From a virus: DNA of 57,406 nucleotides. The notes under the pieces were generated by a model that worked only from the letters and a program-made list of their open reading frames with translations, made no database searches and was not told where the DNA came from. Both the position numbers and the translations under genes were made by a program. Of the stretch, positions 1-57,406 are shown piece after piece (the first letter of the stretch is position 1; each line of letters opens with the position of its first letter). The stretch spans positions 1 to 57,406 of the IMG/VR virus record IMGVR_UViG_3300044720_000010. One strand, given 5' to 3'.

Positions 1-28
1 TCATTAACACTCCAATGGTGGGTTCAGT

Positions 29-586
29 TTACAGTTTACCCGCCCCCGGAGTAATCGCCTTCTCGTACCTCAGAGAGACGAACACCCGTGAAGGGAGGCT
101 ACCTGCCGCCTTATAGTAGGAGGTATGTTGCCGTATCCGCGTTGGTCCGAGGAACCACGCTCGAATCCGCTCATCTGCATTCGGGTTTAAGGGCTTCTCA
201 TCGACACTCGGCTTCCCGTATTTTGAAGTCAGAATATCTGCTATCTTAATTCCACAGCCAAACGCAAAATTGTCGTTAAGACCTAGAATTACCTGATACA
301 GTCTTTCTTTCTCAAAAATAAAATCGACATAGAAATCGCAGCCATCGACATCGAAATGCTGGATTCCGAAGTGCGGAAATGACCGATCAGAAGCGGCCTT
401 GGGGTATACAGTTTTGAGGGTTGTGGCCCACCTTTCTAACGATCCGCCGTAAACCGTCTGAACTTCTTTTTCAGACATCCCCCATCGGGTTGACTGGAAG
501 CCCTCCAGTGAAACGCCAGGAACTACTGTTTCGGCGCAAACCGGCGCGGCAGTAAGCAACAGCACTAAAACCAGTGTTCGCCACAC
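29..586 (-). CDS. secreted protein of unknown function (185 aa)
   Basis: The protein opens with a typical Sec signal peptide: a short charged start, a leucine-rich core, then Ala-x-Ala-type cleavage near residue 18 (PVCAE). The mature part is about 165 aa, has two cysteines that could pair, and contains no motif I recognise. It sits on the minus strand downstream of the lysogenic repressor and of another secreted protein, and upstream of the RadA-like gene. It could therefore be expressed from the prophage as a conversion factor. The stretch looks more AT-rich than the structural genes, which fits a recently acquired gene. The signal peptide is clear; the function is unknown. Confidence 0.75.
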   Translation of the reverse strand: MWRTLVLVLLLTAAPVCAETVVPGVSLEGFQSTRWGMSEKEVQTVYGGSLERWATTLKTVYPKAASDRSFPHFGIQHFDVDGCDFYVDFIFEKERLYQVILGLNDNFAFGCGIKIADILTSKYGKPSVDEKPLNPNADERIRAWFLGPTRIRQHTSYYKAAGSLPSRVFVSLRYEKAITPGAGKL

Positions 587-600
587 ATTAGCCCCCTTCC

Positions 601-870
601 CTATCTCCTTTTATACTGCCAACGGTTTCGGTCCTCCCCCGCTGGCGTGCGGTAAGGCTCTTGCCACATCAGATATCGGTTATCACCTTCACAGTTGACC
701 ATCCACCCGCCAAAAGCGTAGTCAACAACCAGTGTTGCCCTTTCGCACGGGAAGTTGTTAACCCGTAGCAACCACGCAAATCTCTCGCCGTACTGAGGGG
801 TATAGTCGCCCGCATAAGCAGGGGGAGTGGCCAGTATCAACGCAAGAACGCTCATAAATAACAGCTTCAT
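601..870 (-). CDS. small secreted protein (89 aa)
   Basis: A 20-residue signal peptide ends in Ala-Tyr-Ala-Gly and is followed by a roughly 69-aa mature domain rich in aromatic residues, with two cysteines. No family is recognised. It starts 2 bp after the repressor stop codon and is followed 14 bp later by another secreted protein, so it is probably co-transcribed with the repressor in the lysogen. An envelope role in the lysogen, such as superinfection interference, is possible, but that rests only on position and signal peptide. Confidence 0.7.
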   Translation of the reverse strand: MKLLFMSVLALILATPPAYAGDYTPQYGERFAWLLRVNNFPCERATLVVDYAFGGWMVNCEGDNRYLMWQEPYRTPAGEDRNRWQYKRR

Positions 871-872
871 AT

Positions 873-1610
873 TTACCCTCCCTCCTGATCGGAGCCCACG
901 ATCAAATGAATTTCGCGCACTTCGGCTAAAGGAATCCTAATTTCCTCGCTTGGGTTTAATTGCTCTAAAACCAGTTCTCTAACGTTCTGCTCAACAAACT
1001 GCTTAATAAGCACCGAGTTGTCATTTTTGAACACGACAACATCACGGCCGCGCGACGGAGGCTTGAAGGGGTTTATGTGCAGCAACCAGCCGGGGTAGTA
1101 GCGTGGCTGCATTGAATCCCCAAGCATATAAACCGCGTAGGCTTCCCGAACACCGCCCAAGTTGCCGGGCCGCTGTGTATAGCCCACTATATTATCTTCA
1201 AACATTTCTTGCTCAGACCCGCCTCGGCCGGCACTCCGGATGGGGATCATTTCGCCACGTCGAACGGGCGGCCGTCCGGGGGATGCGGATACGATACCCG
1301 TCGCCTTAACGGGCCGATCGACTGACTCTATATCCTCGACCATGCACCCGAGCTGTTCCGCAATCTGGCGCAAGGTGTAACGCCGGGGTCTTCTCGATCG
1401 CCCCGAAATTATATCGGTGACGGCGGTTTCGCCCAATCCCGCGTCGAGAGACAGCGCTTTAGCGTTGCCATTGTACTTAGGAGAAGCGTCTAACAACGCT
1501 TTCAAACGGCGGCCCGTTTCGGTTACGGGCAGCATTTCGGCCGAATACAGGCTGACGTTTGCCAAAATATGATTTCCCGTTGACTTGATATCCGTAATGG
1601 GATATCCCAT
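873..1610 (-). CDS. S24-family phage repressor (CI/LexA-like)
   Basis: Two-domain repressor of 245 aa. Residues about 30-95 hold a helix-turn-helix (GLGETAVTDIISGRSRRP). Residues about 120-240 form an S24 peptidase-like domain with the catalytic-type serine in LGDSMQP (Ser166) and a matching lysine in VLIKQF (Lys203). The S24 fold suggests RecA-stimulated self-cleavage and thus SOS induction. It is transcribed away from a Cro-like gene across a 60-bp divergent region, the classic immunity switch layout. An internal ATG at residue 26 is an alternative start, and neither start has a strong Shine-Dalgarno. The downstream genes appear to form the lysogeny operon. Confidence 0.9.
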   Translation of the reverse strand: MGYPITDIKSTGNHILANVSLYSAEMLPVTETGRRLKALLDASPKYNGNAKALSLDAGLGETAVTDIISGRSRRPRRYTLRQIAEQLGCMVEDIESVDRPVKATGIVSASPGRPPVRRGEMIPIRSAGRGGSEQEMFEDNIVGYTQRPGNLGGVREAYAVYMLGDSMQPRYYPGWLLHINPFKPPSRGRDVVVFKNDNSVLIKQFVEQNVRELVLEQLNPSEEIRIPLAEVREIHLIVGSDQEGG

Positions 1611-1670
1611 GTCCGGTCACGCCGTTCTCCCCAACAGATAAGGGAGGCGTGCGGAGAAATCTATAACCCA
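1611..1670. promoter_or_regulatory. divergent immunity control region with operator-like dyad
   Basis: This 60-bp gap separates the repressor from the Cro-like gene and must contain both promoters. The arms cacgcc (1619-1624) and ggcgtg (1646-1651) form an inverted repeat, and ttctcc (1624-1629) is mirrored by ggagaa (1653-1658). The dyad is plausible as an operator for the repressor or the Cro-like protein. No clean -10/-35 pair stands out. Confidence 0.45.
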
Positions 1671-1907
1671 ATGAGGGGCAACGTGGAACTCGACTTGGCT
1701 GCTGCGCTCAACGCCGTCCTCGGCAGAGGCGCCCGCAAGCGACTTGCCGCAGAGGCATGTGTGCCAACCGAGACGGCAAAAAACTGGCTGGAAGGCCGCT
1801 ATCCAGCCGCCCGCAAGCGCCAGCTCAGCGCGATCCTCATCCGGCATTGCGATCAGCAACGCAAGGCGCTCGACGCAATCCTACAACAAGCATCGCAGGA
1901 TTTATGA
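1671..1907 (+). CDS. Cro-like DNA-binding protein
   Basis: Small basic protein of 78 aa with a helix-turn-helix-like segment (KRLAAEACVPTETAKNWLEG), the first gene of the rightward early operon and divergent from the repressor. Size and position match Cro-type regulators. Two starts are possible: the ATG at 1671, or a GTG at 1683 that has a better-placed purine-rich site (gagggg) five bases ahead. I keep the longer form. Function is inferred from the weak HTH and the immunity-region location. Confidence 0.6.
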   Translation: MRGNVELDLAAALNAVLGRGARKRLAAEACVPTETAKNWLEGRYPAARKRQLSAILIRHCDQQRKALDAILQQASQDL

Positions 1908-1925
1908 AACGTATATCAATCCGGA

Positions 1926-2138
1926 GTGAATAATTTGTATCTTCTTAAAGCGACTACAGACAAAGACATCCTCAACCAGATAGCTGAGTTCATTAAGTCG
2001 GCTGCATCTGCCGAACGTCATCACGCTTCTCGCGTACACAAAGGTAAGAAGATCGCGAGAGAACGATCTGAATACGCTGCACGGATGTTGGACCAGCTCG
2101 CTATCGACATAAGAGAGAACATGAAGATCGATCGCTAA
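1926..2138 (+). CDS. hypothetical early protein (70 aa)
   Basis: A helical, charged small protein with no recognised family. It begins at GTG, or more plausibly at a TTG at 1935 that lies eight bases after a ggag Shine-Dalgarno. It sits between the Cro-like gene and the GapR-like gene and is probably part of the early operon. The length and codon use look like a real gene, but no motif can be named. Confidence 0.55.
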   Translation: MNNLYLLKATTDKDILNQIAEFIKSAASAERHHASRVHKGKKIARERSEYAARMLDQLAIDIRENMKIDR

Positions 2139-2149
2139 CTACAAACCGC

Positions 2150-2207
2150 TTGACACGCTCCAACACACAACTCCACTATCACCTAATAGACGAATTGGAG
2201 TTGACAG
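2150..2207 (+). promoter_or_regulatory. candidate sigma70 promoter ahead of the GapR-like gene
   Basis: A perfect -35 hexamer ttgaca (2150-2155) is followed after 18 bases by cactat (2174-2179), a moderate -10. A ggag ribosome site lies just before the ATG at 2208. This would drive the GapR-ParB-pentapeptide group separately from the Cro-like gene. Confidence 0.4.
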
Positions 2208-2525
2208 ATGGCGAAGGGTGGTGACGGTCGGAAGATAGAGCCAGACGACAACTACGATCCATCACTCGACGCACCAACACCACGGGACGTAGGTGGCATC
2301 AGCGGACAACGGCTCCTTTCGTTCATAGAACGAGTCGAGAGGCTGAACGAGGAGACAGCCGCACTACGAGCTGACATCAAGGAAATAATGAAGGAAGCTA
2401 AAGGATCAGGCTTTGATGTCAAGATCATCCGCTTCCTTATCAAGATACGCCAGCAAGACGCCGACGACGCAAACGAGTTTGAAGCACGCGTGGACACCTA
2501 CAAACGCGCTATTGGTATGGGGTAA
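2208..2525 (+). CDS. GapR-like nucleoid-associated protein (DUF2312)
   Basis: Residues about 28-105 carry the DUF2312/GapR signature: GISGQRLLSFIERVERL, then a charged helix, then SGFDVKIIRFLIKIR and a final helix ending YKRAIGMG. In Caulobacter and relatives GapR clamps overtwisted DNA ahead of polymerases and helps type II topoisomerases. The phage copy has a 25-30-residue acidic N-terminal extension. It is followed two bases later by a ParB-like gene and then by a pentapeptide-repeat gene. The family call is strong; the role in this phage (protecting replication or remodelling the host nucleoid) is inferred. Confidence 0.88.
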   Translation: MAKGGDGRKIEPDDNYDPSLDAPTPRDVGGISGQRLLSFIERVERLNEETAALRADIKEIMKEAKGSGFDVKIIRFLIKIRQQDADDANEFEARVDTYKRAIGMG

Positions 2526-2527
2526 AC

Positions 2528-3547
2528 ATGGACATGCTAACCGACTACACCGCCGAGTTCCAACAGGGTGGCGTAAAGGCTGCCATCGCGGCCACTGGCG
2601 CCAAGAGCGGCGACCTGTTGATGGTGCCGATCGACAAAATACGGGTGCCCGAAGGGCTTAATGTACGCGACCGTACAGAAGCCTACGAACGGCACATCGA
2701 AATGCTGTGCGACTCTATCATCGAAAACGGTTTCTTCCGGTGGATGCCGTTGCGTGGCTACGCTGCCAAGGTCGGCGACGAAACGGTGATCTACGTCACG
2801 GGTGGCTTCTCCCGGCTGGAGGCTGCCAAGCTGGCGATCAAACGAGCCAGCATACCGCTTGAAGTGTTGCCGGTGGTGCTGACGCCAAGCGGCACGTCTA
2901 TGGCCGATATCCAGCTCGGCTTGGCGATGGACAACACCGGCCGAGCGCTCACCCCCTACGAGCGTGGCCGGGTGGTCAAGCGGCTAATCGGCTACGGCTG
3001 GAGCCAGCAGGACATCGCCACCAAACTCGTTGTCTCACAGGCTTACGTGAACAACCTGCTTTACTTGCACGGTCTGCCACAGGCCATACAGGACATGGTG
3101 ATGCGCGATCAGGTGAGCGCCAACCACGCCGTCACCACCGCCAAGGCGGTCGGCCCCGACGAGGCCCTGAAGACGTTCCAAGACGCATTATTAGTTACTA
3201 ATAACGAGCGCATCGAAGGCGACCCGTCATCCGAGGACGATGACATCGAAAAGGGCGGAAGCGCTGGCCGAATCAGGCCAAAGGCAACCGGCGTCGTCAG
3301 CAAGAAAATCATTTTGGCGGCGGTAGACTACGCGATTGCGCTTGGCGACATCGAGTTCCTGATCCGCTGGCGCAAGGGCGAGAAGGACGCCGTTGACGAA
3401 CTCGCGGCCACGCTGAAGAAGCCCAAGGCCGTCAAAGCCAAGGCCGTTAAGGCCAAGCGCAAAACCAAAGCGCAGAAAACGGCTGACGCTGTTGCGGCGG
3501 CCGAGATCGGCAAGGCGGCTGACGAACTGGAGGATGACGACCTGTAA
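2528..3547 (+). CDS. ParB-like nuclease-domain protein
   Basis: 339 aa. Residues about 25-115 form a ParB/Srx-type N-terminal domain (IDKIRVPEGLNVRDR, then VTGGFSRLEAAKLA in place of the usual GERR-type box). Next comes a ParB-style helix-turn-helix (GWSQQDIATKLVVSQAYVNN, about 158-177). The C-terminus is a lysine/alanine-rich tail of about 60 residues that could bind DNA non-specifically. No ParA partner is seen nearby, which argues against a standard partition system and for a transcriptional or DNA-organising role. The gene is coupled to the GapR-like gene, and its stop overlaps the ribosome site of the next gene. Confidence 0.82.
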   Translation: MDMLTDYTAEFQQGGVKAAIAATGAKSGDLLMVPIDKIRVPEGLNVRDRTEAYERHIEMLCDSIIENGFFRWMPLRGYAAKVGDETVIYVTGGFSRLEAAKLAIKRASIPLEVLPVVLTPSGTSMADIQLGLAMDNTGRALTPYERGRVVKRLIGYGWSQQDIATKLVVSQAYVNNLLYLHGLPQAIQDMVMRDQVSANHAVTTAKAVGPDEALKTFQDALLVTNNERIEGDPSSEDDDIEKGGSAGRIRPKATGVVSKKIILAAVDYAIALGDIEFLIRWRKGEKDAVDELAATLKKPKAVKAKAVKAKRKTKAQKTADAVAAAEIGKAADELEDDDL

Positions 3548-3560
3548 AGGAGGCCGAACC

Positions 3561-4175
3561 GTGGAAATCCGTCATCAGCATACCAACGAAGTTCTACGAA
3601 CAGTAGAGGGTGTGAACCTCCAGGGTGTGAACCTCCGGGGTGCGTACCTCCAGGGTGCGAACCTCCAGGATGCGAACCTCCAGGATGCGAACCTCCGGGA
3701 TGCGAACCTCCAGGGTGCGTACCTCCAGGGTGCGTACCTCCGGGGTGTAAACCTCCGGGGTGCAGACCTCCGGGGTGCGTACCTCCAGGGTGCGAACCTC
3801 CAGGATGCGAACCTCCGGGGTGCGTACCTCCAGGGTGTGAACCTCCAGGGTGTAAACCTCCGGGGTGCAGACCTCCGGGGTGCGTACCTCCGGGGTGCGT
3901 ACCTCCGGGGTGCGTACCTCCAGGGTGCGAACCTCCAGGATGCGAACCTCCGGGATGCGAACCTCCAGGATGCGAACCTCCAGGGTGTGAAAGGCTATAT
4001 TTGTCTTGGAACAGACACGCGCAACTATCACTTTCGCGCGGTCAAGTGGTCAGACGGCTGGCGGGTAAACGCAGGCTGCCGGTGGTTCACTGTTGCCGAA
4101 GCGGTAGCACACTGGACCGCCAAGGGTAACAACGACGCTTTGGCTCGCGTAGCCATCGTAACGGCTCACAAGTAA
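3561..4175 (+). CDS. pentapeptide-repeat protein
   Basis: 204 aa from a GTG start. The start is set by a near-consensus aaggagg (3547-3553) overlapping the ParB stop, seven bases upstream. Residues 17-141 are 25 perfect tandem pentapeptides of the A(N/Y/D)L(Q/R)(G/D) kind, predicted to form a right-handed quadrilateral beta-helix. The last 60 residues form a separate conserved-looking tail (WSDGWRVNAGCRWFTVAEA). Some pentapeptide proteins (MfpA, Qnr) mimic DNA and bind gyrase, and the GapR neighbour makes a topology link attractive. That remains inference. Confidence 0.85.
   Translation: MEIRHQHTNEVLRTVEGVNLQGVNLRGAYLQGANLQDANLQDANLRDANLQGAYLQGAYLRGVNLRGADLRGAYLQGANLQDANLRGAYLQGVNLQGVNLRGADLRGAYLRGAYLRGAYLQGANLQDANLRDANLQDANLQGVKGYICLGTDTRNYHFRAVKWSDGWRVNAGCRWFTVAEAVAHWTAKGNNDALARVAIVTAHK
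3609..3983 (+). repeat. 25 x 15-bp tandem repeat encoding the pentapeptides
   Basis: Every unit is exactly 15 bp and contains the core acctcc, spaced at strict 15-bp steps from 3616 to 3976. Variation is confined to a few positions in each unit, and nearly all of it changes the encoded residue (G/D, A/V, N/Y/D, Q/R). A 105-bp (seven-unit) higher-order period is visible: units 10-12 and 17-19 encode the same block. This points to expansion by slippage or unequal recombination. Confidence 0.95.
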
Positions 4176-4288
4176 ATGGGCCGGTAAAACCCTCCGGATG
4201 GCTTACAGTAAAGTTCAAGCTGCCGATCGACGCTACGCAACTCACCGCCTCGCCGCGCATCGCAACTCAACGCAATGGGCTACCGCAA
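4176..4288. other. decayed partial duplicate of the next gene's start
   Basis: This gap contains the 24-bp string at 4211-4234 that recurs unchanged at 4358-4381 inside the next gene. It also shares flanking pieces with that gene's start (aaatgggc, atggct-tacag against atggctcacgg). I see no open reading frame of useful length. It looks like a degraded tandem duplication of the first 90 bp of the downstream gene. Confidence 0.6.
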
Positions 4289-4615
4289 ATGGGCTGGAGT
4301 TATAAAGTCTTAAAGATGGGCCGTGACGGTAGGGCGGAATGGCTCACGGCCGAGCTGAAGTTCAAGCTGCCGATCGACGCTGCACGTGCTGCTATGGCTT
4401 ACATGGTTTCGCACGCCGATCGCGGAGAAATGGTTGTCGTCAGCTTGGAGCCGTCGCCCGAGTTGAAGCCGGTAACTGATCGGCTGCGCGAGCATCAAGT
4501 CATGCTTGACTATCTGAAAGCAGTTTACCGGCGCAATTCCAGCATGGAGTTGGGCGACCTAATCCGCGAAATCGATCCGTATTGGATAGAGCCTAATGGA
4601 CAAAATCCAGCTTGA
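4289..4615 (+). CDS. hypothetical early protein (108 aa)
   Basis: Mixed alpha/beta small protein with no recognised family. A part of its beginning is duplicated, in degraded form, just upstream. The last 20 bases overlap the next gene. It belongs to the run of small early genes between the pentapeptide-repeat gene and thyX. Confidence 0.6.
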   Translation: MGWSYKVLKMGRDGRAEWLTAELKFKLPIDAARAAMAYMVSHADRGEMVVVSLEPSPELKPVTDRLREHQVMLDYLKAVYRRNSSMELGDLIREIDPYWIEPNGQNPA

Positions 4616-4799
4616 CACCCGTGACCGGCGCAACCTGTACCGGGAAGACTCGGAAAACGTGTTTGCTGTCGGCATATCGTCTGATGAGCCGGCCGTTGAA
4701 CTGATTGGCGACGTGGTTGAGACGCTGACAGACGCGATCGACACTTTGCGCCAAACCGGAGGGCGGTTCGCATACGTCGTAATGAGGATCGAACGATGA
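4596..4799 (+). CDS. hypothetical early protein (67 aa)
   Basis: Acidic small protein with a predicted helix near the end (ETLTDAIDTLRQ). It begins inside the 3' end of the preceding gene and overlaps the next by ATGA, indicating translational coupling. No family recognised. Confidence 0.55.
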   Translation: MDKIQLDTRDRRNLYREDSENVFAVGISSDEPAVELIGDVVETLTDAIDTLRQTGGRFAYVVMRIER

Positions 4800-5005
4800 A
4801 GCCTTACGATGAACGGCTAGGCTGTCTCGCGTTTCCACAAGACGGCGTGTGGCTTGTCGTAGAGCCCAGCGGCAAACTGATAGCCTGTACCGGAAATGAT
4901 GAGTACGAGGCTCGCGCCATAGCGCAATACCACAACTTAGTAGGTGATCTATGCCATACGCTCGCCGTGCCAGCGATCGCGGGTGGCGAGGGAGAGCCGA
5001 CATGA
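4796..5005 (+). CDS. hypothetical early protein (69 aa)
   Basis: Begins in an ATGA overlap with the previous gene and ends in an ATGA overlap with the next. It has a beta-strand-rich start (GVWLVVEPSGKLIACTG) followed by a helix (YEARAIAQYHN). The fold is not recognised. The coupling on both sides supports it as a real gene. Confidence 0.55.
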   Translation: MKPYDERLGCLAFPQDGVWLVVEPSGKLIACTGNDEYEARAIAQYHNLVGDLCHTLAVPAIAGGEGEPT

Positions 5006-5448
5006 GCGAGAACCCGCCACGCGCCGATGCGACGCAGCATGCTGAAAAGTTTATGAGGGTAGTAAAGAACTATGTAGCAAACACGCCAATATTTACAGGG
5101 CATCTTGCCCTCGCCCTACAGCAGTACGGCGACGGGCGAGCCCGCGAGGCACGCAACGTCCTAATCGACCGGCACGACTCCACTTCTGGCGATCATGTCC
5201 TGGCGAACTGCGCCTTCTGTCAACTCGTAGATCACGTCCGCCGCGAGGCCAGAGCAGCGGCGCTTGTTGGTGTACGGGGCGCCTATCGGGCGATCCGCGC
5301 GCAACAGGTCCACCATCAAAGTCTTGCAGACACTGAAGGCATTGCCGGCAGAGACAATGATCGTGCCCTCGCCCATGCCTATCGCATCGCGGCGAACACG
5401 ATAGAGAACGTACTCCTAGAAGCTGCCACCGAGGACGAGATCCCATGA
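5002..5448 (+). CDS. hypothetical early protein (148 aa)
   Basis: The ATG at 5002 overlaps the preceding stop (ATGA), so I prefer it to the in-frame ATG at 4951. Mostly helical, with a CAFC pair (Cys-x2-Cys) near the middle and several histidines, so metal binding is possible. No family recognised. It is part of the chain of coupled early genes. Confidence 0.6.
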   Translation: MSENPPRADATQHAEKFMRVVKNYVANTPIFTGHLALALQQYGDGRAREARNVLIDRHDSTSGDHVLANCAFCQLVDHVRREARAAALVGVRGAYRAIRAQQVHHQSLADTEGIAGRDNDRALAHAYRIAANTIENVLLEAATEDEIP

Positions 5449-5481
5449 CCGCGAGCGCCCTCGCCTCGAAGCCGCCGTCCG

Positions 5482-5574
5482 ATGGAACATGATTATTGGT
5501 GGCAGATGCTACGCGCAGCGATCTTCGCGTTGGCGTTCTGCGGTGGCTGGGAAATAGCTAAGCTAACGCCATGA
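5482..5574 (+). CDS. 30-aa membrane peptide
   Basis: A short open frame encodes a peptide with a hydrophobic stretch (MLRAAIFALAFCGGW) flanked by polar ends, consistent with one transmembrane segment. Its TGA overlaps the next ATG. A 15-codon frame (5445-5492) bridges it to the preceding gene and may act only as a translation relay. Evidence rests on overlaps and hydrophobicity. Confidence 0.4.
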   Translation: MEHDYWWQMLRAAIFALAFCGGWEIAKLTP

Positions 5575-5750
5575 AGCTAATCGCCTACCGTTGTGGTCTG
5601 CCCGCTTGGGTCAGAGGTAAGTGCAAGCGGCAAGGCGGTACGCGCATCTGTGGCGTATGTCTCGGCGATCTGTATCAACAGGACTTTCATGAACCAAGAC
5701 ACCCTAGACGAAGCCGTAAAAGCCGCCAAACGGTTCCTCGAACTCGCTGA
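5571..5750 (+). CDS. small Cys-containing basic peptide (59 aa)
   Basis: Starts in an ATGA overlap with the membrane peptide. It has four cysteines in its first 30 residues (CG, KCKRQGG, CGVC), possibly zinc-binding, and an arginine-rich tail. The tail overlaps the next gene in another frame by 62 bp, so the gene may be shorter or not expressed. Low certainty. Confidence 0.35.
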   Translation: MKLIAYRCGLPAWVRGKCKRQGGTRICGVCLGDLYQQDFHEPRHPRRSRKSRQTVPRTR

Positions 5751-5853
5751 GAACTTAGAGTTAGGCATCGTAGGCACCCGTGCATCGGGAGCCGTCAAGC
5801 GGGCCAGCATGGACCTGACGCGAGCGTTAACCGATTTAAGGAAACCGGGATGA
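5689..5853 (+). CDS. hypothetical helical protein (54 aa)
   Basis: The ATG at 5689 follows an agga site and gives a clean amphipathic helical protein. An upstream in-frame extension looks less protein-like. It ends in an ATGA overlap with the next small gene. No family recognised. Confidence 0.5.
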   Translation: MNQDTLDEAVKAAKRFLELAENLELGIVGTRASGAVKRASMDLTRALTDLRKPG

Positions 5854-5996
5854 TACAAATCTGTATCTTAAACCCGAGACTAGAACGCAGATGGGGCTTA
5901 CGGTTCCCACTATACAACTACCACTGGCTGGTTTTATGGCTTGGCTGGGTCGAGCTAAGATTTGGCCGATGGCCGTCGATACGGAGAGAACCATGA
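5850..5996 (+). CDS. 48-aa tryptophan-rich peptide
   Basis: A coupled frame (ATGA at both ends) encodes a peptide with an aromatic, hydrophobic middle (YNYHWLVLWLGWVELRFG) between arginine-rich ends, likely membrane-associated. Too short for a family call. Its position in an unbroken chain of stop/start overlaps is the main support. Confidence 0.45.
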   Translation: MIQICILNPRLERRWGLRFPLYNYHWLVLWLGWVELRFGRWPSIRREP

Positions 5997-6268
5997 GCAC
6001 CATAGACGACCTGAAGGCCAAGGTAGATCGACTGCGGGATCAACTACGTGACGCGCAGAAGTCGTACAACGACGCCAGGATCGCAGAATACCCGATCAAG
6101 CCGGGACAGGTGTTTATTAATAAGAAGGGTCAGCGTGGTCAAGTTATCAATTTAGAAGTTCACTATGGTAGAATTACCCCGATACTCGGGTTGTTTAATA
6201 AAGACGGCACCCTCGGTGCTCGTGAAAGTGTCATGAACCACTGGCTTGAGTGGAAGGCAGAGCAATGA
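5993..6268 (+). CDS. hypothetical protein with N-terminal coiled coil (91 aa)
   Basis: The start at 5993 overlaps the previous stop. Residues 1-30 form a heptad-like helix (LKAKVDRLRDQLRDAQ), followed by a small beta domain beginning KPGQVFINKKGQRGQVI that resembles a KOW/SH3-type strand pair. Function unknown. Coupled by ATGA to the next gene. Confidence 0.6.
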   Translation: MSTIDDLKAKVDRLRDQLRDAQKSYNDARIAEYPIKPGQVFINKKGQRGQVINLEVHYGRITPILGLFNKDGTLGARESVMNHWLEWKAEQ

Positions 6269-6609
6269 CCGATGACCCGAGAGTCCAACGCCTGAACGCC
6301 GTTGCAGCCCAAATGATTACCGATCACAAGTATGACCCGCACTTCGCCGGGATGGCTGAGCGGATCGACATAGAGACGCGGCTGTTCTTGGCTCGGTGTG
6401 ACGCGCTCCGCGAACTCGCGCTCAAAGATATGTTGGACCTGCGCAGTCAGTTTAGCGACGAACGGTATGCCGTGGAAACTGATCGGAAGATCGGTTTCTA
6501 CACGCAAGTCGATGGTCGATGGATAGTAACACCCCCATCAACGGAGAAGTTACGTGCGACAGCAATTGCGGTGATGCACTACTGCGCCGGCACTCCGCAA
6601 CAGGATTGA
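6265..6609 (+). CDS. hypothetical early protein (114 aa)
   Basis: Helical acidic protein starting in an ATGA overlap, with no recognised family. It ends the tightly coupled part of the early chain; the next gene begins 44 bp later. Confidence 0.55.
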   Translation: MTDDPRVQRLNAVAAQMITDHKYDPHFAGMAERIDIETRLFLARCDALRELALKDMLDLRSQFSDERYAVETDRKIGFYTQVDGRWIVTPPSTEKLRATAIAVMHYCAGTPQQD

Positions 6610-6653
6610 TCCATCACGAAAATCGCTGAGATACTTTCACACGAGCTGAAGCA

Positions 6654-6830
6654 ATGATCTCCGCTAAACAGCGTGTCGCCATCCACATGGCCGCTGCACT
6701 CCCGCTCGACCTACCGCCTCGCCGTACTGCGTTCCACGTATGGAAGTGGTGGATGCACCTTGCGCTCATGGCGTTCGCGTCAACGTGGGTCGCGGTAGGC
6801 GTTGTCTACATACTACGGAAGGGGATGTAA
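6654..6830 (+). CDS. small single-span membrane protein (58 aa)
   Basis: The C-terminal half holds one clear transmembrane helix (HLALMAFASTWVAVGVVYIL) preceded by a basic/aromatic stretch and ending in RKGM, so the topology is likely N-in or N-out with a short tail. It lies among early genes, far from the lysis genes, so a holin role is less likely than membrane tethering or host interference. No family recognised. Confidence 0.5.
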   Translation: MISAKQRVAIHMAAALPLDLPPRRTAFHVWKWWMHLALMAFASTWVAVGVVYILRKGM

Positions 6831-6832
6831 CT

Positions 6833-7069
6833 GTGAGCAGCCACCATAGACGGTCAAGGGTCTGGCTTGAAAAACGTCTAGCCACTTATCCGTACTTGGC
6901 AACTGCACCCGTATCAACCAGACCGCAAGACGTTGACCCGGCCATACAGGAAACCTGTTGCTCGGCTGTACTCCATACAGGCGTTCGGACTTGGGCGTTC
7001 GTCTCACCTGAATCCAGGGGTGTGTTCCTGCAAACCGTACCTATGGCTCAGCAGGTTGATGGGCTGTGA
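6833..7069 (+). CDS. hypothetical protein (78 aa, GTG start)
   Basis: A GTG two bases after the previous stop opens a 78-aa frame that ends in a GTGA overlap with the next gene. The composition is basic at the start and otherwise unremarkable. A competing frame (6933-7433) looks less protein-like and runs through the next gene. Confidence 0.4.
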   Translation: MSSHHRRSRVWLEKRLATYPYLATAPVSTRPQDVDPAIQETCCSAVLHTGVRTWAFVSPESRGVFLQTVPMAQQVDGL

Positions 7070-7494
7070 TAGTCGGCCTCACCGGCACCCGTCATGGCCC
7101 TACACCACACCAGCACGACGCTATGAAGTGGTTTCTAACAGGGCTGCCGATAAGCCGCTTCGTACACGGAGCAACATCCGGCGCAGACACCCTCGGCCAC
7201 TACATCGTCGAGAAGGCGCATCGCGGCGTACCGATCGAGCTGCATCCGTCCAACATCGGCTACCGCAGCATCCTTCTGCACAACCCGGTTGGCAATCTGG
7301 AGATATACCCCGAGGCAGACCCGCTAGAGCGCAACCGCAACATCGTTTGCCGGGTGCACGGGCTGGTGGCTGTACCGATGCGATACCCGGAGGATTGGGG
7401 CTCTGGCACATGGGCGACCGTGAGAGAAGCTAGGTGGATAGGGTTGCCAGTGTACGTGATCCGGCCAGATGGAAGGACTGTGAGGGACATATGA
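7066..7494 (+). CDS. SLOG-type nucleotide-binding protein
   Basis: 142 aa with the hallmarks of the SLOG/DprA-like Rossmann family: an early beta-strand (VGLTGTRHG), a glycine loop (HGATSGADTLGH), a P-x-E strand (VPIELHP), and a late GTWATVREA...LPVYVI block. Family members bind nucleotide-like ligands, and some act as base-releasing enzymes. The start is a GTG overlapping the upstream stop (GTGA). It is coupled to thyX by an ATGA overlap, which hints at a role in nucleotide metabolism or sensing. Confidence 0.7.
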   Translation: MIVGLTGTRHGPTPHQHDAMKWFLTGLPISRFVHGATSGADTLGHYIVEKAHRGVPIELHPSNIGYRSILLHNPVGNLEIYPEADPLERNRNIVCRVHGLVAVPMRYPEDWGSGTWATVREARWIGLPVYVIRPDGRTVRDI

Positions 7495-8426
7495 ACCGTG
7501 ATCTAGCGGAACAAATTTTTCCACTCGCCACAATCAATCGCACGTCAGCCGTGGCCGTCAAATCGTCCACCCACATGTCAGGCGATATACGGACTCGACT
7601 CGACAGCATCTACGTTGTGTTCCCGAAGATGGTCATGGGCGAGCGTAACCGCCATCGCTGCTTCTCTCTGTCCGACCGATCGTCCCGAGCGGTTCCCCCG
7701 GAAAAACTTATTGCCGAAGTGCGATCGGGAGAAGGACTAGCTATGCCTGCCAAGTTCCGCAAGCGGGTGAAAGGCATGGGCGGCGGCGATGAGTTGATGG
7801 GGGATGAGCTGATAGAAGCACAGCTCGATTGGATTGAAGACGCCCTGAACGCGGCTGACGGCGCAGAGCGAGCCATGAAACGAGAGGCCAAGGAGACGGT
7901 CAATCGCCGGCTCGATATGTTCATCTACATGCACAGCCTTCAGACCGGAGTACAAAGTGGTTGGCTTAACTTTTTCGGCCTACGGTTAGACCAAGGCGCA
8001 GACCCAACGATCCAAGTTCTAGCGCAAAAATGTTTCGAGGCGTACCGAACAACTATACCGAATGCCCTAAGCCCCGGATCTTGGCATCTACCTTTCATCG
8101 ATATCCACGAGGCGGCTACGACAGACATCCTCATCAACCTGTCGGCGGCACGTTGCGCCCATCTGTCCTACAACGATCTTGAAACTGGCCAGCGTATGAC
8201 GTTGGAACGGGCTCTCGGGATCGCCGCCAAACTGAAGGACACGAGCCCGCTGCACGCCAGCCCGTTCGAGCATCAGGCTACGCCGGATACTCAGATAGAT
8301 ATCAATGGCATTCGAGCAGGATGGAAAAACCGGGGAGAACACGGCAACCTACCCGGCTGGCGGCAGGCTCGCAAGATGATCCCCGACGAACAGATAGCTC
8401 CGCTTCCCGAGGGCTATGAACTATGA
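7491..8426 (+). CDS. thyX: flavin-dependent thymidylate synthase
   Basis: 311 aa, starting in an ATGA overlap. The ThyX signature RHRxxSxxxxSxR is present at residues 54-66 (RHRCFSLSDRSSR). Further matches are LRLDQGADPTIQVLAQ in the middle and SPLHASPFEHQATP near the end, where the conserved Ser-Pro and His-Gln lie. The enzyme makes dTMP from dUMP using FAD, NADPH and methylenetetrahydrofolate. It is longer than cellular ThyX (about 220-250 aa) because of an insert around residues 75-150. With the reductase at 41288 it would raise dNTP supply. Confidence 0.88.
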   Translation: MNRDLAEQIFPLATINRTSAVAVKSSTHMSGDIRTRLDSIYVVFPKMVMGERNRHRCFSLSDRSSRAVPPEKLIAEVRSGEGLAMPAKFRKRVKGMGGGDELMGDELIEAQLDWIEDALNAADGAERAMKREAKETVNRRLDMFIYMHSLQTGVQSGWLNFFGLRLDQGADPTIQVLAQKCFEAYRTTIPNALSPGSWHLPFIDIHEAATTDILINLSAARCAHLSYNDLETGQRMTLERALGIAAKLKDTSPLHASPFEHQATPDTQIDINGIRAGWKNRGEHGNLPGWRQARKMIPDEQIAPLPEGYEL

Positions 8427-8587
8427 GTGATGGTCCTGCCTGCCCTTTCCCGCCTGAGAAAGACCAGCCTTCTGTACATCATGTTGATGGCAAGTGCGAA
8501 TGGCATCCTATCTGTCCGCATCCTGTCGCGTGCGACCGCCACGGCTGCGCCCATCCGAAGGATAGCCATTCAGAGGCGAACCGATGA
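8423..8587 (+). CDS. Cys/His-rich mini-protein (54 aa)
   Basis: ATGA-coupled at both ends. Nearly a third of residues 25-45 are Cys or His (CEWHPICPHPVACDRHGCAH), a pattern typical of a compact zinc-binding knuckle. No family recognised. Such a peptide could bind host protein or DNA; function unknown. Confidence 0.5.
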   Translation: MSDGPACPFPPEKDQPSVHHVDGKCEWHPICPHPVACDRHGCAHPKDSHSEANR

Positions 8588-8832
8588 ACCGTGAGGGCTT
8601 CTATCGCATCATATGGGACTATCAACCCGGAATCGGATTCTGCCGCCATCATACGTTAGCAGTACACGAGGAAACCTATGAGAATTGGAATTTAATGATA
8701 ATCCGTGGTGTTCCGGGCGATCCCCATCACATTGCAACGTTAAACATAAATTCTACTAGCGATAATTTCAAAAGTCTTGTGGTCGGTAAACCGATCCGAG
8801 GTTTGCCAACGAAATTCCGTGATGCCCCGTAA
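8584..8832 (+). CDS. hypothetical protein (82 aa)
   Basis: Begins in an ATGA overlap with the Cys/His-rich peptide and overlaps the excisionase-like gene by 11 bp. Mostly beta-strand composition. No family recognised. Confidence 0.55.
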   Translation: MNREGFYRIIWDYQPGIGFCRHHTLAVHEETYENWNLMIIRGVPGDPHHIATLNINSTSDNFKSLVVGKPIRGLPTKFRDAP

Positions 8833-9112
8833 GTCCTCACCGCTGCCCGTAGGCAGCCCTGGCGCCGACACCCTGCCACGGGTGCTCCCGGCCACCAGTC
8901 TGCCCTACAGCCTCGCCCCGCGCGGCCTGTCGCGGGTGCAGGCAGCCGAGTACGTGGGCATCGGTGTCACCAAGTTCGATGAGCTGGTGGCCGATGGTCG
9001 GATGCCCCAGCCAAAGCGGATTGATGGGCGTAAGGTTTGGGATAGGATGCAGGTTGACGCCGCATTCGTGGCGATCGACGGAACCGAGCATAACCCGTGG
9101 GATAACATATGA
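8822..9112 (+). CDS. excisionase-like HTH protein (AlpA/MerR type)
   Basis: 96 aa. Residues about 30-80 match the HTH_17/AlpA pattern (GLSRVQAAEYVGIGVTKFDE, then DGRMPQPKRIDGRKVWDR), as in excisionases and recombination directionality factors. It lies 166 bp upstream of int in the same operon, so a role in excision is likely. The ATG at 8822 is preferred over the upstream in-frame start because of the small overlap with its neighbour. Confidence 0.75.
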   Translation: MPRKSSPLPVGSPGADTLPRVLPATSLPYSLAPRGLSRVQAAEYVGIGVTKFDELVADGRMPQPKRIDGRKVWDRMQVDAAFVAIDGTEHNPWDNI

Positions 9113-9282
9113 CCCTATTGGAACTAGATGAAATAGTTGCCGAACACCTTAAAGGCGCCGATCCTGCTTCTATACAAGGCATCATCCGAGAAGCCTTACA
9201 TCATATGTATGAGGCTGCAAAACGTGGCGAACGGGTTTGCCTAGGGGATCACGGAGAAATTCGTTTTATGAAATTAAAATGA
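9109..9282 (+). CDS. hypothetical protein (57 aa) between xis-like gene and int
   Basis: Coupled by ATGA overlaps to both the excisionase-like gene and the integrase. Helical start, then a basic C-terminus. It is too short to classify, though its position suggests a role in integration or excision control. Confidence 0.5.
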   Translation: MTLLELDEIVAEHLKGADPASIQGIIREALHHMYEAAKRGERVCLGDHGEIRFMKLK

Positions 9283-10385
9283 TTAGCCGGATGCGCGATG
9301 GCACCGGCCAGCGCCATTATCGCTACCTCTACGAAGATGTCGATCGGCACGGCAACGTCCGAATTTATTTCTGGCGAGGAAAACGCCAGCCGAAAATCCG
9401 GATGAAATCTCAATCCGGAACGGATGAGTTCGACCGGGAATACCGCACCGCATTCAGCGCCCAACCAGCTACAGAAAGCCTACGGGAAGGCTATACGGCG
9501 CTCGGCACCCTCCGATGGCTGTGTGAGCAATACTATGTGTCAGCGGCCTTCCAGCGGCTCGGAGACAGCACCCGTAAAGTAAGGCGGGGAATCCTTAACG
9601 ATATCTGCCAAAAAGTCGGCGCTCTCCCGTTCAAACGTATGGAGCCGCAGCACGTCGCCAAACTGCGTGACGAGAAAGCGACCGCGCCCGAAGGGGCGAA
9701 CGGTCGAGTGAAGGCGCTGCGTCAGCTATTCGAGTGGGCGACATCCCCCGAGTACCGGCATACCGATCGCAATCCAGCTCGTGAGGTTGGCTACCTTCGT
9801 AGCCACAACCCGGACGGCTTCAAAGCGTGGACGGAAGCCGACGTAACGGCGTTTGAGACGCAACACCCGATCGGTACCCAACCACGACTCGCGCTCGACC
9901 TGTTACTCTATACGGGTGTGCGTCGAAGCGACGTGGTTAGGCTTGGGCCGCAGATGGAGCGTGGCAATAAACTAGTTTTCACGGAGACTAAAGGCCGTGA
10001 TCGAGTCGTTAAGACGCATGAGCTGCCGATCCTTCCTCCCTTGCGCGTGTCGATCGACGCAACGCCAACCGGCCACCTTGTCTACCTCGCAACGGTCTAC
10101 GGCAAACCGCGTAGCGTCAAAGGGTTTGGCGGCTGGTTCAAACGGCACTGTCGAGCCGCAGGGCTAGAGGATGTATCCGCCCACGGGCTCCGCAAGCTCG
10201 GGGCTCAGCGATGCGCGGAGGCGGGTGCGACCGAATATCAGCTCATGGCGCTGTTCGGCTGGACCAGCACGAAGCAAGCCGGCGTCTACACGCGGAAAGC
10301 CAACCGAGTGCGGCTGGAGGGTGAAGCGGCACCGTTTCTTTCCCACCAGACTTTCAGTGAGAAAATTAGGCCGAAAAAGCGTTAG
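9279..10385 (+). CDS. int: tyrosine integrase
   Basis: 368 aa from the ATG overlapping the previous stop. The N-terminal part resembles an arm-binding domain. The SAM-like core-binding domain spans about residues 75-165 and the catalytic domain about 185-350. Catalytic residues can be seen as Arg215 (TGVRRSD), Lys238, His302-x2-Arg305 (HGLRK), Trp328 (FGW, replacing the second His) and the nucleophile Tyr337 (VYTRKA). It performs site-specific integration. A tRNA-like candidate attP core lies 24 bp downstream. Confidence 0.93.
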   Translation: MISRMRDGTGQRHYRYLYEDVDRHGNVRIYFWRGKRQPKIRMKSQSGTDEFDREYRTAFSAQPATESLREGYTALGTLRWLCEQYYVSAAFQRLGDSTRKVRRGILNDICQKVGALPFKRMEPQHVAKLRDEKATAPEGANGRVKALRQLFEWATSPEYRHTDRNPAREVGYLRSHNPDGFKAWTEADVTAFETQHPIGTQPRLALDLLLYTGVRRSDVVRLGPQMERGNKLVFTETKGRDRVVKTHELPILPPLRVSIDATPTGHLVYLATVYGKPRSVKGFGGWFKRHCRAAGLEDVSAHGLRKLGAQRCAEAGATEYQLMALFGWTSTKQAGVYTRKANRVRLEGEAAPFLSHQTFSEKIRPKKR

Positions 10386-10537
10386 ATTTCAATGCCATTT
10401 TAGGCTGGTGGTGCCCAGGGGCGGCGGGCCGAGTTCAAGTCAGAACAACGGTTTAGCCCGAAAGTGGGAAAGAACTCGGTCCACTAGATTTCATTAGGCT
10501 TTTTACAATCTCTTTCCCACTCCCGATCACGAGTTCT
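10386..10537. other. candidate attP with tRNA-like core and arm repeats
   Basis: The 16-mer tggtgcccaggggcgg (10409-10424) is the reverse complement of the 3' end expected for an alphaproteobacterial tRNA-Phe gene (CCGCCCCTGGGCACCA). To its right are three copies of cgagttc: direct at 10430-10436, inverted at 10472-10478, direct at 10530-10536. A 10-bp inverted pair also lies here (gtgggaaaga 10464-10473, tctttcccac 10511-10520). These could be integrase arm sites or a terminator between convergent operons. The tRNA match is from memory. Confidence 0.6.
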
Positions 10538-10733
10538 GAAGCGCCGTGTGAGCGGCTAACAGAGCTGCGTCGTACTCTGCCTGTTCGTCCGCAGTCGGCG
10601 GCACTTCGGCCGTGACGCCAGCCCAAATCTTCTTGACGCCCTCGACCACTTCGGCACCCGTGGCCACAAGGGCAGGGGCTTCCCGTAAGAGGGCCAACAG
10701 GACCGGCAACAGTTCTGCAATCGCGATACCCAT
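10527..10733 (-). CDS. small hydrophobic protein, last gene of the late operon (68 aa)
   Basis: The first 28 residues are strongly hydrophobic and Ala/Leu-rich (AELLPVLLALL, APALVATGAEVV), followed by an amphipathic, acidic tail. It could be membrane-associated and belong to the lysis cassette. It follows a lipoprotein gene by 17 bp, and an aaggag ribosome site precedes its ATG. No family recognised. Confidence 0.6.
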   Translation of the reverse strand: MGIAIAELLPVLLALLREAPALVATGAEVVEGVKKIWAGVTAEVPPTADEQAEYDAALLAAHTALQNS

Positions 10734-10750
10734 CTGAGTTCTCCTTAAGG

Positions 10751-11062
10751 CTACGGAATGGCCGAGCTGAGATCGCCGATCGCCGTGATAGCAACCCCGA
10801 GCAAGGCTTCATTGGTGCGCGCAGCCATGACAGCCCTGTACGCCACGTTGTCGAGATCCTTGATCTTCTGCTTGGTGGCCGGGTCGTGGCAAACAATCTT
10901 CACCGTGGCTGTGCAAGCCGGCAGAGACGTGTAGCGCAGCGCCAGCTTCTCAGCGAGCGTTAGCGACTGTTCGGCTGCCACAATAGTTTTGCTGACGACA
11001 GGTGACGGTGTAGTGCTACAAGCCGCCAGTGCCAGCATCGTAAACCCGACTACCCATTTCAT
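10751..11062 (-). CDS. small lipoprotein, possible outer-membrane spanin
   Basis: A lipobox (MLALAAC, Cys15) follows a short signal. The mature protein of about 89 residues has three further cysteines and a helical centre. In the lysis cassette of a phage of Gram-negative bacteria a small lipoprotein suggests an o-spanin that helps disrupt the outer membrane. However, its prolines are few and a paired i-spanin is not obvious. Four-base overlap with the preceding gene. Confidence 0.6.
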   Translation of the reverse strand: MKWVVGFTMLALAACSTTPSPVVSKTIVAAEQSLTLAEKLALRYTSLPACTATVKIVCHDPATKQKIKDLDNVAYRAVMAARTNEALLGVAITAIGDLSSAIP

Positions 11063-11217
11063 TTGTCCATTTCCTTTGCCAACTCCACCACAGAGTCAAT
11101 GAGCCGGTCTGCCCGCATGTCCTCATCCTTGGTTCCGGGACCTGCATTCCAGAACCGTTTGAACTTCAAGAGCGCCTGCTTCAAGGCGGCGCGTTCGGCC
11201 GGTGTAAAGTCTATCAT
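11059..11217 (-). CDS. hypothetical protein (52 aa)
   Basis: The ATG at 11217 overlaps the TGA of the preceding gene (ATGA), and the stop overlaps the lipoprotein start. Charged helical protein with no family recognised. The longer upstream in-frame extension would overlap the metalloprotein gene heavily and is not used. Confidence 0.55.
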   Translation of the reverse strand: MIDFTPAERAALKQALLKFKRFWNAGPGTKDEDMRADRLIDSVVELAKEMDK

Positions 11218-11927
11218 TCGACTTCTTCGAACTGACCTGTAGCCCGGTGCTGTCGGCGGAAGCCGGGCATCATAGCCCTCCTGCTTTTCAGTCCGCGACG
11301 GTCCTTCGATACCTGTGTCCATACCCCCTTCGAGTTGGTAACTGACATATAGCCACCGCTCGTGAGATCGGGACAACGACCCTTCAGATGGCGTCCAAAA
11401 TCAAAGGGCGGCAACCCACTTCTGCTGAAGTAGTTCGGCAGTACGAAGTCGGAGGCCGCGAAACCACCGATCGAGTAGGCCAACTCATCAGCTTCGACCG
11501 CATCACAAGCCTCATAAGCCGCAAGCCGGCCGTTCGCCATCTTGAAAATCCTCCGGATGTCCGGATCGAGGATTAGTTCAAGAGCTTCGTGGCTGAGCGT
11601 TGTGTGCCAGTTCAAGCCGAGCTGCATACAGTCGCCAACAAACACTCGGCTATAGGTACGAATGTTTTGGGTAGGATCGTCGTCATGCCAACCTAACGAG
11701 TCTGCATCGTTCGAGTGGCGGTTAAGAAAGATCGGCCAGCAGTCCGGAACAAGACTTGGGATATCGTGCATCCCGGCTGGCACGACTTTGATACCAGGTT
11801 CACGTAGCCGCCCCCGCCACGCTGGAATGAAGTCCCGATCGATCTGAGTCTGAAGCGGCGTTATAACGTCGTTAACTTCGGCGTCTTGTAAGAGAGGGGA
11901 TGCGTTAACCACATACAGGAATTTCAT
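11214..11927 (-). CDS. putative zinc metallopeptidase-like protein
   Basis: 237 aa. The segment TTLSHEALELILDP (about residues 109-122) carries a HExxE-type zincin core preceded by Ser and followed by Asp-Pro. A metal-binding role is plausible, with a further Glu/Asp-rich block (EACDAVEADELAYS) as a possible third ligand. No signal peptide is evident. It lies in the lysis cassette between a coiled-coil membrane protein and a spanin-like lipoprotein, so a peptidoglycan or envelope target is possible. Substrate unknown. Confidence 0.6.
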   Translation of the reverse strand: MKFLYVVNASPLLQDAEVNDVITPLQTQIDRDFIPAWRGRLREPGIKVVPAGMHDIPSLVPDCWPIFLNRHSNDADSLGWHDDDPTQNIRTYSRVFVGDCMQLGLNWHTTLSHEALELILDPDIRRIFKMANGRLAAYEACDAVEADELAYSIGGFAASDFVLPNYFSRSGLPPFDFGRHLKGRCPDLTSGGYMSVTNSKGVWTQVSKDRRGLKSRRAMMPGFRRQHRATGQFEEVE

Positions 11928-11953
11928 TTTACTGTCTCCAAGGGCCGGTTAAA

Positions 11954-12886
11954 TCACGCCACCGATCCGTTGTGTGGCGAGACCGGCGGATACCCGTTCT
12001 GCGGTGGATAAGGATAGTGTGGCGGATGAGCTTTGCTGTATGCGACGGCCACTCCTGCGCCAGCGATCAGGACTGTCACCAACGCGATAAGATAGAACAT
12101 TACGTTGGTCTGTCCTGTGTCGGTTCCCGTGCTAGCCGCCTGCCTTTGATTGAGCTTGTCCACCGCAGAAATCAGATTAGTCATCGCGGGATCTTGGAAC
12201 GCCTGCTTTCCTCGCCCTTCGGAAAGTGATTGTTCGATAGTGGTAAGGCGCTTGCCAACATCTGAAAACTGCTGCTGCTGGTTTGCCAATGCCGTCGCCG
12301 CCGTAGTCGCCACCAACGCCCGCAGATCATCCGCCAAGCGCGATTGCTGCGTTCGCAGAGCCTCGGCGATCGAGGTAGTCTGTGCCTGTAGAGTGGCCGC
12401 CTGTTCCGAGGTGCGTCTTGCCTGCTCAGTAACGGCAGCCACGTCGGTAGAGCGAATGGCGTTGATGCGGTCTTTTTCCGCTATCTGTATTTCTTTCCCT
12501 AACTCAGCACGCATTTTAGCGAGATCGTCCGCGCGGTCTGATGATGCCTTCAGCATTTCAAGCGAATGCTGGTAGCGAACCTCGCTGAGCCTATCGATGG
12601 ACTTCAGTTGGGTGTCGGTAAGTCTGTCTCCCAACGCGCGAATATCGTCCTGACGTTTCTCGACCAAAGCCCTGATGTCGTCTTGGCGCTTGAGGCCCTG
12701 TTCGTTCAGCGCTTTGACATTCTCACTCGGATCAATGCTTGCGTTGTTGCCCTTATTATCCCGTCCAGCGGCGCCCCTCTCTCCGGGAGGCCCCGTCTGG
12801 CCGTCAGATTGCGTCTGCGCCAATACGCCGGGGCATTGAAGTGCGATACCTCCGATAAGTGCGGCAGCGATCAATAGTTTCATCAC
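11954..12886 (-). CDS. exported coiled-coil protein with C-terminal membrane anchor
   Basis: About 310 aa; the start may be the GTG at 12886 or the ATG at 12883. In order: a signal peptide (cleavage near LAQT), a short collagen-like run (GPPGERGAAGRD), roughly 170 residues of coiled coil, a transmembrane helix near residues 264-284 (MFYLIALVTVLIAGAGVAVA), and a Pro/Tyr-rich tail. The layout could span the periplasm, as an inner-membrane spanin subunit or an envelope tether would. Placed directly after the holin region. Confidence 0.6.
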   Translation of the reverse strand: MMKLLIAAALIGGIALQCPGVLAQTQSDGQTGPPGERGAAGRDNKGNNASIDPSENVKALNEQGLKRQDDIRALVEKRQDDIRALGDRLTDTQLKSIDRLSEVRYQHSLEMLKASSDRADDLAKMRAELGKEIQIAEKDRINAIRSTDVAAVTEQARRTSEQAATLQAQTTSIAEALRTQQSRLADDLRALVATTAATALANQQQQFSDVGKRLTTIEQSLSEGRGKQAFQDPAMTNLISAVDKLNQRQAASTGTDTGQTNVMFYLIALVTVLIAGAGVAVAYSKAHPPHYPYPPQNGYPPVSPHNGSVA

Positions 12887-13036
12887 TTACAGCCTGTGGC
12901 CGAGAAGCAGGTACAGCACCAGCACGATCAGCAGAATGCCTACAATCCCGATGCCGCCGTTATACCCCCAGCGGGAGTAGCCCACACCACCCCCGAACAG
13001 CAACACCAGCACCAGAACAATAAGAATCAGCTCCAC
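12887..13036 (-). CDS. tiny two-helix membrane protein (DUF3309-like, 49 aa)
   Basis: A GTG start gives a 49-aa peptide almost wholly hydrophobic, with two helices split by a glycine/tyrosine turn (GGGVGYSRWGYNGGIG). This closely resembles the DUF3309 family of small membrane proteins seen in proteobacteria. It sits between the holin-like gene and the coiled-coil gene and ends one base before the latter, so it may work as a holin partner or antiholin. Confidence 0.6.
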   Translation of the reverse strand: MELILIVLVLVLLFGGGVGYSRWGYNGGIGIVGILLIVLVLYLLLGHRL

Positions 13037-13037
13037 A

Positions 13038-13529
13038 TCAAACTCCCGTGTGACGGGCTGCCTCAACCCGGTTCAAGTCTGCCGTCGCGACAATATCTGC
13101 CGTCACATCAACCGGCGTCATCGGGGGCACCGCTATGGGTGGGGGTGAGGCCGACACAGCAAGGTTTGTCGCGATCTCTCCGAGGCCGATCTGTGCGACG
13201 ATCTTGTTGGCGATAACCTCGGGCGTCTGCCCAAACCGCTCGACCGCCTCGCTGGCGTTGTCGAGAACATATTGAACGCCAGGAACAAGGCTTTGCGGTA
13301 TTAACCCTGTGACGAGCTTTGGATCGGCCGTAAGCACCATATTCTGTGCGCCCTGCTGAACCGCTCCAAGGGAGTTCTTGACGGCGTTCTCCAACACTTT
13401 GCGGAGCTGTGCATCCTTCACATGAGAGTTAATGAACGCCACAGCAACGGCCGCGATGACAGTGCCGGCCGTCCCGATAAGCGCGATAAGGATTTGAGTG
13501 AACGAGATCGTTTCCATGTCACTTCCCAT
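13038..13529 (-). CDS. putative holin (one N-terminal transmembrane helix)
   Basis: 163 aa, or 159 aa if the second Met at 13517 is used; that start has a gggaag site just before it. One strong transmembrane segment (LIALIGTAGTVIAAVAVAFI) at the N-terminus is followed by a helical cytoplasmic-type part, as in LLH-type phage holins. It overlaps the endolysin gene directly upstream. The type is inferred from the single span and position. Confidence 0.65.
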   Translation of the reverse strand: MGSDMETISFTQILIALIGTAGTVIAAVAVAFINSHVKDAQLRKVLENAVKNSLGAVQQGAQNMVLTADPKLVTGLIPQSLVPGVQYVLDNASEAVERFGQTPEVIANKIVAQIGLGEIATNLAVSASPPPIAVPPMTPVDVTADIVATADLNRVEAARHTGV

Positions 13530-14298
13530 CCAAATAAAGGCTCAACGCCAGTTGTGAAGCGGAGCCGAAGTCACTGTCGATCTGGCCACGGTAGAAACCC
13601 TTGTCGCGGAGGAACGTTTGAAGCTTCCGTGACGCCTCCCGGTAGGCCGTGACGACTTCCTCATCCTCGGGCGGTGGCGCCTCCACCTTCGGCGCGTCCT
13701 CGGGGTGAGCATCTTCCTGATAGTCGAACTCTCCGCTTTTCTTGAACCGATCGAAGTAATCGTTCTTACGCTTATCGATGTCGGGAGTGTTGTTCCCGAC
13801 TGCCTTCTTCATCGCCGGCCAGCCGCCGTGCTTGTAGCGCCAGCGCATGTATCCGACCGCAATAGCCGCCGACACGTCGGGCCGGTTGGCTAGGTCCGGA
13901 TCGTTGACGATCGCGTGCCCCGTCAGCTCTTGCAGCTTGACGTAATTCGACCGCCCGGTTAGCTGCAACACAGTACGGCCCCGGTAGCGCCACCCGTCAT
14001 CGGGCTCGGTGTTGCCGAGGTTCTTCCGGCCCCACTCGCCGCCGTAGACGAAGTTGAAGTACTCCTCGGGGCGCTTTTTCATCACGTCGATCTGTGCATC
14101 CGACAGACCCGACACGCGAGCGCCAAAGATGGCGCGGATACGAGCTGTGCTGGTGCCGCCGTACCCCGTCTCGCTACGTGGCTGAAGGGCGCTCTCGCCC
14201 ATCGCAATAGCCGCGATACCGGCGCGCAACTCGTTATCGGTGACGCCCTGCCGGTCCATTTCGGCGCGTAGAATCTCGAACGACTCTTTTTCGGTCAC
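13519..14298 (-). CDS. endolysin, GH19 chitinase-like lysozyme
   Basis: 259 aa. Residues 1-190 match the GH19 endolysin family: catalytic-type Glu35 in AMGESALQ, then GRKNLGNTEPDDGWRYRGR and LQLTGRSNYV. A linker rich in Pro/Glu leads to a C-terminal helical module (LQTFLRDKGFYRGQIDSDFG) typical of peptidoglycan-binding domains. It cuts the glycan strands of peptidoglycan to release virions. There is no signal peptide, so a holin is needed, and one is the next gene. Confidence 0.9.
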   Translation of the reverse strand: MTEKESFEILRAEMDRQGVTDNELRAGIAAIAMGESALQPRSETGYGGTSTARIRAIFGARVSGLSDAQIDVMKKRPEEYFNFVYGGEWGRKNLGNTEPDDGWRYRGRTVLQLTGRSNYVKLQELTGHAIVNDPDLANRPDVSAAIAVGYMRWRYKHGGWPAMKKAVGNNTPDIDKRKNDYFDRFKKSGEFDYQEDAHPEDAPKVEAPPPEDEEVVTAYREASRKLQTFLRDKGFYRGQIDSDFGSASQLALSLYLDGK

Positions 14299-14301
14299 GG
14301 C

Positions 14302-14613
14302 TTACCCTCCGTTCATCTTGTCCTTGTCAAGCAGCAGCAATGGCTGGACTACCTGCGTATACGGGAACACGCCTTTCTTGCGACCGCTCGCGTCGTAGTG
14401 GTCAAGCAACAAGGCTTTCATCCGGCCGAACAAATCATCAAACGCCCTCTCGGCCGCCGCTCGCGTCGGGTGCTCTTGACGCATCGCGTTGATAATAATG
14501 TTGGCCGCTGCACCGTTCACACTATCCCGTGGAAAGCCGTGAGCCACTAGGCGCATGGCGTTTAACAGCTCTCGTTGGGCTTCCGGCCCAGTCTTGGAGA
14601 GTGGGTCACTCAT
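14302..14613 (-). CDS. hypothetical protein upstream of endolysin (103 aa)
   Basis: The ATG at 14613 overlaps the previous stop (ATGA) and is chosen over a start 24 bases upstream. Helical, with a Gly-Arg-Lys-Lys loop near the end (ASGRKKGVFPYTQ). No family recognised. It sits between the last tail gene and the endolysin. Confidence 0.6.
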   Translation of the reverse strand: MSDPLSKTGPEAQRELLNAMRLVAHGFPRDSVNGAAANIIINAMRQEHPTRAAAERAFDDLFGRMKALLLDHYDASGRKKGVFPYTQVVQPLLLLDKDKMNGG

Positions 14614-15026
14614 AGGAGTATTCCGCTCGCGTGCCACTGTATTACAACGTCCCCTCCGTTGGGAGTCAGCGGCAGCCCGGTAACGCCCGTGTCTTCAAAC
14701 AGCACCAACTTCCATGTGGTGTTGGCGCCGCCGTTGTGCCGGTAGATGACGATTGCCTCCACGGACGCTCCAGTGACAGCGGTAAAGGTCACATCCGCAC
14801 CGTCGAACAGTCCGTTGCCAGCCACGGTTGGCGTAACAATTCGACCGGGCGTTCCTACGATCCCCGACAAATCGTTGTAGAAGTCGTGAGCCGCGCTGTA
14901 GATGTAGGTGCCCGTGTCGATCAGGGCCGCGTAAGGGCCGTTTGTAGTATCGTCCTGATCGAGCGAGACGTTGGCTGCGGCGGTTCGAAGGAACCCTTTA
15001 TAGGTCGGAAAGACTTGGTTACTCAC
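14610..15026 (-). CDS. probable tail-associated structural protein (138 aa)
   Basis: Beta-strand-rich protein directly after the tail-tip gene. The composition (many Thr, Gly, Val, Asn) fits a fibre or tip accessory protein. No family recognised. The start is followed closely by SNQVFPTYKGFLR. Confidence 0.55.
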   Translation of the reverse strand: MSNQVFPTYKGFLRTAAANVSLDQDDTTNGPYAALIDTGTYIYSAAHDFYNDLSGIVGTPGRIVTPTVAGNGLFDGADVTFTAVTGASVEAIVIYRHNGGANTTWKLVLFEDTGVTGLPLTPNGGDVVIQWHASGILL

Positions 15027-15036
15027 AGGGCTTCTC

Positions 15037-18000
15037 CTAGTTGTGTTTGAAGGTGGCGATTACCGCTTGCTCTCTAGCCGCCGTGGTCCAAGTCCATGTC
15101 GGGTTCCTGGCTGTAGCGGCAGTTTGTACCTCGTAAGCAAGGGCGATGGCAAACGCTACGCCGGGAGCCAAGGCGAGCTGGTCCGTGATTGTACCGACGT
15201 TCACCGATGCCGTAGTAGTTCTGGCATCCCCGAGACCGAATATGATTAGCTCGTTGTCCTGAGTCGGCGTGACACTGTTTGGCTGTAGCGTCGTGGCAGA
15301 AGCCGTCTTGTTGCCGTTTTCGGCGTCAAATATGCCACCATTCGAGAACGCGGCTACCGCGAGGGCGGGGAAGTGACCGCTGGTGTTGTGCGTAAATGTG
15401 TGGCCGCTTCCGACTGTCGGACTTACAACGTAATGCAGTTGGGTCCGACCGCCGCCGCTCCCGGAATCCTGTAAGGTCAAGTGGCTCCACGTATTGCCTT
15501 TGCTGTCCGATATCGCCGTGTTGTCTCCGTTGTCGCACGTAACCATGACAAGCAGAGTGGCGCCTGTCGTGTCGATCGCCGAGGAGGTTACGTTGGACCC
15601 GCCCGTGGTTTGAGCAACGACGTGGGCAATAAGCGTGATCGGTTGGAAGAACGTTGGCCCGTAGAACGTATCGTCCTCGGTCACAAGACCCGGCAATAGC
15701 GTTATTGTACCGGGGACCACTGTGGGAGCGTAGAACGTGTCATCCTCGGTCACGAGGCCCGCCAGTAACGTGCCGCTGCTACTGGTGATCGGATTGTAGA
15801 TGGTGTCGGTGTCGGCGATGAGCCCCGGCAGCAGGTATGCCGACCCCATTGACGCGGTTGGCCCGTAGAACGTATCGTCCTCGGTCACAAGACCCGGCAA
15901 TAGCACCAACAGTTCGTGCGCGATCGTCCACGGCAGGAAGACGTCTGCCTCCGTCAACAGCTCCGGTGATAGTGTGGCTACCCCCATTGTCACTGTTGGC
16001 GGGTAGAAGGTATCCGACTCCCCGAACAACGACGGATACAGCCTGCGTGCAACCAAGTCTGGAGCGTAGAACGTGTCCGTCTCAGTGAACAGACCGGGCA
16101 GCAGGTGGGTCGCACCCCGCGCAACAACAGGTACGAAGAACGTGTCTGTCTCGGTGAACAGTTCCGGCTCTAAGGTTATATCTCCGACGAAAAGCGTCCA
16201 ACGATACTTCTGCCATGACACATAGATGTCCCGAACCGATTCAAGCTCGAAAGTAAGGCGAGAGATCGAGCCGTCTGTGGCAAACATCGCATTAGTGTAT
16301 GTCCATGTGTCCGCCGAGATTCCGGCCACGGTTCGTAGTAATGTTACGCCGTTATAAACTCGGATCGTGTAGGTGGTCCCGGCTTCCGGACCTGTGCTAA
16401 CAGCTTCGTGTTCAAGCAGAAAGTTTCCCTGCGTAATTCGATCGCGATGAGCCCATGTAAAGACAATATCGGCCCCTGCTGCGGTGCCGGTGGTAACGTC
16501 GGCAAAAGGCGTACCGTTGATCTGAAAGTTGCCCGGTGGGTAAGGCCGGCCCTGCCTCCCGCCAATATCGATATCATCGATCGGCGCATCATCCATCGGC
16601 AGCTTGTCGGTACTGGTACGTGTCAGCAGCTTGACGAATACCGTTTCACCGCTGGCGTACTCCCGACCATCGCCTGCCGGCATCGCCGTCTCAAACCATA
16701 CAACAACACTAGCGTCGTGCGGTGCTGGCAAGGTGTCAGCGACACCCCTGGCCACGGTGGCTGTTCCTGCTTCCGTGTCGATGGCGTCTACTCGCATGTA
16801 CTCATCGTCAATGAGTACCGCCGAACCGACTTCGATTTCCGAAGCGATGTCGAACAGCGAAGTGATAGCGGTGATCGACAAACCCGTGTCGTAGTAGCCA
16901 ATCGGATCTACCAGCTCATAAACCGGGTCCCACGAGTTAATGCCTCGCTCGACCCAATCCTCTGCGCCAACCTTGCTGGCGATCACGTAGTCTTGGGAGT
17001 CAGAGTTGGGTGGTTGGGCGAAGACCTTGATCGAGCCCGAATCAGGTTGGACCGTTGCCAGATTTGCCGCTGTAAGGTTCTCAGCGAGATCCTTGTACGT
17101 CATTTCCTCGATACGTCGCACATCTACGACATGCGCAGTACGATCGGGCGGAATCCACGCTGAAGGCTCAACCGAAACAAAGCTGGCCACGTCTAGTGAG
17201 AACACATCTTCTACCGCCGTGATCGTGATCGAGCCGTCGCTTGCCTCATCTATGCGACCGGCACGCAACACCAGCTCGTGAATGCCTCGGCTATGCGCGC
17301 TTATCCGGAAGGCGCCACCTGGCGGAATCGCCCACGCTGCGCGATCGAGCTTGACTGTCAGCCGGCGCAGCTCTCGCGATTGCATTTCGACATCGCGTTG
17401 GGCCAGCCGCAGAGCGAGATCGGCTGTCGGACAGCCAGGATACTCAACCGATGTGCTTATCGTGACACCGAGAGACTGGATAGACGCGAGATCCTGAACG
17501 CGGACTTGCCCATCTTCATCAGTGAGCGGGTCGTGATAGGTCACAACCACTTCGTTGAAACTGGTGTCCGTCGCCGACGACTGATCCTCGCTGATGTCGA
17601 GCAAGCCGGAATTGAAGTCGAACAGCGGCAAGGCTTCAACGGTGTAATCTTTTCGGATTAGCTTTAGCGTCAACAGCCCGGTCGTGCGGTCGATGTATAT
17701 GACACCGCCGATGTGGTTGATGACGGTCTGAACGAATTTATCTATGTCGTCTTCCCGGTTCCACCGGAGACAGAGGCCGAACCCTTCGTCGAACAGGATG
17801 TCCGCTGCTGCTGTGAAAGCTGAATCATCGATCAATGCGGCGGGAAGCCCTCTACCCCACGCCCGGTTGGTAGCGCACTCGTAGATGATGTGAGCCGGGT
17901 TCATCGCGTGGATATCGCTGTCCGGACCCATAAGGATGCGACAGGTATCGATGTTCCAGGGCTCGTTCCTATCCCATCCTGCCGTGTAGCGCCTGACGCG

Positions 18001-18390
18001 CATTTTCCACGGCTTCGGGTAAGGGTTGTTCGACGTGACCCGCCCGTAATAGAACAGGCTCGTAACCCCCCGCCAAGCCGGCCTGAGTCCCGGTAGATGA
18101 TCGTTGATGATCGTGGGCACCGTTTGGTCTGCGGCGCCCATGAGTACCGCTAGGGTGCCCTTAATGCCCCCTTCTTTATCATCCCCGCCGAACAGGTCGG
18201 GCTTGTTGATGTCGAAGATTACGTTGTCGAGAACCTGCCCCGGAGGGTCGATGGCGCCGTTCCACGCCAGGATATCGCCTACCTTGATTGCGACCAGCTC
18301 ATTCACCGGGCCGCGCGACACGCCCATGTGGATCGACATGTAGTAGCGGTAGCCAACAACCTGACTCGTGCCGCCTGACTTGCTAGCCAT
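15037..18390 (-). CDS. tail tip / host-specificity protein (gpJ-like)
   Basis: 1117 aa from the ATG at 18390, preferred over a TTG at 18396. The first roughly 650 residues look like a phage tip-attachment protein: baseplate-like beta domains, with fibronectin-like segments further on. Residues about 730-920 hold eight copies of a 22-residue repeat built around PGL(V/F)TE(D/T)DTFY. The last 150 residues form a separate beta domain (SNVTSSAIDTTGATLLVMV) that may contact the receptor. The gene lies at the end of the tail module, as gpJ does. Confidence 0.8.
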   Translation of the reverse strand: MASKSGGTSQVVGYRYYMSIHMGVSRGPVNELVAIKVGDILAWNGAIDPPGQVLDNVIFDINKPDLFGGDDKEGGIKGTLAVLMGAADQTVPTIINDHLPGLRPAWRGVTSLFYYGRVTSNNPYPKPWKMRVRRYTAGWDRNEPWNIDTCRILMGPDSDIHAMNPAHIIYECATNRAWGRGLPAALIDDSAFTAAADILFDEGFGLCLRWNREDDIDKFVQTVINHIGGVIYIDRTTGLLTLKLIRKDYTVEALPLFDFNSGLLDISEDQSSATDTSFNEVVVTYHDPLTDEDGQVRVQDLASIQSLGVTISTSVEYPGCPTADLALRLAQRDVEMQSRELRRLTVKLDRAAWAIPPGGAFRISAHSRGIHELVLRAGRIDEASDGSITITAVEDVFSLDVASFVSVEPSAWIPPDRTAHVVDVRRIEEMTYKDLAENLTAANLATVQPDSGSIKVFAQPPNSDSQDYVIASKVGAEDWVERGINSWDPVYELVDPIGYYDTGLSITAITSLFDIASEIEVGSAVLIDDEYMRVDAIDTEAGTATVARGVADTLPAPHDASVVVWFETAMPAGDGREYASGETVFVKLLTRTSTDKLPMDDAPIDDIDIGGRQGRPYPPGNFQINGTPFADVTTGTAAGADIVFTWAHRDRITQGNFLLEHEAVSTGPEAGTTYTIRVYNGVTLLRTVAGISADTWTYTNAMFATDGSISRLTFELESVRDIYVSWQKYRWTLFVGDITLEPELFTETDTFFVPVVARGATHLLPGLFTETDTFYAPDLVARRLYPSLFGESDTFYPPTVTMGVATLSPELLTEADVFLPWTIAHELLVLLPGLVTEDDTFYGPTASMGSAYLLPGLIADTDTIYNPITSSSGTLLAGLVTEDDTFYAPTVVPGTITLLPGLVTEDDTFYGPTFFQPITLIAHVVAQTTGGSNVTSSAIDTTGATLLVMVTCDNGDNTAISDSKGNTWSHLTLQDSGSGGGRTQLHYVVSPTVGSGHTFTHNTSGHFPALAVAAFSNGGIFDAENGNKTASATTLQPNSVTPTQDNELIIFGLGDARTTTASVNVGTITDQLALAPGVAFAIALAYEVQTAATARNPTWTWTTAAREQAVIATFKHN
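15632..16190 (-). repeat. eight ~66-bp repeats in the tail-tip gene
   Basis: Eight in-frame repeats encode the core (T/G)E(D/S/T)DTFYxP. Two of them share 48 identical bases (15653-15700 and 15857-15904, 204 bp apart), which signals recent duplication or gene conversion inside the tract. Confidence 0.85.
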
Positions 18391-18556
18391 AGGCAAAACC
18401 TACTACGACGCCACTGCCGATCAGCCCGAGCCCTACCGTCCAGTAAAACGGCTCATCGGAAAACGAGAATGATCCTACCTCTCGTGTACTTATGACCCAC
18501 CCGACCGCCAGCAGTTCAACGCCACACATGAACAGGCCGATGGCAATCCAGATCAT
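18383..18556 (-). CDS. small two-span membrane protein (57 aa)
   Basis: Begins in an ATGA overlap with the preceding gene and overlaps the tail-tip start by 8 bp. Two hydrophobic segments (WIAIGLFMCGVELLAVGWVI and WTVGLGLIGSGVVVGFAYG) flank a short acidic loop. It is unusual inside a tail module. Expression is supported by the overlaps at both ends. Confidence 0.55.
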   Translation of the reverse strand: MIWIAIGLFMCGVELLAVGWVISTREVGSFSFSDEPFYWTVGLGLIGSGVVVGFAYG

Positions 18557-18759
18557 CAAACCCTCTGTGCGTCAGGATCGTTGCGGGCGATCTCAACCAC
18601 CTTCATCGCCAGCGCGTCACCCGTAGCAACAAGTACGCTTTCAGGGAGTCCGTCAGTGATGAAGTCGGACCAGCTAAGCCCTTGCTTGGCGAACCACTTG
18701 CGCGGCTCGCGTGCGCACATCCCGGCGTCCCGAAGGTGTTTGATGGTTACGATTACCAC
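18556..18759 (-). CDS. conserved tail-module protein (67 aa)
   Basis: Short protein with the pattern IKHLRDAGMCAREPRKWFAKQGLSW, which I recognise as a small protein recurring beside tail-tip genes in related phages. The function is not known; a chaperone or assembly role for the tip is a guess from context. Ends in an ATGA overlap with the next gene. Confidence 0.6.
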   Translation of the reverse strand: MVIVTIKHLRDAGMCAREPRKWFAKQGLSWSDFITDGLPESVLVATGDALAMKVVEIARNDPDAQRV

Positions 18760-19011
18760 TTACTTTCCTTTGGCGCTCGCCGGCTTCTTGCGAATGGCTT
18801 CCGACTTGAAGTTGCCGGTATGTAGTACCATCCAATCGGAGGACCAGCAATCACCAAAGATTACTGCTTGCGGTGTGCCCTCTTTGTGCTGCGGAAAGTT
18901 GAAGTCGGCAAACGTTGAAGGCTTTGCGTCGGTACTGACCGGCTTCTTCGCTGTGAGCGCGGTAATCGCAAAAGAAACAACGAGAAGTGCGATGGCCCAA
19001 ATGAAATTCAT
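18760..19011 (-). CDS. tail tip assembly protein with N-terminal hydrophobic segment (83 aa)
   Basis: One N-terminal transmembrane-like helix (IWAIALLVVSFAITALTA) is followed by FADFNFPQHKEGTPQAVIFG. That pattern resembles a short domain found next to tail-tip genes in many siphoviruses, where it may help assemble the tail tip. It overlaps the upstream gene by one base. Functional assignment is tentative. Confidence 0.55.
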   Translation of the reverse strand: MNFIWAIALLVVSFAITALTAKKPVSTDAKPSTFADFNFPQHKEGTPQAVIFGDCWSSDWMVLHTGNFKSEAIRKKPASAKGK

Positions 19012-20222
19012 CAGAACACCGGATCACCAGAGAACGGACTTTTGCCGGGGGTATCGGGGAAGCCGCCGAAGTTGAGGATGTTGTTGAACTTGTCGTTGCA
19101 GACTTGTCGAGTGCGCCGGCAGCCAGGGAAAAAGTTCAGCGATTGGCCGGGTAACAACCCGAACGTACTGCCAAGCAAGATCACCGTGTCTCCTACGTGA
19201 GACTTGATGCCTCGGCGCTCAACGATACCAGCTCGACGTGGGCGCAGCGGATACAAAGCAAGATCACCGTTATCCTGCAATACCAGCGTGTCACCTATGT
19301 CGCCTTTTGTATCTGTAGCAAACAAGACGGTGGAGCCGGCATACAAGACTAAATTACCGTCTTCTTGCAGAGCGAATGAATCTGCTCCCGATTCAGCCGT
19401 ATCCGTCTGCCATAGCGTAGTGATCTCGTTTTGAGTAAGGATGACATTTCCGTTCTCCAGAAACACCAACGCGAACTCGTTGGACGGACTCCGGACAAAA
19501 TCGGTAGGCCGCATGACATCGCCGGGGTTCATCGCAACCACGCCGTCGCTGCCGATCCCTCCTACATCCGTCCCCGTTCTCCATAGCACGGTGCTTGTAG
19601 TCCACTCCAGATAGCCGCCGTCAAAGTAACCATCTTCCAGCGCGGTCAGACCGGCAGCGGTAATAGAGTTGCCGGTAAACGAACCTATTGTGGTTGTAGT
19701 CTTGAAATCTTCCGGGTTCACCTTGCATTGCGAATCGTACAAAGCGTAGGGGCAGCCCCGAGTCCATGATAGCCGCAGGCCGCCGCGTTTGAACGAAGCA
19801 ACGATCGTGGCGCAAGTTATTCGCACCTTAACTTCGTCGAGCTGCGTCATCCCCGAAACCGTACCAACCCACATCACGCGCGCTTCATTGTCATAGCCGC
19901 TTATTATGCCGGCGTGGAGACGGCGAACGGTGACGTATACGGTATCTGAAGGCGTTGCCCCGGATGTCCTGAACATGGCCGGAAAATCTTCCGTGACCGG
20001 CATCGTGATATTCAGTTCGCTGTTGGTAGCCTCTCCATCCTGCTTTACCCCGTCGTCGGATATTGCGGTTGCGGTATAGAGGTTCCCGTCAGGGTCCAGC
20101 ACGTCAACGTCGATTGCATTGTAGCGCCAATAGAAATTTGCGCCCCCGGACACGCGAAGAAACTCATACAGGAGTATCGGAGACCCGTAAAAGTTGGAAG
20201 TCTCTAATAGTTCAAACGCCAT
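19011..20222 (-). CDS. DUF2163/BR0599-type tail tip protein with inserted B-lectin domain
   Basis: 403 aa. Residues about 1-205 match the N-terminal part of the DUF2163/BR0599 family (WTRGCPYALYDSQCKVNP). Residues about 330-395 match its C-terminal part (FFPGCRRTRQVCNDKFNNI, NFGGFPDTPG). Between them, about 208-330, lies a bulb-type mannose-binding lectin module with one perfect QxDxNxVxY motif (QEDGNLVLY, 286-294) and two degenerate ones (LENGNVIL, QDNGDLALY). In gene transfer agents the parent family sits at the tail tip. The insert suggests glycan binding at the host surface. Confidence 0.8.
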   Translation of the reverse strand: MAFELLETSNFYGSPILLYEFLRVSGGANFYWRYNAIDVDVLDPDGNLYTATAISDDGVKQDGEATNSELNITMPVTEDFPAMFRTSGATPSDTVYVTVRRLHAGIISGYDNEARVMWVGTVSGMTQLDEVKVRITCATIVASFKRGGLRLSWTRGCPYALYDSQCKVNPEDFKTTTTIGSFTGNSITAAGLTALEDGYFDGGYLEWTTSTVLWRTGTDVGGIGSDGVVAMNPGDVMRPTDFVRSPSNEFALVFLENGNVILTQNEITTLWQTDTAESGADSFALQEDGNLVLYAGSTVLFATDTKGDIGDTLVLQDNGDLALYPLRPRRAGIVERRGIKSHVGDTVILLGSTFGLLPGQSLNFFPGCRRTRQVCNDKFNNILNFGGFPDTPGKSPFSGDPVF

Positions 20223-20223
20223 A

Positions 20224-22152
20224 TCAAAGCTCCTTCGTGCCTATACTGCGCACGAAAGCCGTTGGCTGGTTCGATCCGAAAATCTCATCCGACGTAACAA
20301 TGTGGTTGCCGTCTTCCAATATAATGTGAGAGTCAGCGTCGGCCGGATTGAAGGTGGTATCGCCCCATGCGACTCCGTTCCGAGGTATCGGTGTTGATCT
20401 AACAAACGGCCCGACCGCGTTCAACTTACCTCTGGCAAACTGAGCGCCAAAGTTACCCGGCCACCCGCAACCGGCGAGGATATAAATCGGTCCTGTTGGT
20501 ATATTGTTTGAGAAATCGAAACCACCGACTGAGGTTTCAGGATCTTGTGTGGGTCCGCCGCTCCCGGTCCATGTGTCCGGACTGCTGGAAGCGTTGCACA
20601 GATAGATCATCTTTTCATCAAGTAACACCAACACTCCAACCCACTGTCCTAACTCTCCGACATCGAATGTGGGCATTCTGTCGGGATAGCCCCAGCCAGC
20701 GTGGCCGCCGCCACCGCTGCCGCCTTTCATAGCTACGAAAGCGCTTCCGGCCAAGGCGGGAAAACTTGTGCTAAAGTCCAACTGTACCGGGTTCGTAAGC
20801 GTGAAATTTTCATCAGCAATACCCACACAGATATTGTACTCGGTCCCCGCATGGATCGGTTGAAACTCAAAGTAGACAACCCGCTGATCACCCTCATCAT
20901 CATCCGTTCCTTCGCCGGAATCATCCTGTCCAGGGAGTGAGAAGGGCGGGTTACGGATCTCCGGAAGGCCACGAAACAGTGTGGTCACGGTAGCCACGCC
21001 GTAGGTATCCGTGTGGTGAACGATCTCGATGCTATCTTGATCGAGCCGACACAGATTCAGAAAACTGATACGCCGAATGGCGCTCATCGGAAGCGCTGCA
21101 TCGAATGCGGACGAAAGGGTGATCCGTTCGGTTGACCCGTCTCCAATTAGCGCCGAACTTAAAACCTGTTTGTAGATCCTGGCGCCACTCCACAAGTGTA
21201 TCAGGATGTGTTCTCGCCCTCGGAACGGACCCTCGAAAGAAGTAAACCCGCACCGCTTCACGTCAAAGCTATGAGAGTCTATCGATATGTTGGCGACTAC
21301 TTCGAAATCCTCGAAAAACGTTGGAACCCATATCGGATACCGTCTGCCTTTCAACAAATAGAGGAACCCACGGATAAAAGCGTGTTTCGCCCTACCCTTC
21401 AGAAAGAACGTGAATTGCTGAACCGTCTGCCCAGCCACGTTCGGTTGAATTCTCGCTCGCTTTCCTGTCTGGTTATCCAGCTCCGCGATGATCCGCTTAT
21501 ATTCATAGGACAAATCGTTTACATCGTTCGGTTCTGTCTCCAGTACAAAATACCCGTTATACAAGCTCAACGTAATCGGAGCCTGCGAAGGGTTGTCCTG
21601 TACCGATGAAAATTTGACCCTGACCTGATACGCTTTATCGGCCTTCCGGTTGGCTTGCGGCATAGCATCGATGCGACATTTCTGCATCGGGTATATCCGG
21701 GTTCCAACCGGCCACGTTCTCGTTAGCGCGGAGCCGGTAATTAGCGTCGTACCGCCTGTGCTCCCAGCGTTCTCCGCGATTTCGTAATCCCAAGGATTGG
21801 CCCCTTGAATAAAGAAGGCCGTATCGTCGTGTAGCTCCGACTCGACGGCTTCAACTTCAAGATACGACGTGCCGGCCGAAGCCGCCACGGTAAGCTTTCG
21901 TATATCGTGCCATATCGGCAGGTAAATATCGGCTCCCCCGACGCGCTCAACGAACATGTCAAACAGCGTCCGGGTGGTTCCGCGCACGGTGAAGGTCATT
22001 TCGAATGACCGGCGTGGCGATGTCCTCATAGAGAACCGCTGCTCGGCACCAATCGGTGACGCCAGGATGCCCGTCATCCATTCAAGAGTTTCGGTGATGC
22101 CATCCGCCCAGTTTGGCGGGATCGACCACACTGGAAGATTTTCAAGTGCCAT
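20224..22152 (-). CDS. distal tail protein with C-terminal SPRY-like domain
   Basis: 642 aa. The first half contains two related segments (SPRRSFEMTFTVRGTTRTLF and QQFTFFLKGRAKHAFIRGF), each followed by a wall of basic/aromatic residues, as in distal tail proteins. Residues about 425-600 have SPRY/B30.2-like features (NICVGIADENF, GQWVGVLVLLDEKMIYLCNA, GPIYILAGCGWPG). SPRY-like lectin folds occur in phage tail tips as ligand-binding modules. The gene follows the tape measure, as expected for a distal tail protein. Confidence 0.7.
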   Translation of the reverse strand: MALENLPVWSIPPNWADGITETLEWMTGILASPIGAEQRFSMRTSPRRSFEMTFTVRGTTRTLFDMFVERVGGADIYLPIWHDIRKLTVAASAGTSYLEVEAVESELHDDTAFFIQGANPWDYEIAENAGSTGGTTLITGSALTRTWPVGTRIYPMQKCRIDAMPQANRKADKAYQVRVKFSSVQDNPSQAPITLSLYNGYFVLETEPNDVNDLSYEYKRIIAELDNQTGKRARIQPNVAGQTVQQFTFFLKGRAKHAFIRGFLYLLKGRRYPIWVPTFFEDFEVVANISIDSHSFDVKRCGFTSFEGPFRGREHILIHLWSGARIYKQVLSSALIGDGSTERITLSSAFDAALPMSAIRRISFLNLCRLDQDSIEIVHHTDTYGVATVTTLFRGLPEIRNPPFSLPGQDDSGEGTDDDEGDQRVVYFEFQPIHAGTEYNICVGIADENFTLTNPVQLDFSTSFPALAGSAFVAMKGGSGGGGHAGWGYPDRMPTFDVGELGQWVGVLVLLDEKMIYLCNASSSPDTWTGSGGPTQDPETSVGGFDFSNNIPTGPIYILAGCGWPGNFGAQFARGKLNAVGPFVRSTPIPRNGVAWGDTTFNPADADSHIILEDGNHIVTSDEIFGSNQPTAFVRSIGTKEL

Positions 22153-22315
22153 CCCGCCTCCGACGAATGATCCGTCTCCGCTTGACTGGCTTGGGTACGG
22201 GACAACCCTCCGTAGCTGTCACAGGAGCAACGGGAACCGGGTCCGGGGTATCCAAGTGGGTCCGAGGCTTCGCGGCTCTCCTAACCCGTTCCTGTGAGGT
22301 TCCCCACGGGGTCAT
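22142..22315 (-). CDS. short basic, proline-rich protein (57 aa)
   Basis: ATG overlaps the tape-measure stop and the frame ends inside the next gene's start. The first half is Pro/Val/Thr-rich and the C-terminus is strongly basic (KRRRIIRRRRDG). It could be a tape-measure accessory peptide or an RNA- or DNA-binding tail. It may also be a chance frame, though the overlaps favour a real gene. Confidence 0.45.
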   Translation of the reverse strand: MTPWGTSQERVRRAAKPRTHLDTPDPVPVAPVTATEGCPVPKPVKRRRIIRRRRDGT

Positions 22316-25300
22316 CCTTTGACGAGCCCCCTTATCGTGGCTGCGTTCCGCACCAGTGTTTGCACGATGACCCGCTCGCCGTGAGCGCTCGCCATTGCGG
22401 CCGGTATCTGGCCTTCGTCCATCACCAGCACACTACGGATATTCACCGCTGACCCGCCGCCACCGTTCATGATGTTGCGCGGGCTGCCGCGAGACAGGAT
22501 CTCCTCGCCACGTTGAAGGATGGCCGCCTGCTCGTCTGGCGCCAGTCCAACCACCTGACCAGAGTGGTAGCGGGGAGCGTTGGTAAACCAGCTCTGTTGG
22601 ACTGGCCGTCGCGGTACGACGGTTTGCCCGACGACACCGCCACCGTGGAATATGAATCCGGCAGCCGATGCACCGGCTGCATCGCCGAAGAAAGTGCCAC
22701 CTGAAGTTAAAGAGAGGCCGCCGCCACTGTCTCCAAACAAGCCCCCGAGTAAGCCGCCAATTCCTCCACCGCCACCGCCCCCACCAATTCCGAATAGCGA
22801 TGATGCCAATTTCAACCCTTCGTACTTCAGAATCGCAGTCGCAATATCCTTTAATAATTGGGCGAAAAATGAGATCGCTGCCTGTTTGGTAGCATCGATA
22901 ACGTCCTTGAATTTTTTCGTCCCTGCGACTAGGCCACCCATCGCCTCGCCGACTGTGTTGAACGCCGTGGTCAAGCCTGTCGAGAATGATTGCTCGACAG
23001 CAGTTTTAATCTCTTTGAACAGTGGCGAGACGTACTGAGCCTGCGACCGGAACTCGGCCACTTTGGCAGTCAGCAACGCGATCTTTTCAGGTGGTAGCGC
23101 CAGCCCTTCGGCCGTCGCCAAGAACTTTTCAAGATTGCTTGCTGCGCCGAGGATCGCCGTACCCGTCAGGTCAAACGCTTCTTTCGTCCTTTTCTCTTTT
23201 TCCGCTATCGTAATATCACCAGCGGCTTCCAGAGCATTATAGGTTTGGACCAGTGTTTGACGGGTTGTTAACGCCTCTTTTCCTGCCGCTTCGTATGAAC
23301 TAAAGGTGGCTTGCCTAAGAGCTGCCGCCCGCTCAACTTCAGTCCGCTTGATAAGACTGTCGTACCGCTCACGGTCAACGGTTGAGGATCGTTCACGCAG
23401 CTTTTCGAGCTGTTTGATCTCGTTGTCGTACCGAAGGTTGACCGCTTCGGTTAATTGGTCAAGTTGAGATTTATTTTGGTTGAGGTTCTGACGGCGAAGT
23501 TCACTGACTTGTTTCTCTGCCGTGTCGAGCTGGTCTTGTTCCTGCTTACGCTTTTGGATATCGGCCCGAGCTTCACCTTCACCGCGTTTGCGGATTGCGT
23601 ACAACTCCTCGTAATTTTCACGGCCGGCAGCAACAGCGTCAGCAACAGCTTTCGAACCGGCAGCTTCAATGGCTACCGCGTTTACTCCGTCCTGTATCCG
23701 CTGTTTTGCATTATCTTGATCGCGTTGGTAAGTCTCCTTGGACTTCTGATCTCTGAAAAGGGCGATTTCTCTATCAATGATCGCCTGAGCTTCGCTTCCT
23801 TTAATGCCTTCATTTTGCAGTCGTAAAAGAATTTCTTCTCGCTTGATCCTTTCTTCCTCGGCCTGACTCGAAGCGCGAACGAGATCAAGTTGACGCTCGG
23901 CATTCCGTAACGCGGTGGCGCCGGCTGCTACCGCCGCAGCGGTAGGCCCACTGGTGACGCCGCCACCGTCGTCAGGTACAATCCGACCGGACGTTGTAGC
24001 CGCCTCACGTCCGCCTATGCTGTAGTGGCCGGCATCCTTGTGGCTGAACGTTGAACCAACGGCGATAGGTAAGCCCCGTTCCGCCGCAATCCCAACCACG
24101 GCTTTGTCCAGCATATCGTACAACGGCCCGCCCGCTGCCATAGATCCCGGAACAGGCTTTCCCGTGTCGTCTACGATCCGAACATCTATTGCTCGACCGG
24201 AAGCGTGCTCCGAGGGCATTCCGGTATCTCTAACCGTAGCACCCGGCCGAAACGTGCTTATCGCCTCGGCTCGATAGCCGGGCGGCAAAGCACTGGTTGC
24301 AGCAGCGAGGATAGCGACGAGAGTTTTAAGCTCCTCCGTGTTTACGGCAAGACTGCCGGTAGAGAACCTGCCTGCTGCTCCAGGGATGGGAGCTGTAACC
24401 GGATCGCCCGGCGCCCCTGTACCCACGGATGGCGTGGTCATGTAACCTGCGGCAGCCCCTACCGCACTACCGACCAGCCCCGCCGCAGTTCTCGTTGGGT
24501 AGGTTATGACGCTAAGATAACCACTGATAATCTTTAACGCAGCCTGAACTTTGGGACCATCAAGAGTGCTGACAAAACGATCTACAGCTTCGATACCTTT
24601 CGAAAGACCGTCAACAAGACTCGTAACATTCGTGATGACAGAATTAAACGCGCTGCTCTCACCCAACTTATCGATGAAACTGTTCCACGATGTACGCAGT
24701 TTTATCACAGCCTCATCAAATGGACTTAATTTCTCTTTCCTGGCTTTGTCGTATGTCTCACCAAGGAGACGAAGAATCTCAATTTGGGCTTGCTGCTCTT
24801 TTCCCGCGAGAAACAGCCCACGAATGTACTCTGCGTTCTTCGCCCCGATCGCCGGGTACACAGCAACGAGTCGATCAAATGCCTCAATGCCACCGGATAT
24901 CCCGGTAGTCAGATCCTTCATCGCTTCCGGCACAGTCTTGCCGGTAACAAGAGCCATCGCCTGAGCCGCCAAAGCGACTTCTCGCAGCTTATCCGGACGA
25001 ACGTTCGCGTCAAGCGCGGTTCGAATAGCTTTCCCGGCATCATCCCAAGCCACGCCGAGATCGCGAAGTTCTTTCCGTAGAGTGGTAAGAGATCCTACGT
25101 TTTGATCGGCTGCATACTTATTGGCCGTCAGAAGCGCGGTAAATTCCCGGTTTGATGACAGCGTTTGTAAACGCGCCGTCAGCGCCTCAACCCCAACAGT
25201 CACCGCGCCAACAGCCACAGCCACAACTGGAAGCCAGCGTAGAGCGGCCATCCCGAAGATTTGAAAAAACTGTCCGCCCTGCTGAGCGAGTATTTGAATC

Positions 25301-26481
25301 CCGCCTTGACCGGACGCGAGCCCGGTCAGCACGTCGTTTACTTGGTATCCGAGATTCGTCAACTCATACGGACGAAGCCCAAAAGCTCCGACAGGAGCGG
25401 CAGCGCCTCGGGCGGACCCTGTAGCTGCCGCTGTTGCTCCCGGTACGGTTGCTGCCGGTGCTGCTGCCTGCGCCCTTTGTGCCTGCCGGATGGCGTCTAC
25501 GGTGGCCCGAGCTGCGGCAGTCTCATCCGCCACCCGCTGTCTCGTAAGGGCGCGCGTTTCATCGTTGAACTTTCTGACGGATGCCAATACGGCATCACGC
25601 GCTATAATTTGTTCTCTGGTCTCCTTTTGAGCGGCTTGTATCCGCTGAACCGTAGCGTCCCGTTCAATTGCTATTCGTTTTGCTGCTGCATCGCGATCGG
25701 CGTCTACCCTCGCCCGCGTAGCCGCGAGAGCTTCGTCGTAGTCACGCTTTTGCGCGGCGGCCGACTCAGCGTTGCGCCGCAATGCGTCTTGGTACTGCCG
25801 TTGCCCTTCACTTGCCATCTTCGCTCGGGCGTCGGCTTGGGCGCGTAGCGAAGTGGTTAGTCTCTCTTGCTCGGCCCGCTCGGCGACAGCCGCCTCTTTG
25901 GCTAGGCGCTGATTTCGCGTCAGGTCAAGTAGCGCTGCGCTGAGCTTGGTACGCCCCTGGCCGGTCTGTTCAGCCACAGCATTAAGGTCGCGCTCGGCTT
26001 GCGCGAGGTTGGCGGTATCGACACCAACTTTCCGCAGCGCTTCACCGATACGATCGTACTCGGCTTTCTGTTTGGTGAGGGCGGCTTCGGCTTTCTCATA
26101 GGCTGTTACCAGCCCTGATAGCTTCCCCTCTGCCTTCGCGGTAGTATCGCTCGACGCCTCTAACGATTGTCTGTAGTCGGTGAGCTTCTTACGAGTCGCC
26201 TCAACTCGCGCTTCGTTCTGCGCCAGGACGGTATCGAAGTTCTTGTATCGGCCGATCAGAGCGTCAAGGCCGGCGAGGTTTCGCGCCGCCTGATCGAGCT
26301 TCGTCAGAGAGGACGCCAGCTCGCGTTCTTTAATCTCAGCCCGGTTGGCCGCACCGATCTGAGCGTCAAGCGCTTCCGTGATAAGCTTGACGCCATCAGC
26401 GACTTGCTTGAACCCGGCTGTCGATAAGTTCTCGACGCGGACCCGTAGCAAGACATCCCGTGAGGTTCCACGATCGCTCAT
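22312..26481 (-). CDS. tail tape measure protein with M15-like peptidase domain
   Basis: 1389 aa. Residues 1-350 form a long coiled coil, then a TMP_2-type segment (GLRPYELTNLGYQVNDVLTG). Residues about 700-820 carry an M15/VanY-like motif set: FRPGATVRD, SEHASGRAIDVRI with the His/Asp metal ligands, and DAGHYS with a second His. The C-terminal part is more coiled coil, then a Gly-rich hydrophobic patch (GGGGGGGIGGLLGGLFG). Tape measures set tail length and can enter the envelope; the embedded peptidase would open peptidoglycan during DNA injection. Confidence 0.88.
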   Translation of the reverse strand: MSDRGTSRDVLLRVRVENLSTAGFKQVADGVKLITEALDAQIGAANRAEIKERELASSLTKLDQAARNLAGLDALIGRYKNFDTVLAQNEARVEATRKKLTDYRQSLEASSDTTAKAEGKLSGLVTAYEKAEAALTKQKAEYDRIGEALRKVGVDTANLAQAERDLNAVAEQTGQGRTKLSAALLDLTRNQRLAKEAAVAERAEQERLTTSLRAQADARAKMASEGQRQYQDALRRNAESAAAQKRDYDEALAATRARVDADRDAAAKRIAIERDATVQRIQAAQKETREQIIARDAVLASVRKFNDETRALTRQRVADETAAARATVDAIRQAQRAQAAAPAATVPGATAAATGSARGAAAPVGAFGLRPYELTNLGYQVNDVLTGLASGQGGIQILAQQGGQFFQIFGMAALRWLPVVAVAVGAVTVGVEALTARLQTLSSNREFTALLTANKYAADQNVGSLTTLRKELRDLGVAWDDAGKAIRTALDANVRPDKLREVALAAQAMALVTGKTVPEAMKDLTTGISGGIEAFDRLVAVYPAIGAKNAEYIRGLFLAGKEQQAQIEILRLLGETYDKARKEKLSPFDEAVIKLRTSWNSFIDKLGESSAFNSVITNVTSLVDGLSKGIEAVDRFVSTLDGPKVQAALKIISGYLSVITYPTRTAAGLVGSAVGAAAGYMTTPSVGTGAPGDPVTAPIPGAAGRFSTGSLAVNTEELKTLVAILAAATSALPPGYRAEAISTFRPGATVRDTGMPSEHASGRAIDVRIVDDTGKPVPGSMAAGGPLYDMLDKAVVGIAAERGLPIAVGSTFSHKDAGHYSIGGREAATTSGRIVPDDGGGVTSGPTAAAVAAGATALRNAERQLDLVRASSQAEEERIKREEILLRLQNEGIKGSEAQAIIDREIALFRDQKSKETYQRDQDNAKQRIQDGVNAVAIEAAGSKAVADAVAAGRENYEELYAIRKRGEGEARADIQKRKQEQDQLDTAEKQVSELRRQNLNQNKSQLDQLTEAVNLRYDNEIKQLEKLRERSSTVDRERYDSLIKRTEVERAAALRQATFSSYEAAGKEALTTRQTLVQTYNALEAAGDITIAEKEKRTKEAFDLTGTAILGAASNLEKFLATAEGLALPPEKIALLTAKVAEFRSQAQYVSPLFKEIKTAVEQSFSTGLTTAFNTVGEAMGGLVAGTKKFKDVIDATKQAAISFFAQLLKDIATAILKYEGLKLASSLFGIGGGGGGGGIGGLLGGLFGDSGGGLSLTSGGTFFGDAAGASAAGFIFHGGGVVGQTVVPRRPVQQSWFTNAPRYHSGQVVGLAPDEQAAILQRGEEILSRGSPRNIMNGGGGSAVNIRSVLVMDEGQIPAAMASAHGERVIVQTLVRNAATIRGLVKG

Positions 26482-27157
26482 CGCATATCCTCTAGGGTCT
26501 GCTGAAGGTGATTACCTCCCGCAACCACGTCTACGATAGCCGACCGGATCAGGATCGCCTCGGTAGCCATTCGGTTAAGGTCGTGGTCGCGGGCGATTTC
26601 AACCTCCGTCCATAGCATCGCCAGGGGGAAGCTCCACACGTCGCTCCGGGTATTACCGTGACGAACTAAAAGCGCCGCGTCTCTCCGAAACCCTTTATAC
26701 AGCTCGACAATAGGGCTCTCCCTTACGCTGCCGCCGCTTCTGTCGTCGGGGGGAGTATCCCGCGAATCAGTCTCACCACGTCGGCGACGAATTTTTTTAC
26801 GGCAGCCGCATCAACAAACGTCAGGTCGCCGATCGCCTGAAGGATTTCCGTTTGGACCGGCAGAGGCAATTTGGACGCCATATCCTGTTGCTCGTACTCG
26901 TCTGCGCACATCGCAATGATGTTGGATGCGACAAGCGGGCTTTCCCGAATAACCTCCATCACCGTATCGATGATGATCTCAGGGTTGGAGAAGTCGAGAT
27001 CGGCACGAGTGCGAAGCATGGTGATAATGCGGTCGATCGCGTATTGGTGCGAGTCAACGATGATCGCGACATCTTGAAGCGTGATCCCGCGAACCTCTAC
27101 ATCGCCACCGTCAAACACGATCTTGCGTCTCGGTATGCGGACTTCCGATAATGGCAT
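26478..27157 (-). CDS. tail assembly chaperone, -1 frameshift product (gpGT-like)
   Basis: Slippage at 26753-26747 re-reads the last base of the heptamer and joins 137 codons of the short form to an 89-codon extension, giving 226 aa. The extension (DDRSGGSVRESPIVELYKG ... TLEDMR) has no start codon of its own near its beginning. It is open without a stop down to 26478, where its TGA overlaps the tape-measure ATG. In lambda the equivalent gpGT fusion binds the tape measure and recruits tail subunits. Confidence 0.75.
26723..27157 (-). CDS. tail assembly chaperone, short form (gpG-like)
   Basis: 144 aa. The ATG at 27157 follows a strong ggggagg site and is preferred over an in-frame start 99 bases upstream. 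Helical acidic protein directly between the major tail protein and the tape measure, the place of gpG in lambda-type tails. Near its end a CCCCCCG heptamer lies in frame C CCC CCG, so ribosomes can slip by -1 into the next frame. Confidence 0.8.
   Translation of the reverse strand: MPLSEVRIPRRKIVFDGGDVEVRGITLQDVAIIVDSHQYAIDRIITMLRTRADLDFSNPEIIIDTVMEVIRESPLVASNIIAMCADEYEQQDMASKLPLPVQTEILQAIGDLTFVDAAAVKKFVADVVRLIRGILPPTTEAAAA
26747..26753 (-). promoter_or_regulatory. -1 ribosomal frameshift slippery heptamer CCCCCCG
   Basis: The minus strand reads C CCC CCG in the zero frame and fits the X XXY YYZ rule. After a -1 slip both tRNAs still pair well at CCC. The zero-frame stop follows 24 bases later. 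No stimulatory stem was worked out. Confidence 0.7.
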
Positions 27158-27236
27158 GGGTTCCTCCCCGGTGAGCGCCGGCTGTTTAAGGCACAGCCGG
27201 CAAAGCCTCCGATCAGCAGCGTCCGAGGAGGAAACC

Positions 27237-28337
27237 CTACGCTGCCTCGCGGACATAGACGCGGTTGCCGACTGCCGGCTTCAGCACCACGAAGTTGAAA
27301 GTCATCTGCTGCCACGTCTCACCCTTCAGGCCATATTCCCCGGAAGGTGTGAGCTTCACCCGTGGCCACGTGTAGTTCTTGTCGGTGCCTTTCGGGTTGT
27401 CGGCAATGAAGCGCAACAGCCCTTCGACCTGCGTATTGTCGTCGATGACCGTCAGGCGCGTCGATACGCCGATGTTGTATTGGATCTCGATAGTGTCGCC
27501 GTCGCTGATGTCCGGGGAGGTTTCGACGAGATACACCCGGCCATTGACGAGATCGACAGTGTAATTGCCCGTCGCACCGATGACGCCACTGGCCGATCCG
27601 CCCGCGAGAGTCGCCCCTGAGACTGTGAAGCTCGCCGATGTTACCGCTTCGGCCAGGGTAATCGAGTTGCCCCCGACGCCGCTGGCGATGGCCCGGAAGG
27701 TAATGACCGTGGCTTCGCCCGACGCTATGACATCGTAGAGCAACGGGTAGGCGTTGACTTCAGCAATGATGTTCTGCGCGGTGATTTGAGTGTTAGCGCC
27801 GATCGTGACTTCGTGTGCCAGAGACGCCGAAGCCCTGAACGTCATGGCCTGACCGTTGACGGTAAACGTGTCGGCGGCGGTAGGCTGTCCGCCAACCGTG
27901 GCCGTACCGAACGCATGAAGGCCGGTGTTGTTGGTCACAACCACGGCGCTGATGTTGCCAACGCCATCCGGAATCGTCGCACTCGACCCGAGCTGATAGT
28001 AATACCCGAGCTTGGCGGTAAAGACTTCCGACTCGCCCGATGAACTCAGCACCGACTCGCTGGTGGCGTCAGCCGTACCGAACCACAGGGCGACGTTTTC
28101 AATGCTGATGTTGTCGCAGACGAACGTACCGTTGCGGTCGATCTGCAACGTCGCATTATCGTCCTGCTCCCGAAGCCCTTGATCCGAGCTGTAATGCGGG
28201 AGATCCTGATAGGCCGATGACATCGAAATGCTCGGCGTGTTGCCGAGATACCGTTCGCCTGTTTTGGTTTCCGTGTCGGGGAGGAACTTGTCGAAATAGA
28301 GCTTACCGCGCCCAATGACGTAGTTCTTGGTTTGCAT
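27237..28337 (-). CDS. major tail protein with inserted shared domain
   Basis: 366 aa, led by an aaggag site. The N-terminus (NYVIGRGKLYFDKFLPDT) and the C-terminus (KLTPSGEYGLKGETWQQMTF) match phage tail tube proteins. Residues about 145-245 hold a compact domain (VGGQPTAADTFTVNG ... VTSASFTVSGATLAGG) that also occurs in the head decoration protein at 31311. The tube builds the tail shaft; the insert should project outward. Upstream of the chaperone genes in the usual tail order. Confidence 0.85.
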   Translation of the reverse strand: MQTKNYVIGRGKLYFDKFLPDTETKTGERYLGNTPSISMSSAYQDLPHYSSDQGLREQDDNATLQIDRNGTFVCDNISIENVALWFGTADATSESVLSSSGESEVFTAKLGYYYQLGSSATIPDGVGNISAVVVTNNTGLHAFGTATVGGQPTAADTFTVNGQAMTFRASASLAHEVTIGANTQITAQNIIAEVNAYPLLYDVIASGEATVITFRAIASGVGGNSITLAEAVTSASFTVSGATLAGGSASGVIGATGNYTVDLVNGRVYLVETSPDISDGDTIEIQYNIGVSTRLTVIDDNTQVEGLLRFIADNPKGTDKNYTWPRVKLTPSGEYGLKGETWQQMTFNFVVLKPAVGNRVYVREAA

Positions 28338-28358
28338 GATTTCACTCCTTCTCGGTTT

Positions 28359-28901
28359 TCAGGGCGCGAACGGCTCACTTATGTTTGTAGCTAAGCCTAT
28401 ACCAAGCGGAAGATAGAAGAAAGCCCGCGCTGATGTAGCTCCGTCTGGTCGAGCGGCTGTACTGACAACACCCGGTCCAATCGTCATCCCGGTAATGACT
28501 CTCAGGCTCTTTAAGCCGAGGAAGTATTCACTCGGGTACATCGGATCGCCTGTGGCCGGGTTCATCAGAATCAACCGGGCAAGCCGATGCTCGACAGCCG
28601 CCTTCAGGTTGTAGGCGTCGTCAGTCGGATTATCCGAGGCATGGACAACCCATCCTTGGATCAGCAGCACCCATGTCTCGTGTCGCGCGATGTTGTTCTC
28701 CCCAGCCACGTCTACGCTGACATCGGCGCTCAGGTGCTCGACGATCGAGATAAGGGGTAGCGGGTCATCGTCGCCGTAGACCAACCGGCCACGGAACACC
28801 TTATCCGCCATATCGAAATCATAGCCGTTCGTAGGCGTGATGCCTTGTAGGTGCTGTGTAAGAGCTTTCAGAATCGTGAGCTGCCAGCTATCCATCGCCA
28901 A
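28359..28901 (-). CDS. tail terminator / completion protein
   Basis: About 180 aa (ATG at 28901 or 28895). Alpha/beta protein located between the minor tail Z-like gene and the major tail protein, where tail terminators sit. It contains LISIVEHLSADVSVDVAGE and ETWVLLIQGWVVH strands typical of that fold. Assignment is by position and general character. Confidence 0.6.
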   Translation of the reverse strand: MAMDSWQLTILKALTQHLQGITPTNGYDFDMADKVFRGRLVYGDDDPLPLISIVEHLSADVSVDVAGENNIARHETWVLLIQGWVVHASDNPTDDAYNLKAAVEHRLARLILMNPATGDPMYPSEYFLGLKSLRVITGMTIGPGVVSTAARPDGATSARAFFYLPLGIGLATNISEPFAP

Positions 28902-29487
28902 ACAGCCTCGCGAACTGGCGTAGAAATTCAGTCTCCAACGCTCCTAAGAGCGGCGGGGAGATATCGACTGCGACTGTCCGAAAGACTTGATCGACACTCG
29001 GGCCGTATAGCAGCGCTACGCCCTTCAGCGGGCCGCTGGTGATGAGCTTGGCGCCTACCGTGCTGTGCAACGTCTCGCCGGCTCTTAGCCTCACAGCGAG
29101 CCCTAGATTGCCGTTACGGAGGTTCAGCAAGAATGCCCGTGGCAGCTCTACCGAGCGGCCAGGATGAACCTGAACAGATACCCGGCTTCTACGGCGTGTC
29201 GGGCGAGACGTGGTGAACCGGGCAAGCGATGTAGGGGTTTGTCGGCCAGCGATCCCGGCTTCAAGCTGACTGTCCGTCGCCAGATACTTCAGCCCGAACC
29301 GCGGGTCATTCAGATAGCCACTCGGCCACGCTACCTGCGCAAGCATCGCTTCACGCGCCAACGGCAATCCCTTCCGCTTGGCGGTGTCATTGATCGCCAT
29401 TCGGGCTGCCCTTTGCGCTGCCGCTGGCGCCCGATCGATGTACCGTTGGAAGCTGTCGATACCGATGGCGTCCATGAACACGGTCAT
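28888..29487 (-). CDS. minor tail protein Z-like (PF06763-type)
   Basis: 199 aa from the ATG at 29487, which overlaps the previous stop. Residues 10-60 (RAPAAAQRAARMAINDTAKR, then REAMLAQVAWPSGYL) match the prophage minor tail protein Z family. The middle is basic (RPTRRRSRVSVQ) and the end is helical. In lambda gpZ acts at the tail end that joins the head. Confidence 0.75.
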   Translation of the reverse strand: MTVFMDAIGIDSFQRYIDRAPAAAQRAARMAINDTAKRKGLPLAREAMLAQVAWPSGYLNDPRFGLKYLATDSQLEAGIAGRQTPTSLARFTTSRPTRRRSRVSVQVHPGRSVELPRAFLLNLRNGNLGLAVRLRAGETLHSTVGAKLITSGPLKGVALLYGPSVDQVFRTVAVDISPPLLGALETEFLRQFARLFGDG

Positions 29488-29831
29488 GGCCGTGTCACGG
29501 TCCAAATCACCTTCAGCGGGCCGTCAGTCGGTTCCCGCACGTCAAGGGTGAAGGTGTAACCGGGGAGCGTCACCACGCCGCCCCGGCGAAGCGTCAAGCC
29601 TCTATCGGACAGCTCATCAGCATCAAAGATGATCTTGTCGATGTTCTCAAACGCCCTGGCGTACTCACCGCCACCAATGTCACCGATCGGCGCACCGAAC
29701 TTATCGTGCCACCGGACTCGCAGCCCGATTACCGGATCGACCAATGTGGAGTCGACGTAAGACGCCAATACGGAAAACGCGGTGTGAACATCACGCCGCG
29801 CTTGCCGCCGAATGTCAGACCAATCGGACAC
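29484..29831 (-). CDS. head-tail connector-like protein (115 aa)
   Basis: Begins near the head genes and ends in an ATGA overlap with the Z-like gene. It has a helical start (ARRDVHTAFSVLASYVD) and a beta-rich end. Position between capsid and tail genes suggests a neck protein similar in role to gpFII. No clear family match. Confidence 0.55.
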   Translation of the reverse strand: MSDWSDIRRQARRDVHTAFSVLASYVDSTLVDPVIGLRVRWHDKFGAPIGDIGGGEYARAFENIDKIIFDADELSDRGLTLRRGGVVTLPGYTFTLDVREPTDGPLKVIWTVTRP

Positions 29832-29834
29832 GAC

Positions 29835-30161
29835 TTACAGATCGTCGAGATCCGATTTCGCCCGTCGCCGGCCACGGGGTACTCCGGTCTCCTGGCCTTC
29901 CTCGACAGCCGGCTCATCTGCGGGCTTTTTAACTTCGGCTTCCAATTCGGCGATTTCTGCGCGAACCGGAGGATCATCCGCAACCCGCCGAGGAGTCGGA
30001 GCGGGCCGCCGCACGACAGGCGGAACGTGTGCGTCCAACACCTTAAGCTCGGCGTCCGAGATACCGACGCTCTCCGTCCGGAAGGAAGTGCCAGGATCGA
30101 TGACTCGCCGCGAGTCACCGTGCCCAACATGAAGACGCCCAATCGCAATACGTTCAGCCAT
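29835..30161 (-). CDS. hypothetical head-module protein (108 aa)
   Basis: The start at 30161 is preferred over one 39 bases upstream because a ggagtggg site lies just before it. A beta-like first half (IAIGRLHVGHGDSRRVIDPG) precedes a Pro/Glu/Lys-rich, disordered C-terminus ending in a basic-acidic patch (RGRRRAKSDLDDL). Placed after the capsid gene; possibly an FI-like packaging factor. Confidence 0.55.
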   Translation of the reverse strand: MAERIAIGRLHVGHGDSRRVIDPGTSFRTESVGISDAELKVLDAHVPPVVRRPAPTPRRVADDPPVRAEIAELEAEVKKPADEPAVEEGQETGVPRGRRRAKSDLDDL

Positions 30162-30218
30162 GTCCCACTCCTCAGTGTGTTCGCTGCCTACAGCGATCAA
30201 AATCCCAACGAATGCCGC

Positions 30219-31283
30219 TTAGGTAATCACCGTCAGCTTGAAGCTGTTATTCGGATTCAACGGCACAAACAATGGCGCGGACTGAGACATGGTGTAGACG
30301 ACGCTCGGATCGGGCTGACGCCACATCTTCGGGAAGATCGTTGCCTCGGTCTGGAAGTTGGCGTCCGCGTCCATGATCGCGCCGAACATAGCCGCGCCGT
30401 CCACAGCCGGGCCGTAGCCACAGACGACGTTTGGATCGAGGAACTGACGAACGATCAGCGATCCGTCTGCCTGCGTCTCCGAGTACCAGTTGGAGTAGCG
30501 GTAGAGGTTGAACCGACCGCTGCCGCCGTCAACAAACCCCATGAGCTGATAGTTGGAGTTGCCGTTCAGGACGGTGCGGGAGAACTCGCTGGTGGAGCCG
30601 CGCTTCTGGTTGTTCAGCAGATCGAGTACGGCAGCATTCTTCAGGAAATACTTCCATGCGTTCGTGCCGAACCCGATATCGGTGATCGGAGCGTTCCCGA
30701 GCGGGAAGGACAGATCGACCATATCCGCGAGATCCTGAAGCGGATCGGCTGTTGCGAGCTGGTCCCACCGTGCCGTGGTCAGAAGCGTGGCGGTGAGGCT
30801 TGCGTCACGGAGGAAATCGACGGTCTGCGACGGGTAGTCTTCACCAACGACCGTCACCATGCCGTCGATGATGGCCTTGCTCGCCATCCAATCCCACAGG
30901 CGTTCGATCCACATGCGCTGATCGCGCATACTCTTGACCACGTGGGCATCGAAGCGCTGCGCGATCGACAAACCGCCGAGAAGCGGTTCCCCCATCATTC
31001 GAGGGATTGCCTTTGATGGATCGATAACGCTTTTCGGCTTGGTGTAGGCCGGGCGAAACGAGCGAGCCGCATAACCCTGGCTCCTCATCACGCGGCCTTG
31101 GACGTTCGGCGCAACGAAAGGCGCAAGCTTCCGGTTGTCGATATCGGCAACCTCAAACATGATTTCCTCGCGGTCGCTGGTAATGACACGCGGGAAAAGA
31201 TTCCGCCAGAAACCATCTGGCAGATCGGCAAGCCGCTGCTGAACTTGAATCAGCTCCGTAGTGCCATACAGCGAGATCGTCAT
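30219..31283 (-). CDS. major capsid protein (gpE family)
   Basis: 354 aa with a strong ggaagg site. The sequence matches the phage major capsid protein E family: an early FWRNLFPRVITSDREEIMFE block and a middle block DQRMWIERLWDWMASKAI. The HK97-like fold builds the icosahedral shell. It is directly downstream of the decoration gene, as in lambda (D then E). Confidence 0.92.
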   Translation of the reverse strand: MTISLYGTTELIQVQQRLADLPDGFWRNLFPRVITSDREEIMFEVADIDNRKLAPFVAPNVQGRVMRSQGYAARSFRPAYTKPKSVIDPSKAIPRMMGEPLLGGLSIAQRFDAHVVKSMRDQRMWIERLWDWMASKAIIDGMVTVVGEDYPSQTVDFLRDASLTATLLTTARWDQLATADPLQDLADMVDLSFPLGNAPITDIGFGTNAWKYFLKNAAVLDLLNNQKRGSTSEFSRTVLNGNSNYQLMGFVDGGSGRFNLYRYSNWYSETQADGSLIVRQFLDPNVVCGYGPAVDGAAMFGAIMDADANFQTEATIFPKMWRQPDPSVVYTMSQSAPLFVPLNPNNSFKLTVIT

Positions 31284-31310
31284 GCTTCAATTCCTTCCTT
31301 CGGTCAGCGC

Positions 31311-32036
31311 TTAAAGAAGCTGACGAACGCCGATATTGGACCCGTCGAACGCACGCTTACGCTGCTCCAGCGTAGCCAGTCCGACAGGCCACACGAGAGC
31401 TTCATGGTTGAACACGCCCCCCGTAAAAATCGGCAGGAACGCCCCCGGCGTGGCCGCTGGAACCGGCTGTGCAGCAATGGCAATCGCGTCACCGCTCGGC
31501 ACATCTTCCGCTGCATTAGCGCCGGTCAACGTGGCGGCAGAAACGGTAAAGCTGGCCGAGGTAACGCCTTCGACAATCGTAATAGCGTTGCCCGCCGTAC
31601 CGATCTCATCGGCCACAAGCGAAACGGTTGTGCCTGACGACGTAGCCGACATCTTGAACCGTTCGCGTTCGAGATTGATTCGAGCCGCAATATTGGCTGC
31701 CGTAATGGTTGCCGTGGAGCCGATCGCAATCTCATCGGCAAGTGTCGGAGCTGCGCGGAACGTCAGCACGACACCGTTGACGGTGATCGTGTCAGCGGCA
31801 GTCGGCTGCCCCCCAACCACGTAGGAACCCACCGCGTAGTCACCGGCTGTCGTGAGCGGCACAAGCCTGCCGTTGGCATCGCGCATCAACACCGCGAACT
31901 GCACGATGGCGACTGCATCTGCCGCTTGCCCTTGATCGGTGACGATATCCGACTCGCCCGCATACAGGTCGAATTGGTCGAACCGGCCGAGATCGGTGAT
32001 GCCGCTGGCCAGGAGAGGCGGATACGTCGCTGCCAT
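31311..32036 (-). CDS. head decoration protein (gpD-like) with inserted domain
   Basis: 241 aa, twice the size of lambda gpD. Residues 1-75 and 185-241 match the decoration fold (FDGSNIGVRQLL at the end). Between them, about 78-180, lies the same domain as in the major tail protein (VGGQPTAADTITVNGVVLTF ... VTSASFTVSAATLTG). Decoration trimers stabilise the capsid at its threefold axes, so the insert would be displayed many times on the head surface. Confidence 0.82.
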   Translation of the reverse strand: MAATYPPLLASGITDLGRFDQFDLYAGESDIVTDQGQAADAVAIVQFAVLMRDANGRLVPLTTAGDYAVGSYVVGGQPTAADTITVNGVVLTFRAAPTLADEIAIGSTATITAANIAARINLERERFKMSATSSGTTVSLVADEIGTAGNAITIVEGVTSASFTVSAATLTGANAAEDVPSGDAIAIAAQPVPAATPGAFLPIFTGGVFNHEALVWPVGLATLEQRKRAFDGSNIGVRQLL

Positions 32037-32090
32037 CTTTGAAACTCCTTAATTTGAACGCATCAGTGGCGTTTCCGCTCAGGTAAAAAT

Positions 32091-32561
32091 TTATGCCCGA
32101 TTGCCGATGCCGATAACCTTGCCCCCGGTCGCAGCGACATACCCCGTCAACAGCCGGTTCGCCGTCGCCTCGGGTGTAGGCTGACCGCCAACCACTTCCG
32201 GATCTGGATCGGCGCCCACATTCGGGTTCTGCGTGCTGTTCATCGCGTTCTGGAAATAGTTGTTCGGCTCCTGCCGTCCGGTGGCCGGTGCCGCCGCCTC
32301 GATCTTCGGCGAGGCTTTAAGGATCGCCGTCGCCGCCTCCACCGACATATCGGTGTTGAGCGCCAGATGATCGGCAAGCGTCTCGCGGCCCTTGGCTTCC
32401 TCAGAAGTCCGGATCGCCGCCGAGCGGGCGCGGTCAGCAGACACCGCATCGGTCGCCGCCTTGGCTGCGATCCTGGCCACTTCCTCGGCCGTCAACGTCG
32501 GCGTTGCCGGTACTGCTGCCGCCACAGGGGCGATCGTCGGGGTGTTTTGTGCTTTGTCCAT
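32091..32561 (-). CDS. internal-start scaffold protein (Nu3-like)
   Basis: Met297 of the protease gene (ATG at 32561) lies ten bases after a ggaagg site and begins exactly at the domain boundary (MDKAQNTPTIAP). The 156-aa product would be the free scaffold, matching lambda Nu3, which starts inside gene C in the same frame. Confidence 0.6.
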   Translation of the reverse strand: MDKAQNTPTIAPVAAAVPATPTLTAEEVARIAAKAATDAVSADRARSAAIRTSEEAKGRETLADHLALNTDMSVEAATAILKASPKIEAAAPATGRQEPNNYFQNAMNSTQNPNVGADPDPEVVGGQPTPEATANRLLTGYVAATGGKVIGIGNRA

Positions 32562-33449
32562 GATGTCATCGCCTTCCGTTTCAGCGTCAGAAGTCAGCTC
32601 GTTGAAGAAATCGGCAACCGCTTCGGTTGGAGTCTGTACTGCATCAATAAGTCCAAGTTCAAGCGCCTCCGGTGGCAGGTAACACCGGGCTTGCGTAGCG
32701 CGAACTTCATCTTCCGACAGACCACGATGACGAGCTACCGCCTCTATGAACAGGTTTGCATGATAGCTAACATCGCGTTGTATAGAGTTCAATGCACGGT
32801 TTGACAAGGGCTCGGTTGAATTTCCATCAACTTTCTCGTCGCCCTCGAAAATATATGTGACCTTGATGCCTTCCGACTTCAGCATTTCGCTGAAATCGAC
32901 GTGCATCGCCACACAACCGATACTGCCGATACCGCCTGACGGCGTGACAACAACACGGTCGCACGCGCTCGCCAGGAAATAGGCAGCCGAGTAGCAGCGA
33001 GCATCAACCACGGCTAGGCTCGGCTTCTCGCGTTCGAACATTTCAGCCGCCAGCTCGGCGCAGCCTGACGCGAGCCCGCCCGACGAGTTCACGTCGTACA
33101 CAATCAGTTTCACGTCATCGTCAGCGATGGCCGCTTGCATCTGCGAACGAATGAAATTGTAGCCAGTCGCGAAACTGTAGGACCAGCTCATCCGGTTAAC
33201 GAGCATACCGTGAATCGGGATGATCGCTACGCCATCAGCATAAGCAAACGGCTTACTTTGCTCGACAGGCTCAAACCCGTAACCGGCAAGAATCTCAGTT
33301 TGCCGAACAGCAAATGCAGCTTTCATATCGGCCGGGTTGACCGCAGCGATATCTCGTAGATCCGCCGCAATGTCGTAACCCTTATCGATAAACTGCCCAC
33401 GGTGATGTAGGCGAGAACCTACGTCCCGAGCGAAAGCGTGCATACTCAC
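32091..33449 (-). CDS. S49-family head maturation protease fused to scaffold (gpC-like)
   Basis: 452 aa. Residues about 70-270 form an S49/SppA-type protease with nucleophile Ser154 (RCYSAAY) and the paired Lys206 (EGDEKVDGN). Residues about 297-452 are Ala/Pro/Glu-rich and helical like a scaffold. In lambda gpC cleaves the scaffold and portal during head maturation. The scaffold part is probably also made separately from an internal start. Confidence 0.9.
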   Translation of the reverse strand: MSMHAFARDVGSRLHHRGQFIDKGYDIAADLRDIAAVNPADMKAAFAVRQTEILAGYGFEPVEQSKPFAYADGVAIIPIHGMLVNRMSWSYSFATGYNFIRSQMQAAIADDDVKLIVYDVNSSGGLASGCAELAAEMFEREKPSLAVVDARCYSAAYFLASACDRVVVTPSGGIGSIGCVAMHVDFSEMLKSEGIKVTYIFEGDEKVDGNSTEPLSNRALNSIQRDVSYHANLFIEAVARHRGLSEDEVRATQARCYLPPEALELGLIDAVQTPTEAVADFFNELTSDAETEGDDIMDKAQNTPTIAPVAAAVPATPTLTAEEVARIAAKAATDAVSADRARSAAIRTSEEAKGRETLADHLALNTDMSVEAATAILKASPKIEAAAPATGRQEPNNYFQNAMNSTQNPNVGADPDPEVVGGQPTPEATANRLLTGYVAATGGKVIGIGNRA

Positions 33450-34207
33450 GGCTTAGACTCCCAACCAAACTTATCTCCCGAGAGACCGCCATCCGACACC
33501 ACAATGTTCGTGTTGACCCGCTCGTCGCATTTCACGCCCTCATCGAGAGCCGATAACGCCGGAGCACGCGCCGGGGCAACCGCCACACAGTTCGGCTGGT
33601 TGAACGCCATCCACGCCAACCGTCCCCATCCGAGGGCGTAAAAGGCTCGCTCCATCGCCCCTGTGTGTCCGGGCAGGCTGTAGTGTTCAGATACGATCGT
33701 GTCCGCCACTATGCCCGGAGGGTAAGTGATCGTCTCCCGGCAAGCCCTACCATACGTGTCGGGGCTGTTGCGCCAACCCTTGCTGCACGCCGGCACGTAC
33801 TTGTCGAACGCCCACCAGCCTTTGCCGAAATCCTGGATGCCCGGCTTGCCGCCGTCCTGGGTCTTCGTGATGTAGACCGCATCGCCCCGGAGTTCGTACA
33901 CTTCGCCACCGTCTCCATTGGCGGCAACGAACGGGCCGAATGGCGCAAAGCTCCAAACCGCCACGGCACTCTTGCCGTCCCCCCGCAAGAAGCTCTGCAA
34001 GGCTTGGTAGTTTCCGAAGTCAAAGCGTCTGTAGGTCCACGGTGCCGTCGAGGTAAGCGGGGTTGCGGTATTGCCGTCCGGGTTAACCGACTGCACCAAA
34101 TAGGAAAGCGGTTCCGGTACTGTGACGATCGCGCCCGATGAGGGCGGCGCATCGCTGCCACAGGCTGCCAGAAATAACAGGGTAACGACCGCAAGCAGCA
34201 GCTTCAT
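33446..34207 (-). CDS. lipoprotein encoded in the head operon (253 aa)
   Basis: A clear lipoprotein signal with lipobox LAAC (Cys16) is followed by a Ser/Pro-rich linker and a globular domain of about 200 aa with six cysteines, including GWWAFDKYVPACSKGW. No family recognised. It overlaps the protease gene by ATGA, so it is co-translated with head proteins. Having a lipoprotein here is unusual; candidates are a superinfection-exclusion or receptor-masking protein made late in infection. Confidence 0.7.
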   Translation of the reverse strand: MKLLLAVVTLLFLAACGSDAPPSSGAIVTVPEPLSYLVQSVNPDGNTATPLTSTAPWTYRRFDFGNYQALQSFLRGDGKSAVAVWSFAPFGPFVAANGDGGEVYELRGDAVYITKTQDGGKPGIQDFGKGWWAFDKYVPACSKGWRNSPDTYGRACRETITYPPGIVADTIVSEHYSLPGHTGAMERAFYALGWGRLAWMAFNQPNCVAVAPARAPALSALDEGVKCDERVNTNIVVSDGGLSGDKFGWESKP

Positions 34208-34494
34208 CGGGCTTTCTCGACCGCTGCCACGTTAGCATCCGCTGCCACGTTGGCGTCTTTAAGCGCCGGCTCGGTTGCCACCACATCGGCGTCTGCCCGA
34301 GTGATCGTGCCTTTCGCAACGAGCACGTCGGTCAGACGCTGAAGGGCAGGATCAATAGGTGGCGCTTGGTTTTCGCGCGCGGCACGGCGCTCATCTGCCA
34401 CTGTTCTACGACGCGCTATTTCGGCGTCATCGATCTCAGCAGTCACGGTATGGGGCTGACCGTCGCGCAGTCCGGTTACCGAGATTGTAGCCAT
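34204..34494 (-). CDS. hypothetical protein (96 aa)
   Basis: Starts with a beta stretch (ISVTGLRDGQPHTVTAEID), then becomes helical and alanine-rich. A near-tandem peptide pair occurs at the end (DANVAADANVAAVE). It overlaps both neighbours by 1-4 bases. It belongs to the cassette between portal and protease; function unknown. Confidence 0.6.
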   Translation of the reverse strand: MATISVTGLRDGQPHTVTAEIDDAEIARRRTVADERRAARENQAPPIDPALQRLTDVLVAKGTITRADADVVATEPALKDANVAADANVAAVEKAR

Positions 34495-35096
34495 TATTCG
34501 AAGCCTTCAAGTAAATAGGAACCAGCGACAATATTCACGCCGGAAGTCGGCGGGTTACTGTCCCCAACACCATAGGGAAGAATTCGTATCAGATTCGTCC
34601 GTCCCAGCGTCGGTGGAATAGTAGCTGTTGGGTTTACGGCGGCGGCCCCATAAGTGAATGCAAACTTAGCTACTAAATTAAATTCAAACGTATTTCCTAA
34701 GAAGGACGCTAATTGCGATGACGAGCCGGGAAAGATTTCCGCTACGATATTTATACCAAATCCGTTCGTGCTTTCTACTTTTTGAGCCCCTATATCTATG
34801 TTGGCGTCTACAAATGTCAGTCCTCCTACGACATTCGGCGTGTTTTCTGATACCGCGATATATGTGTGCCGGTAACTGTCATATTGAACGGGATCGTTAA
34901 TGAATGTTACCCCGCTGTCCTGGCTGAGAACAAAAGCAACAAATGCATCGACGCTAAAGTTAAATCCCACAAGAGCAAGTCGGAAACGCGAAAACCCCGC
35001 CGGTAGCGTCAAATCGATATAAGCAACCGGCGACGAGATCGTGCCGCCTACCAGCTTGACGATGCCTGAGCGGTCAGGGAGAAAGGCTTGAAGCAT
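34494..35096 (-). CDS. probable capsid-surface beta protein (200 aa)
   Basis: Beta-rich protein with long alternating hydrophobic strands (FRLALVGFNFSVDAFVAFVL) and no signal peptide. The DNA is visibly more AT-rich than its neighbours, which suggests later acquisition. It directly follows a spike-base-like gene, so it may be part of a head fibre. No family recognised. Confidence 0.55.
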   Translation of the reverse strand: MLQAFLPDRSGIVKLVGGTISSPVAYIDLTLPAGFSRFRLALVGFNFSVDAFVAFVLSQDSGVTFINDPVQYDSYRHTYIAVSENTPNVVGGLTFVDANIDIGAQKVESTNGFGINIVAEIFPGSSSQLASFLGNTFEFNLVAKFAFTYGAAAVNPTATIPPTLGRTNLIRILPYGVGDSNPPTSGVNIVAGSYLLEGFE

Positions 35097-35108
35097 CGTG
35101 CCCGCTCC

Positions 35109-35429
35109 TTACAGCAGGTTCGCGTAGGTGGCGGTCGCCGTGGTCCCGGTCACATAGACTTGGATCACCGCCCACGGCAGGATGCTCAGCCCTATTGCAA
35201 CGGGAATTGTCAGCGTCGATCCGTCCGAAAACTTCACTTTGACGTTGCCGGCGACTGTGCAGTTGACGAGCATCTGGCGCCCGGCTGTCGTGGTGGTCGT
35301 ATCGTGCGGGGTGATCGCAGCCGCGCCGGAAATTGATGGCTCGGAGGCTTCAATTGGGTTGCTCCCGCTTATCGGCGAACCCTCCGCGTCCTCAAGTACA
35401 ACGCCGTGGTAAGTTGTTGTCCTGGCCAT
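35109..35429 (-). CDS. head spike base protein-like (Rcc01079 type)
   Basis: 106 aa. The second half (RQMLVNCTVAGNVKVKFSDG, then LPWAVIQVYVTGTTATATYA) matches the family of spike base proteins known from the Rhodobacter gene transfer agent. Those sit at capsid vertices and carry a fibre. The match is by pattern. It lies beside a beta-helix protein that would be the fibre. Confidence 0.65.
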   Translation of the reverse strand: MARTTTYHGVVLEDAEGSPISGSNPIEASEPSISGAAAITPHDTTTTTAGRQMLVNCTVAGNVKVKFSDGSTLTIPVAIGLSILPWAVIQVYVTGTTATATYANLL

Positions 35430-35440
35430 TCGCTAAAGTC

Positions 35441-36352
35441 CTAAGCCGGGTTGCCGAACGTTAACGCCGCCTGATCGGTCACGTAGTTGCCGACCCAAAT
35501 ATCGGTTGCCTCGCCGTCGTATCCATGCGCCGGATCGATATCGGCATTGGCGTTCGGGAACACGTTTCCGACAACCATGTTGTACTCGCCGCCTGCGATC
35601 ACAACGGTTTTTGTCGAGTCCGTGTAGAACCTGTTCGCCTCGATCAACGCATACGACATGGCGCTGTCGATATCGTTTGTATTTCCCCGGAAGATGCAGC
35701 GCCGGATCGTGTTGCGCAGCGGAACCGCGATCGCCGTAGACGAGCATTTGATCGCCGTCGTCAAGGTCTGAAACTCGCAATCCTCAACGATATAGTGATG
35801 GTTGCCGCCCACATCCTCGATACCGATCGGCGTTCCGCCCGCACCGACGAACCGCATCCCACGGCAGATGAAATGCGAACTGTCCGGGTAAGTGGCACTC
35901 TCGGCCCGGTGCGCCTTGATCGCGGCACCCCCTGTATTATCAGGCGTCATCAGGAAGTTGTGGAACTCCCATCCCTGTTCACGAATCTCGATCAGGGCTT
36001 GCCCAGCCACGGGCGAGGCTGGTGCATACCACTTCGCGCCATCGTCATCCCTGACGTTGCCCCCGGCTGCACCGATGATCCGAACTCCCCGGACGCCAAG
36101 CGGAGCCACAAGCTGTTCACGCACCTTACCGACGAAGTAGATGGTGCCGTGGTCGCTCACCGCTGCAATGGCCGCCGCCATCGTCGAGAAAGCGCCAGCC
36201 GGCGAGGCGCCTGCATTGCTGTCGGAGCCGGTTACGGTGTTGACGAAATAGCTTGTGCCACCGGATACATTCGGAGGGGCGGCGGCCTCACGAACGGCAG
36301 TCGGGTTGTGAGGCGAACCTGCCGGATACCACGGGCGATAATCCTCAGCCAT
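35441..36352 (-). CDS. right-handed beta-helix protein, probable head spike fibre
   Basis: 303 aa. Begins with a short capsid-linking stretch and SYFVNTVTGSDSNAGASPAG, the usual lead-in of pectate-lyase-like beta-helices. Repeated coil turns follow (VRIIGAAGG, FICRGMRFVGAGG, YIVEDCEFQTLT, NTIRRCIFRGNT, YALIEANRFYT, YNMVVGNVF). Such proteins bind or cut polysaccharide. Adjacent to the spike-base-like gene and to the portal. Confidence 0.75.
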   Translation of the reverse strand: MAEDYRPWYPAGSPHNPTAVREAAAPPNVSGGTSYFVNTVTGSDSNAGASPAGAFSTMAAAIAAVSDHGTIYFVGKVREQLVAPLGVRGVRIIGAAGGNVRDDDGAKWYAPASPVAGQALIEIREQGWEFHNFLMTPDNTGGAAIKAHRAESATYPDSSHFICRGMRFVGAGGTPIGIEDVGGNHHYIVEDCEFQTLTTAIKCSSTAIAVPLRNTIRRCIFRGNTNDIDSAMSYALIEANRFYTDSTKTVVIAGGEYNMVVGNVFPNANADIDPAHGYDGEATDIWVGNYVTDQAALTFGNPA

Positions 36353-38048
36353 TTGCTCGAATCTCCTGAAGCTCGCTCACCATCGACGTGAGAGTTTCAA
36401 ACATCTGCATAACCGTTTGGCCGCTTGTCGTGCCGTCGCGCTGCGCTGAACCCGGCTGCTGATCGAAGTTGACGCCGAGAACGTCAGCGAGCTTCTGTTC
36501 ACGGCTTATCTGACGGAACACCTTCCGCCAGTCGCCGCCCTGCTTGGCGATCTCAAACTCACGGGTAGACAAGCCACCCTTGATCCGCAGCAACGCCGCC
36601 TGAGTTTCCTTCAACTCATCGATCTGCCCTCGGCCGGCGCCAATCCAATCACAGGACGTGAGGCATTCCTTGCCCCACGGCAGATACCAAATGCGGCTGT
36701 CCCAGCCACGAGGCAGAGGCATGTTGCCGGCGTTCATGTCTTCTTCAAGCCACAACGCCGCAACCTCATCGGCAAACCGATCGGCAACAAACTTCTTCCG
36801 TGCCATCATGTGTTTCCACGTCGTAAGCATGGAAGCACGAGCCGAGCTGTAGTTGGTGCGGGAAAAGTCTTTCGCAAACTCCTCGTAGGAGATCCCCAGC
36901 CCAGCAGCGATGTGCCGCAACAAGGACACTTCAAAGTCGGTGCCCACGCCTCCCGGTGTACCGAGAGTTTTTGCGTTCAGCTTTGTACCGGGGAACAGGT
37001 GAGGCATCTTCGCCCCGTCAACCGCTATCCCGTTTGCGTCTTTTAGGAACGTCGCCAACGCGGTGCTGTAGGCGCCGATCATGTTCAGGAAGCCGCTTGT
37101 CGGATCGGTAGCCTGCCCCTGGCCCATCGCCGCAGTGATAACGTCAGATGGTAGCTCCGACTCAATCGTGGCTGCGTAGCTGGCGTTGATGACCGCGTTT
37201 TGGAGAACCACTTCCTGAAACTTCTTCGTCATCCTCATTTCTTTGAGGACCGCGACAAGTTCAGAAATACCGCGAGTTTGATCCGGCTGAATGGCATCCG
37301 TGATGTGGATGACCATCTTGCGGCCCCACGGCTTCGATGCGGGAACGTAAGTCCAGCTAAACGGATCGCTTGGCGGGAAGTAAAATTCGGTCGGATGCGA
37401 GTTCCGAATGTAGTAGCCGAGCGGCCGGGCTCGCTGATCGCGAAGGACGCCCCGCCTCAAGCGGTTGTCTTCCATCTTACCGTCAGGGTTTGACAACCGT
37501 GACGGTGAAACCATCTGAACGGCTGTGCTGAACGGCCGGCTGTTCTCTCGTATCCACTCGCCGGTTGCCAACACTTCCCCGGTGTAGACAAACCCAGCCA
37601 CGGCTAGGCGCACCAACGCGGTGAAGGTCATCCGGCGAGAGGCGTCAAACCAGCAATCGTTAGAGTCAGCGATCAGGTTGAACTTTTCTTCGTAGGCAAC
37701 CTGATACTCCTCGGCCCAGGTCTCATCGAACGCCCTGCCGTAAAGCTGTTGCAGGACGGTCCAGTTCGGTTGAGCATTGAGGCGGTACTGCGAGCCGACG
37801 ATATTATCGCGGTTGCTGTCAACGATGCCCTGCGCGTAGCCGTCATTGGTGACGACATCGCGGCCACGGGCGTCAGCCTCATCTTTGACCGTGTTGATGA
37901 TCTGATCGGGCGAACGCCGGCTCGGATTCCATAGCAACGTCTCACGGCTGGTCCGCTCGGCGCCTTCCAGGCCACCGCCAAACGCGATAACCTCGGGCCG
38001 GGTGTCCCGTAGCTCCTGACGCTGTTTGCGGAGAGACCGGCGCTTCAT
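36345..38048 (-). CDS. portal protein (lambda gpB family)
   Basis: 567 aa from the ATG at 38048, preferred over one 24 bases upstream because it meets the upstream gene in an ATGA overlap. The N-terminus (RRSPDQIINTVKDEADARGR, DIVGSQYRL-like) and the middle block (GLGISYEEFAKDFSRTNYSS) are typical of lambda-family portals. The dodecameric ring is the DNA gate and the head-tail joint. The gene follows gpW-like and terminase genes as in lambda, but the next gene is a spike, not the protease. Confidence 0.9.
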   Translation of the reverse strand: MKRRSLRKQRQELRDTRPEVIAFGGGLEGAERTSRETLLWNPSRRSPDQIINTVKDEADARGRDVVTNDGYAQGIVDSNRDNIVGSQYRLNAQPNWTVLQQLYGRAFDETWAEEYQVAYEEKFNLIADSNDCWFDASRRMTFTALVRLAVAGFVYTGEVLATGEWIRENSRPFSTAVQMVSPSRLSNPDGKMEDNRLRRGVLRDQRARPLGYYIRNSHPTEFYFPPSDPFSWTYVPASKPWGRKMVIHITDAIQPDQTRGISELVAVLKEMRMTKKFQEVVLQNAVINASYAATIESELPSDVITAAMGQGQATDPTSGFLNMIGAYSTALATFLKDANGIAVDGAKMPHLFPGTKLNAKTLGTPGGVGTDFEVSLLRHIAAGLGISYEEFAKDFSRTNYSSARASMLTTWKHMMARKKFVADRFADEVAALWLEEDMNAGNMPLPRGWDSRIWYLPWGKECLTSCDWIGAGRGQIDELKETQAALLRIKGGLSTREFEIAKQGGDWRKVFRQISREQKLADVLGVNFDQQPGSAQRDGTTSGQTVMQMFETLTSMVSELQEIRANG

Positions 38049-38230
38049 CGACCCATAATCCCAACAGCCCAATCTAGCCGGGCGCCCATAGCCTCACGGT
38101 CTTTCACAGGCTTAGTAATAACTGTCGAAATCCACTGGTGACACGCGGCTTCGTCGCCGGCAAACCGATAGATGCCGTCCACGTAGACAGCGTGCCTTCC
38201 GTCGAACGTCTTTTGGATCTCGACGGTCAA
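38045..38230 (-). CDS. small hypothetical protein (61 aa, TTG start)
   Basis: A TTG start overlapping the gpW-like stop (TTGA) gives a 61-aa protein (YVDGIYRFAGDEAACHQWI). The longer in-frame version would overlap by 55 bases. No family recognised. Located between the gpW-like gene and portal. Confidence 0.5.
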   Translation of the reverse strand: MTVEIQKTFDGRHAVYVDGIYRFAGDEAACHQWISTVITKPVKDREAMGARLDWAVGIMGR

Positions 38231-38463
38231 AAGAAAAACTGCAAGGGGCGAGTGGCTACAGGCGACGTGCCAGCCACGCAACCGGCGTACTGCGCTTCAA
38301 GCAACGCGATATAGGCGTACAGCTTACCCGAGTTCGCCGCTGTGTACTCGACGCGCGACCCATCAGAGTCTTGGACAACCCGGATCGCACCACCGTTTAT
38401 CAGCCGGTCGTATGCAGCTCGGGCGCTGTCAAGTCGTGTTTTGATTTCGGCACAGTCAGCCAT
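38227..38463 (-). CDS. gpW-like head-tail joining protein
   Basis: 78 aa. A helix (CAEIKTRLDSARAAYDRLI), a two-strand hairpin (IRVVQDSDGSRVEYT) and a helix (LYAYIALLEAQYAG) match gpW, a small lambda head-completion protein that fits under the portal. Size and position between terminase and portal agree. Confidence 0.75.
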   Translation of the reverse strand: MADCAEIKTRLDSARAAYDRLINGGAIRVVQDSDGSRVEYTAANSGKLYAYIALLEAQYAGCVAGTSPVATRPLQFFF

Positions 38464-38666
38464 CAGGTAATCCTAACGTCTCGCAGCGATCGCCTGCCGT
38501 TGTTTTGTGGCGCCGGGTTCGCGAAGATCGCCGGCACGTAATCGCTAGGCGCATAGAACTCGACACGTTTGATCGAACCGTCAGGATGATACTCAAACGC
38601 CTTGACGAGCGCACACTTGCCAGCATGGGTTTGGTGGCAATAAGGACAGGCTGTAACCTCGCTCAT
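38463..38666 (-). CDS. small zinc-ribbon-like protein beside terminase (67 aa)
   Basis: CPYC-x5-HAGKC near the N-terminus looks like a CHC/CCHC zinc knuckle, followed by a beta hairpin (EYHPDGSIKRVEFY). I recognise the pattern as a small protein that follows terminase large subunit genes in related phages. Function unknown. ATGA overlap with terminase. Confidence 0.65.
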   Translation of the reverse strand: MSEVTACPYCHQTHAGKCALVKAFEYHPDGSIKRVEFYAPSDYVPAIFANPAPQNNGRRSLRDVRIT

Positions 38667-40786
38667 GCCAACGCCTTCCCGATAGATCCAAAATCGTACT
38701 TAGCACTTGTACCTACATCTTGCAAGACCCCTGCTGTCTCTGGCTTGACAACAAGCGGGTTCTTTCCCCAAACATCGGCCCAAGATGGCGGGTTCATCCA
38801 GTTTATTTTCTCGACTTGAAGGAGTTGAGAAGCACAAACTCCTAGTGTATAATATAGGAGATCGGTGGCCTCGTTTCGAGTTCCTTGGGTGCTAATCCAG
38901 CCCTTATCTGTCCTCCGTTCAGCACATAACTCCTTAAAAAACCAGTTAGGTAGCCAGTCTGGAAACCGGATTAAGCCCTTCCCTGGCGACGTGCTATCCA
39001 GCCGGTTTGCGAGCGCATCCTTCAGCACATTACTGTTCAAAAACAGCACCGGCACGTCGCCCCTGGCTGCCGCTAGACGGTCTTTCTTCTTAGAATCCGG
39101 GTAGTCAACGAACGCCCGAGGAGCTGAGATACGAGGTTCACCTTTTACAAGATGGAAACGATTCGCCAGCCCTCTTGCCCGAAGCCGGCGATAAAACGAA
39201 TACGCCGCAGTCGTAACGCCAGCCATACCGCCGCTATCACACACGGTCATTTTGACCGTCATCACCCTGCCCGAGTCATCGTCAACCATGTAGGTTTTCA
39301 ACATCACTTCATCGATCAAAACTTCCCAATCTTCTTCATTCGTGCCCGGCTTAACCCAAAGACGATCGCCATCCTCATCGTAACGGTTCGACTTCAAAAT
39401 GGTAAACCGATCGACAATCGTAATGTCGAACGGCACCCCTGGCCCGATCCCGTGAACCTGAACAACGAAAGCGTTCTTCTGCACATCAACCGCAGCCACG
39501 AGGAAGCGAACGCCTTCCGGTATCCAAGGAAGCGGCTCCGCTCGTGCCTGAAGAACTTCGGGCAACCGTTCCAGTTCCTCGGCCTTCGATCGGTATGGCT
39601 CGCCGAGATTGTTGTTGTAGAACTTGCGAAGGGCTTCCTCGCTACCCGTAGACTCGTACTCACGGGAGGCATTGGTGAACTCGACGACAAGCTCTTGCCA
39701 ACTCTGGAACCCTGCCGCCACGCCGTTGAGCCAGAAGGAGGCGATACGGCTGCGTGGGCCACTACCAACGACATTTCCTTTGTCGTCGATCGCCTGCCCG
39801 TCCTTCAACCAAATCCCATACTCCTGCATGGCCGACCTTTCTTCAGGGCCAATCGGATCACCACAACACGGGCAAATCATTCGCACGGTGTCAGCCGCGT
39901 CTAACGCATTTTCCTTATCGTCCCACTTTAGATGCCGAAAGTTGCCCTCGAAATACTCCCCGCACTTCAGGTGTGGCCAATACCAACGCCGCCGATCGCC
40001 ACGATTGTAGAGGGCCAAGATGCCGGTAGTTGGCGGTGCTTCGTGCGGAGTAGACGCGATCCATCTTGGATCTCTGACGGGCCGCGACGGTGAACTCTCA
40101 GCCACGGTCATCGCCATAGAGCCGAACGTCGTTGTACGCATAAAAGCGAGATCGAACGGGCTGCCTTCATCGCCAACGCTATCGTCCATCCGGTCGTAAT
40201 CGGTAAGCGCAATGCGACCGGCCGGCTTGCCGGCGAACTGCGTCACTGACGGCCATCCCAATGATAGGATCATTCCGGACGTGTACTGCTTCATCCCCTT
40301 GTTGTCGCCAGCCTTGTTTTTCAGCAATCGTGAACGCATTTCAGGGCTGTTGAAATTCAGGCGGTCGAGGCGGCGCACGCTGAAGTCGCGAGCAAGTTCT
40401 TGCGAAGGATTATAGAGAATCATGTCCATCGGATCTTGTATGACACTGTAGGCGATGAAATTTAATATCATCGCCTCCGTCTTCCCGCTCTGCGATGGAC
40501 CGCAAAAGATCAGGGCTGAAAGCTCGCGACTCGCCAGAAGGTTTTGCGGCTCGACCATATACAAGGTCAGCTCGGAATCGTAAGGGCCGCTGCGACTGCC
40601 CATTCGTTTAATTTTTACGAACTTCTCCGCTACCTCTGTGACTGTGCGCCGGTCAGGTCTACGAAAGACATTCGCAACTTCACAGAAGATATCCTCAACG
40701 GACTTATATCGACCCGTCTTCTCCATCAAGTCCGGATCGTACAGGATCGGATCGTCGTAAGTCGGTAACGAGCTTGACACGGGCAT
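38663..40786 (-). CDS. terminase large subunit (gpA family)
   Basis: About 707 aa; the start is uncertain (ATGs at 40786 and 40801, GTG at 40822, all overlapping the upstream gene). Walker A is FCGPSQSGKTEA, followed by a middle zinc-binding segment (CPCCGDPIG) and a nuclease region (FLVAAVDVQKN). The family packages DNA from cos ends, so this phage probably uses cohesive ends. I did not find cos itself. Confidence 0.92.
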   Translation of the reverse strand: MPVSSSLPTYDDPILYDPDLMEKTGRYKSVEDIFCEVANVFRRPDRRTVTEVAEKFVKIKRMGSRSGPYDSELTLYMVEPQNLLASRELSALIFCGPSQSGKTEAMILNFIAYSVIQDPMDMILYNPSQELARDFSVRRLDRLNFNSPEMRSRLLKNKAGDNKGMKQYTSGMILSLGWPSVTQFAGKPAGRIALTDYDRMDDSVGDEGSPFDLAFMRTTTFGSMAMTVAESSPSRPVRDPRWIASTPHEAPPTTGILALYNRGDRRRWYWPHLKCGEYFEGNFRHLKWDDKENALDAADTVRMICPCCGDPIGPEERSAMQEYGIWLKDGQAIDDKGNVVGSGPRSRIASFWLNGVAAGFQSWQELVVEFTNASREYESTGSEEALRKFYNNNLGEPYRSKAEELERLPEVLQARAEPLPWIPEGVRFLVAAVDVQKNAFVVQVHGIGPGVPFDITIVDRFTILKSNRYDEDGDRLWVKPGTNEEDWEVLIDEVMLKTYMVDDDSGRVMTVKMTVCDSGGMAGVTTAAYSFYRRLRARGLANRFHLVKGEPRISAPRAFVDYPDSKKKDRLAAARGDVPVLFLNSNVLKDALANRLDSTSPGKGLIRFPDWLPNWFFKELCAERRTDKGWISTQGTRNEATDLLYYTLGVCASQLLQVEKINWMNPPSWADVWGKNPLVVKPETAGVLQDVGTSAKYDFGSIGKALA

Positions 40787-41291
40787 CCTCAAGAGCTTCA
40801 TCGACGATCCGCTGAACAGCACGAAATTGCCGTTCGTTCAAATCGGCTTCGTCCTTTAGTACGTCGGGGATCAAAATGATGGACATGCGAAGTGATTGCA
40901 AGGCTTCCGACGAAACTCGAATGATGTCTACCGTGTTCCACAACTCGTTTGCCTGCTCGCGATATCGCTCCCGTTGCTGCTTACCATCCCAATAAGCTTT
41001 AGACACCATCGGCGGCAGATGAGCATGGTTGATGCTCCTCATATATCTGTCGATCATATCCTGCGTGATCTCGATCTTAACAAGCCGAGCGGCGGCTTCC
41101 GCTAGATCGTAAAGCGGATTGTTCTGCCGACCCACACCGACCGGCCGTAGATCGCCGAGCCGCTTTGCAACATCAGGCGTCTTCAATCGGAAGATCAATG
41201 CAAGCTGGGATGTCGAGCACCCCTGATACAGCATCGCTTGTGATTCTGGATCAAGGTTTACCCGTTGGCCCATTTCTAGTGATTTGGTCAT
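40704..41291 (-). CDS. terminase small subunit (DUF1441-type)
   Basis: 195 aa from the ATG at 41291 (ATGA overlap with the reductase). The N-terminal winged-helix part includes STSQLALIFRLKTPDVAKRL, then a long helical region. It resembles DUF1441, which occupies the place of Nu1. It recognises the packaging site. It overlaps the large subunit by about 80 bases. Confidence 0.8.
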   Translation of the reverse strand: MTKSLEMGQRVNLDPESQAMLYQGCSTSQLALIFRLKTPDVAKRLGDLRPVGVGRQNNPLYDLAEAAARLVKIEITQDMIDRYMRSINHAHLPPMVSKAYWDGKQQRERYREQANELWNTVDIIRVSSEALQSLRMSIILIPDVLKDEADLNERQFRAVQRIVDEALEDARVKLVTDLRRSDPVRSGLDGEDGSI

Positions 41292-43087
41292 TCGTCGCAA
41301 GTCCTCAATCCGGTCGTGCCGTCAATCCGGCAGGCCGCACCTTCTTCAACCAACGGGCCGTCATCCGTATCACGACGGACCCCCATCAGCTTTCCATTTC
41401 GATTGAAAGTCGTTGCGCCCTTCGCTCCTGCGTCATAGGCCCGCGTGTAAAGCTTCTGAAAGTCTGCGTAGGACACGCCTGGACCCTTGCCGGCCACTTG
41501 ACCGTTGACATTGCACGTCTTGCTAACAGAGCTGTCCACGAACCGCTGAGCGGCACACAGTACGTCAATATGCTGCTCTGCTGTCACTTCGTTAGCCGTC
41601 CGACAAGTCACGTCGAAAAACTGCTTAGCGTAATCCACAACATCGAACGATGTTTTACCGCTCGGCATTTCAATGTCCATTGTCGTATTGATCGCGTAAG
41701 GCGGCTCGATACCCGAACTGATGTTATCGGCGGCCATCGAAATCGTTCCTGTCGGTGCGATCGACAGAAGAAGGCCGTTCCGCAATCCATGCTTCCGGAT
41801 ACCGTCTCGGATCTCATCGTCGAGCACATTCTTAACAAACCAACCGTCAAGATATTTATCCGCATCAAACATCGGAAAAGAACCGCGTTCCTTTGCCAGA
41901 TCAACACTGGTACGGTACGCCTGTAAGGCGATGCGTTCCAAGATCGCATTTTGCCAATTGATGTACTCTGAGGAACCGTATCCGGCTCCCATGATCTCAA
42001 TAGCATTCGCCATGCCAGTGACGCCGACCCCCATCCGACGTTTATCCAACGCTTCCTTCTTCTGCTGTTCCAACGGGTAGTTCGTGCGATCCGGCACCAT
42101 ATCGAAACAACGCACCGCGCAGTCAACCACGTCGTCAAGCAGCTCGAAATCGATACTGTAACGACTAGACTTTGGCTCTACAACATAGAGCCCGTCTTCT
42201 CGGTTGCCAGTCATCCGGGATGGCGTCAACATTTTAACGATATTTATGCTACCGAGAAGACACGCGCCCCAAGGCGGCAACGGCTGTTCGGCGCACGGAT
42301 TGGTGGCTGAAATTGTTTCGCAATAAAAGAGCGGATTGCGCTGATTGATCCGATCCATGAACAGGACACCCGGTTCAGCCCAATCCCAATTTCCTTCCAT
42401 GATTGTCGCCCAAACGTCTACCGCTCTGACCGTAGCGTGACGCACGCCGTCAAACTGCAAGTCGTAAAGGCCGTCTGAGTATAGCGCCTCCATGAACACG
42501 TCAGTTATGGCAACCGACATATTGAAATTTGTCAGCCGTCCCGTTCCCCTTTTGGCCGTGATGAATTTCATAATGTCCGGATGGTCCACCCGCATTACGA
42601 TCATCATCGCGCCTCGACGATGCCCGGCCGTTAAAATTGTTTTACAGTTGACATCCCAAATATCAGCAAACGACAGTGGACCACTCGCGAAAGACCCGTG
42701 GCCGAGCCCCCGTATCAACTCTCCTGTCGGCCTCAACGTCGAGAAATCGAAACCGACGCCACCACCAGTCCGCAAGGTCATCCCTGCCCACTTAAGAGCA
42801 TCCATGATGCCTTCGTAGGAGTCAGGTATGGCGCCGTTGACGAAGCAGTTGTAGGCCGTGGTCAGATACGGACGGCCCATAGAATGCTGTTGCCGACCGG
42901 CCGGTAGCAACTCCTGCCCACGGGTGTATCGCAGCGCCCGGCGAAATTCCTTATCGTTGGTCGTGGTCGCGCGGGACCAGCGCACCGCGTAATCGTCAAA
43001 CCGTTCTTCCGGCGCCCGGTATTTAGTTGCGTGAATGATCTTGCCGAAATCGGTACGCGGGCCGTAGTTGTCGTCAAACATTTGCAA
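41288..43087 (-). CDS. nrdJ: class II (B12-dependent) ribonucleotide reductase
   Basis: 599 aa single-chain reductase. NCFV near residue 80 and the active-site loop NPCAEQPL (Asn-x-Cys-x-Glu) are the catalytic hallmarks. APTGTIS and SKTCNVN match class II. A C-terminal Cys pair (CRID...TC) should re-reduce the site. It turns ribonucleotides into deoxyribonucleotides with adenosylcobalamin, so it works without oxygen. No nrdB-like partner is present. Directly upstream of terminase. Confidence 0.88.
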   Translation of the reverse strand: MQMFDDNYGPRTDFGKIIHATKYRAPEERFDDYAVRWSRATTTNDKEFRRALRYTRGQELLPAGRQQHSMGRPYLTTAYNCFVNGAIPDSYEGIMDALKWAGMTLRTGGGVGFDFSTLRPTGELIRGLGHGSFASGPLSFADIWDVNCKTILTAGHRRGAMMIVMRVDHPDIMKFITAKRGTGRLTNFNMSVAITDVFMEALYSDGLYDLQFDGVRHATVRAVDVWATIMEGNWDWAEPGVLFMDRINQRNPLFYCETISATNPCAEQPLPPWGACLLGSINIVKMLTPSRMTGNREDGLYVVEPKSSRYSIDFELLDDVVDCAVRCFDMVPDRTNYPLEQQKKEALDKRRMGVGVTGMANAIEIMGAGYGSSEYINWQNAILERIALQAYRTSVDLAKERGSFPMFDADKYLDGWFVKNVLDDEIRDGIRKHGLRNGLLLSIAPTGTISMAADNISSGIEPPYAINTTMDIEMPSGKTSFDVVDYAKQFFDVTCRTANEVTAEQHIDVLCAAQRFVDSSVSKTCNVNGQVAGKGPGVSYADFQKLYTRAYDAGAKGATTFNRNGKLMGVRRDTDDGPLVEEGAACRIDGTTGLRTCDE

Positions 43088-44528
43088 TCTCCAGTTTCGC
43101 CGCCCGATGCAAATCCAATATCCTTCGAAACATGGATTCCTCGGCGCTTTGTAGTTGCCGCAGCCGTTCGGCTACATACTCGTCAATTGTACCTCTTGCC
43201 GACAACAAGTACACCATGACTTGCTTTGTCTGTCCGGTTCGATCCAAACGGCCAACAAGTTGCAAGTAAAGTTCAAGCGAATAGAACAAGTCGTAAATGC
43301 ACAAATGACATCCGCCCCTCTGGAGGTTGAGACCATGGCCAGAACTCTGCGGATGTACTAAAAGTATGGGTATCTTGCCTTCGTTCCAGGCTTCTTCTTC
43401 TTTTCCCTCCCGACCCATAACCACCGCTGTCGGGAAGGCTTGTTTCAACCTAACAAGTGAATGTTTGAACCAGTACGATACTATTAACGGCTGACCTAGT
43501 AACTGTTCGACCAACTCCTTCAACTCGTCGATCTTTTCATCGTGAAACGTATGGGCCTTACCGTCACCCCCATATACGGCACCACTGGCGAGCTGTAGCA
43601 ACTTAGAACTAAGTGCTGCCGCGTGGACCGCCTCTATGATCTCGTCATCCGAGACTTCCAACAAATAAGTCCGCTGCAACTCATTGTACTGTTGCATCGT
43701 TTCATCCGATAGTTGAATGGAACGAGTCCGGACTTCAAACTCTCGCTTACCCCGGATGACGAAGCAGATGTCCGCAATCTTCTTCTCGATCTCCTCGGCG
43801 ACCCCTTCCCGAATCGTCCATCTGTGCGTGTATCGGTTCTGCGTGAAGTACCTCTCTCTGAACGCGGTCACGCCTCGCCCGAAGCGCTCCCCACCGTCCA
43901 AAAGGAACACTTGAGAAAAGAGGCTCATGTAGTGTTGGGATGCAGGTGTCGCCGTGAGTTGGTGGAACCGCTGGATCTTAGACCGCACACGCTTTAGTGC
44001 TTTGAACACCACCGAGTTGTGGTCACGAAGCCTCGAACTTTCGTCGAAAAACACCACCTTGTACGGCCAGGACTTACGATCCCAACAAGCTTCTACAAGC
44101 CAGTGAACGGCCTCTTGGTTAATCACATGGATCTGAGCCGGGCTGTCAAGTAGAGCCCTCCGTAGTCGATCCTTTTCGGCCGTCCGATCCTTCCGCTTGA
44201 CCAGCTTCAACCGTGGATCGTCATCATCGATCCGGATGACAGTCATTTTCTGGTACGCTAGGTGACGCCACAATTTTGATTCATACGGCCAGACGCGAGT
44301 TGCGACACGGATAGGAGCGATCACCAAGAATTTGCCCGTGTAACCTTGCATCCACATACGATCCATGATCGTCAGGCTAATTGCGGTCTTTCCTTTTCCC
44401 ACATCAAGGAACAGAGCGGAGAACGGCTTACTCCATGCGAACTCAATCGCCTCACGTTGCTCCGGAAACAAGTCGGCTTCCGACCGCACGCAATCCTTGA
44501 ATGTCTCCTCCAAATAGCCGTCCAGCAT
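43074..44528 (-). CDS. SNF2-family DNA helicase/translocase
   Basis: 484 aa. The ATG at 44528 shares a base with the upstream stop. Motif I is DVGKGKTAIS, motif II is FFDESSRLRD (DESS in place of DEAH), motif III LTATPAS, and motif VI QLVGRLDRTGQTK. These define SNF2-type ATPases. The likely role is fork remodelling or recombination in phage replication. Overlaps the reductase gene by 14 bases. Confidence 0.88.
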   Translation of the reverse strand: MLDGYLEETFKDCVRSEADLFPEQREAIEFAWSKPFSALFLDVGKGKTAISLTIMDRMWMQGYTGKFLVIAPIRVATRVWPYESKLWRHLAYQKMTVIRIDDDDPRLKLVKRKDRTAEKDRLRRALLDSPAQIHVINQEAVHWLVEACWDRKSWPYKVVFFDESSRLRDHNSVVFKALKRVRSKIQRFHQLTATPASQHYMSLFSQVFLLDGGERFGRGVTAFRERYFTQNRYTHRWTIREGVAEEIEKKIADICFVIRGKREFEVRTRSIQLSDETMQQYNELQRTYLLEVSDDEIIEAVHAAALSSKLLQLASGAVYGGDGKAHTFHDEKIDELKELVEQLLGQPLIVSYWFKHSLVRLKQAFPTAVVMGREGKEEEAWNEGKIPILLVHPQSSGHGLNLQRGGCHLCIYDLFYSLELYLQLVGRLDRTGQTKQVMVYLLSARGTIDEYVAERLRQLQSAEESMFRRILDLHRAAKLEIANV

Positions 44529-45049
44529 CAGCCCAACCCGGTAGCACGACTTTGCGCCCACTCGTTGACCATACAAATCGGCCATACCCAATCGGGACAC
44601 TTGCCTCGCGCAAAGACGACTACTCCGATGCAATTGTCAGGGTTGCCAAGGTGAGCCCGAGCTTCCCTGAACGAATTGCCGGTTGTCAGTACGTCATCAA
44701 CAATGAGAACCGGGTAGCCGGGCTCACGATACTTGTCGAGTGCCCGCGCCAAGACAACGCCGCCTCTCGGTATTCCGTACACCGAGCTGAACGCGAACTT
44801 CCATGTGATGATTTTCGCGATGGTCTCCCAATCTTCACCGTTTAAAGCGTCAAGATTGACCTTCCAAGGTAGCTGGAACTTGCTGTGCGTAGCGAACCAA
44901 CCAAAGCTGAACAGGTTGTGCGTTACGCTGCGCGGCTTCTCCCACTGTAGCCGCTCGGGCCACGGCGCCGTCACAGCCGGATCGTTGATCGATTCACCCG
45001 TATGGCTGTGCGGGTAATCAAGCTGACACGTTGAGTTTTTACAAATCAT
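44528..45049 (-). CDS. phosphoribosyltransferase-like protein
   Basis: 173 aa from the ATG at 45049, the only start that avoids a long overlap. It contains the PRPP-binding loop VLIVDDVLTTGNSF and an upstream YGIPRGG loop, as in orotate and purine phosphoribosyltransferases. The N-terminal 60 residues do not match. It would fit nucleotide salvage alongside the reductase. Confidence 0.75.
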   Translation of the reverse strand: MICKNSTCQLDYPHSHTGESINDPAVTAPWPERLQWEKPRSVTHNLFSFGWFATHSKFQLPWKVNLDALNGEDWETIAKIITWKFAFSSVYGIPRGGVVLARALDKYREPGYPVLIVDDVLTTGNSFREARAHLGNPDNCIGVVVFARGKCPDWVWPICMVNEWAQSRATGLG

Positions 45050-45353
45050 CACCAATCCCCAAAATTTTGTTGGCCGCATCGACGCTCTCGACGACATGCA
45101 CTTCAACACCGACTGCCAGCAGCTCGGCATGACGTAGACGCTGCTGCGGCGAGAGCACGCCGCCCGGCCGTTTCCATTCAAGGAACACCAGCCGCCCTTT
45201 CATACATTGCCGGCAAACGTCCTGGCGGTAGCCACGGGCGTACAGCCTGTCGGGCATACCGTTTGGCGAGGCGTGCATGATCTTTATTACAAGCCAACCG
45301 TGAGCGCGAGCGATCTTCCGGTGGCGTTGTTCGATCTGTGACTCAGAAGGCAT
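45039..45353 (-). CDS. VRR-NUC domain nuclease
   Basis: 104 aa, the minimal VRR-NUC fold: Glu/Gln at ESQIEQRHRK, GMPDRL with the metal-binding Asp, and LEWKRPGG with the Glu-x-Lys pair. A CRQC pair in the middle may bind zinc. Stand-alone phage VRR-NUCs process branched DNA. It is in the replication cluster. Confidence 0.85.
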   Translation of the reverse strand: MPSESQIEQRHRKIARAHGWLVIKIMHASPNGMPDRLYARGYRQDVCRQCMKGRLVFLEWKRPGGVLSPQQRLRHAELLAVGVEVHVVESVDAANKILGIGDDL

Positions 45354-45954
45354 TGATCGCTGCCGTCAGCCGGTTTAACGTTGTCTCCAGATCAGACGGA
45401 TACGACGCTCCCCATCCGCTCCAGTTCGGCCATCTTCTCGTGGCGAACAACTCGACGTAGGGACCAGCTACCAGTTGCTCTATACGGCGGTACGCCTCAT
45501 CCGGCTTGCGGCTGTGCTGACGTATCGGTTCCTCTATTATCTGACGGACACCCTTGCTCAGCCGGCGAGGCGATCCACGGGTTAGCAAAAGGCACGACTC
45601 CGACTGCTTACGGGACCAGTAACCCATACTAATCCGATAGCCGGTGCCGTCCTTCGTGGATTTCAACCACTCGAATACGCGAGTTTTGTATTTGAACCCC
45701 CAGGCTTTCGCCATGTCGATCGCCACGTCTAGGTGGCTATCTACGACCCATAGAAACAACACACAATCAGGCGCCGCAAGCGATGCGACCGGAAGCCGTA
45801 GAAGATCCTCCATCTTCATCGTCTCATACCAGTCAGTCGCCGCTCGGTGCGGTGTCGTGTTGTCGCCGCTAAACGTTTTGAAAGCCCACGGGGGATCGCA
45901 TAGAATTGCCCCGTAGCTCCCCAACGCGAGCCCCTGGAACGGATTGTCGGTCAT
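45343..45954 (-). CDS. MT-A70 family adenine methyltransferase
   Basis: 203 aa from the ATG at 45954 (ATGA overlap). The catalytic DPPW is at residues 20-23. Further family marks are VLFLWVVDSHLD, CLLLTRGSPRR and the RKPDEAYRRIEQL/PYVELFATRRWPNWSGWG end. It should methylate adenine N6 in DNA, probably to evade host restriction or to mark phage DNA. Confidence 0.88.
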   Translation of the reverse strand: MTDNPFQGLALGSYGAILCDPPWAFKTFSGDNTTPHRAATDWYETMKMEDLLRLPVASLAAPDCVLFLWVVDSHLDVAIDMAKAWGFKYKTRVFEWLKSTKDGTGYRISMGYWSRKQSESCLLLTRGSPRRLSKGVRQIIEEPIRQHSRKPDEAYRRIEQLVAGPYVELFATRRWPNWSGWGASYPSDLETTLNRLTAAINAF

Positions 45955-46427
45955 GCCGGTGTCCACGCCTCGATCGCTGTCGTGAGCGCTCTGACGGCTT
46001 CCTGCGCGGCTTCTAGCGATGCCTCGAAGCTCCGATCGTGCTCAAACGTTGATGCTGCAAACGCTCGGGGTTCGCCGCCAACGTAAAGCGCCCCCTCGTT
46101 GCCCCAAGGAGCGACTTCCCTGACACGTCCTGATGGAACCTCATTCGGGTTGCCGGCCCACTCAGGCTTCGGCTTCACAACATCGCCGACGACAAACTTT
46201 TCCATGTCAGACAGGATCGCCAGCGCCCGTTCTTCCGGAACGATGCTCACCTTCCAGCCGCTTTCGTCCTTCGGCCTCACACTCATCTGCCAGCCGTTCC
46301 GGACTGCAAAAAGCGTGAAGCCCGTAATGCCGTCAGTGCCGACAGCCTTCTCGATAGCGGCCATCATTTTCTCCGTTACATCGATCCGTGCGGGCGGCCT
46401 TCCTAGTATGACGGTGTACTTATTCAC
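45951..46427 (-). CDS. hypothetical protein with KOW/SH3-like segment (158 aa)
   Basis: Residues 75-125 (VGDVVKPKPEWAGNP, PSGRVREVAPWGNEGALYVGG) resemble a small SH3/KOW-like barrel. The remainder is helical. No family recognised. It overlaps both neighbours by 4-8 bases in the replication cluster. Confidence 0.6.
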   Translation of the reverse strand: MNKYTVILGRPPARIDVTEKMMAAIEKAVGTDGITGFTLFAVRNGWQMSVRPKDESGWKVSIVPEERALAILSDMEKFVVGDVVKPKPEWAGNPNEVPSGRVREVAPWGNEGALYVGGEPRAFAASTFEHDRSFEASLEAAQEAVRALTTAIEAWTPA

Positions 46428-46950
46428 CGCAGCCTCGACCTATCTCACCATAGGCGCCCGGCTTCACGTACTCCTCGTGCGGTCGCCATCGATAGCCGCC
46501 TACGTCATCTGTGCAGGCAAACCCCCAATTCCGCCAATGCGGAAAACCTACAAACAGTGACCAGCAATCCAGCACCCTGCCGTTCGGATCGCGAAGCATG
46601 ACGATCCGATGTTGGGTAGTCGGGAATCGAAGTACAACCGAATGGTTTTTCCTGTGCCGGGTGTGGGTAAACGGTAACGCCCAACCGGGTGTCGGGCGGT
46701 GGTTAAACAACACTTCGTCATACGCCCCGACTAGAAGGACGGAGACATTCGCCATTCGATGATCGTGGAGCGCTCGCGAGTCGTCGTCTGAGACGAAATG
46801 GTGGAGGTAAACGTTGAACCAGCGGTTCTTAGGGATGACATGCCAACGGTAGTAAACCGGATCACTTTCAGGCCCTACCGTCAGGTCGTACTTCCGACTG
46901 TCGGCAACCCGGTGTATCGCTCGGTGAATAAGGCGATCAAGAAGGGTCAT
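46420..46950 (-). CDS. cupin-like protein
   Basis: 176 aa from the ATG at 46950. The block NVYLHHFVSDDDSRALHDH with the paired histidines, then VSVLLVGAYDEVLF, is a recurring phage protein of cupin-like double-beta-barrel type. Two His-rich loops suggest metal binding. Function unknown. Follows the DNA polymerase gene by seven bases. Confidence 0.7.
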   Translation of the reverse strand: MTLLDRLIHRAIHRVADSRKYDLTVGPESDPVYYRWHVIPKNRWFNVYLHHFVSDDDSRALHDHRMANVSVLLVGAYDEVLFNHRPTPGWALPFTHTRHRKNHSVVLRFPTTQHRIVMLRDPNGRVLDCWSLFVGFPHWRNWGFACTDDVGGYRWRPHEEYVKPGAYGEIGRGCGE

Positions 46951-46957
46951 CGTTACC

Positions 46958-49048
46958 TCATTTCCTATAAAACGGTGCGACGTAACCTCTGGCGTCAAGC
47001 GGGAATCCGGGCGCCCAATCGATCGGCTTGACGAAAAGTTCGCGCATACGCTCAATAGAATGATAGTTGTCACCGATCTTGGTCAGGCATATCGCTTCGT
47101 CATGGCTGTGGCCGACGATCTCCCAACCGTCCTCGTGGAGCCGAGTGAGGCCGACCTTCAAGATATCTCTGGTTAACGCTTGTACCAGATTCTCTGTAGT
47201 AACCCCGCCGTGTCCCTCGATTCGATCCCACTGTGTCGTGCGCTGGTTCCGACCCATGTAGGTGAATATCGTCTTGACGTAGGTATCCGGAACCTCGATC
47301 TGTACGCCCTCCGGTACTCCGTGCATCGCCATACCGTGCGACCGGATCACCTTCGTTCGGCCGGTATTAACCACACGCTGTTCCAGTCGAGGTTTGTAGT
47401 AGTATATGTATCTTCCGCTAGGAAGTTTTGCGAGCAGATACGGCTTCAGCCACTCGAAACGGGCGTACCCAAGATCGAACGGCGTATGCGTCGTCAAGAC
47501 GTGCCGGATCGCCCGCTCGCAAGCGTACCAGAACTGCGGTATCTCGCTATACGTCTCGCGGAACACTCGAACTGAGTCTATCGACTCTTGCTCTGACAAT
47601 TCGACGCCCATGTTCTCCGCGTAGGCCAGCAAGCCCGTCTTCTGACCGTCTACGATCTTGCCTGCACTCAGTCGATAACCGCAGCCGAGAACGGCCGGTT
47701 TACATATCTGTCGCTCGGCTCTGGTGATAGCGTCATACGGCTTCTTATAGAGCGCTGCGCCGAAGTCCTTGTACGGATCCAATCCCTCCCGGAAGACATT
47801 CAGCAAGCGCTCGCACTTAGCCACCCACCCGAGGCCGGCGCTCTCAACCGACGAGTAGTCCATGATTTTAAATTCATAGCCCGAGGGAGCGCGGAACATA
47901 CCCCTTAATGTTCCAACGAATGCTTCCATCGGTTCGTTGATGAAAAGTTCGAAACCCTCGTAATCACCATTTCGAATAAGGTTGGTCGCGTAAGTCAATT
48001 TTTCGTCATGTTCTTCCGCGTCTAGTAACTTTGGCGTTCTCGGAAAATTTTGGGGCTGAATCCCTCTCCCCGAGAATCGACCCGTGCGACTGGCACCCAT
48101 AAATTGATACATAAATCGCGCACGATCACCCTCCCCCACAGTGCGCCGAGCTGTAGCGGCTTTAGTCGTACTAGTCTTCGACGACCAAACACGCATCTCA
48201 AGTACGGACACACAGTCATCCGTAAGATTTAATCGTGATCCCTTCAATGACTTCTCGACAGATTCTTTAGTCAGATCGTCAAAAGCGTACCCCCTGACCT
48301 GTAACCACGGGAGGATCTGAGCAACTGAGTTTGGGTTACGGAGAAGTGTGATCTCGGCCATCCGATCTATAAGCTCGGCCTTCCTCCTCTCACTCATTTG
48401 AATGATGTTATCCACGAACCGAAGGTCAACCGGAGCGCCTCGGTCGTTCACCTGTTGGTCCAAATGGTAGAACTGCCATTCGGACTCAGGTAGCGGGTAA
48501 CGTATGAGCCGATCCTTAATCGACCTTTCGGTTATGACATCTTGTATACAATATTGACAAAATTCACCCCACAACTCGGGGTCGGTATGCCAATTGCGCC
48601 ATTCGTAAATTTGATTCTTAGTTGGCTTCTGTGGCATACAGAACTTATGAATAAGATCGCGTCCCGTCTTCAACTTGAGACGATCTTGCGGAAGCCCAAT
48701 CTGAACGCCAACATCTTCCAGCGTGCCCATAAAAGACTGAGAATAAGCCAATACAAGGCTGCATCTCCATTTTGACAGCGGAGTATCAATCTTAAGGACG
48801 CGCCGTGTAATCGTCCTCTCAAACTGGCTGTTATAGCCCCAGCACATCACGTCAGGATCGACCAACGCATCCCGCAACTCGGCCGGAAGCCTGGACTCGT
48901 GGGACTGCCAAAGTTGGATAGGGTTGTCGTCCAACTGGTAGGCGGCCATCAAGACACGAGTACTAGAATGACTGGAATACCTGTCGAGGCCTACTATTTT
49001 AAGGTCCAAGTCTGAAGCCGACTCGAAATCAAGATGAAGAACGGTCAT
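46958..49048 (-). CDS. family A DNA polymerase with 3'-5' exonuclease domain
   Basis: 696 aa. The N-terminal DEDD exonuclease has LHLDFESASDLD and a later WGYNSQFE block. The polymerase domain has motif A (MDYSSVESAG), motif B-region lysines (RAERQICKPAVLGCGY) and motif C (HSHDEAI). It should be the main replicative enzyme. The overlap (ATGA) with the upstream endonuclease VII gene couples their translation. Confidence 0.93.
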   Translation of the reverse strand: MTVLHLDFESASDLDLKIVGLDRYSSHSSTRVLMAAYQLDDNPIQLWQSHESRLPAELRDALVDPDVMCWGYNSQFERTITRRVLKIDTPLSKWRCSLVLAYSQSFMGTLEDVGVQIGLPQDRLKLKTGRDLIHKFCMPQKPTKNQIYEWRNWHTDPELWGEFCQYCIQDVITERSIKDRLIRYPLPESEWQFYHLDQQVNDRGAPVDLRFVDNIIQMSERRKAELIDRMAEITLLRNPNSVAQILPWLQVRGYAFDDLTKESVEKSLKGSRLNLTDDCVSVLEMRVWSSKTSTTKAATARRTVGEGDRARFMYQFMGASRTGRFSGRGIQPQNFPRTPKLLDAEEHDEKLTYATNLIRNGDYEGFELFINEPMEAFVGTLRGMFRAPSGYEFKIMDYSSVESAGLGWVAKCERLLNVFREGLDPYKDFGAALYKKPYDAITRAERQICKPAVLGCGYRLSAGKIVDGQKTGLLAYAENMGVELSEQESIDSVRVFRETYSEIPQFWYACERAIRHVLTTHTPFDLGYARFEWLKPYLLAKLPSGRYIYYYKPRLEQRVVNTGRTKVIRSHGMAMHGVPEGVQIEVPDTYVKTIFTYMGRNQRTTQWDRIEGHGGVTTENLVQALTRDILKVGLTRLHEDGWEIVGHSHDEAICLTKIGDNYHSIERMRELFVKPIDWAPGFPLDARGYVAPFYRK

Positions 49049-49656
49049 AATGACTGCCGTTCCAAGTAATCTGCTAGAGCACGAAGGATTAATGGATCAT
49101 CCTTTGCGTACCCTAAAGCTACGTTACATCCGTGGCACAACCAACCCCTGAAGTCTCCCGTGTAGTGATCGTGATCGAAGTTAATTCGACCCGCCGCTCC
49201 GCATACCTCGCACCTTTCTGGTCTGGTTCGACCTCCTTCAAAGTTCTTATTCCGCCACTCCCGAGCCTTAATCGTACCCATCTTCCGTCTGTAAGCCTCC
49301 CTACACACCCCCGCACACGTATTTGTGAGGCCATGCAGCCGAGATATATCTGCGCTACAAACTACACAAACCTTACCTATCCTACTCAGTCGAAGTCGCC
49401 TTTTACGATTGCAATCATCTCCGCAAGTATGAGCATCCGATCGGGAGTGTGATATGTCTTTCTCGCACTCGCTACAAACTCTCGTTATGAGATCCACCTT
49501 CTTTCCCGCCGATTCCCGAGCACGGAGTTCTTTTCTTTTCCAATTTCTCTGCCGCGCCCGACAGCCGCCGCTTTGACAAGTTTGTGAATGCCCGTGCAGA
49601 TGCGAAATGTCGGCGCCACACACGACACAAGCCCGATTCGATCCGTCTAACGGCAT
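49045..49656 (-). CDS. endonuclease VII-type HNH nuclease with three Cys-rich repeats
   Basis: 203 aa. Three repeats of a Cys-x2-Cys...Cys-x3/4-Cys unit (CVVCGADISHLHG, CSECEKDISHSRS, CVVCSADISRLHG) fill residues 10-120. The C-terminus (CEVCGAAGRINFDHDHYTG, FRGWLCHGCNVALGYAKDDP) is the endonuclease VII domain with the His-Asp catalytic core. It shares this domain with the gene at 56425. It may resolve branched DNA before packaging, or be a free-standing homing nuclease. Confidence 0.85.
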   Translation of the reverse strand: MPLDGSNRACVVCGADISHLHGHSQTCQSGGCRARQRNWKRKELRARESAGKKVDLITRVCSECEKDISHSRSDAHTCGDDCNRKRRLRLSRIGKVCVVCSADISRLHGLTNTCAGVCREAYRRKMGTIKAREWRNKNFEGGRTRPERCEVCGAAGRINFDHDHYTGDFRGWLCHGCNVALGYAKDDPLILRALADYLERQSL

Positions 49657-49672
49657 AGCTACACACTCAGCC

Positions 49673-49716
49673 TAGAAAGAAAGTGCCCCGATCCGGAAGC
49701 GGGATCGCTCGGGGCC
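49673..49716 (-). terminator. candidate terminator/attenuator after the SSB gene
   Basis: The minus strand can form a stem from gccccga...gatcc and ggatcggggc around a short loop (49685-49715), followed by a T-rich run (actttcttt). This may partly end transcription between the SSB-like gene and endonuclease VII. Confidence 0.5.
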
Positions 49717-49762
49717 ACACGACTCACCACGGGGAAAGGGCAAACCCGCCCCGCTTCCGGAA

Positions 49763-50416
49763 CTACAGATCGTCGTCGTCGCTCAGTCCGTCGTCATAGC
49801 CGCTGTCGTCATCGTCGATAGCGCCGAACGACTCGTCGATCTCGTCTTCACCGATGCGCGTGCCTTCGCCGAACGGCTCATCGTCTTTGACGAATTGCAC
49901 GGCAAGAAGGTTGGCGTTAACACGCTTGCCGAAGCCGTTGTTTTGCGGCCAAGGACGGATCAACTCGTTGACCCAGCACCCTCCGTAAAAGATCCGTCCA
50001 GCTTCTTCCGGGGTGAGGACTTTCGCCCGGCCGGTTGTCGGATCTTCACCTCGACCACGTAGCGCAGGACGCCGAACCTCGCTGGCACTAATGAGGTAGT
50101 GCCCCGCGTAGTCCGGATTGCCCAAGAGATCACCGTTCTGCATGAACTTCCGGTCGGACGGGAGTTGGACCTTCATTTCCTGCATCACGCGATTGATCTC
50201 TGCGATGATAATTTTCGCTGACGGCGCATAGTCTGGCGTCTTCGGCATCAACGTTTTAAGAGACAGCTTTTGCCCATCCTTGAACGGCGTGACAAGATGA
50301 GGATAAGACGCACGGACGTTCTTCACGATCATCGACTGATCCGAGTAAAGCGTGACGTACTTCTCCTGCTTGACGATCGTGCGTGATGGCTTCTCGGCGA
50401 GTGCTACTGATGGCAT
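49763..50416 (-). CDS. single-stranded DNA-binding protein-like (DUF2815 type)
   Basis: 217 aa from the ATG at 50416, which has gagg seven bases upstream. The body (VKNVRASYPHLVTPF, FYGGCWVNELIRPWPQNN) matches the DUF2815/gp2.5-like OB-fold proteins. The C-terminal 25 residues are almost all Asp/Glu (IDDDDSGYDDGLSDDDDL), the acidic tip SSBs use to contact partners. It would coat replicating phage DNA. Confidence 0.8.
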   Translation of the reverse strand: MPSVALAEKPSRTIVKQEKYVTLYSDQSMIVKNVRASYPHLVTPFKDGQKLSLKTLMPKTPDYAPSAKIIIAEINRVMQEMKVQLPSDRKFMQNGDLLGNPDYAGHYLISASEVRRPALRGRGEDPTTGRAKVLTPEEAGRIFYGGCWVNELIRPWPQNNGFGKRVNANLLAVQFVKDDEPFGEGTRIGEDEIDESFGAIDDDDSGYDDGLSDDDDL

Positions 50417-50432
50417 TGTATTCCTCACGGGT

Positions 50433-50654
50433 TTACGGGTTTACCGGGTTAAGGATGATCGGCTCCTCCTCAAAAAACGACTCATGGACGTTCGACACAA
50501 CCTCATGAGCCCTGTCCATCGGCTTCCACTGTTGCTTCCTGAGTTTGCACCGATGCAGAAAAGTCTGTCTTCTAGCGTTACAAGTACGGCTGCAAAATTT
50601 TTGCGTAGAGGGGATAGGCTTGCCGCATTGACGGCAGTAGTGCTGACCGCTCAT
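50433..50654 (-). CDS. small zinc-finger protein (73 aa)
   Basis: Two CxxC-type pairs (CRQCGKPIPSTQKFCSRTC) form a classic treble-clef/ribbon, followed by a basic stretch and an acidic tail. Probably binds DNA or protein. Overlaps the DUF2800 gene by four bases in the replication cluster. Confidence 0.65.
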   Translation of the reverse strand: MSGQHYCRQCGKPIPSTQKFCSRTCNARRQTFLHRCKLRKQQWKPMDRAHEVVSNVHESFFEEEPIILNPVNP

Positions 50655-51919
50655 AGTTCATCGCCTTCGAACGACTCATCGACGATCGACCCGACCTCGG
50701 CCCGGTTGTCGCCAACGGCAACCAGAGTCGGTTTGCCGGGAGGGCGTTCTACAAGCGTCCCGACATATGCTTTAGTCAGCTTACCTCGGACGCCAGCCGC
50801 ACGTACCAGCTTCTCGGATTGGTTGGGCGAGACGACCTTGCGGACGTAGATATCGTCATCGTCGATCCCGAGCCGCGCCAGACCTTCGGCCGCTTCTTCT
50901 TCATCCTTCCAGCGGCGCCGGCTGCGGCCCTCTACGACCTTCCACAAGCCCCCCAGGTCATCGCCCTGAAGACCACGGGTAATCAGCTCGTCGGCTGCTT
51001 GGGCGAACCACCGCTCCATCAACCCCCGCCACCGCAAGAGCTTAGCAAGCTGTTCGGTTGTGAGTTGGACGGGGGGCTCTAGTCGCGGCTTCGGCGGATC
51101 GAGTATCGCTATCGACTGTTGCTGTTCGTGCGACACAGAGTCATTCTCCAACACATCGAAACTGAGGTCAGCGAGAGCCTGTCGGGCGACTTCCATCGCG
51201 GGACACGTCAGCCGAACTTTGCACCAAAGGCAGCTACCCGGACTTGGTGATCTGTCAGCGTTCGGCTGCCACGCTAGAGCCGCTCGCTCTCGCGCCCACT
51301 CCGACCACTCGGTAAGCTCTGATCGCGAAATCTCATACACATCGAAGTGGTTTAGTCTCGGCTGCGCGATGTGCATCCGTATAGTTTGAAAGTGATAAAT
51401 GTTGTCATAGGATTGAAGGGCACCCCAAGCGTATAAAAGCAATTGACTGTTATTTTTCGCGTACACCTGAATACCAGTTCCGAACTTCCAGTCCACGACA
51501 TCCAGAACGCCAAGACTACAAATTATCAGATCGGCCGTACCACCTTGATATTCGATGGGCGTGAGACTAGATATATCAACTTTGATTTCATAAAACCTAT
51601 CGCCCGGTATGTTGGCATACCGTTCTAAGCATACCTCCGCGAAACTGTACATATCGTCATCGACTTCAATCTCAAATACTTCCTCCGTATCTGGTTTTGT
51701 CACCGTGTATGTTGTGCCGAGCCAATTAGGTTTGTTACCAGTCTGTTGCCATTCGGCTATCAAGGCATGGAACGCGGTGCCTTCTGCCGCGTAGTAACCT
51801 GCCGTGTCGTGAGCACTCATGCTCGGTATAAGCGAACCGGCGCAGTTCAACCACGTTGAACTGTAACTCGGCCGGAATACCGAGTTACCGTCTTTCCAAA
51901 GATCTGCGCCGTCGCTCAT
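50651..51919 (-). CDS. DUF2800 PD-(D/E)XK nuclease
   Basis: 422 aa. The RecB/Cas4-like core is seen in EGTAFHALIAEW, the GGTADLIIC strand with Asp, and VVDWKFGTG with the Asp-x-Lys site. Four cysteines (CLWCKVRLTCP plus an upstream CAGS) could hold an iron-sulfur cluster, as in Cas4/AddB-like nucleases. Such proteins occur with SSB genes in phage recombination modules. Confidence 0.85.
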   Translation of the reverse strand: MSDGADLWKDGNSVFRPSYSSTWLNCAGSLIPSMSAHDTAGYYAAEGTAFHALIAEWQQTGNKPNWLGTTYTVTKPDTEEVFEIEVDDDMYSFAEVCLERYANIPGDRFYEIKVDISSLTPIEYQGGTADLIICSLGVLDVVDWKFGTGIQVYAKNNSQLLLYAWGALQSYDNIYHFQTIRMHIAQPRLNHFDVYEISRSELTEWSEWARERAALAWQPNADRSPSPGSCLWCKVRLTCPAMEVARQALADLSFDVLENDSVSHEQQQSIAILDPPKPRLEPPVQLTTEQLAKLLRWRGLMERWFAQAADELITRGLQGDDLGGLWKVVEGRSRRRWKDEEEAAEGLARLGIDDDDIYVRKVVSPNQSEKLVRAAGVRGKLTKAYVGTLVERPPGKPTLVAVGDNRAEVGSIVDESFEGDEL

Positions 51920-51928
51920 GCTTCGGGT

Positions 51929-52258
51929 CTACAGATCGTCGCTGGCTTCGGCCGGCTCGGGCTCCTTCGATGCAAGAAGGACTTCAGCCGCCGCGATAAA
52001 CTCGGGGTACTTCGTCTCGGCGACCTCGGCGAGCTGCGTGGCGTCGAACTGCTTCAAGAAATTGAGGTAGACCGGCGGCCCTTTCTCGTCACGCACCTTG
52101 CGTGCGACGGCTTTCAGTTCATCCATCCCGATCTTGCGAGGCCGGCCGGGACCACGAGCGGCGGCCGGGGCAGCAGCAGGTGCCGTACCTTTCTCGATAC
52201 GTTCGGTAAGTTTGAGGACCGCCGCCGTCAACGTGTTTACCGCTTCTTCAAGTGCCAC
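51929..52258 (-). CDS. AT-hook-containing small protein, first gene of the leftward operon
   Basis: 109 aa, starting with GTG eight bases after ggag. The central RGPGRPRK is an AT-hook-like motif that would grip the minor groove of AT-rich DNA. The rest is helical and alanine-rich. A regulator or DNA organiser is likely. Confidence 0.65.
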   Translation of the reverse strand: MALEEAVNTLTAAVLKLTERIEKGTAPAAAPAAARGPGRPRKIGMDELKAVARKVRDEKGPPVYLNFLKQFDATQLAEVAETKYPEFIAAAEVLLASKEPEPAEASDDL

Positions 52259-52368
52259 AATCTATCTCCAATTTCGAGTTAAAAACTTCGCTATTGCCAA
52301 ACGAAGTAACAACACCCTATCGTCTGGTAGGTGAAAGCGTCAAGTACAAAGTTGAAACGAGATACAAA
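52259..52368. promoter_or_regulatory. divergent control region with operator dyad
   Basis: The gap between the leftward operon and the HTH gene contains acttcg (52285-52290) and cgaagt (52302-52307), a perfect inverted repeat with 11-bp spacing, plus a nearby attcgag/ctcg-like partial copy. It is a likely operator for the 52369 protein. Candidate -35 elements occur on both strands (ttgacg on the minus strand), with weak -10 boxes. Confidence 0.45.
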
Positions 52369-52623
52369 ATGATTTTCCCGCTGCCACGATACATCAGGAT
52401 CATGTCGGAAGGCCCGGACAAAGAACGGGCCAAAGATCGGTTTTTCCTACAACTCGCGTGTATCTACGCAAGCCGAAGCGGCCGAATCCGTGTTCTGGCC
52501 GGCTTAATCGGTGTGAACTATGAAACTTTGAAGTCTCAGATGCGTGGAGTTCAACACCATCCGGTATCACAGACTACCTACGCAGGCGTGAGACGGCTTC
52601 TCGGCCGCGATTTCATGCCATAG
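52369..52623 (+). CDS. HTH regulator (84 aa)
   Basis: A helical protein with an HTH-like centre (GRIRVLAGLIGVNYETLKSQMRG). The ATG at 52369 is the most plausible start; a later ATG at 52402 has a closer agga site. It is the first gene of the rightward replication operon and borders the dyad. Probably an autoregulated switch for the two divergent operons. Confidence 0.6.
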   Translation: MIFPLPRYIRIMSEGPDKERAKDRFFLQLACIYASRSGRIRVLAGLIGVNYETLKSQMRGVQHHPVSQTTYAGVRRLLGRDFMP

Positions 52624-52696
52624 GAAAAAGCGCCGACCGGGTGCCCGCCCGATCGACGCCATATGCTGCTGCAATCAGCTAGTAGAGACGAGTTAA

Positions 52697-55150
52697 ATGA
52701 TACACGCAGACCCGCCAGTTGTCGATAGTCCGTTAGATCGTAAACTAACGATAACCATATTCGAAGACGAAACCGCCAAGGTAAAACGGGAGCACCAAAA
52801 GTCGCTCCGCGAGCTGGCGCCCTACATAGATAAAAAGTCAGCACCGTCCAAGGCTGCGCTCCCGTGGCTGAAGCTTGCCCGGTTCGGCGATAAAAGATCA
52901 GCGGTCTCGCTTCGCAACGACGCCAACGTTGTGTCGATCAGCGGAATTGAGATTGATTATGACAAAGAACAGATTTCGGTTTCACAAGCGGCCGAGGTAT
53001 TCCGCGCGAACCGTGTTGCGGCGCTGATCTATACCAGCCCCTCTCACAAGGCCGCAGCGCCCCGGTGGAGGGCCTTGCTCCCTACCTCCACACTCTTGCC
53101 CCCTGTCCAACGTAGCCGCCTCTGTGGCGTCGTAAACCGCATCCTAAAGGGCGATGCAGCAGGGGAGTCATTCACCCTATCGCAGAGCTACTACTACGGT
53201 CAGGTCGGAGCGAATCCCGACCACGAGGTCATTTTGATAGATGGTCGCTACATCGACTACGCTGATGACATCGAACCGCTCGACAAAACCCGATCGTCGA
53301 AACACCGTTTCGCGGATGACACGGACGAGTGGGGATTAGGATTTGACCGTATCGACGACATATCGGACGAACGGTTATGCGAATTGCTGATGAGTATCCC
53401 GAATGACGGGAGGTTCGACGATCGTGGGGAGTGGTTCGAAATCGGGTGTGCTGTTAAGCATCAGGCGCTCGACTCCGACGCAGCTCGCGAAATGTTTTAC
53501 GAATGGTCCGTCCAGCATAGCTCTCATAATGAAGCTAAATTCGAGAAGACATGGAGAAGCATCGGCAACTACAGCGGGCGACCTGTAACCGTTCGCTACT
53601 TGATAAAGTTAGCAAAGGGTCACGAACAAAAAGCAACCACCGAACGGCTTTCCGAAATCCTTATGCGAATGGACTTCGCACCTAGCCTCGATGATCTGCG
53701 AGCGATAGCAGCGGACGCTCGTAAACTCAATTTAGACCAGATGGACAGAGTACGCCTAGTTTCGTCGCTCCAGAAAAACGCTAAGAATTACGGTGTCACC
53801 TTGCCGATTAAAGAGGCTCGCGACATGGTTCGGCACCAACCAAGCGCGTCAGATATACCGGATTGGCTCAAAAATTGGGTTTTCCTGAAGCATACAGGAC
53901 AGTTCTACGACCGTAAAACAGGTGAGCATGTCGATCACCACGCTTTTGACGCCGCATTCGGTCGGTATGTAGGACCAGACAATACCGCTTCTAAGGTTGC
54001 GCTAAACATCGTCAAGATACCCGTCTTCCACATGACCATGTATCTGCCAGGAGAAGAAGACGTGTTCACGGACCCGTCAGGTCTAACATGGATAAACACC
54101 TACAGAAATACGGCGCCGCCGATACCTGAGATATTGACCGAACGAGATAGACGGAATGTCGAGTTGATTAAAGATCACTCCCGGCACCTGTTCGAAAACC
54201 AACACGACATCGAAATCCTACACTCGTCTCTAGCCTACGTCGTCCAAACCGGCAAGCGCTGTAACTGGATCACGATCATCCAAGGGGCCGAAGCGATCGG
54301 CAAGACATTTTATGCTCAACTGATGGCTGCCGTCCTCGGCGGAAGCCCCCACGTCTACAAGCTAGACACACAAACCCTTACCGACAGCTCGTTCACCGAA
54401 TGGGCTGAAGGACATCAGCTCGTTTTCATTGAAGAACTGTACGTACACGGTAAGCGCTATAACGTCATGGACAAGATCAAAACCTACGCCACAGACGAGA
54501 CCGTTAGCGTTCACCCCAAGGGCTTTCGACAATACAACGTGACCAACACTGCGACGTACATAGCGTTCACAAATCACCGAGACTCTGTGCCGCTAGAGCG
54601 GAGCGATACCCGATACTTTGTCCTCTTGTCTCGCTGGCAATCGACACGAGAAGTTCTGGCCTTCAAAGAGTCAAATCCGACCTACTATCGGAAATTGTTT
54701 AACACCATCCAAGAATCGCCCGGCGCTATCCGAGGCTGGCTGATGAACTACCCTTTGCACCCCGACTTCGATCCAACCGCTCGGGCGCCCTCCAGCCACG
54801 GGAAAGCAACGATGATCGATGAGTCGAAATCCGAACTCCAGACCCTCGCGGAAGACCTGATTAGGGACGGAAATATCCCTGGAATCTCCGAAGAATTGGT
54901 TGTCGTTCATCTTTTACGTGAAGCTCTGGCCGATGAAAGCGGCGTTTTACCGACGCCAGAAGCTACGCGCGCAGTCCTCCAGAGGCTACAGTTCACCCCT
55001 ATTCAGGGTAGACGAGTAAAAATCTCCACACACCCCGACGCACCCCGAAAGGACTTTTATTGCTGGTCAACAGACCTGAAAGTGCTTTCATCCACGCAGG
55101 ATTACATTCGGAAATTAATTATGAATAAATTATTTTACGACGAACTTTAA
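52697..55150 (+). CDS. primase-helicase (PriCT-2 and D5/DUF5906-like)
   Basis: 817 aa. Residues 1-200 look like an archaeo-eukaryotic-primase-type domain (GIEIDYDKEQISVSQAAEV, PRWRALLPT). Residues about 215-320 form a PriCT-2 linker (LMSIPNDGRFDDRGEWFEIG, EKTWRSIGNYSG). Residues about 480-690 form a D5/SF3-like helicase with GAEAIGKTFYAQL and LVFIEEL. Typical of phages and plasmids that prime and unwind with one protein. The origin-like region follows directly. Confidence 0.88.
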   Translation: MIHADPPVVDSPLDRKLTITIFEDETAKVKREHQKSLRELAPYIDKKSAPSKAALPWLKLARFGDKRSAVSLRNDANVVSISGIEIDYDKEQISVSQAAEVFRANRVAALIYTSPSHKAAAPRWRALLPTSTLLPPVQRSRLCGVVNRILKGDAAGESFTLSQSYYYGQVGANPDHEVILIDGRYIDYADDIEPLDKTRSSKHRFADDTDEWGLGFDRIDDISDERLCELLMSIPNDGRFDDRGEWFEIGCAVKHQALDSDAAREMFYEWSVQHSSHNEAKFEKTWRSIGNYSGRPVTVRYLIKLAKGHEQKATTERLSEILMRMDFAPSLDDLRAIAADARKLNLDQMDRVRLVSSLQKNAKNYGVTLPIKEARDMVRHQPSASDIPDWLKNWVFLKHTGQFYDRKTGEHVDHHAFDAAFGRYVGPDNTASKVALNIVKIPVFHMTMYLPGEEDVFTDPSGLTWINTYRNTAPPIPEILTERDRRNVELIKDHSRHLFENQHDIEILHSSLAYVVQTGKRCNWITIIQGAEAIGKTFYAQLMAAVLGGSPHVYKLDTQTLTDSSFTEWAEGHQLVFIEELYVHGKRYNVMDKIKTYATDETVSVHPKGFRQYNVTNTATYIAFTNHRDSVPLERSDTRYFVLLSRWQSTREVLAFKESNPTYYRKLFNTIQESPGAIRGWLMNYPLHPDFDPTARAPSSHGKATMIDESKSELQTLAEDLIRDGNIPGISEELVVVHLLREALADESGVLPTPEATRAVLQRLQFTPIQGRRVKISTHPDAPRKDFYCWSTDLKVLSSTQDYIRKLIMNKLFYDEL

Positions 55151-55390
55151 TTTGGGTGCGTCGAAACGGCCCCATTTTGCCACACACCCCACTACGCACC
55201 CCAAAATAAGTCATTGATTCTCTTACGTATTATATTATTTAGTGTGTGGGGGTGTGTGGGTGAAAGAATATAAACCTTTATACATGAGAAGAAAGTAAGT
55301 TTATTAACACTAATTAATGCCGAATCTTACGTATGATAGGATAAGGTAGCTAGCCGCACCCCATGCCCCCACGCACCCCACGGAGTTTTC
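55151..55390. other. AT-rich region with GCACCCC repeats, candidate origin
   Basis: No gene. acgcacccca occurs at 55195-55204 and 55371-55380, with related copies at 55087-range forms (cacacacccc 55081+100, i.e. 55181-55190), ccgcacccca (55355-55364) and inverted gtgtgggg (55243-55252) and tgggtgcgt (55153-55161). Between them the AT-rich block 55211-55350 carries a direct repeat tcttacgtat (55221-55230, 55325-55334). The layout suits iterons around an unwinding element beside the primase-helicase gene. Confidence 0.5.
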
Positions 55391-55627
55391 ATGCACATCC
55401 ATGATATCATCGAAGAAAACGCTCATGACAATGCGGGGTACGCCATCGCGTATGCCCTCCTGCAACTGGCAGACGCCCATCGCAGTGCTGCTATCGCGCT
55501 CCGTAATCTTGGAACCGGGAACGCGGCAACAGAGATGGGTGTAGTAGAAATGCTTGCAGGGGAGGTTGGTCGCATTGCAGAAGCCTTGCGGCACATCGTT
55601 GACAAAATGCCCGAGGATGACAGTTAA
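55391..55627 (+). CDS. hypothetical helical protein (78 aa)
   Basis: ATG preceded by cggag at seven bases. Highly helical (GYAIAYALLQLADAHRSAAI, LAGEVGRIAEALRHIV) with no family match. It lies just after the origin-like region and may be the last gene of the rightward replication operon. Confidence 0.65.
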   Translation: MHIHDIIEENAHDNAGYAIAYALLQLADAHRSAAIALRNLGTGNAATEMGVVEMLAGEVGRIAEALRHIVDKMPEDDS

Positions 55628-56150
55628 ACCGTGTAGCCGGCCTAGCGGGGGGACAAAATATGGCGAATCGCGCCTCAGCGCCTCCCGCCCCCCGGATTTA
55701 ACCTGACCGGGGACCCATTGCCATCACAACGCAACGGTAGCGTTTCATTAAAACCGACAGGAATTGGACGTGAAACCAAAGGATCGATATTATCCGCTCC
55801 AACCAACTGAGGCCGAGCGCAAGCGCGACGACAGCTCGCATGGTGGTGGATGCAGAAAGGCCGACCCAAGCCCGCGCCTATCGTGGACGATGGTAGCGAC
55901 ACCATCGAAGATTCGACGTTCATACCGAATACCAAACACAAAGGCTAAAATTTTCTATTTATATCCTTCATAGAAATTGCCCTGATAGGGTCAAAGGACA
56001 GAGACCTATCCCAATGACCCTAGCAGGGCAAATCGCGTGTGCGGGCATCTGTGAAGGCTTTAGGGCATACGCCATCTACACGTGCAACGCTATCCCATAT
56101 CGCCTATCTACACGTGTAACGCAACGGTACCGTCGCGTTTCTTATCAGGG
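55628..56150. other. non-coding region with inverted and direct repeats
   Basis: No convincing gene; a 69-codon frame (55764-55973) lacks protein-like composition. Present are: a 15-bp inverted repeat with one mismatch (55979-55993 and 56015-56029); a 17-bp direct repeat around the palindrome cacgtg (56074-56090 and 56106-56122, 32 bp apart); and two copies of aacgcaacggta (55728-55739, 56118-56129), each followed by gcgttt. These look like binding sites for regulators or replication proteins. Confidence 0.6.
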
Positions 56151-56156
56151 CAAAAG

Positions 56157-56184
56157 AAAACCGGCCCAACGATGGGCCGGTCAA
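56157..56184 (-). terminator. rho-independent terminator of the lysogeny operon
   Basis: On the minus strand a perfect eight-base stem accggccc/gggccggt (56160-56167 with 56174-56181) around a six-base loop is followed by ttttctttt. It lies just after the 61-aa gene and should end the repressor-radA transcript. Confidence 0.85.
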
Positions 56185-56207
56185 ACCTTAACGCACCGTG
56201 GTTGAGG

Positions 56208-56393
56208 TTACAGCGTACTGTACGGGTTGGCCTCTACCGCGCACCCATGCCGTTCGGCCGTGTCCTGTAGTTCCTCCCATCGCGCCGCATCGCTATCGCT
56301 GTAGCGGTCAACATCCTTTGGCAGCTCATACTCGACCGCTACTTGCGGCGTCACCACGCGATAGAACAGGTAGCCATCCCTGGCGTGCGTCAT
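56208..56393 (-). CDS. hypothetical protein (61 aa)
   Basis: The ATG overlaps the TGA of a 12-codon remnant (ATGA). Mixed charged sequence (YRVVTPQVAVEYELPKDVD, RWEELQDTAERHGCAVE) with no family match. It is the last gene before the terminator of the lysogeny operon. It was probably once directly coupled to the RadA-like gene. Confidence 0.65.
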   Translation of the reverse strand: MTHARDGYLFYRVVTPQVAVEYELPKDVDRYSDSDAARWEELQDTAERHGCAVEANPYSTL

Positions 56394-56428
56394 AGCGTCA
56401 ACCCTCTCTCTGTCATCTGTAATTTCAT
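56390..56428 (-). pseudogene. duplicated 3' tail of the RadA-like gene
   Basis: A 12-codon frame (MKLQMTERGLTL) closely copies the end of the RadA-like protein (LPLKMTERGLSL). It is linked by ATGA to genes on both sides. The DNA at 56391-56420 matches 56851-56880 at 23 of 30 positions without gaps. It is best read as a leftover of the gene end displaced by the endonuclease insertion. Confidence 0.65.
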
Positions 56429-56853
56429 AGAGGCATCCAATGTGCTCTTAGGTAAAACGCAAGAGCTTCTAGGATTTCCGGATTATCATCGGCGTACCCT
56501 AAGATCGCGTTACATTTAGTGCATATCCAACCCCTAAATCCACCCAATGAATGCTCGTGATCCCAGTGCAAAGCTTTCTTTCCTGACGGCCTTTTGCATA
56601 CTTCACATAGCGTAGGACGTGGGCGCGGGGCTTGTGCTTCTCTAATACGCCGATTGTAGGCTTTCTTTTTAGCTAAAACTTCTTCACGGTTTGCAGCGTA
56701 TTTCATTGCATCACGTTTAGCCATTCTCTCTTTATTCCTGGCTACATACTCTTTTCTGTAAGCTATGGTACTTTCTTTAGTTTCATTTCGCTTGCTGTAA
56801 GACGCCACCTTTTCAGGGTTATTCTTTCTCCATAATCTCTTAGTTGGCGTCAT
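56425..56853 (-). CDS. endonuclease VII-like HNH nuclease, probable inserted gene
   Basis: 142 aa from the ATG at 56853 (ATGA overlap with the RadA-like stop). The N-terminus is a basic helical DNA-binding arm (KRLWRKNNPEKVASYSKRN). The C-terminal endonuclease VII domain has CEVCKRPSGKKALHWDHEH and GFRGWICTKCNAILGYADD. It is related to the C-terminus of the 49045 protein. The gene is more AT-rich than its neighbours and is flanked by imperfect copies of the RadA gene end, as expected for a mobile homing-type nuclease. Confidence 0.8.
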   Translation of the reverse strand: MTPTKRLWRKNNPEKVASYSKRNETKESTIAYRKEYVARNKERMAKRDAMKYAANREEVLAKKKAYNRRIREAQAPRPRPTLCEVCKRPSGKKALHWDHEHSLGGFRGWICTKCNAILGYADDNPEILEALAFYLRAHWMPL

Positions 56854-57406
56854 AGCGATAGCCCGCGTTCTGTCATCTTTAAGGGCAGGCCGCAACCAGC
56901 CGTTCCGTAGCGATTTTTCTCGACCACCAACCATCTTGGATCACGTTCTAGCCTTACCGCGCAATCGATCAAGTGCTCTAGCAGTCGCAGTCCAGCATGG
57001 GCGCCGCTCTTGGTCTCATGGCACACAAGCGCCACGGCCACGCGCCTATCCCTGGCGTGTGCGACCGCTGCCCTAGTGGCCGCGACTGCATCCGGCCGCA
57101 TCGTTTGGATGCTGTCAACGATCAGCAGATCCGCATCGCCAGCGGCCGCTAGCGCTTCCCCTATCTCATCGGTAGCTAAAAGCTCCATATCCGGCCGTAG
57201 GCCAAGCCTAAGCGCCCTGGCCGCTACTTGGCTTAGTTCCTCTTCTGCGCTCACATACAGGCTTCCACGGACGCCACTAGCCGCTTGCGCCAACAGCGAC
57301 GATTTTCCGGCGCCGGGCGCACCGTGAAACATGACCGTTCCGCCACGGACAAACCCGCCGCCCAACACTGAGTCGAGCCAGGGCAACCGAGTAAGGATGC
57401 GACTCA
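56850..57406 (-). CDS. RadA/Sms-like ATPase, spanning the circle junction
   Basis: The frame is open at the window end. If the window is a circle it continues into base 1 and starts with ATG at 4-2 or at 1/57406/57405, behind a ggag site (13-10). That gives 186 aa. The core is RecA-like: LPWLDSVLGGGFVRGG, Walker A HGAPGAGKSS, Walker B LLIVDS, then a sensor block (ALVCHETKSG). It resembles RadA without the zinc finger and Lon-type domains. A recombination or branch-migration role is inferred. Confidence 0.8.
   Translation of the reverse strand, partial: SRILTRLPWLDSVLGGGFVRGGTVMFHGAPGAGKSSLLAQAASGVRGSLYVSAEEELSQVAARALRLGLRPDMELLATDEIGEALAAAGDADLLIVDSIQTMRPDAVAATRAAVAHARDRRVAVALVCHETKSGAHAGLRLLEHLIDCAVRLERDPRWLVVEKNRYGTAGCGLPLKMTERGLSL

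Follow-up and report, generated by a model that had tools for sequence, protein, structure and literature searches.

The window analysed here, a single stretch of 57,406 bases, is identical to an entire IMG/VR virus record, from a phage known solely from environmental DNA. Its tail proteins mark it as a Chi/JBD30-like siphophage, and its top cultured relatives are members of Casjensviridae (Jacunavirus SLP-22 and Rhizobium phage RHph_X2_30) and Chi, with 43–46% identity across the matched parts. Terminase, portal, major head protein and DNA polymerase genes are also encoded, outside the tail module. The tail genes follow the order tape measure, distal tail protein, lectin-bearing gene, two small assembly proteins and hub (Table 1), and the distal tail protein and hub that neighbor the lectin-bearing gene match the corresponding chains of Chi and JBD30.

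Table 1. Features of the tail module, in window positions; residue numbers refer to the encoded protein.
Feature	Positions	Strand	Evidence
Tape measure protein	22312..26481	-	phrog_2335 (7.9e-61)
Distal tail protein; core 1-398, C-terminal extension ~400-642 (SPRY-like)	20224..22152	-	8rk3_U (5.8e-57), 8vjh_B (5.4e-51) over 7-398; phrog_1082
C-terminal extension of the distal tail protein, ~240 aa	20224..20955	-	
Upper baseplate/hub protein, DUF2163-BR0599 family, 403 aa, lectin carrier	19011..20222	-	phrog_778 (3.5e-68); 8vjh_D (2.1e-64); 8rk3_g (4.8e-35)
First cysteine pair of metal (Fe-S) site, C157/C166	19725..19754	-	JBD30 gp50 Cys147/Cys156
Inserted B_lectin domain (predicted beta-prism II), residues 209-333, 125 aa	19224..19598	-	Pyocin L2 (2.2e-17); AF2 model; Foldseek
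Degenerate site LENGNVILT, residues 255-263	19434..19460	-	Sequence
Perfect sugar-site motif QEDGNLVLY, residues 286-294	19341..19367	-	Aligns with site C2 of pyocin L1
Degenerate site QDNGDLALY, residues 316-324	19251..19277	-	Sequence
Second cysteine pair, C368/C375	19098..19121	-	JBD30 gp50 Cys238/Cys245
Small tail assembly proteins of 83 and 67 aa, encoded between lectin and hub genes	18556..19011	-	phrog_1180, phrog_1196
Central hub/minor tail protein; core ~10-735, repeat-rich C-terminus	15037..18396	-	8vjh_A (9.9e-185), 8rk3_o (3.3e-159); phrog_1101
Hub C-terminus with several LLPGLxTEDDTFYxP-type repeats, then an unmatched domain	15037..16180	-	

The carrier is the upper baseplate, or hub, protein of the tail tip. 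The tail-tip location given in the original prediction is upheld, with the refinement that the carrier is not the receptor-binding tip itself. Its match to phrog_778 (tail assembly) comes in two stretches, and Pfam BR0599 is recognized at residues 336–394 (46.5 bits; cut-off 22.9). The N-terminal attachment domain PF09931 scores below its cut-off (19 bits against 26), as it does in an insert-free relative (20.1 bits in L010), and the region is covered by the PDB match. A Foldseek search with an AlphaFold model of the complete protein retrieved the JBD30 (4.3e-23) and Chi (3.1e-22) proteins and the R4C and RcGTA hubs, with lambda gpL matching more weakly. The four cysteines in Table 1 are invariant in an alignment of 37 sequences; their JBD30 gp50 counterparts hold a putative metal (PMC11445458), and a bound Fe-S cluster or metal is seen in the RcGTA, R4C and JBD30 structures (PMC7296036, PMC10276861, PMC11445458). 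Upper baseplate proteins are widely labelled 'FAD/FMN-containing dehydrogenase' in GenBank phage records, a label for which sequence and structures give no support.

Residues 1–208 and 334–403 of the carrier are collinear with Chi gp27 (8vjh_D) and likewise with JBD30 gp50 (8rk3_g), which share with the window the whole core, the gene order and the four cysteines but are only 272–273 residues long and have no insert. The remaining 125 residues (209–333) are extra, so that a DUF2163/BR0599 protein is indeed split by an insert of about the predicted 120 residues. Compared with the PDB, the insert matches pyocin L2 best, followed by pyocin L1, bulb lectins and putidacin L1; among the PHROG families it matches phrog_19296 (7.2e-14). 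With the window sequence left out of the lectin HMM, the insert scores 72.9 bits, against a maximum of 7.1 bits among 2000 shuffles of it, which together with PDB E-values down to 2e-17 argues that the likeness is not due to chance. The B_lectin HMM search that had been proposed as a check did produce a match, of 22.3 bits for the whole protein and 26.5 bits for the domain alone, which falls short of the PF01453 gathering cut-off (32.4 bits). This shortfall concerns a statistical threshold; the assignment to the B_lectins rests on the PDB and PHROG matches and on the fold.

Structure prediction, also proposed beforehand, returned a beta-prism. The AF2 model of the lectin alone has a mean pLDDT of 82, with 93–98 in the core and an unsure placement of 20 residues at the start and 15 at the end. 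Pyocin L1 (9.2e-8) and LlpA (1.8e-7) lead the Foldseek results; the matches listed are all of the B_lectin type and include the daffodil and snowdrop agglutinins (TM 0.81 by target). On the strength of this model we confidently assign the insert to the beta-prism II fold, and its predicted identity as a bulb-type lectin is thereby corroborated. Pyocins L1 and L2 and putidacin L1 (LlpA), the closest solved B_lectins both by sequence (38–41% identity in the aligned part) and by fold, are free proteins with two tandem lectins and a C-terminal extension, whereas the window has one domain within a virion protein and thus lacks the two tandem domains by which lectin-like bacteriocins (LlpA/pyocin L) are recognized.

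The anticipated one perfect and two degenerate QxDxNxVxY motifs are all present. The central one is the sole perfect motif in the six frames of the window, retains all five key residues (Q286, D288, N290, V292 and Y294), and is the counterpart of site C2 of pyocin L1 (QEDGNFVIYKGTTALWH aligned against QEDGNLVLYAGSTVLFA). Intact sites of pyocin L1 bind D-rhamnose better than D-mannose, with mM affinity, and putidacin L1 shares this preference for D-rhamnose (PMC3916391). In the window lectin, His194 of pyocin L1, which contacts O6 of mannose, is replaced by alanine, while the C6 pocket (Val184/Ala191) is Val/Val. Because of these two features, the site sequence leans towards a preference for a 6-deoxy sugar such as D-rhamnose.

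In the model of the complete protein, the insert is flanked by two strands (204–209 and 333–343) and hence replaces the turn of a hairpin; the insertion point falls between the two conserved cysteine pairs. Hub and lectin were modelled from two separate alignments, as a 49-row joint alignment misplaced the lectins; pLDDT is 34–50 for most of residues 212–281, and the model does not give the orientation of the lectin relative to the baseplate. In RcGTA and R4C, the Fe-S domain is divided into two halves by a segment called an 'oligosaccharide-binding' domain (residues 168–249 and 162–243, respectively) (PMC7296036, PMC10276861). By its position between the cysteine pairs, the lectin is therefore grafted onto a domain already suspected of glycan contact. 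JBD30 gp50 is present in three copies, with domain II on the outer surface of the baseplate (PMC11445458). By analogy, the window lectin would be present in three copies and exposed on the outer surface.

The adjacent distal tail protein has no lectin, as judged by Pfam and PDB profile comparison, and lacks the 159–175 N-terminal residues of its Chi and JBD30 counterparts. Its C-terminal extension is only SPRY-like: a homologue on a related contig (L156, below) scores 20.5 bits against a SPRY cut-off of 26.3. It is possible that this extension is another binding module in the same ring.

The gap at the insertion site is mostly 3–9 residues in 89 relative open reading frames, compared with 125 in the window. 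None of the 684 cultured phage records that match the upper baseplate protein has the insert; only one covers more than 80% of the query, with an alignment span of 777 bases, too short for the insert. Scans for close relatives, whether queried with the complete protein or just with its lectin, yielded no second lectin-bearing copy. B_lectins are absent from 26 of 27 records and genomes that encode carrier relatives, and the remaining one has a weak match in a 235-residue open reading frame that was judged to be chance. No single protein joins hub and lectin in 369 gammaproteobacterial and 385 alphaproteobacterial genomes. The only lectin match in a cultured phage, Pseudomonas phage Riah (L006, OR351070.1), was rejected since the gene (5992–6597) resembles pyocin L2, has a broken frame and does not belong to the tail module; it lies upstream of the repressor, a phage-borne bacteriocin gene. 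Larger prophage relatives contain inserts other than lectins. The gammaproteobacterial prophage L149 (G274, contig 19), for example, encodes a 554-residue BR0599 protein (2054–3718, minus strand) with an insert of ~240 residues between the cysteine pairs and no lectin motif; other large proteins occur in L237, L239 and L240.

Further lectin-bearing tail-tip proteins surfaced only through lectin-profile scans of viral contigs. One is on L156, the 4.4-kb contig IMGVR_UViG_3300026036_000004, which has the gene order of the window and whose distal tail protein is 46% identical over 650 residues and whose upper baseplate protein is 65% identical over 103 residues. Its lectin is 52% identical to that of the window and is placed after residue 105 instead of 208. 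This may reflect an internal deletion or a chimera rather than a different insertion site, a choice that L156 alone does not settle as the contig ends within the lectin. Against a deletion or chimera, L259, a complete RcGTA-type hub protein of 425 residues (PF09931 in two stretches, plus BR0599), has a lectin, without a perfect motif, in the attachment-domain hairpin that corresponds by alignment to that of L156.

In eleven contigs (L154, L155 and L157–L165), the lectin forms the N-terminus of a larger protein whose next domain, in those tested, is the distal tail core (phrog_1082); nine of them have an insert-free upper baseplate gene downstream. At least nine contigs, including L108–L110, L209, L251, L254, L274 and L279, carry B_lectins in a lambda-type gpL (PF05100), with about four tandem lectins and six to nine perfect motifs; by inspection, the gene order in L110 is tape measure-M-L-K-I-J. 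All eight perfect motifs of the gpL protein P0006 lie between its cysteine pairs, in the stretch from C193 to C924, whereas the lectin of L253 is placed after both cysteine pairs. Two other proteins differ from these types. L134, from marine virus AG-345-A17, encodes a gpL-like protein (2986–3978) in which a cupredoxin-like stretch appears by eye to be inserted and which has no cysteine-rich C-terminus. L166 encodes a 1145-residue protein of unknown family (3418–6852) with B_lectins at residues 751–978 and five perfect motifs.

In a tree of 56 lectin sequences, the window and L156 are paired (support 99/91), which suggests that the lectin was relocated within one lineage. They belong to a wider group of moderate support (88/92), together with lectins of distal tail proteins (L164 and L165), L166 and one bacterial sequence. 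The pyocin L/LlpA domains form a separate clade (98/95), the gpL lectins fall elsewhere, and the deepest forks are unresolved. Since the gpL lectins lie in another clade, their acquisition was probably independent of that in the window, and it is likely that the lectin entered tail tips in at least two acquisitions.

The gpL proteins parallel the window in that B_lectins are grafted into an Fe-S hub protein, but the family is different and about four lectins are present instead of one; the gpL region is hypervariable (PMC13243795). The RcGTA and R4C hubs match in fold and have no B_lectin, their oligosaccharide-binding domain being part of the core (PMC7296036, PMC10276861). In the 'evolved Dit' proteins of Gram-positive phages, which form a ring in the tail tip, carbohydrate-binding modules are inserted into loops (PMC7291167); there, the carrier is Dit rather than an upper baseplate protein, the modules are of other kinds and the hosts are mostly Gram-positive. 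Glycan modules on tail tips were thus known. In open papers we found no relevant report of B_lectin, bulb-type or mannose-binding lectins in phage tails, and a B_lectin in these carriers is undescribed there. The original prediction that no phage example with this insertion point had been described holds for the exact point, which was found in no other protein; the same kind of lectin does occur elsewhere in other tail tips.

We consider it probable that the lectin is an adhesin for a host surface polysaccharide, spliced into the upper baseplate protein of this Chi/JBD30-like siphophage. A single B_lectin would be accommodated at the hairpin turn of the domain between the metal-binding cysteine pairs, such that the upper baseplate core keeps packing onto the hub and the distal tail ring and displays the lectin, in three copies if the stoichiometry is that of JBD30. 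The lectin would bind polysaccharide residues of the mannose type or, with greater likelihood, of the D-rhamnose type. As single sites would be weak (mM), binding is expected to be reversible, with several copies acting on a repeating glycan, and the tail would be held and oriented before contact with the final receptor is made by the central hub or its fibres. More tentatively, and as part of a wider reading judged as a whole, the position and number of the lectin would tune which surface polysaccharide is gripped.

Counting against an adhesin, only one of the three sites is intact and the Pfam gathering score is missed. The two degenerate sites also fit a lectin fold that has lost sugar binding and acts structurally, as a spacer or as a platform on which, for instance, side fibres or the SPRY-like part of the distal tail protein dock; in JBD30, fibre attachment sites are formed by the upper baseplate and distal tail proteins (PMC11445458), and the inserted lectin of L259 has no perfect motif. 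We regard such a role as unlikely, because the central site retains its key residues and the related lectins of other tail tips (distal tail proteins, gpL) have one to nine perfect motifs. Mannans are bound by plant-type B_lectins, and the lectin might thus recognize an environmental sugar (in mucus, biofilm or an exopolysaccharide matrix, or mannans from plants or algae) and keep the phage where hosts grow. However, the nearest solved relatives bind D-rhamnose of bacterial LPS (PMC3916391), and the position of the lectin beside the cell-contacting end of the tail suggests a host-surface role, which makes this quite improbable. Finally, although the phage is represented by one IMG/VR record, an assembly chimera or annotation artefact is hardly credible: the frame is single and uninterrupted, GC is even across the gene (0.54, 0.54 and 0.57), homology resumes exactly on both sides of the insert, and L156 has a related lectin in the same gene.

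The recurrence of lectin grafts across tail tips is the more interesting part of these results. Such grafts link a well-studied sugar-binding fold, known from plants and bacteriocins, with the core of the tail tip in Chi/JBD30- and lambda-type phages, a core for which glycan binding was suspected earlier from the oligosaccharide-binding domains of the RcGTA and R4C hubs. Binding by pyocin L1 was probed by mutating the motif aspartate (PMC3916391). Because the site residues and this null mutation are transferable to the window lectin, the adsorption role of core proteins becomes directly testable. For an uncultured phage, the presence of such a lectin provides a sequence handle on the surface sugar that it uses.
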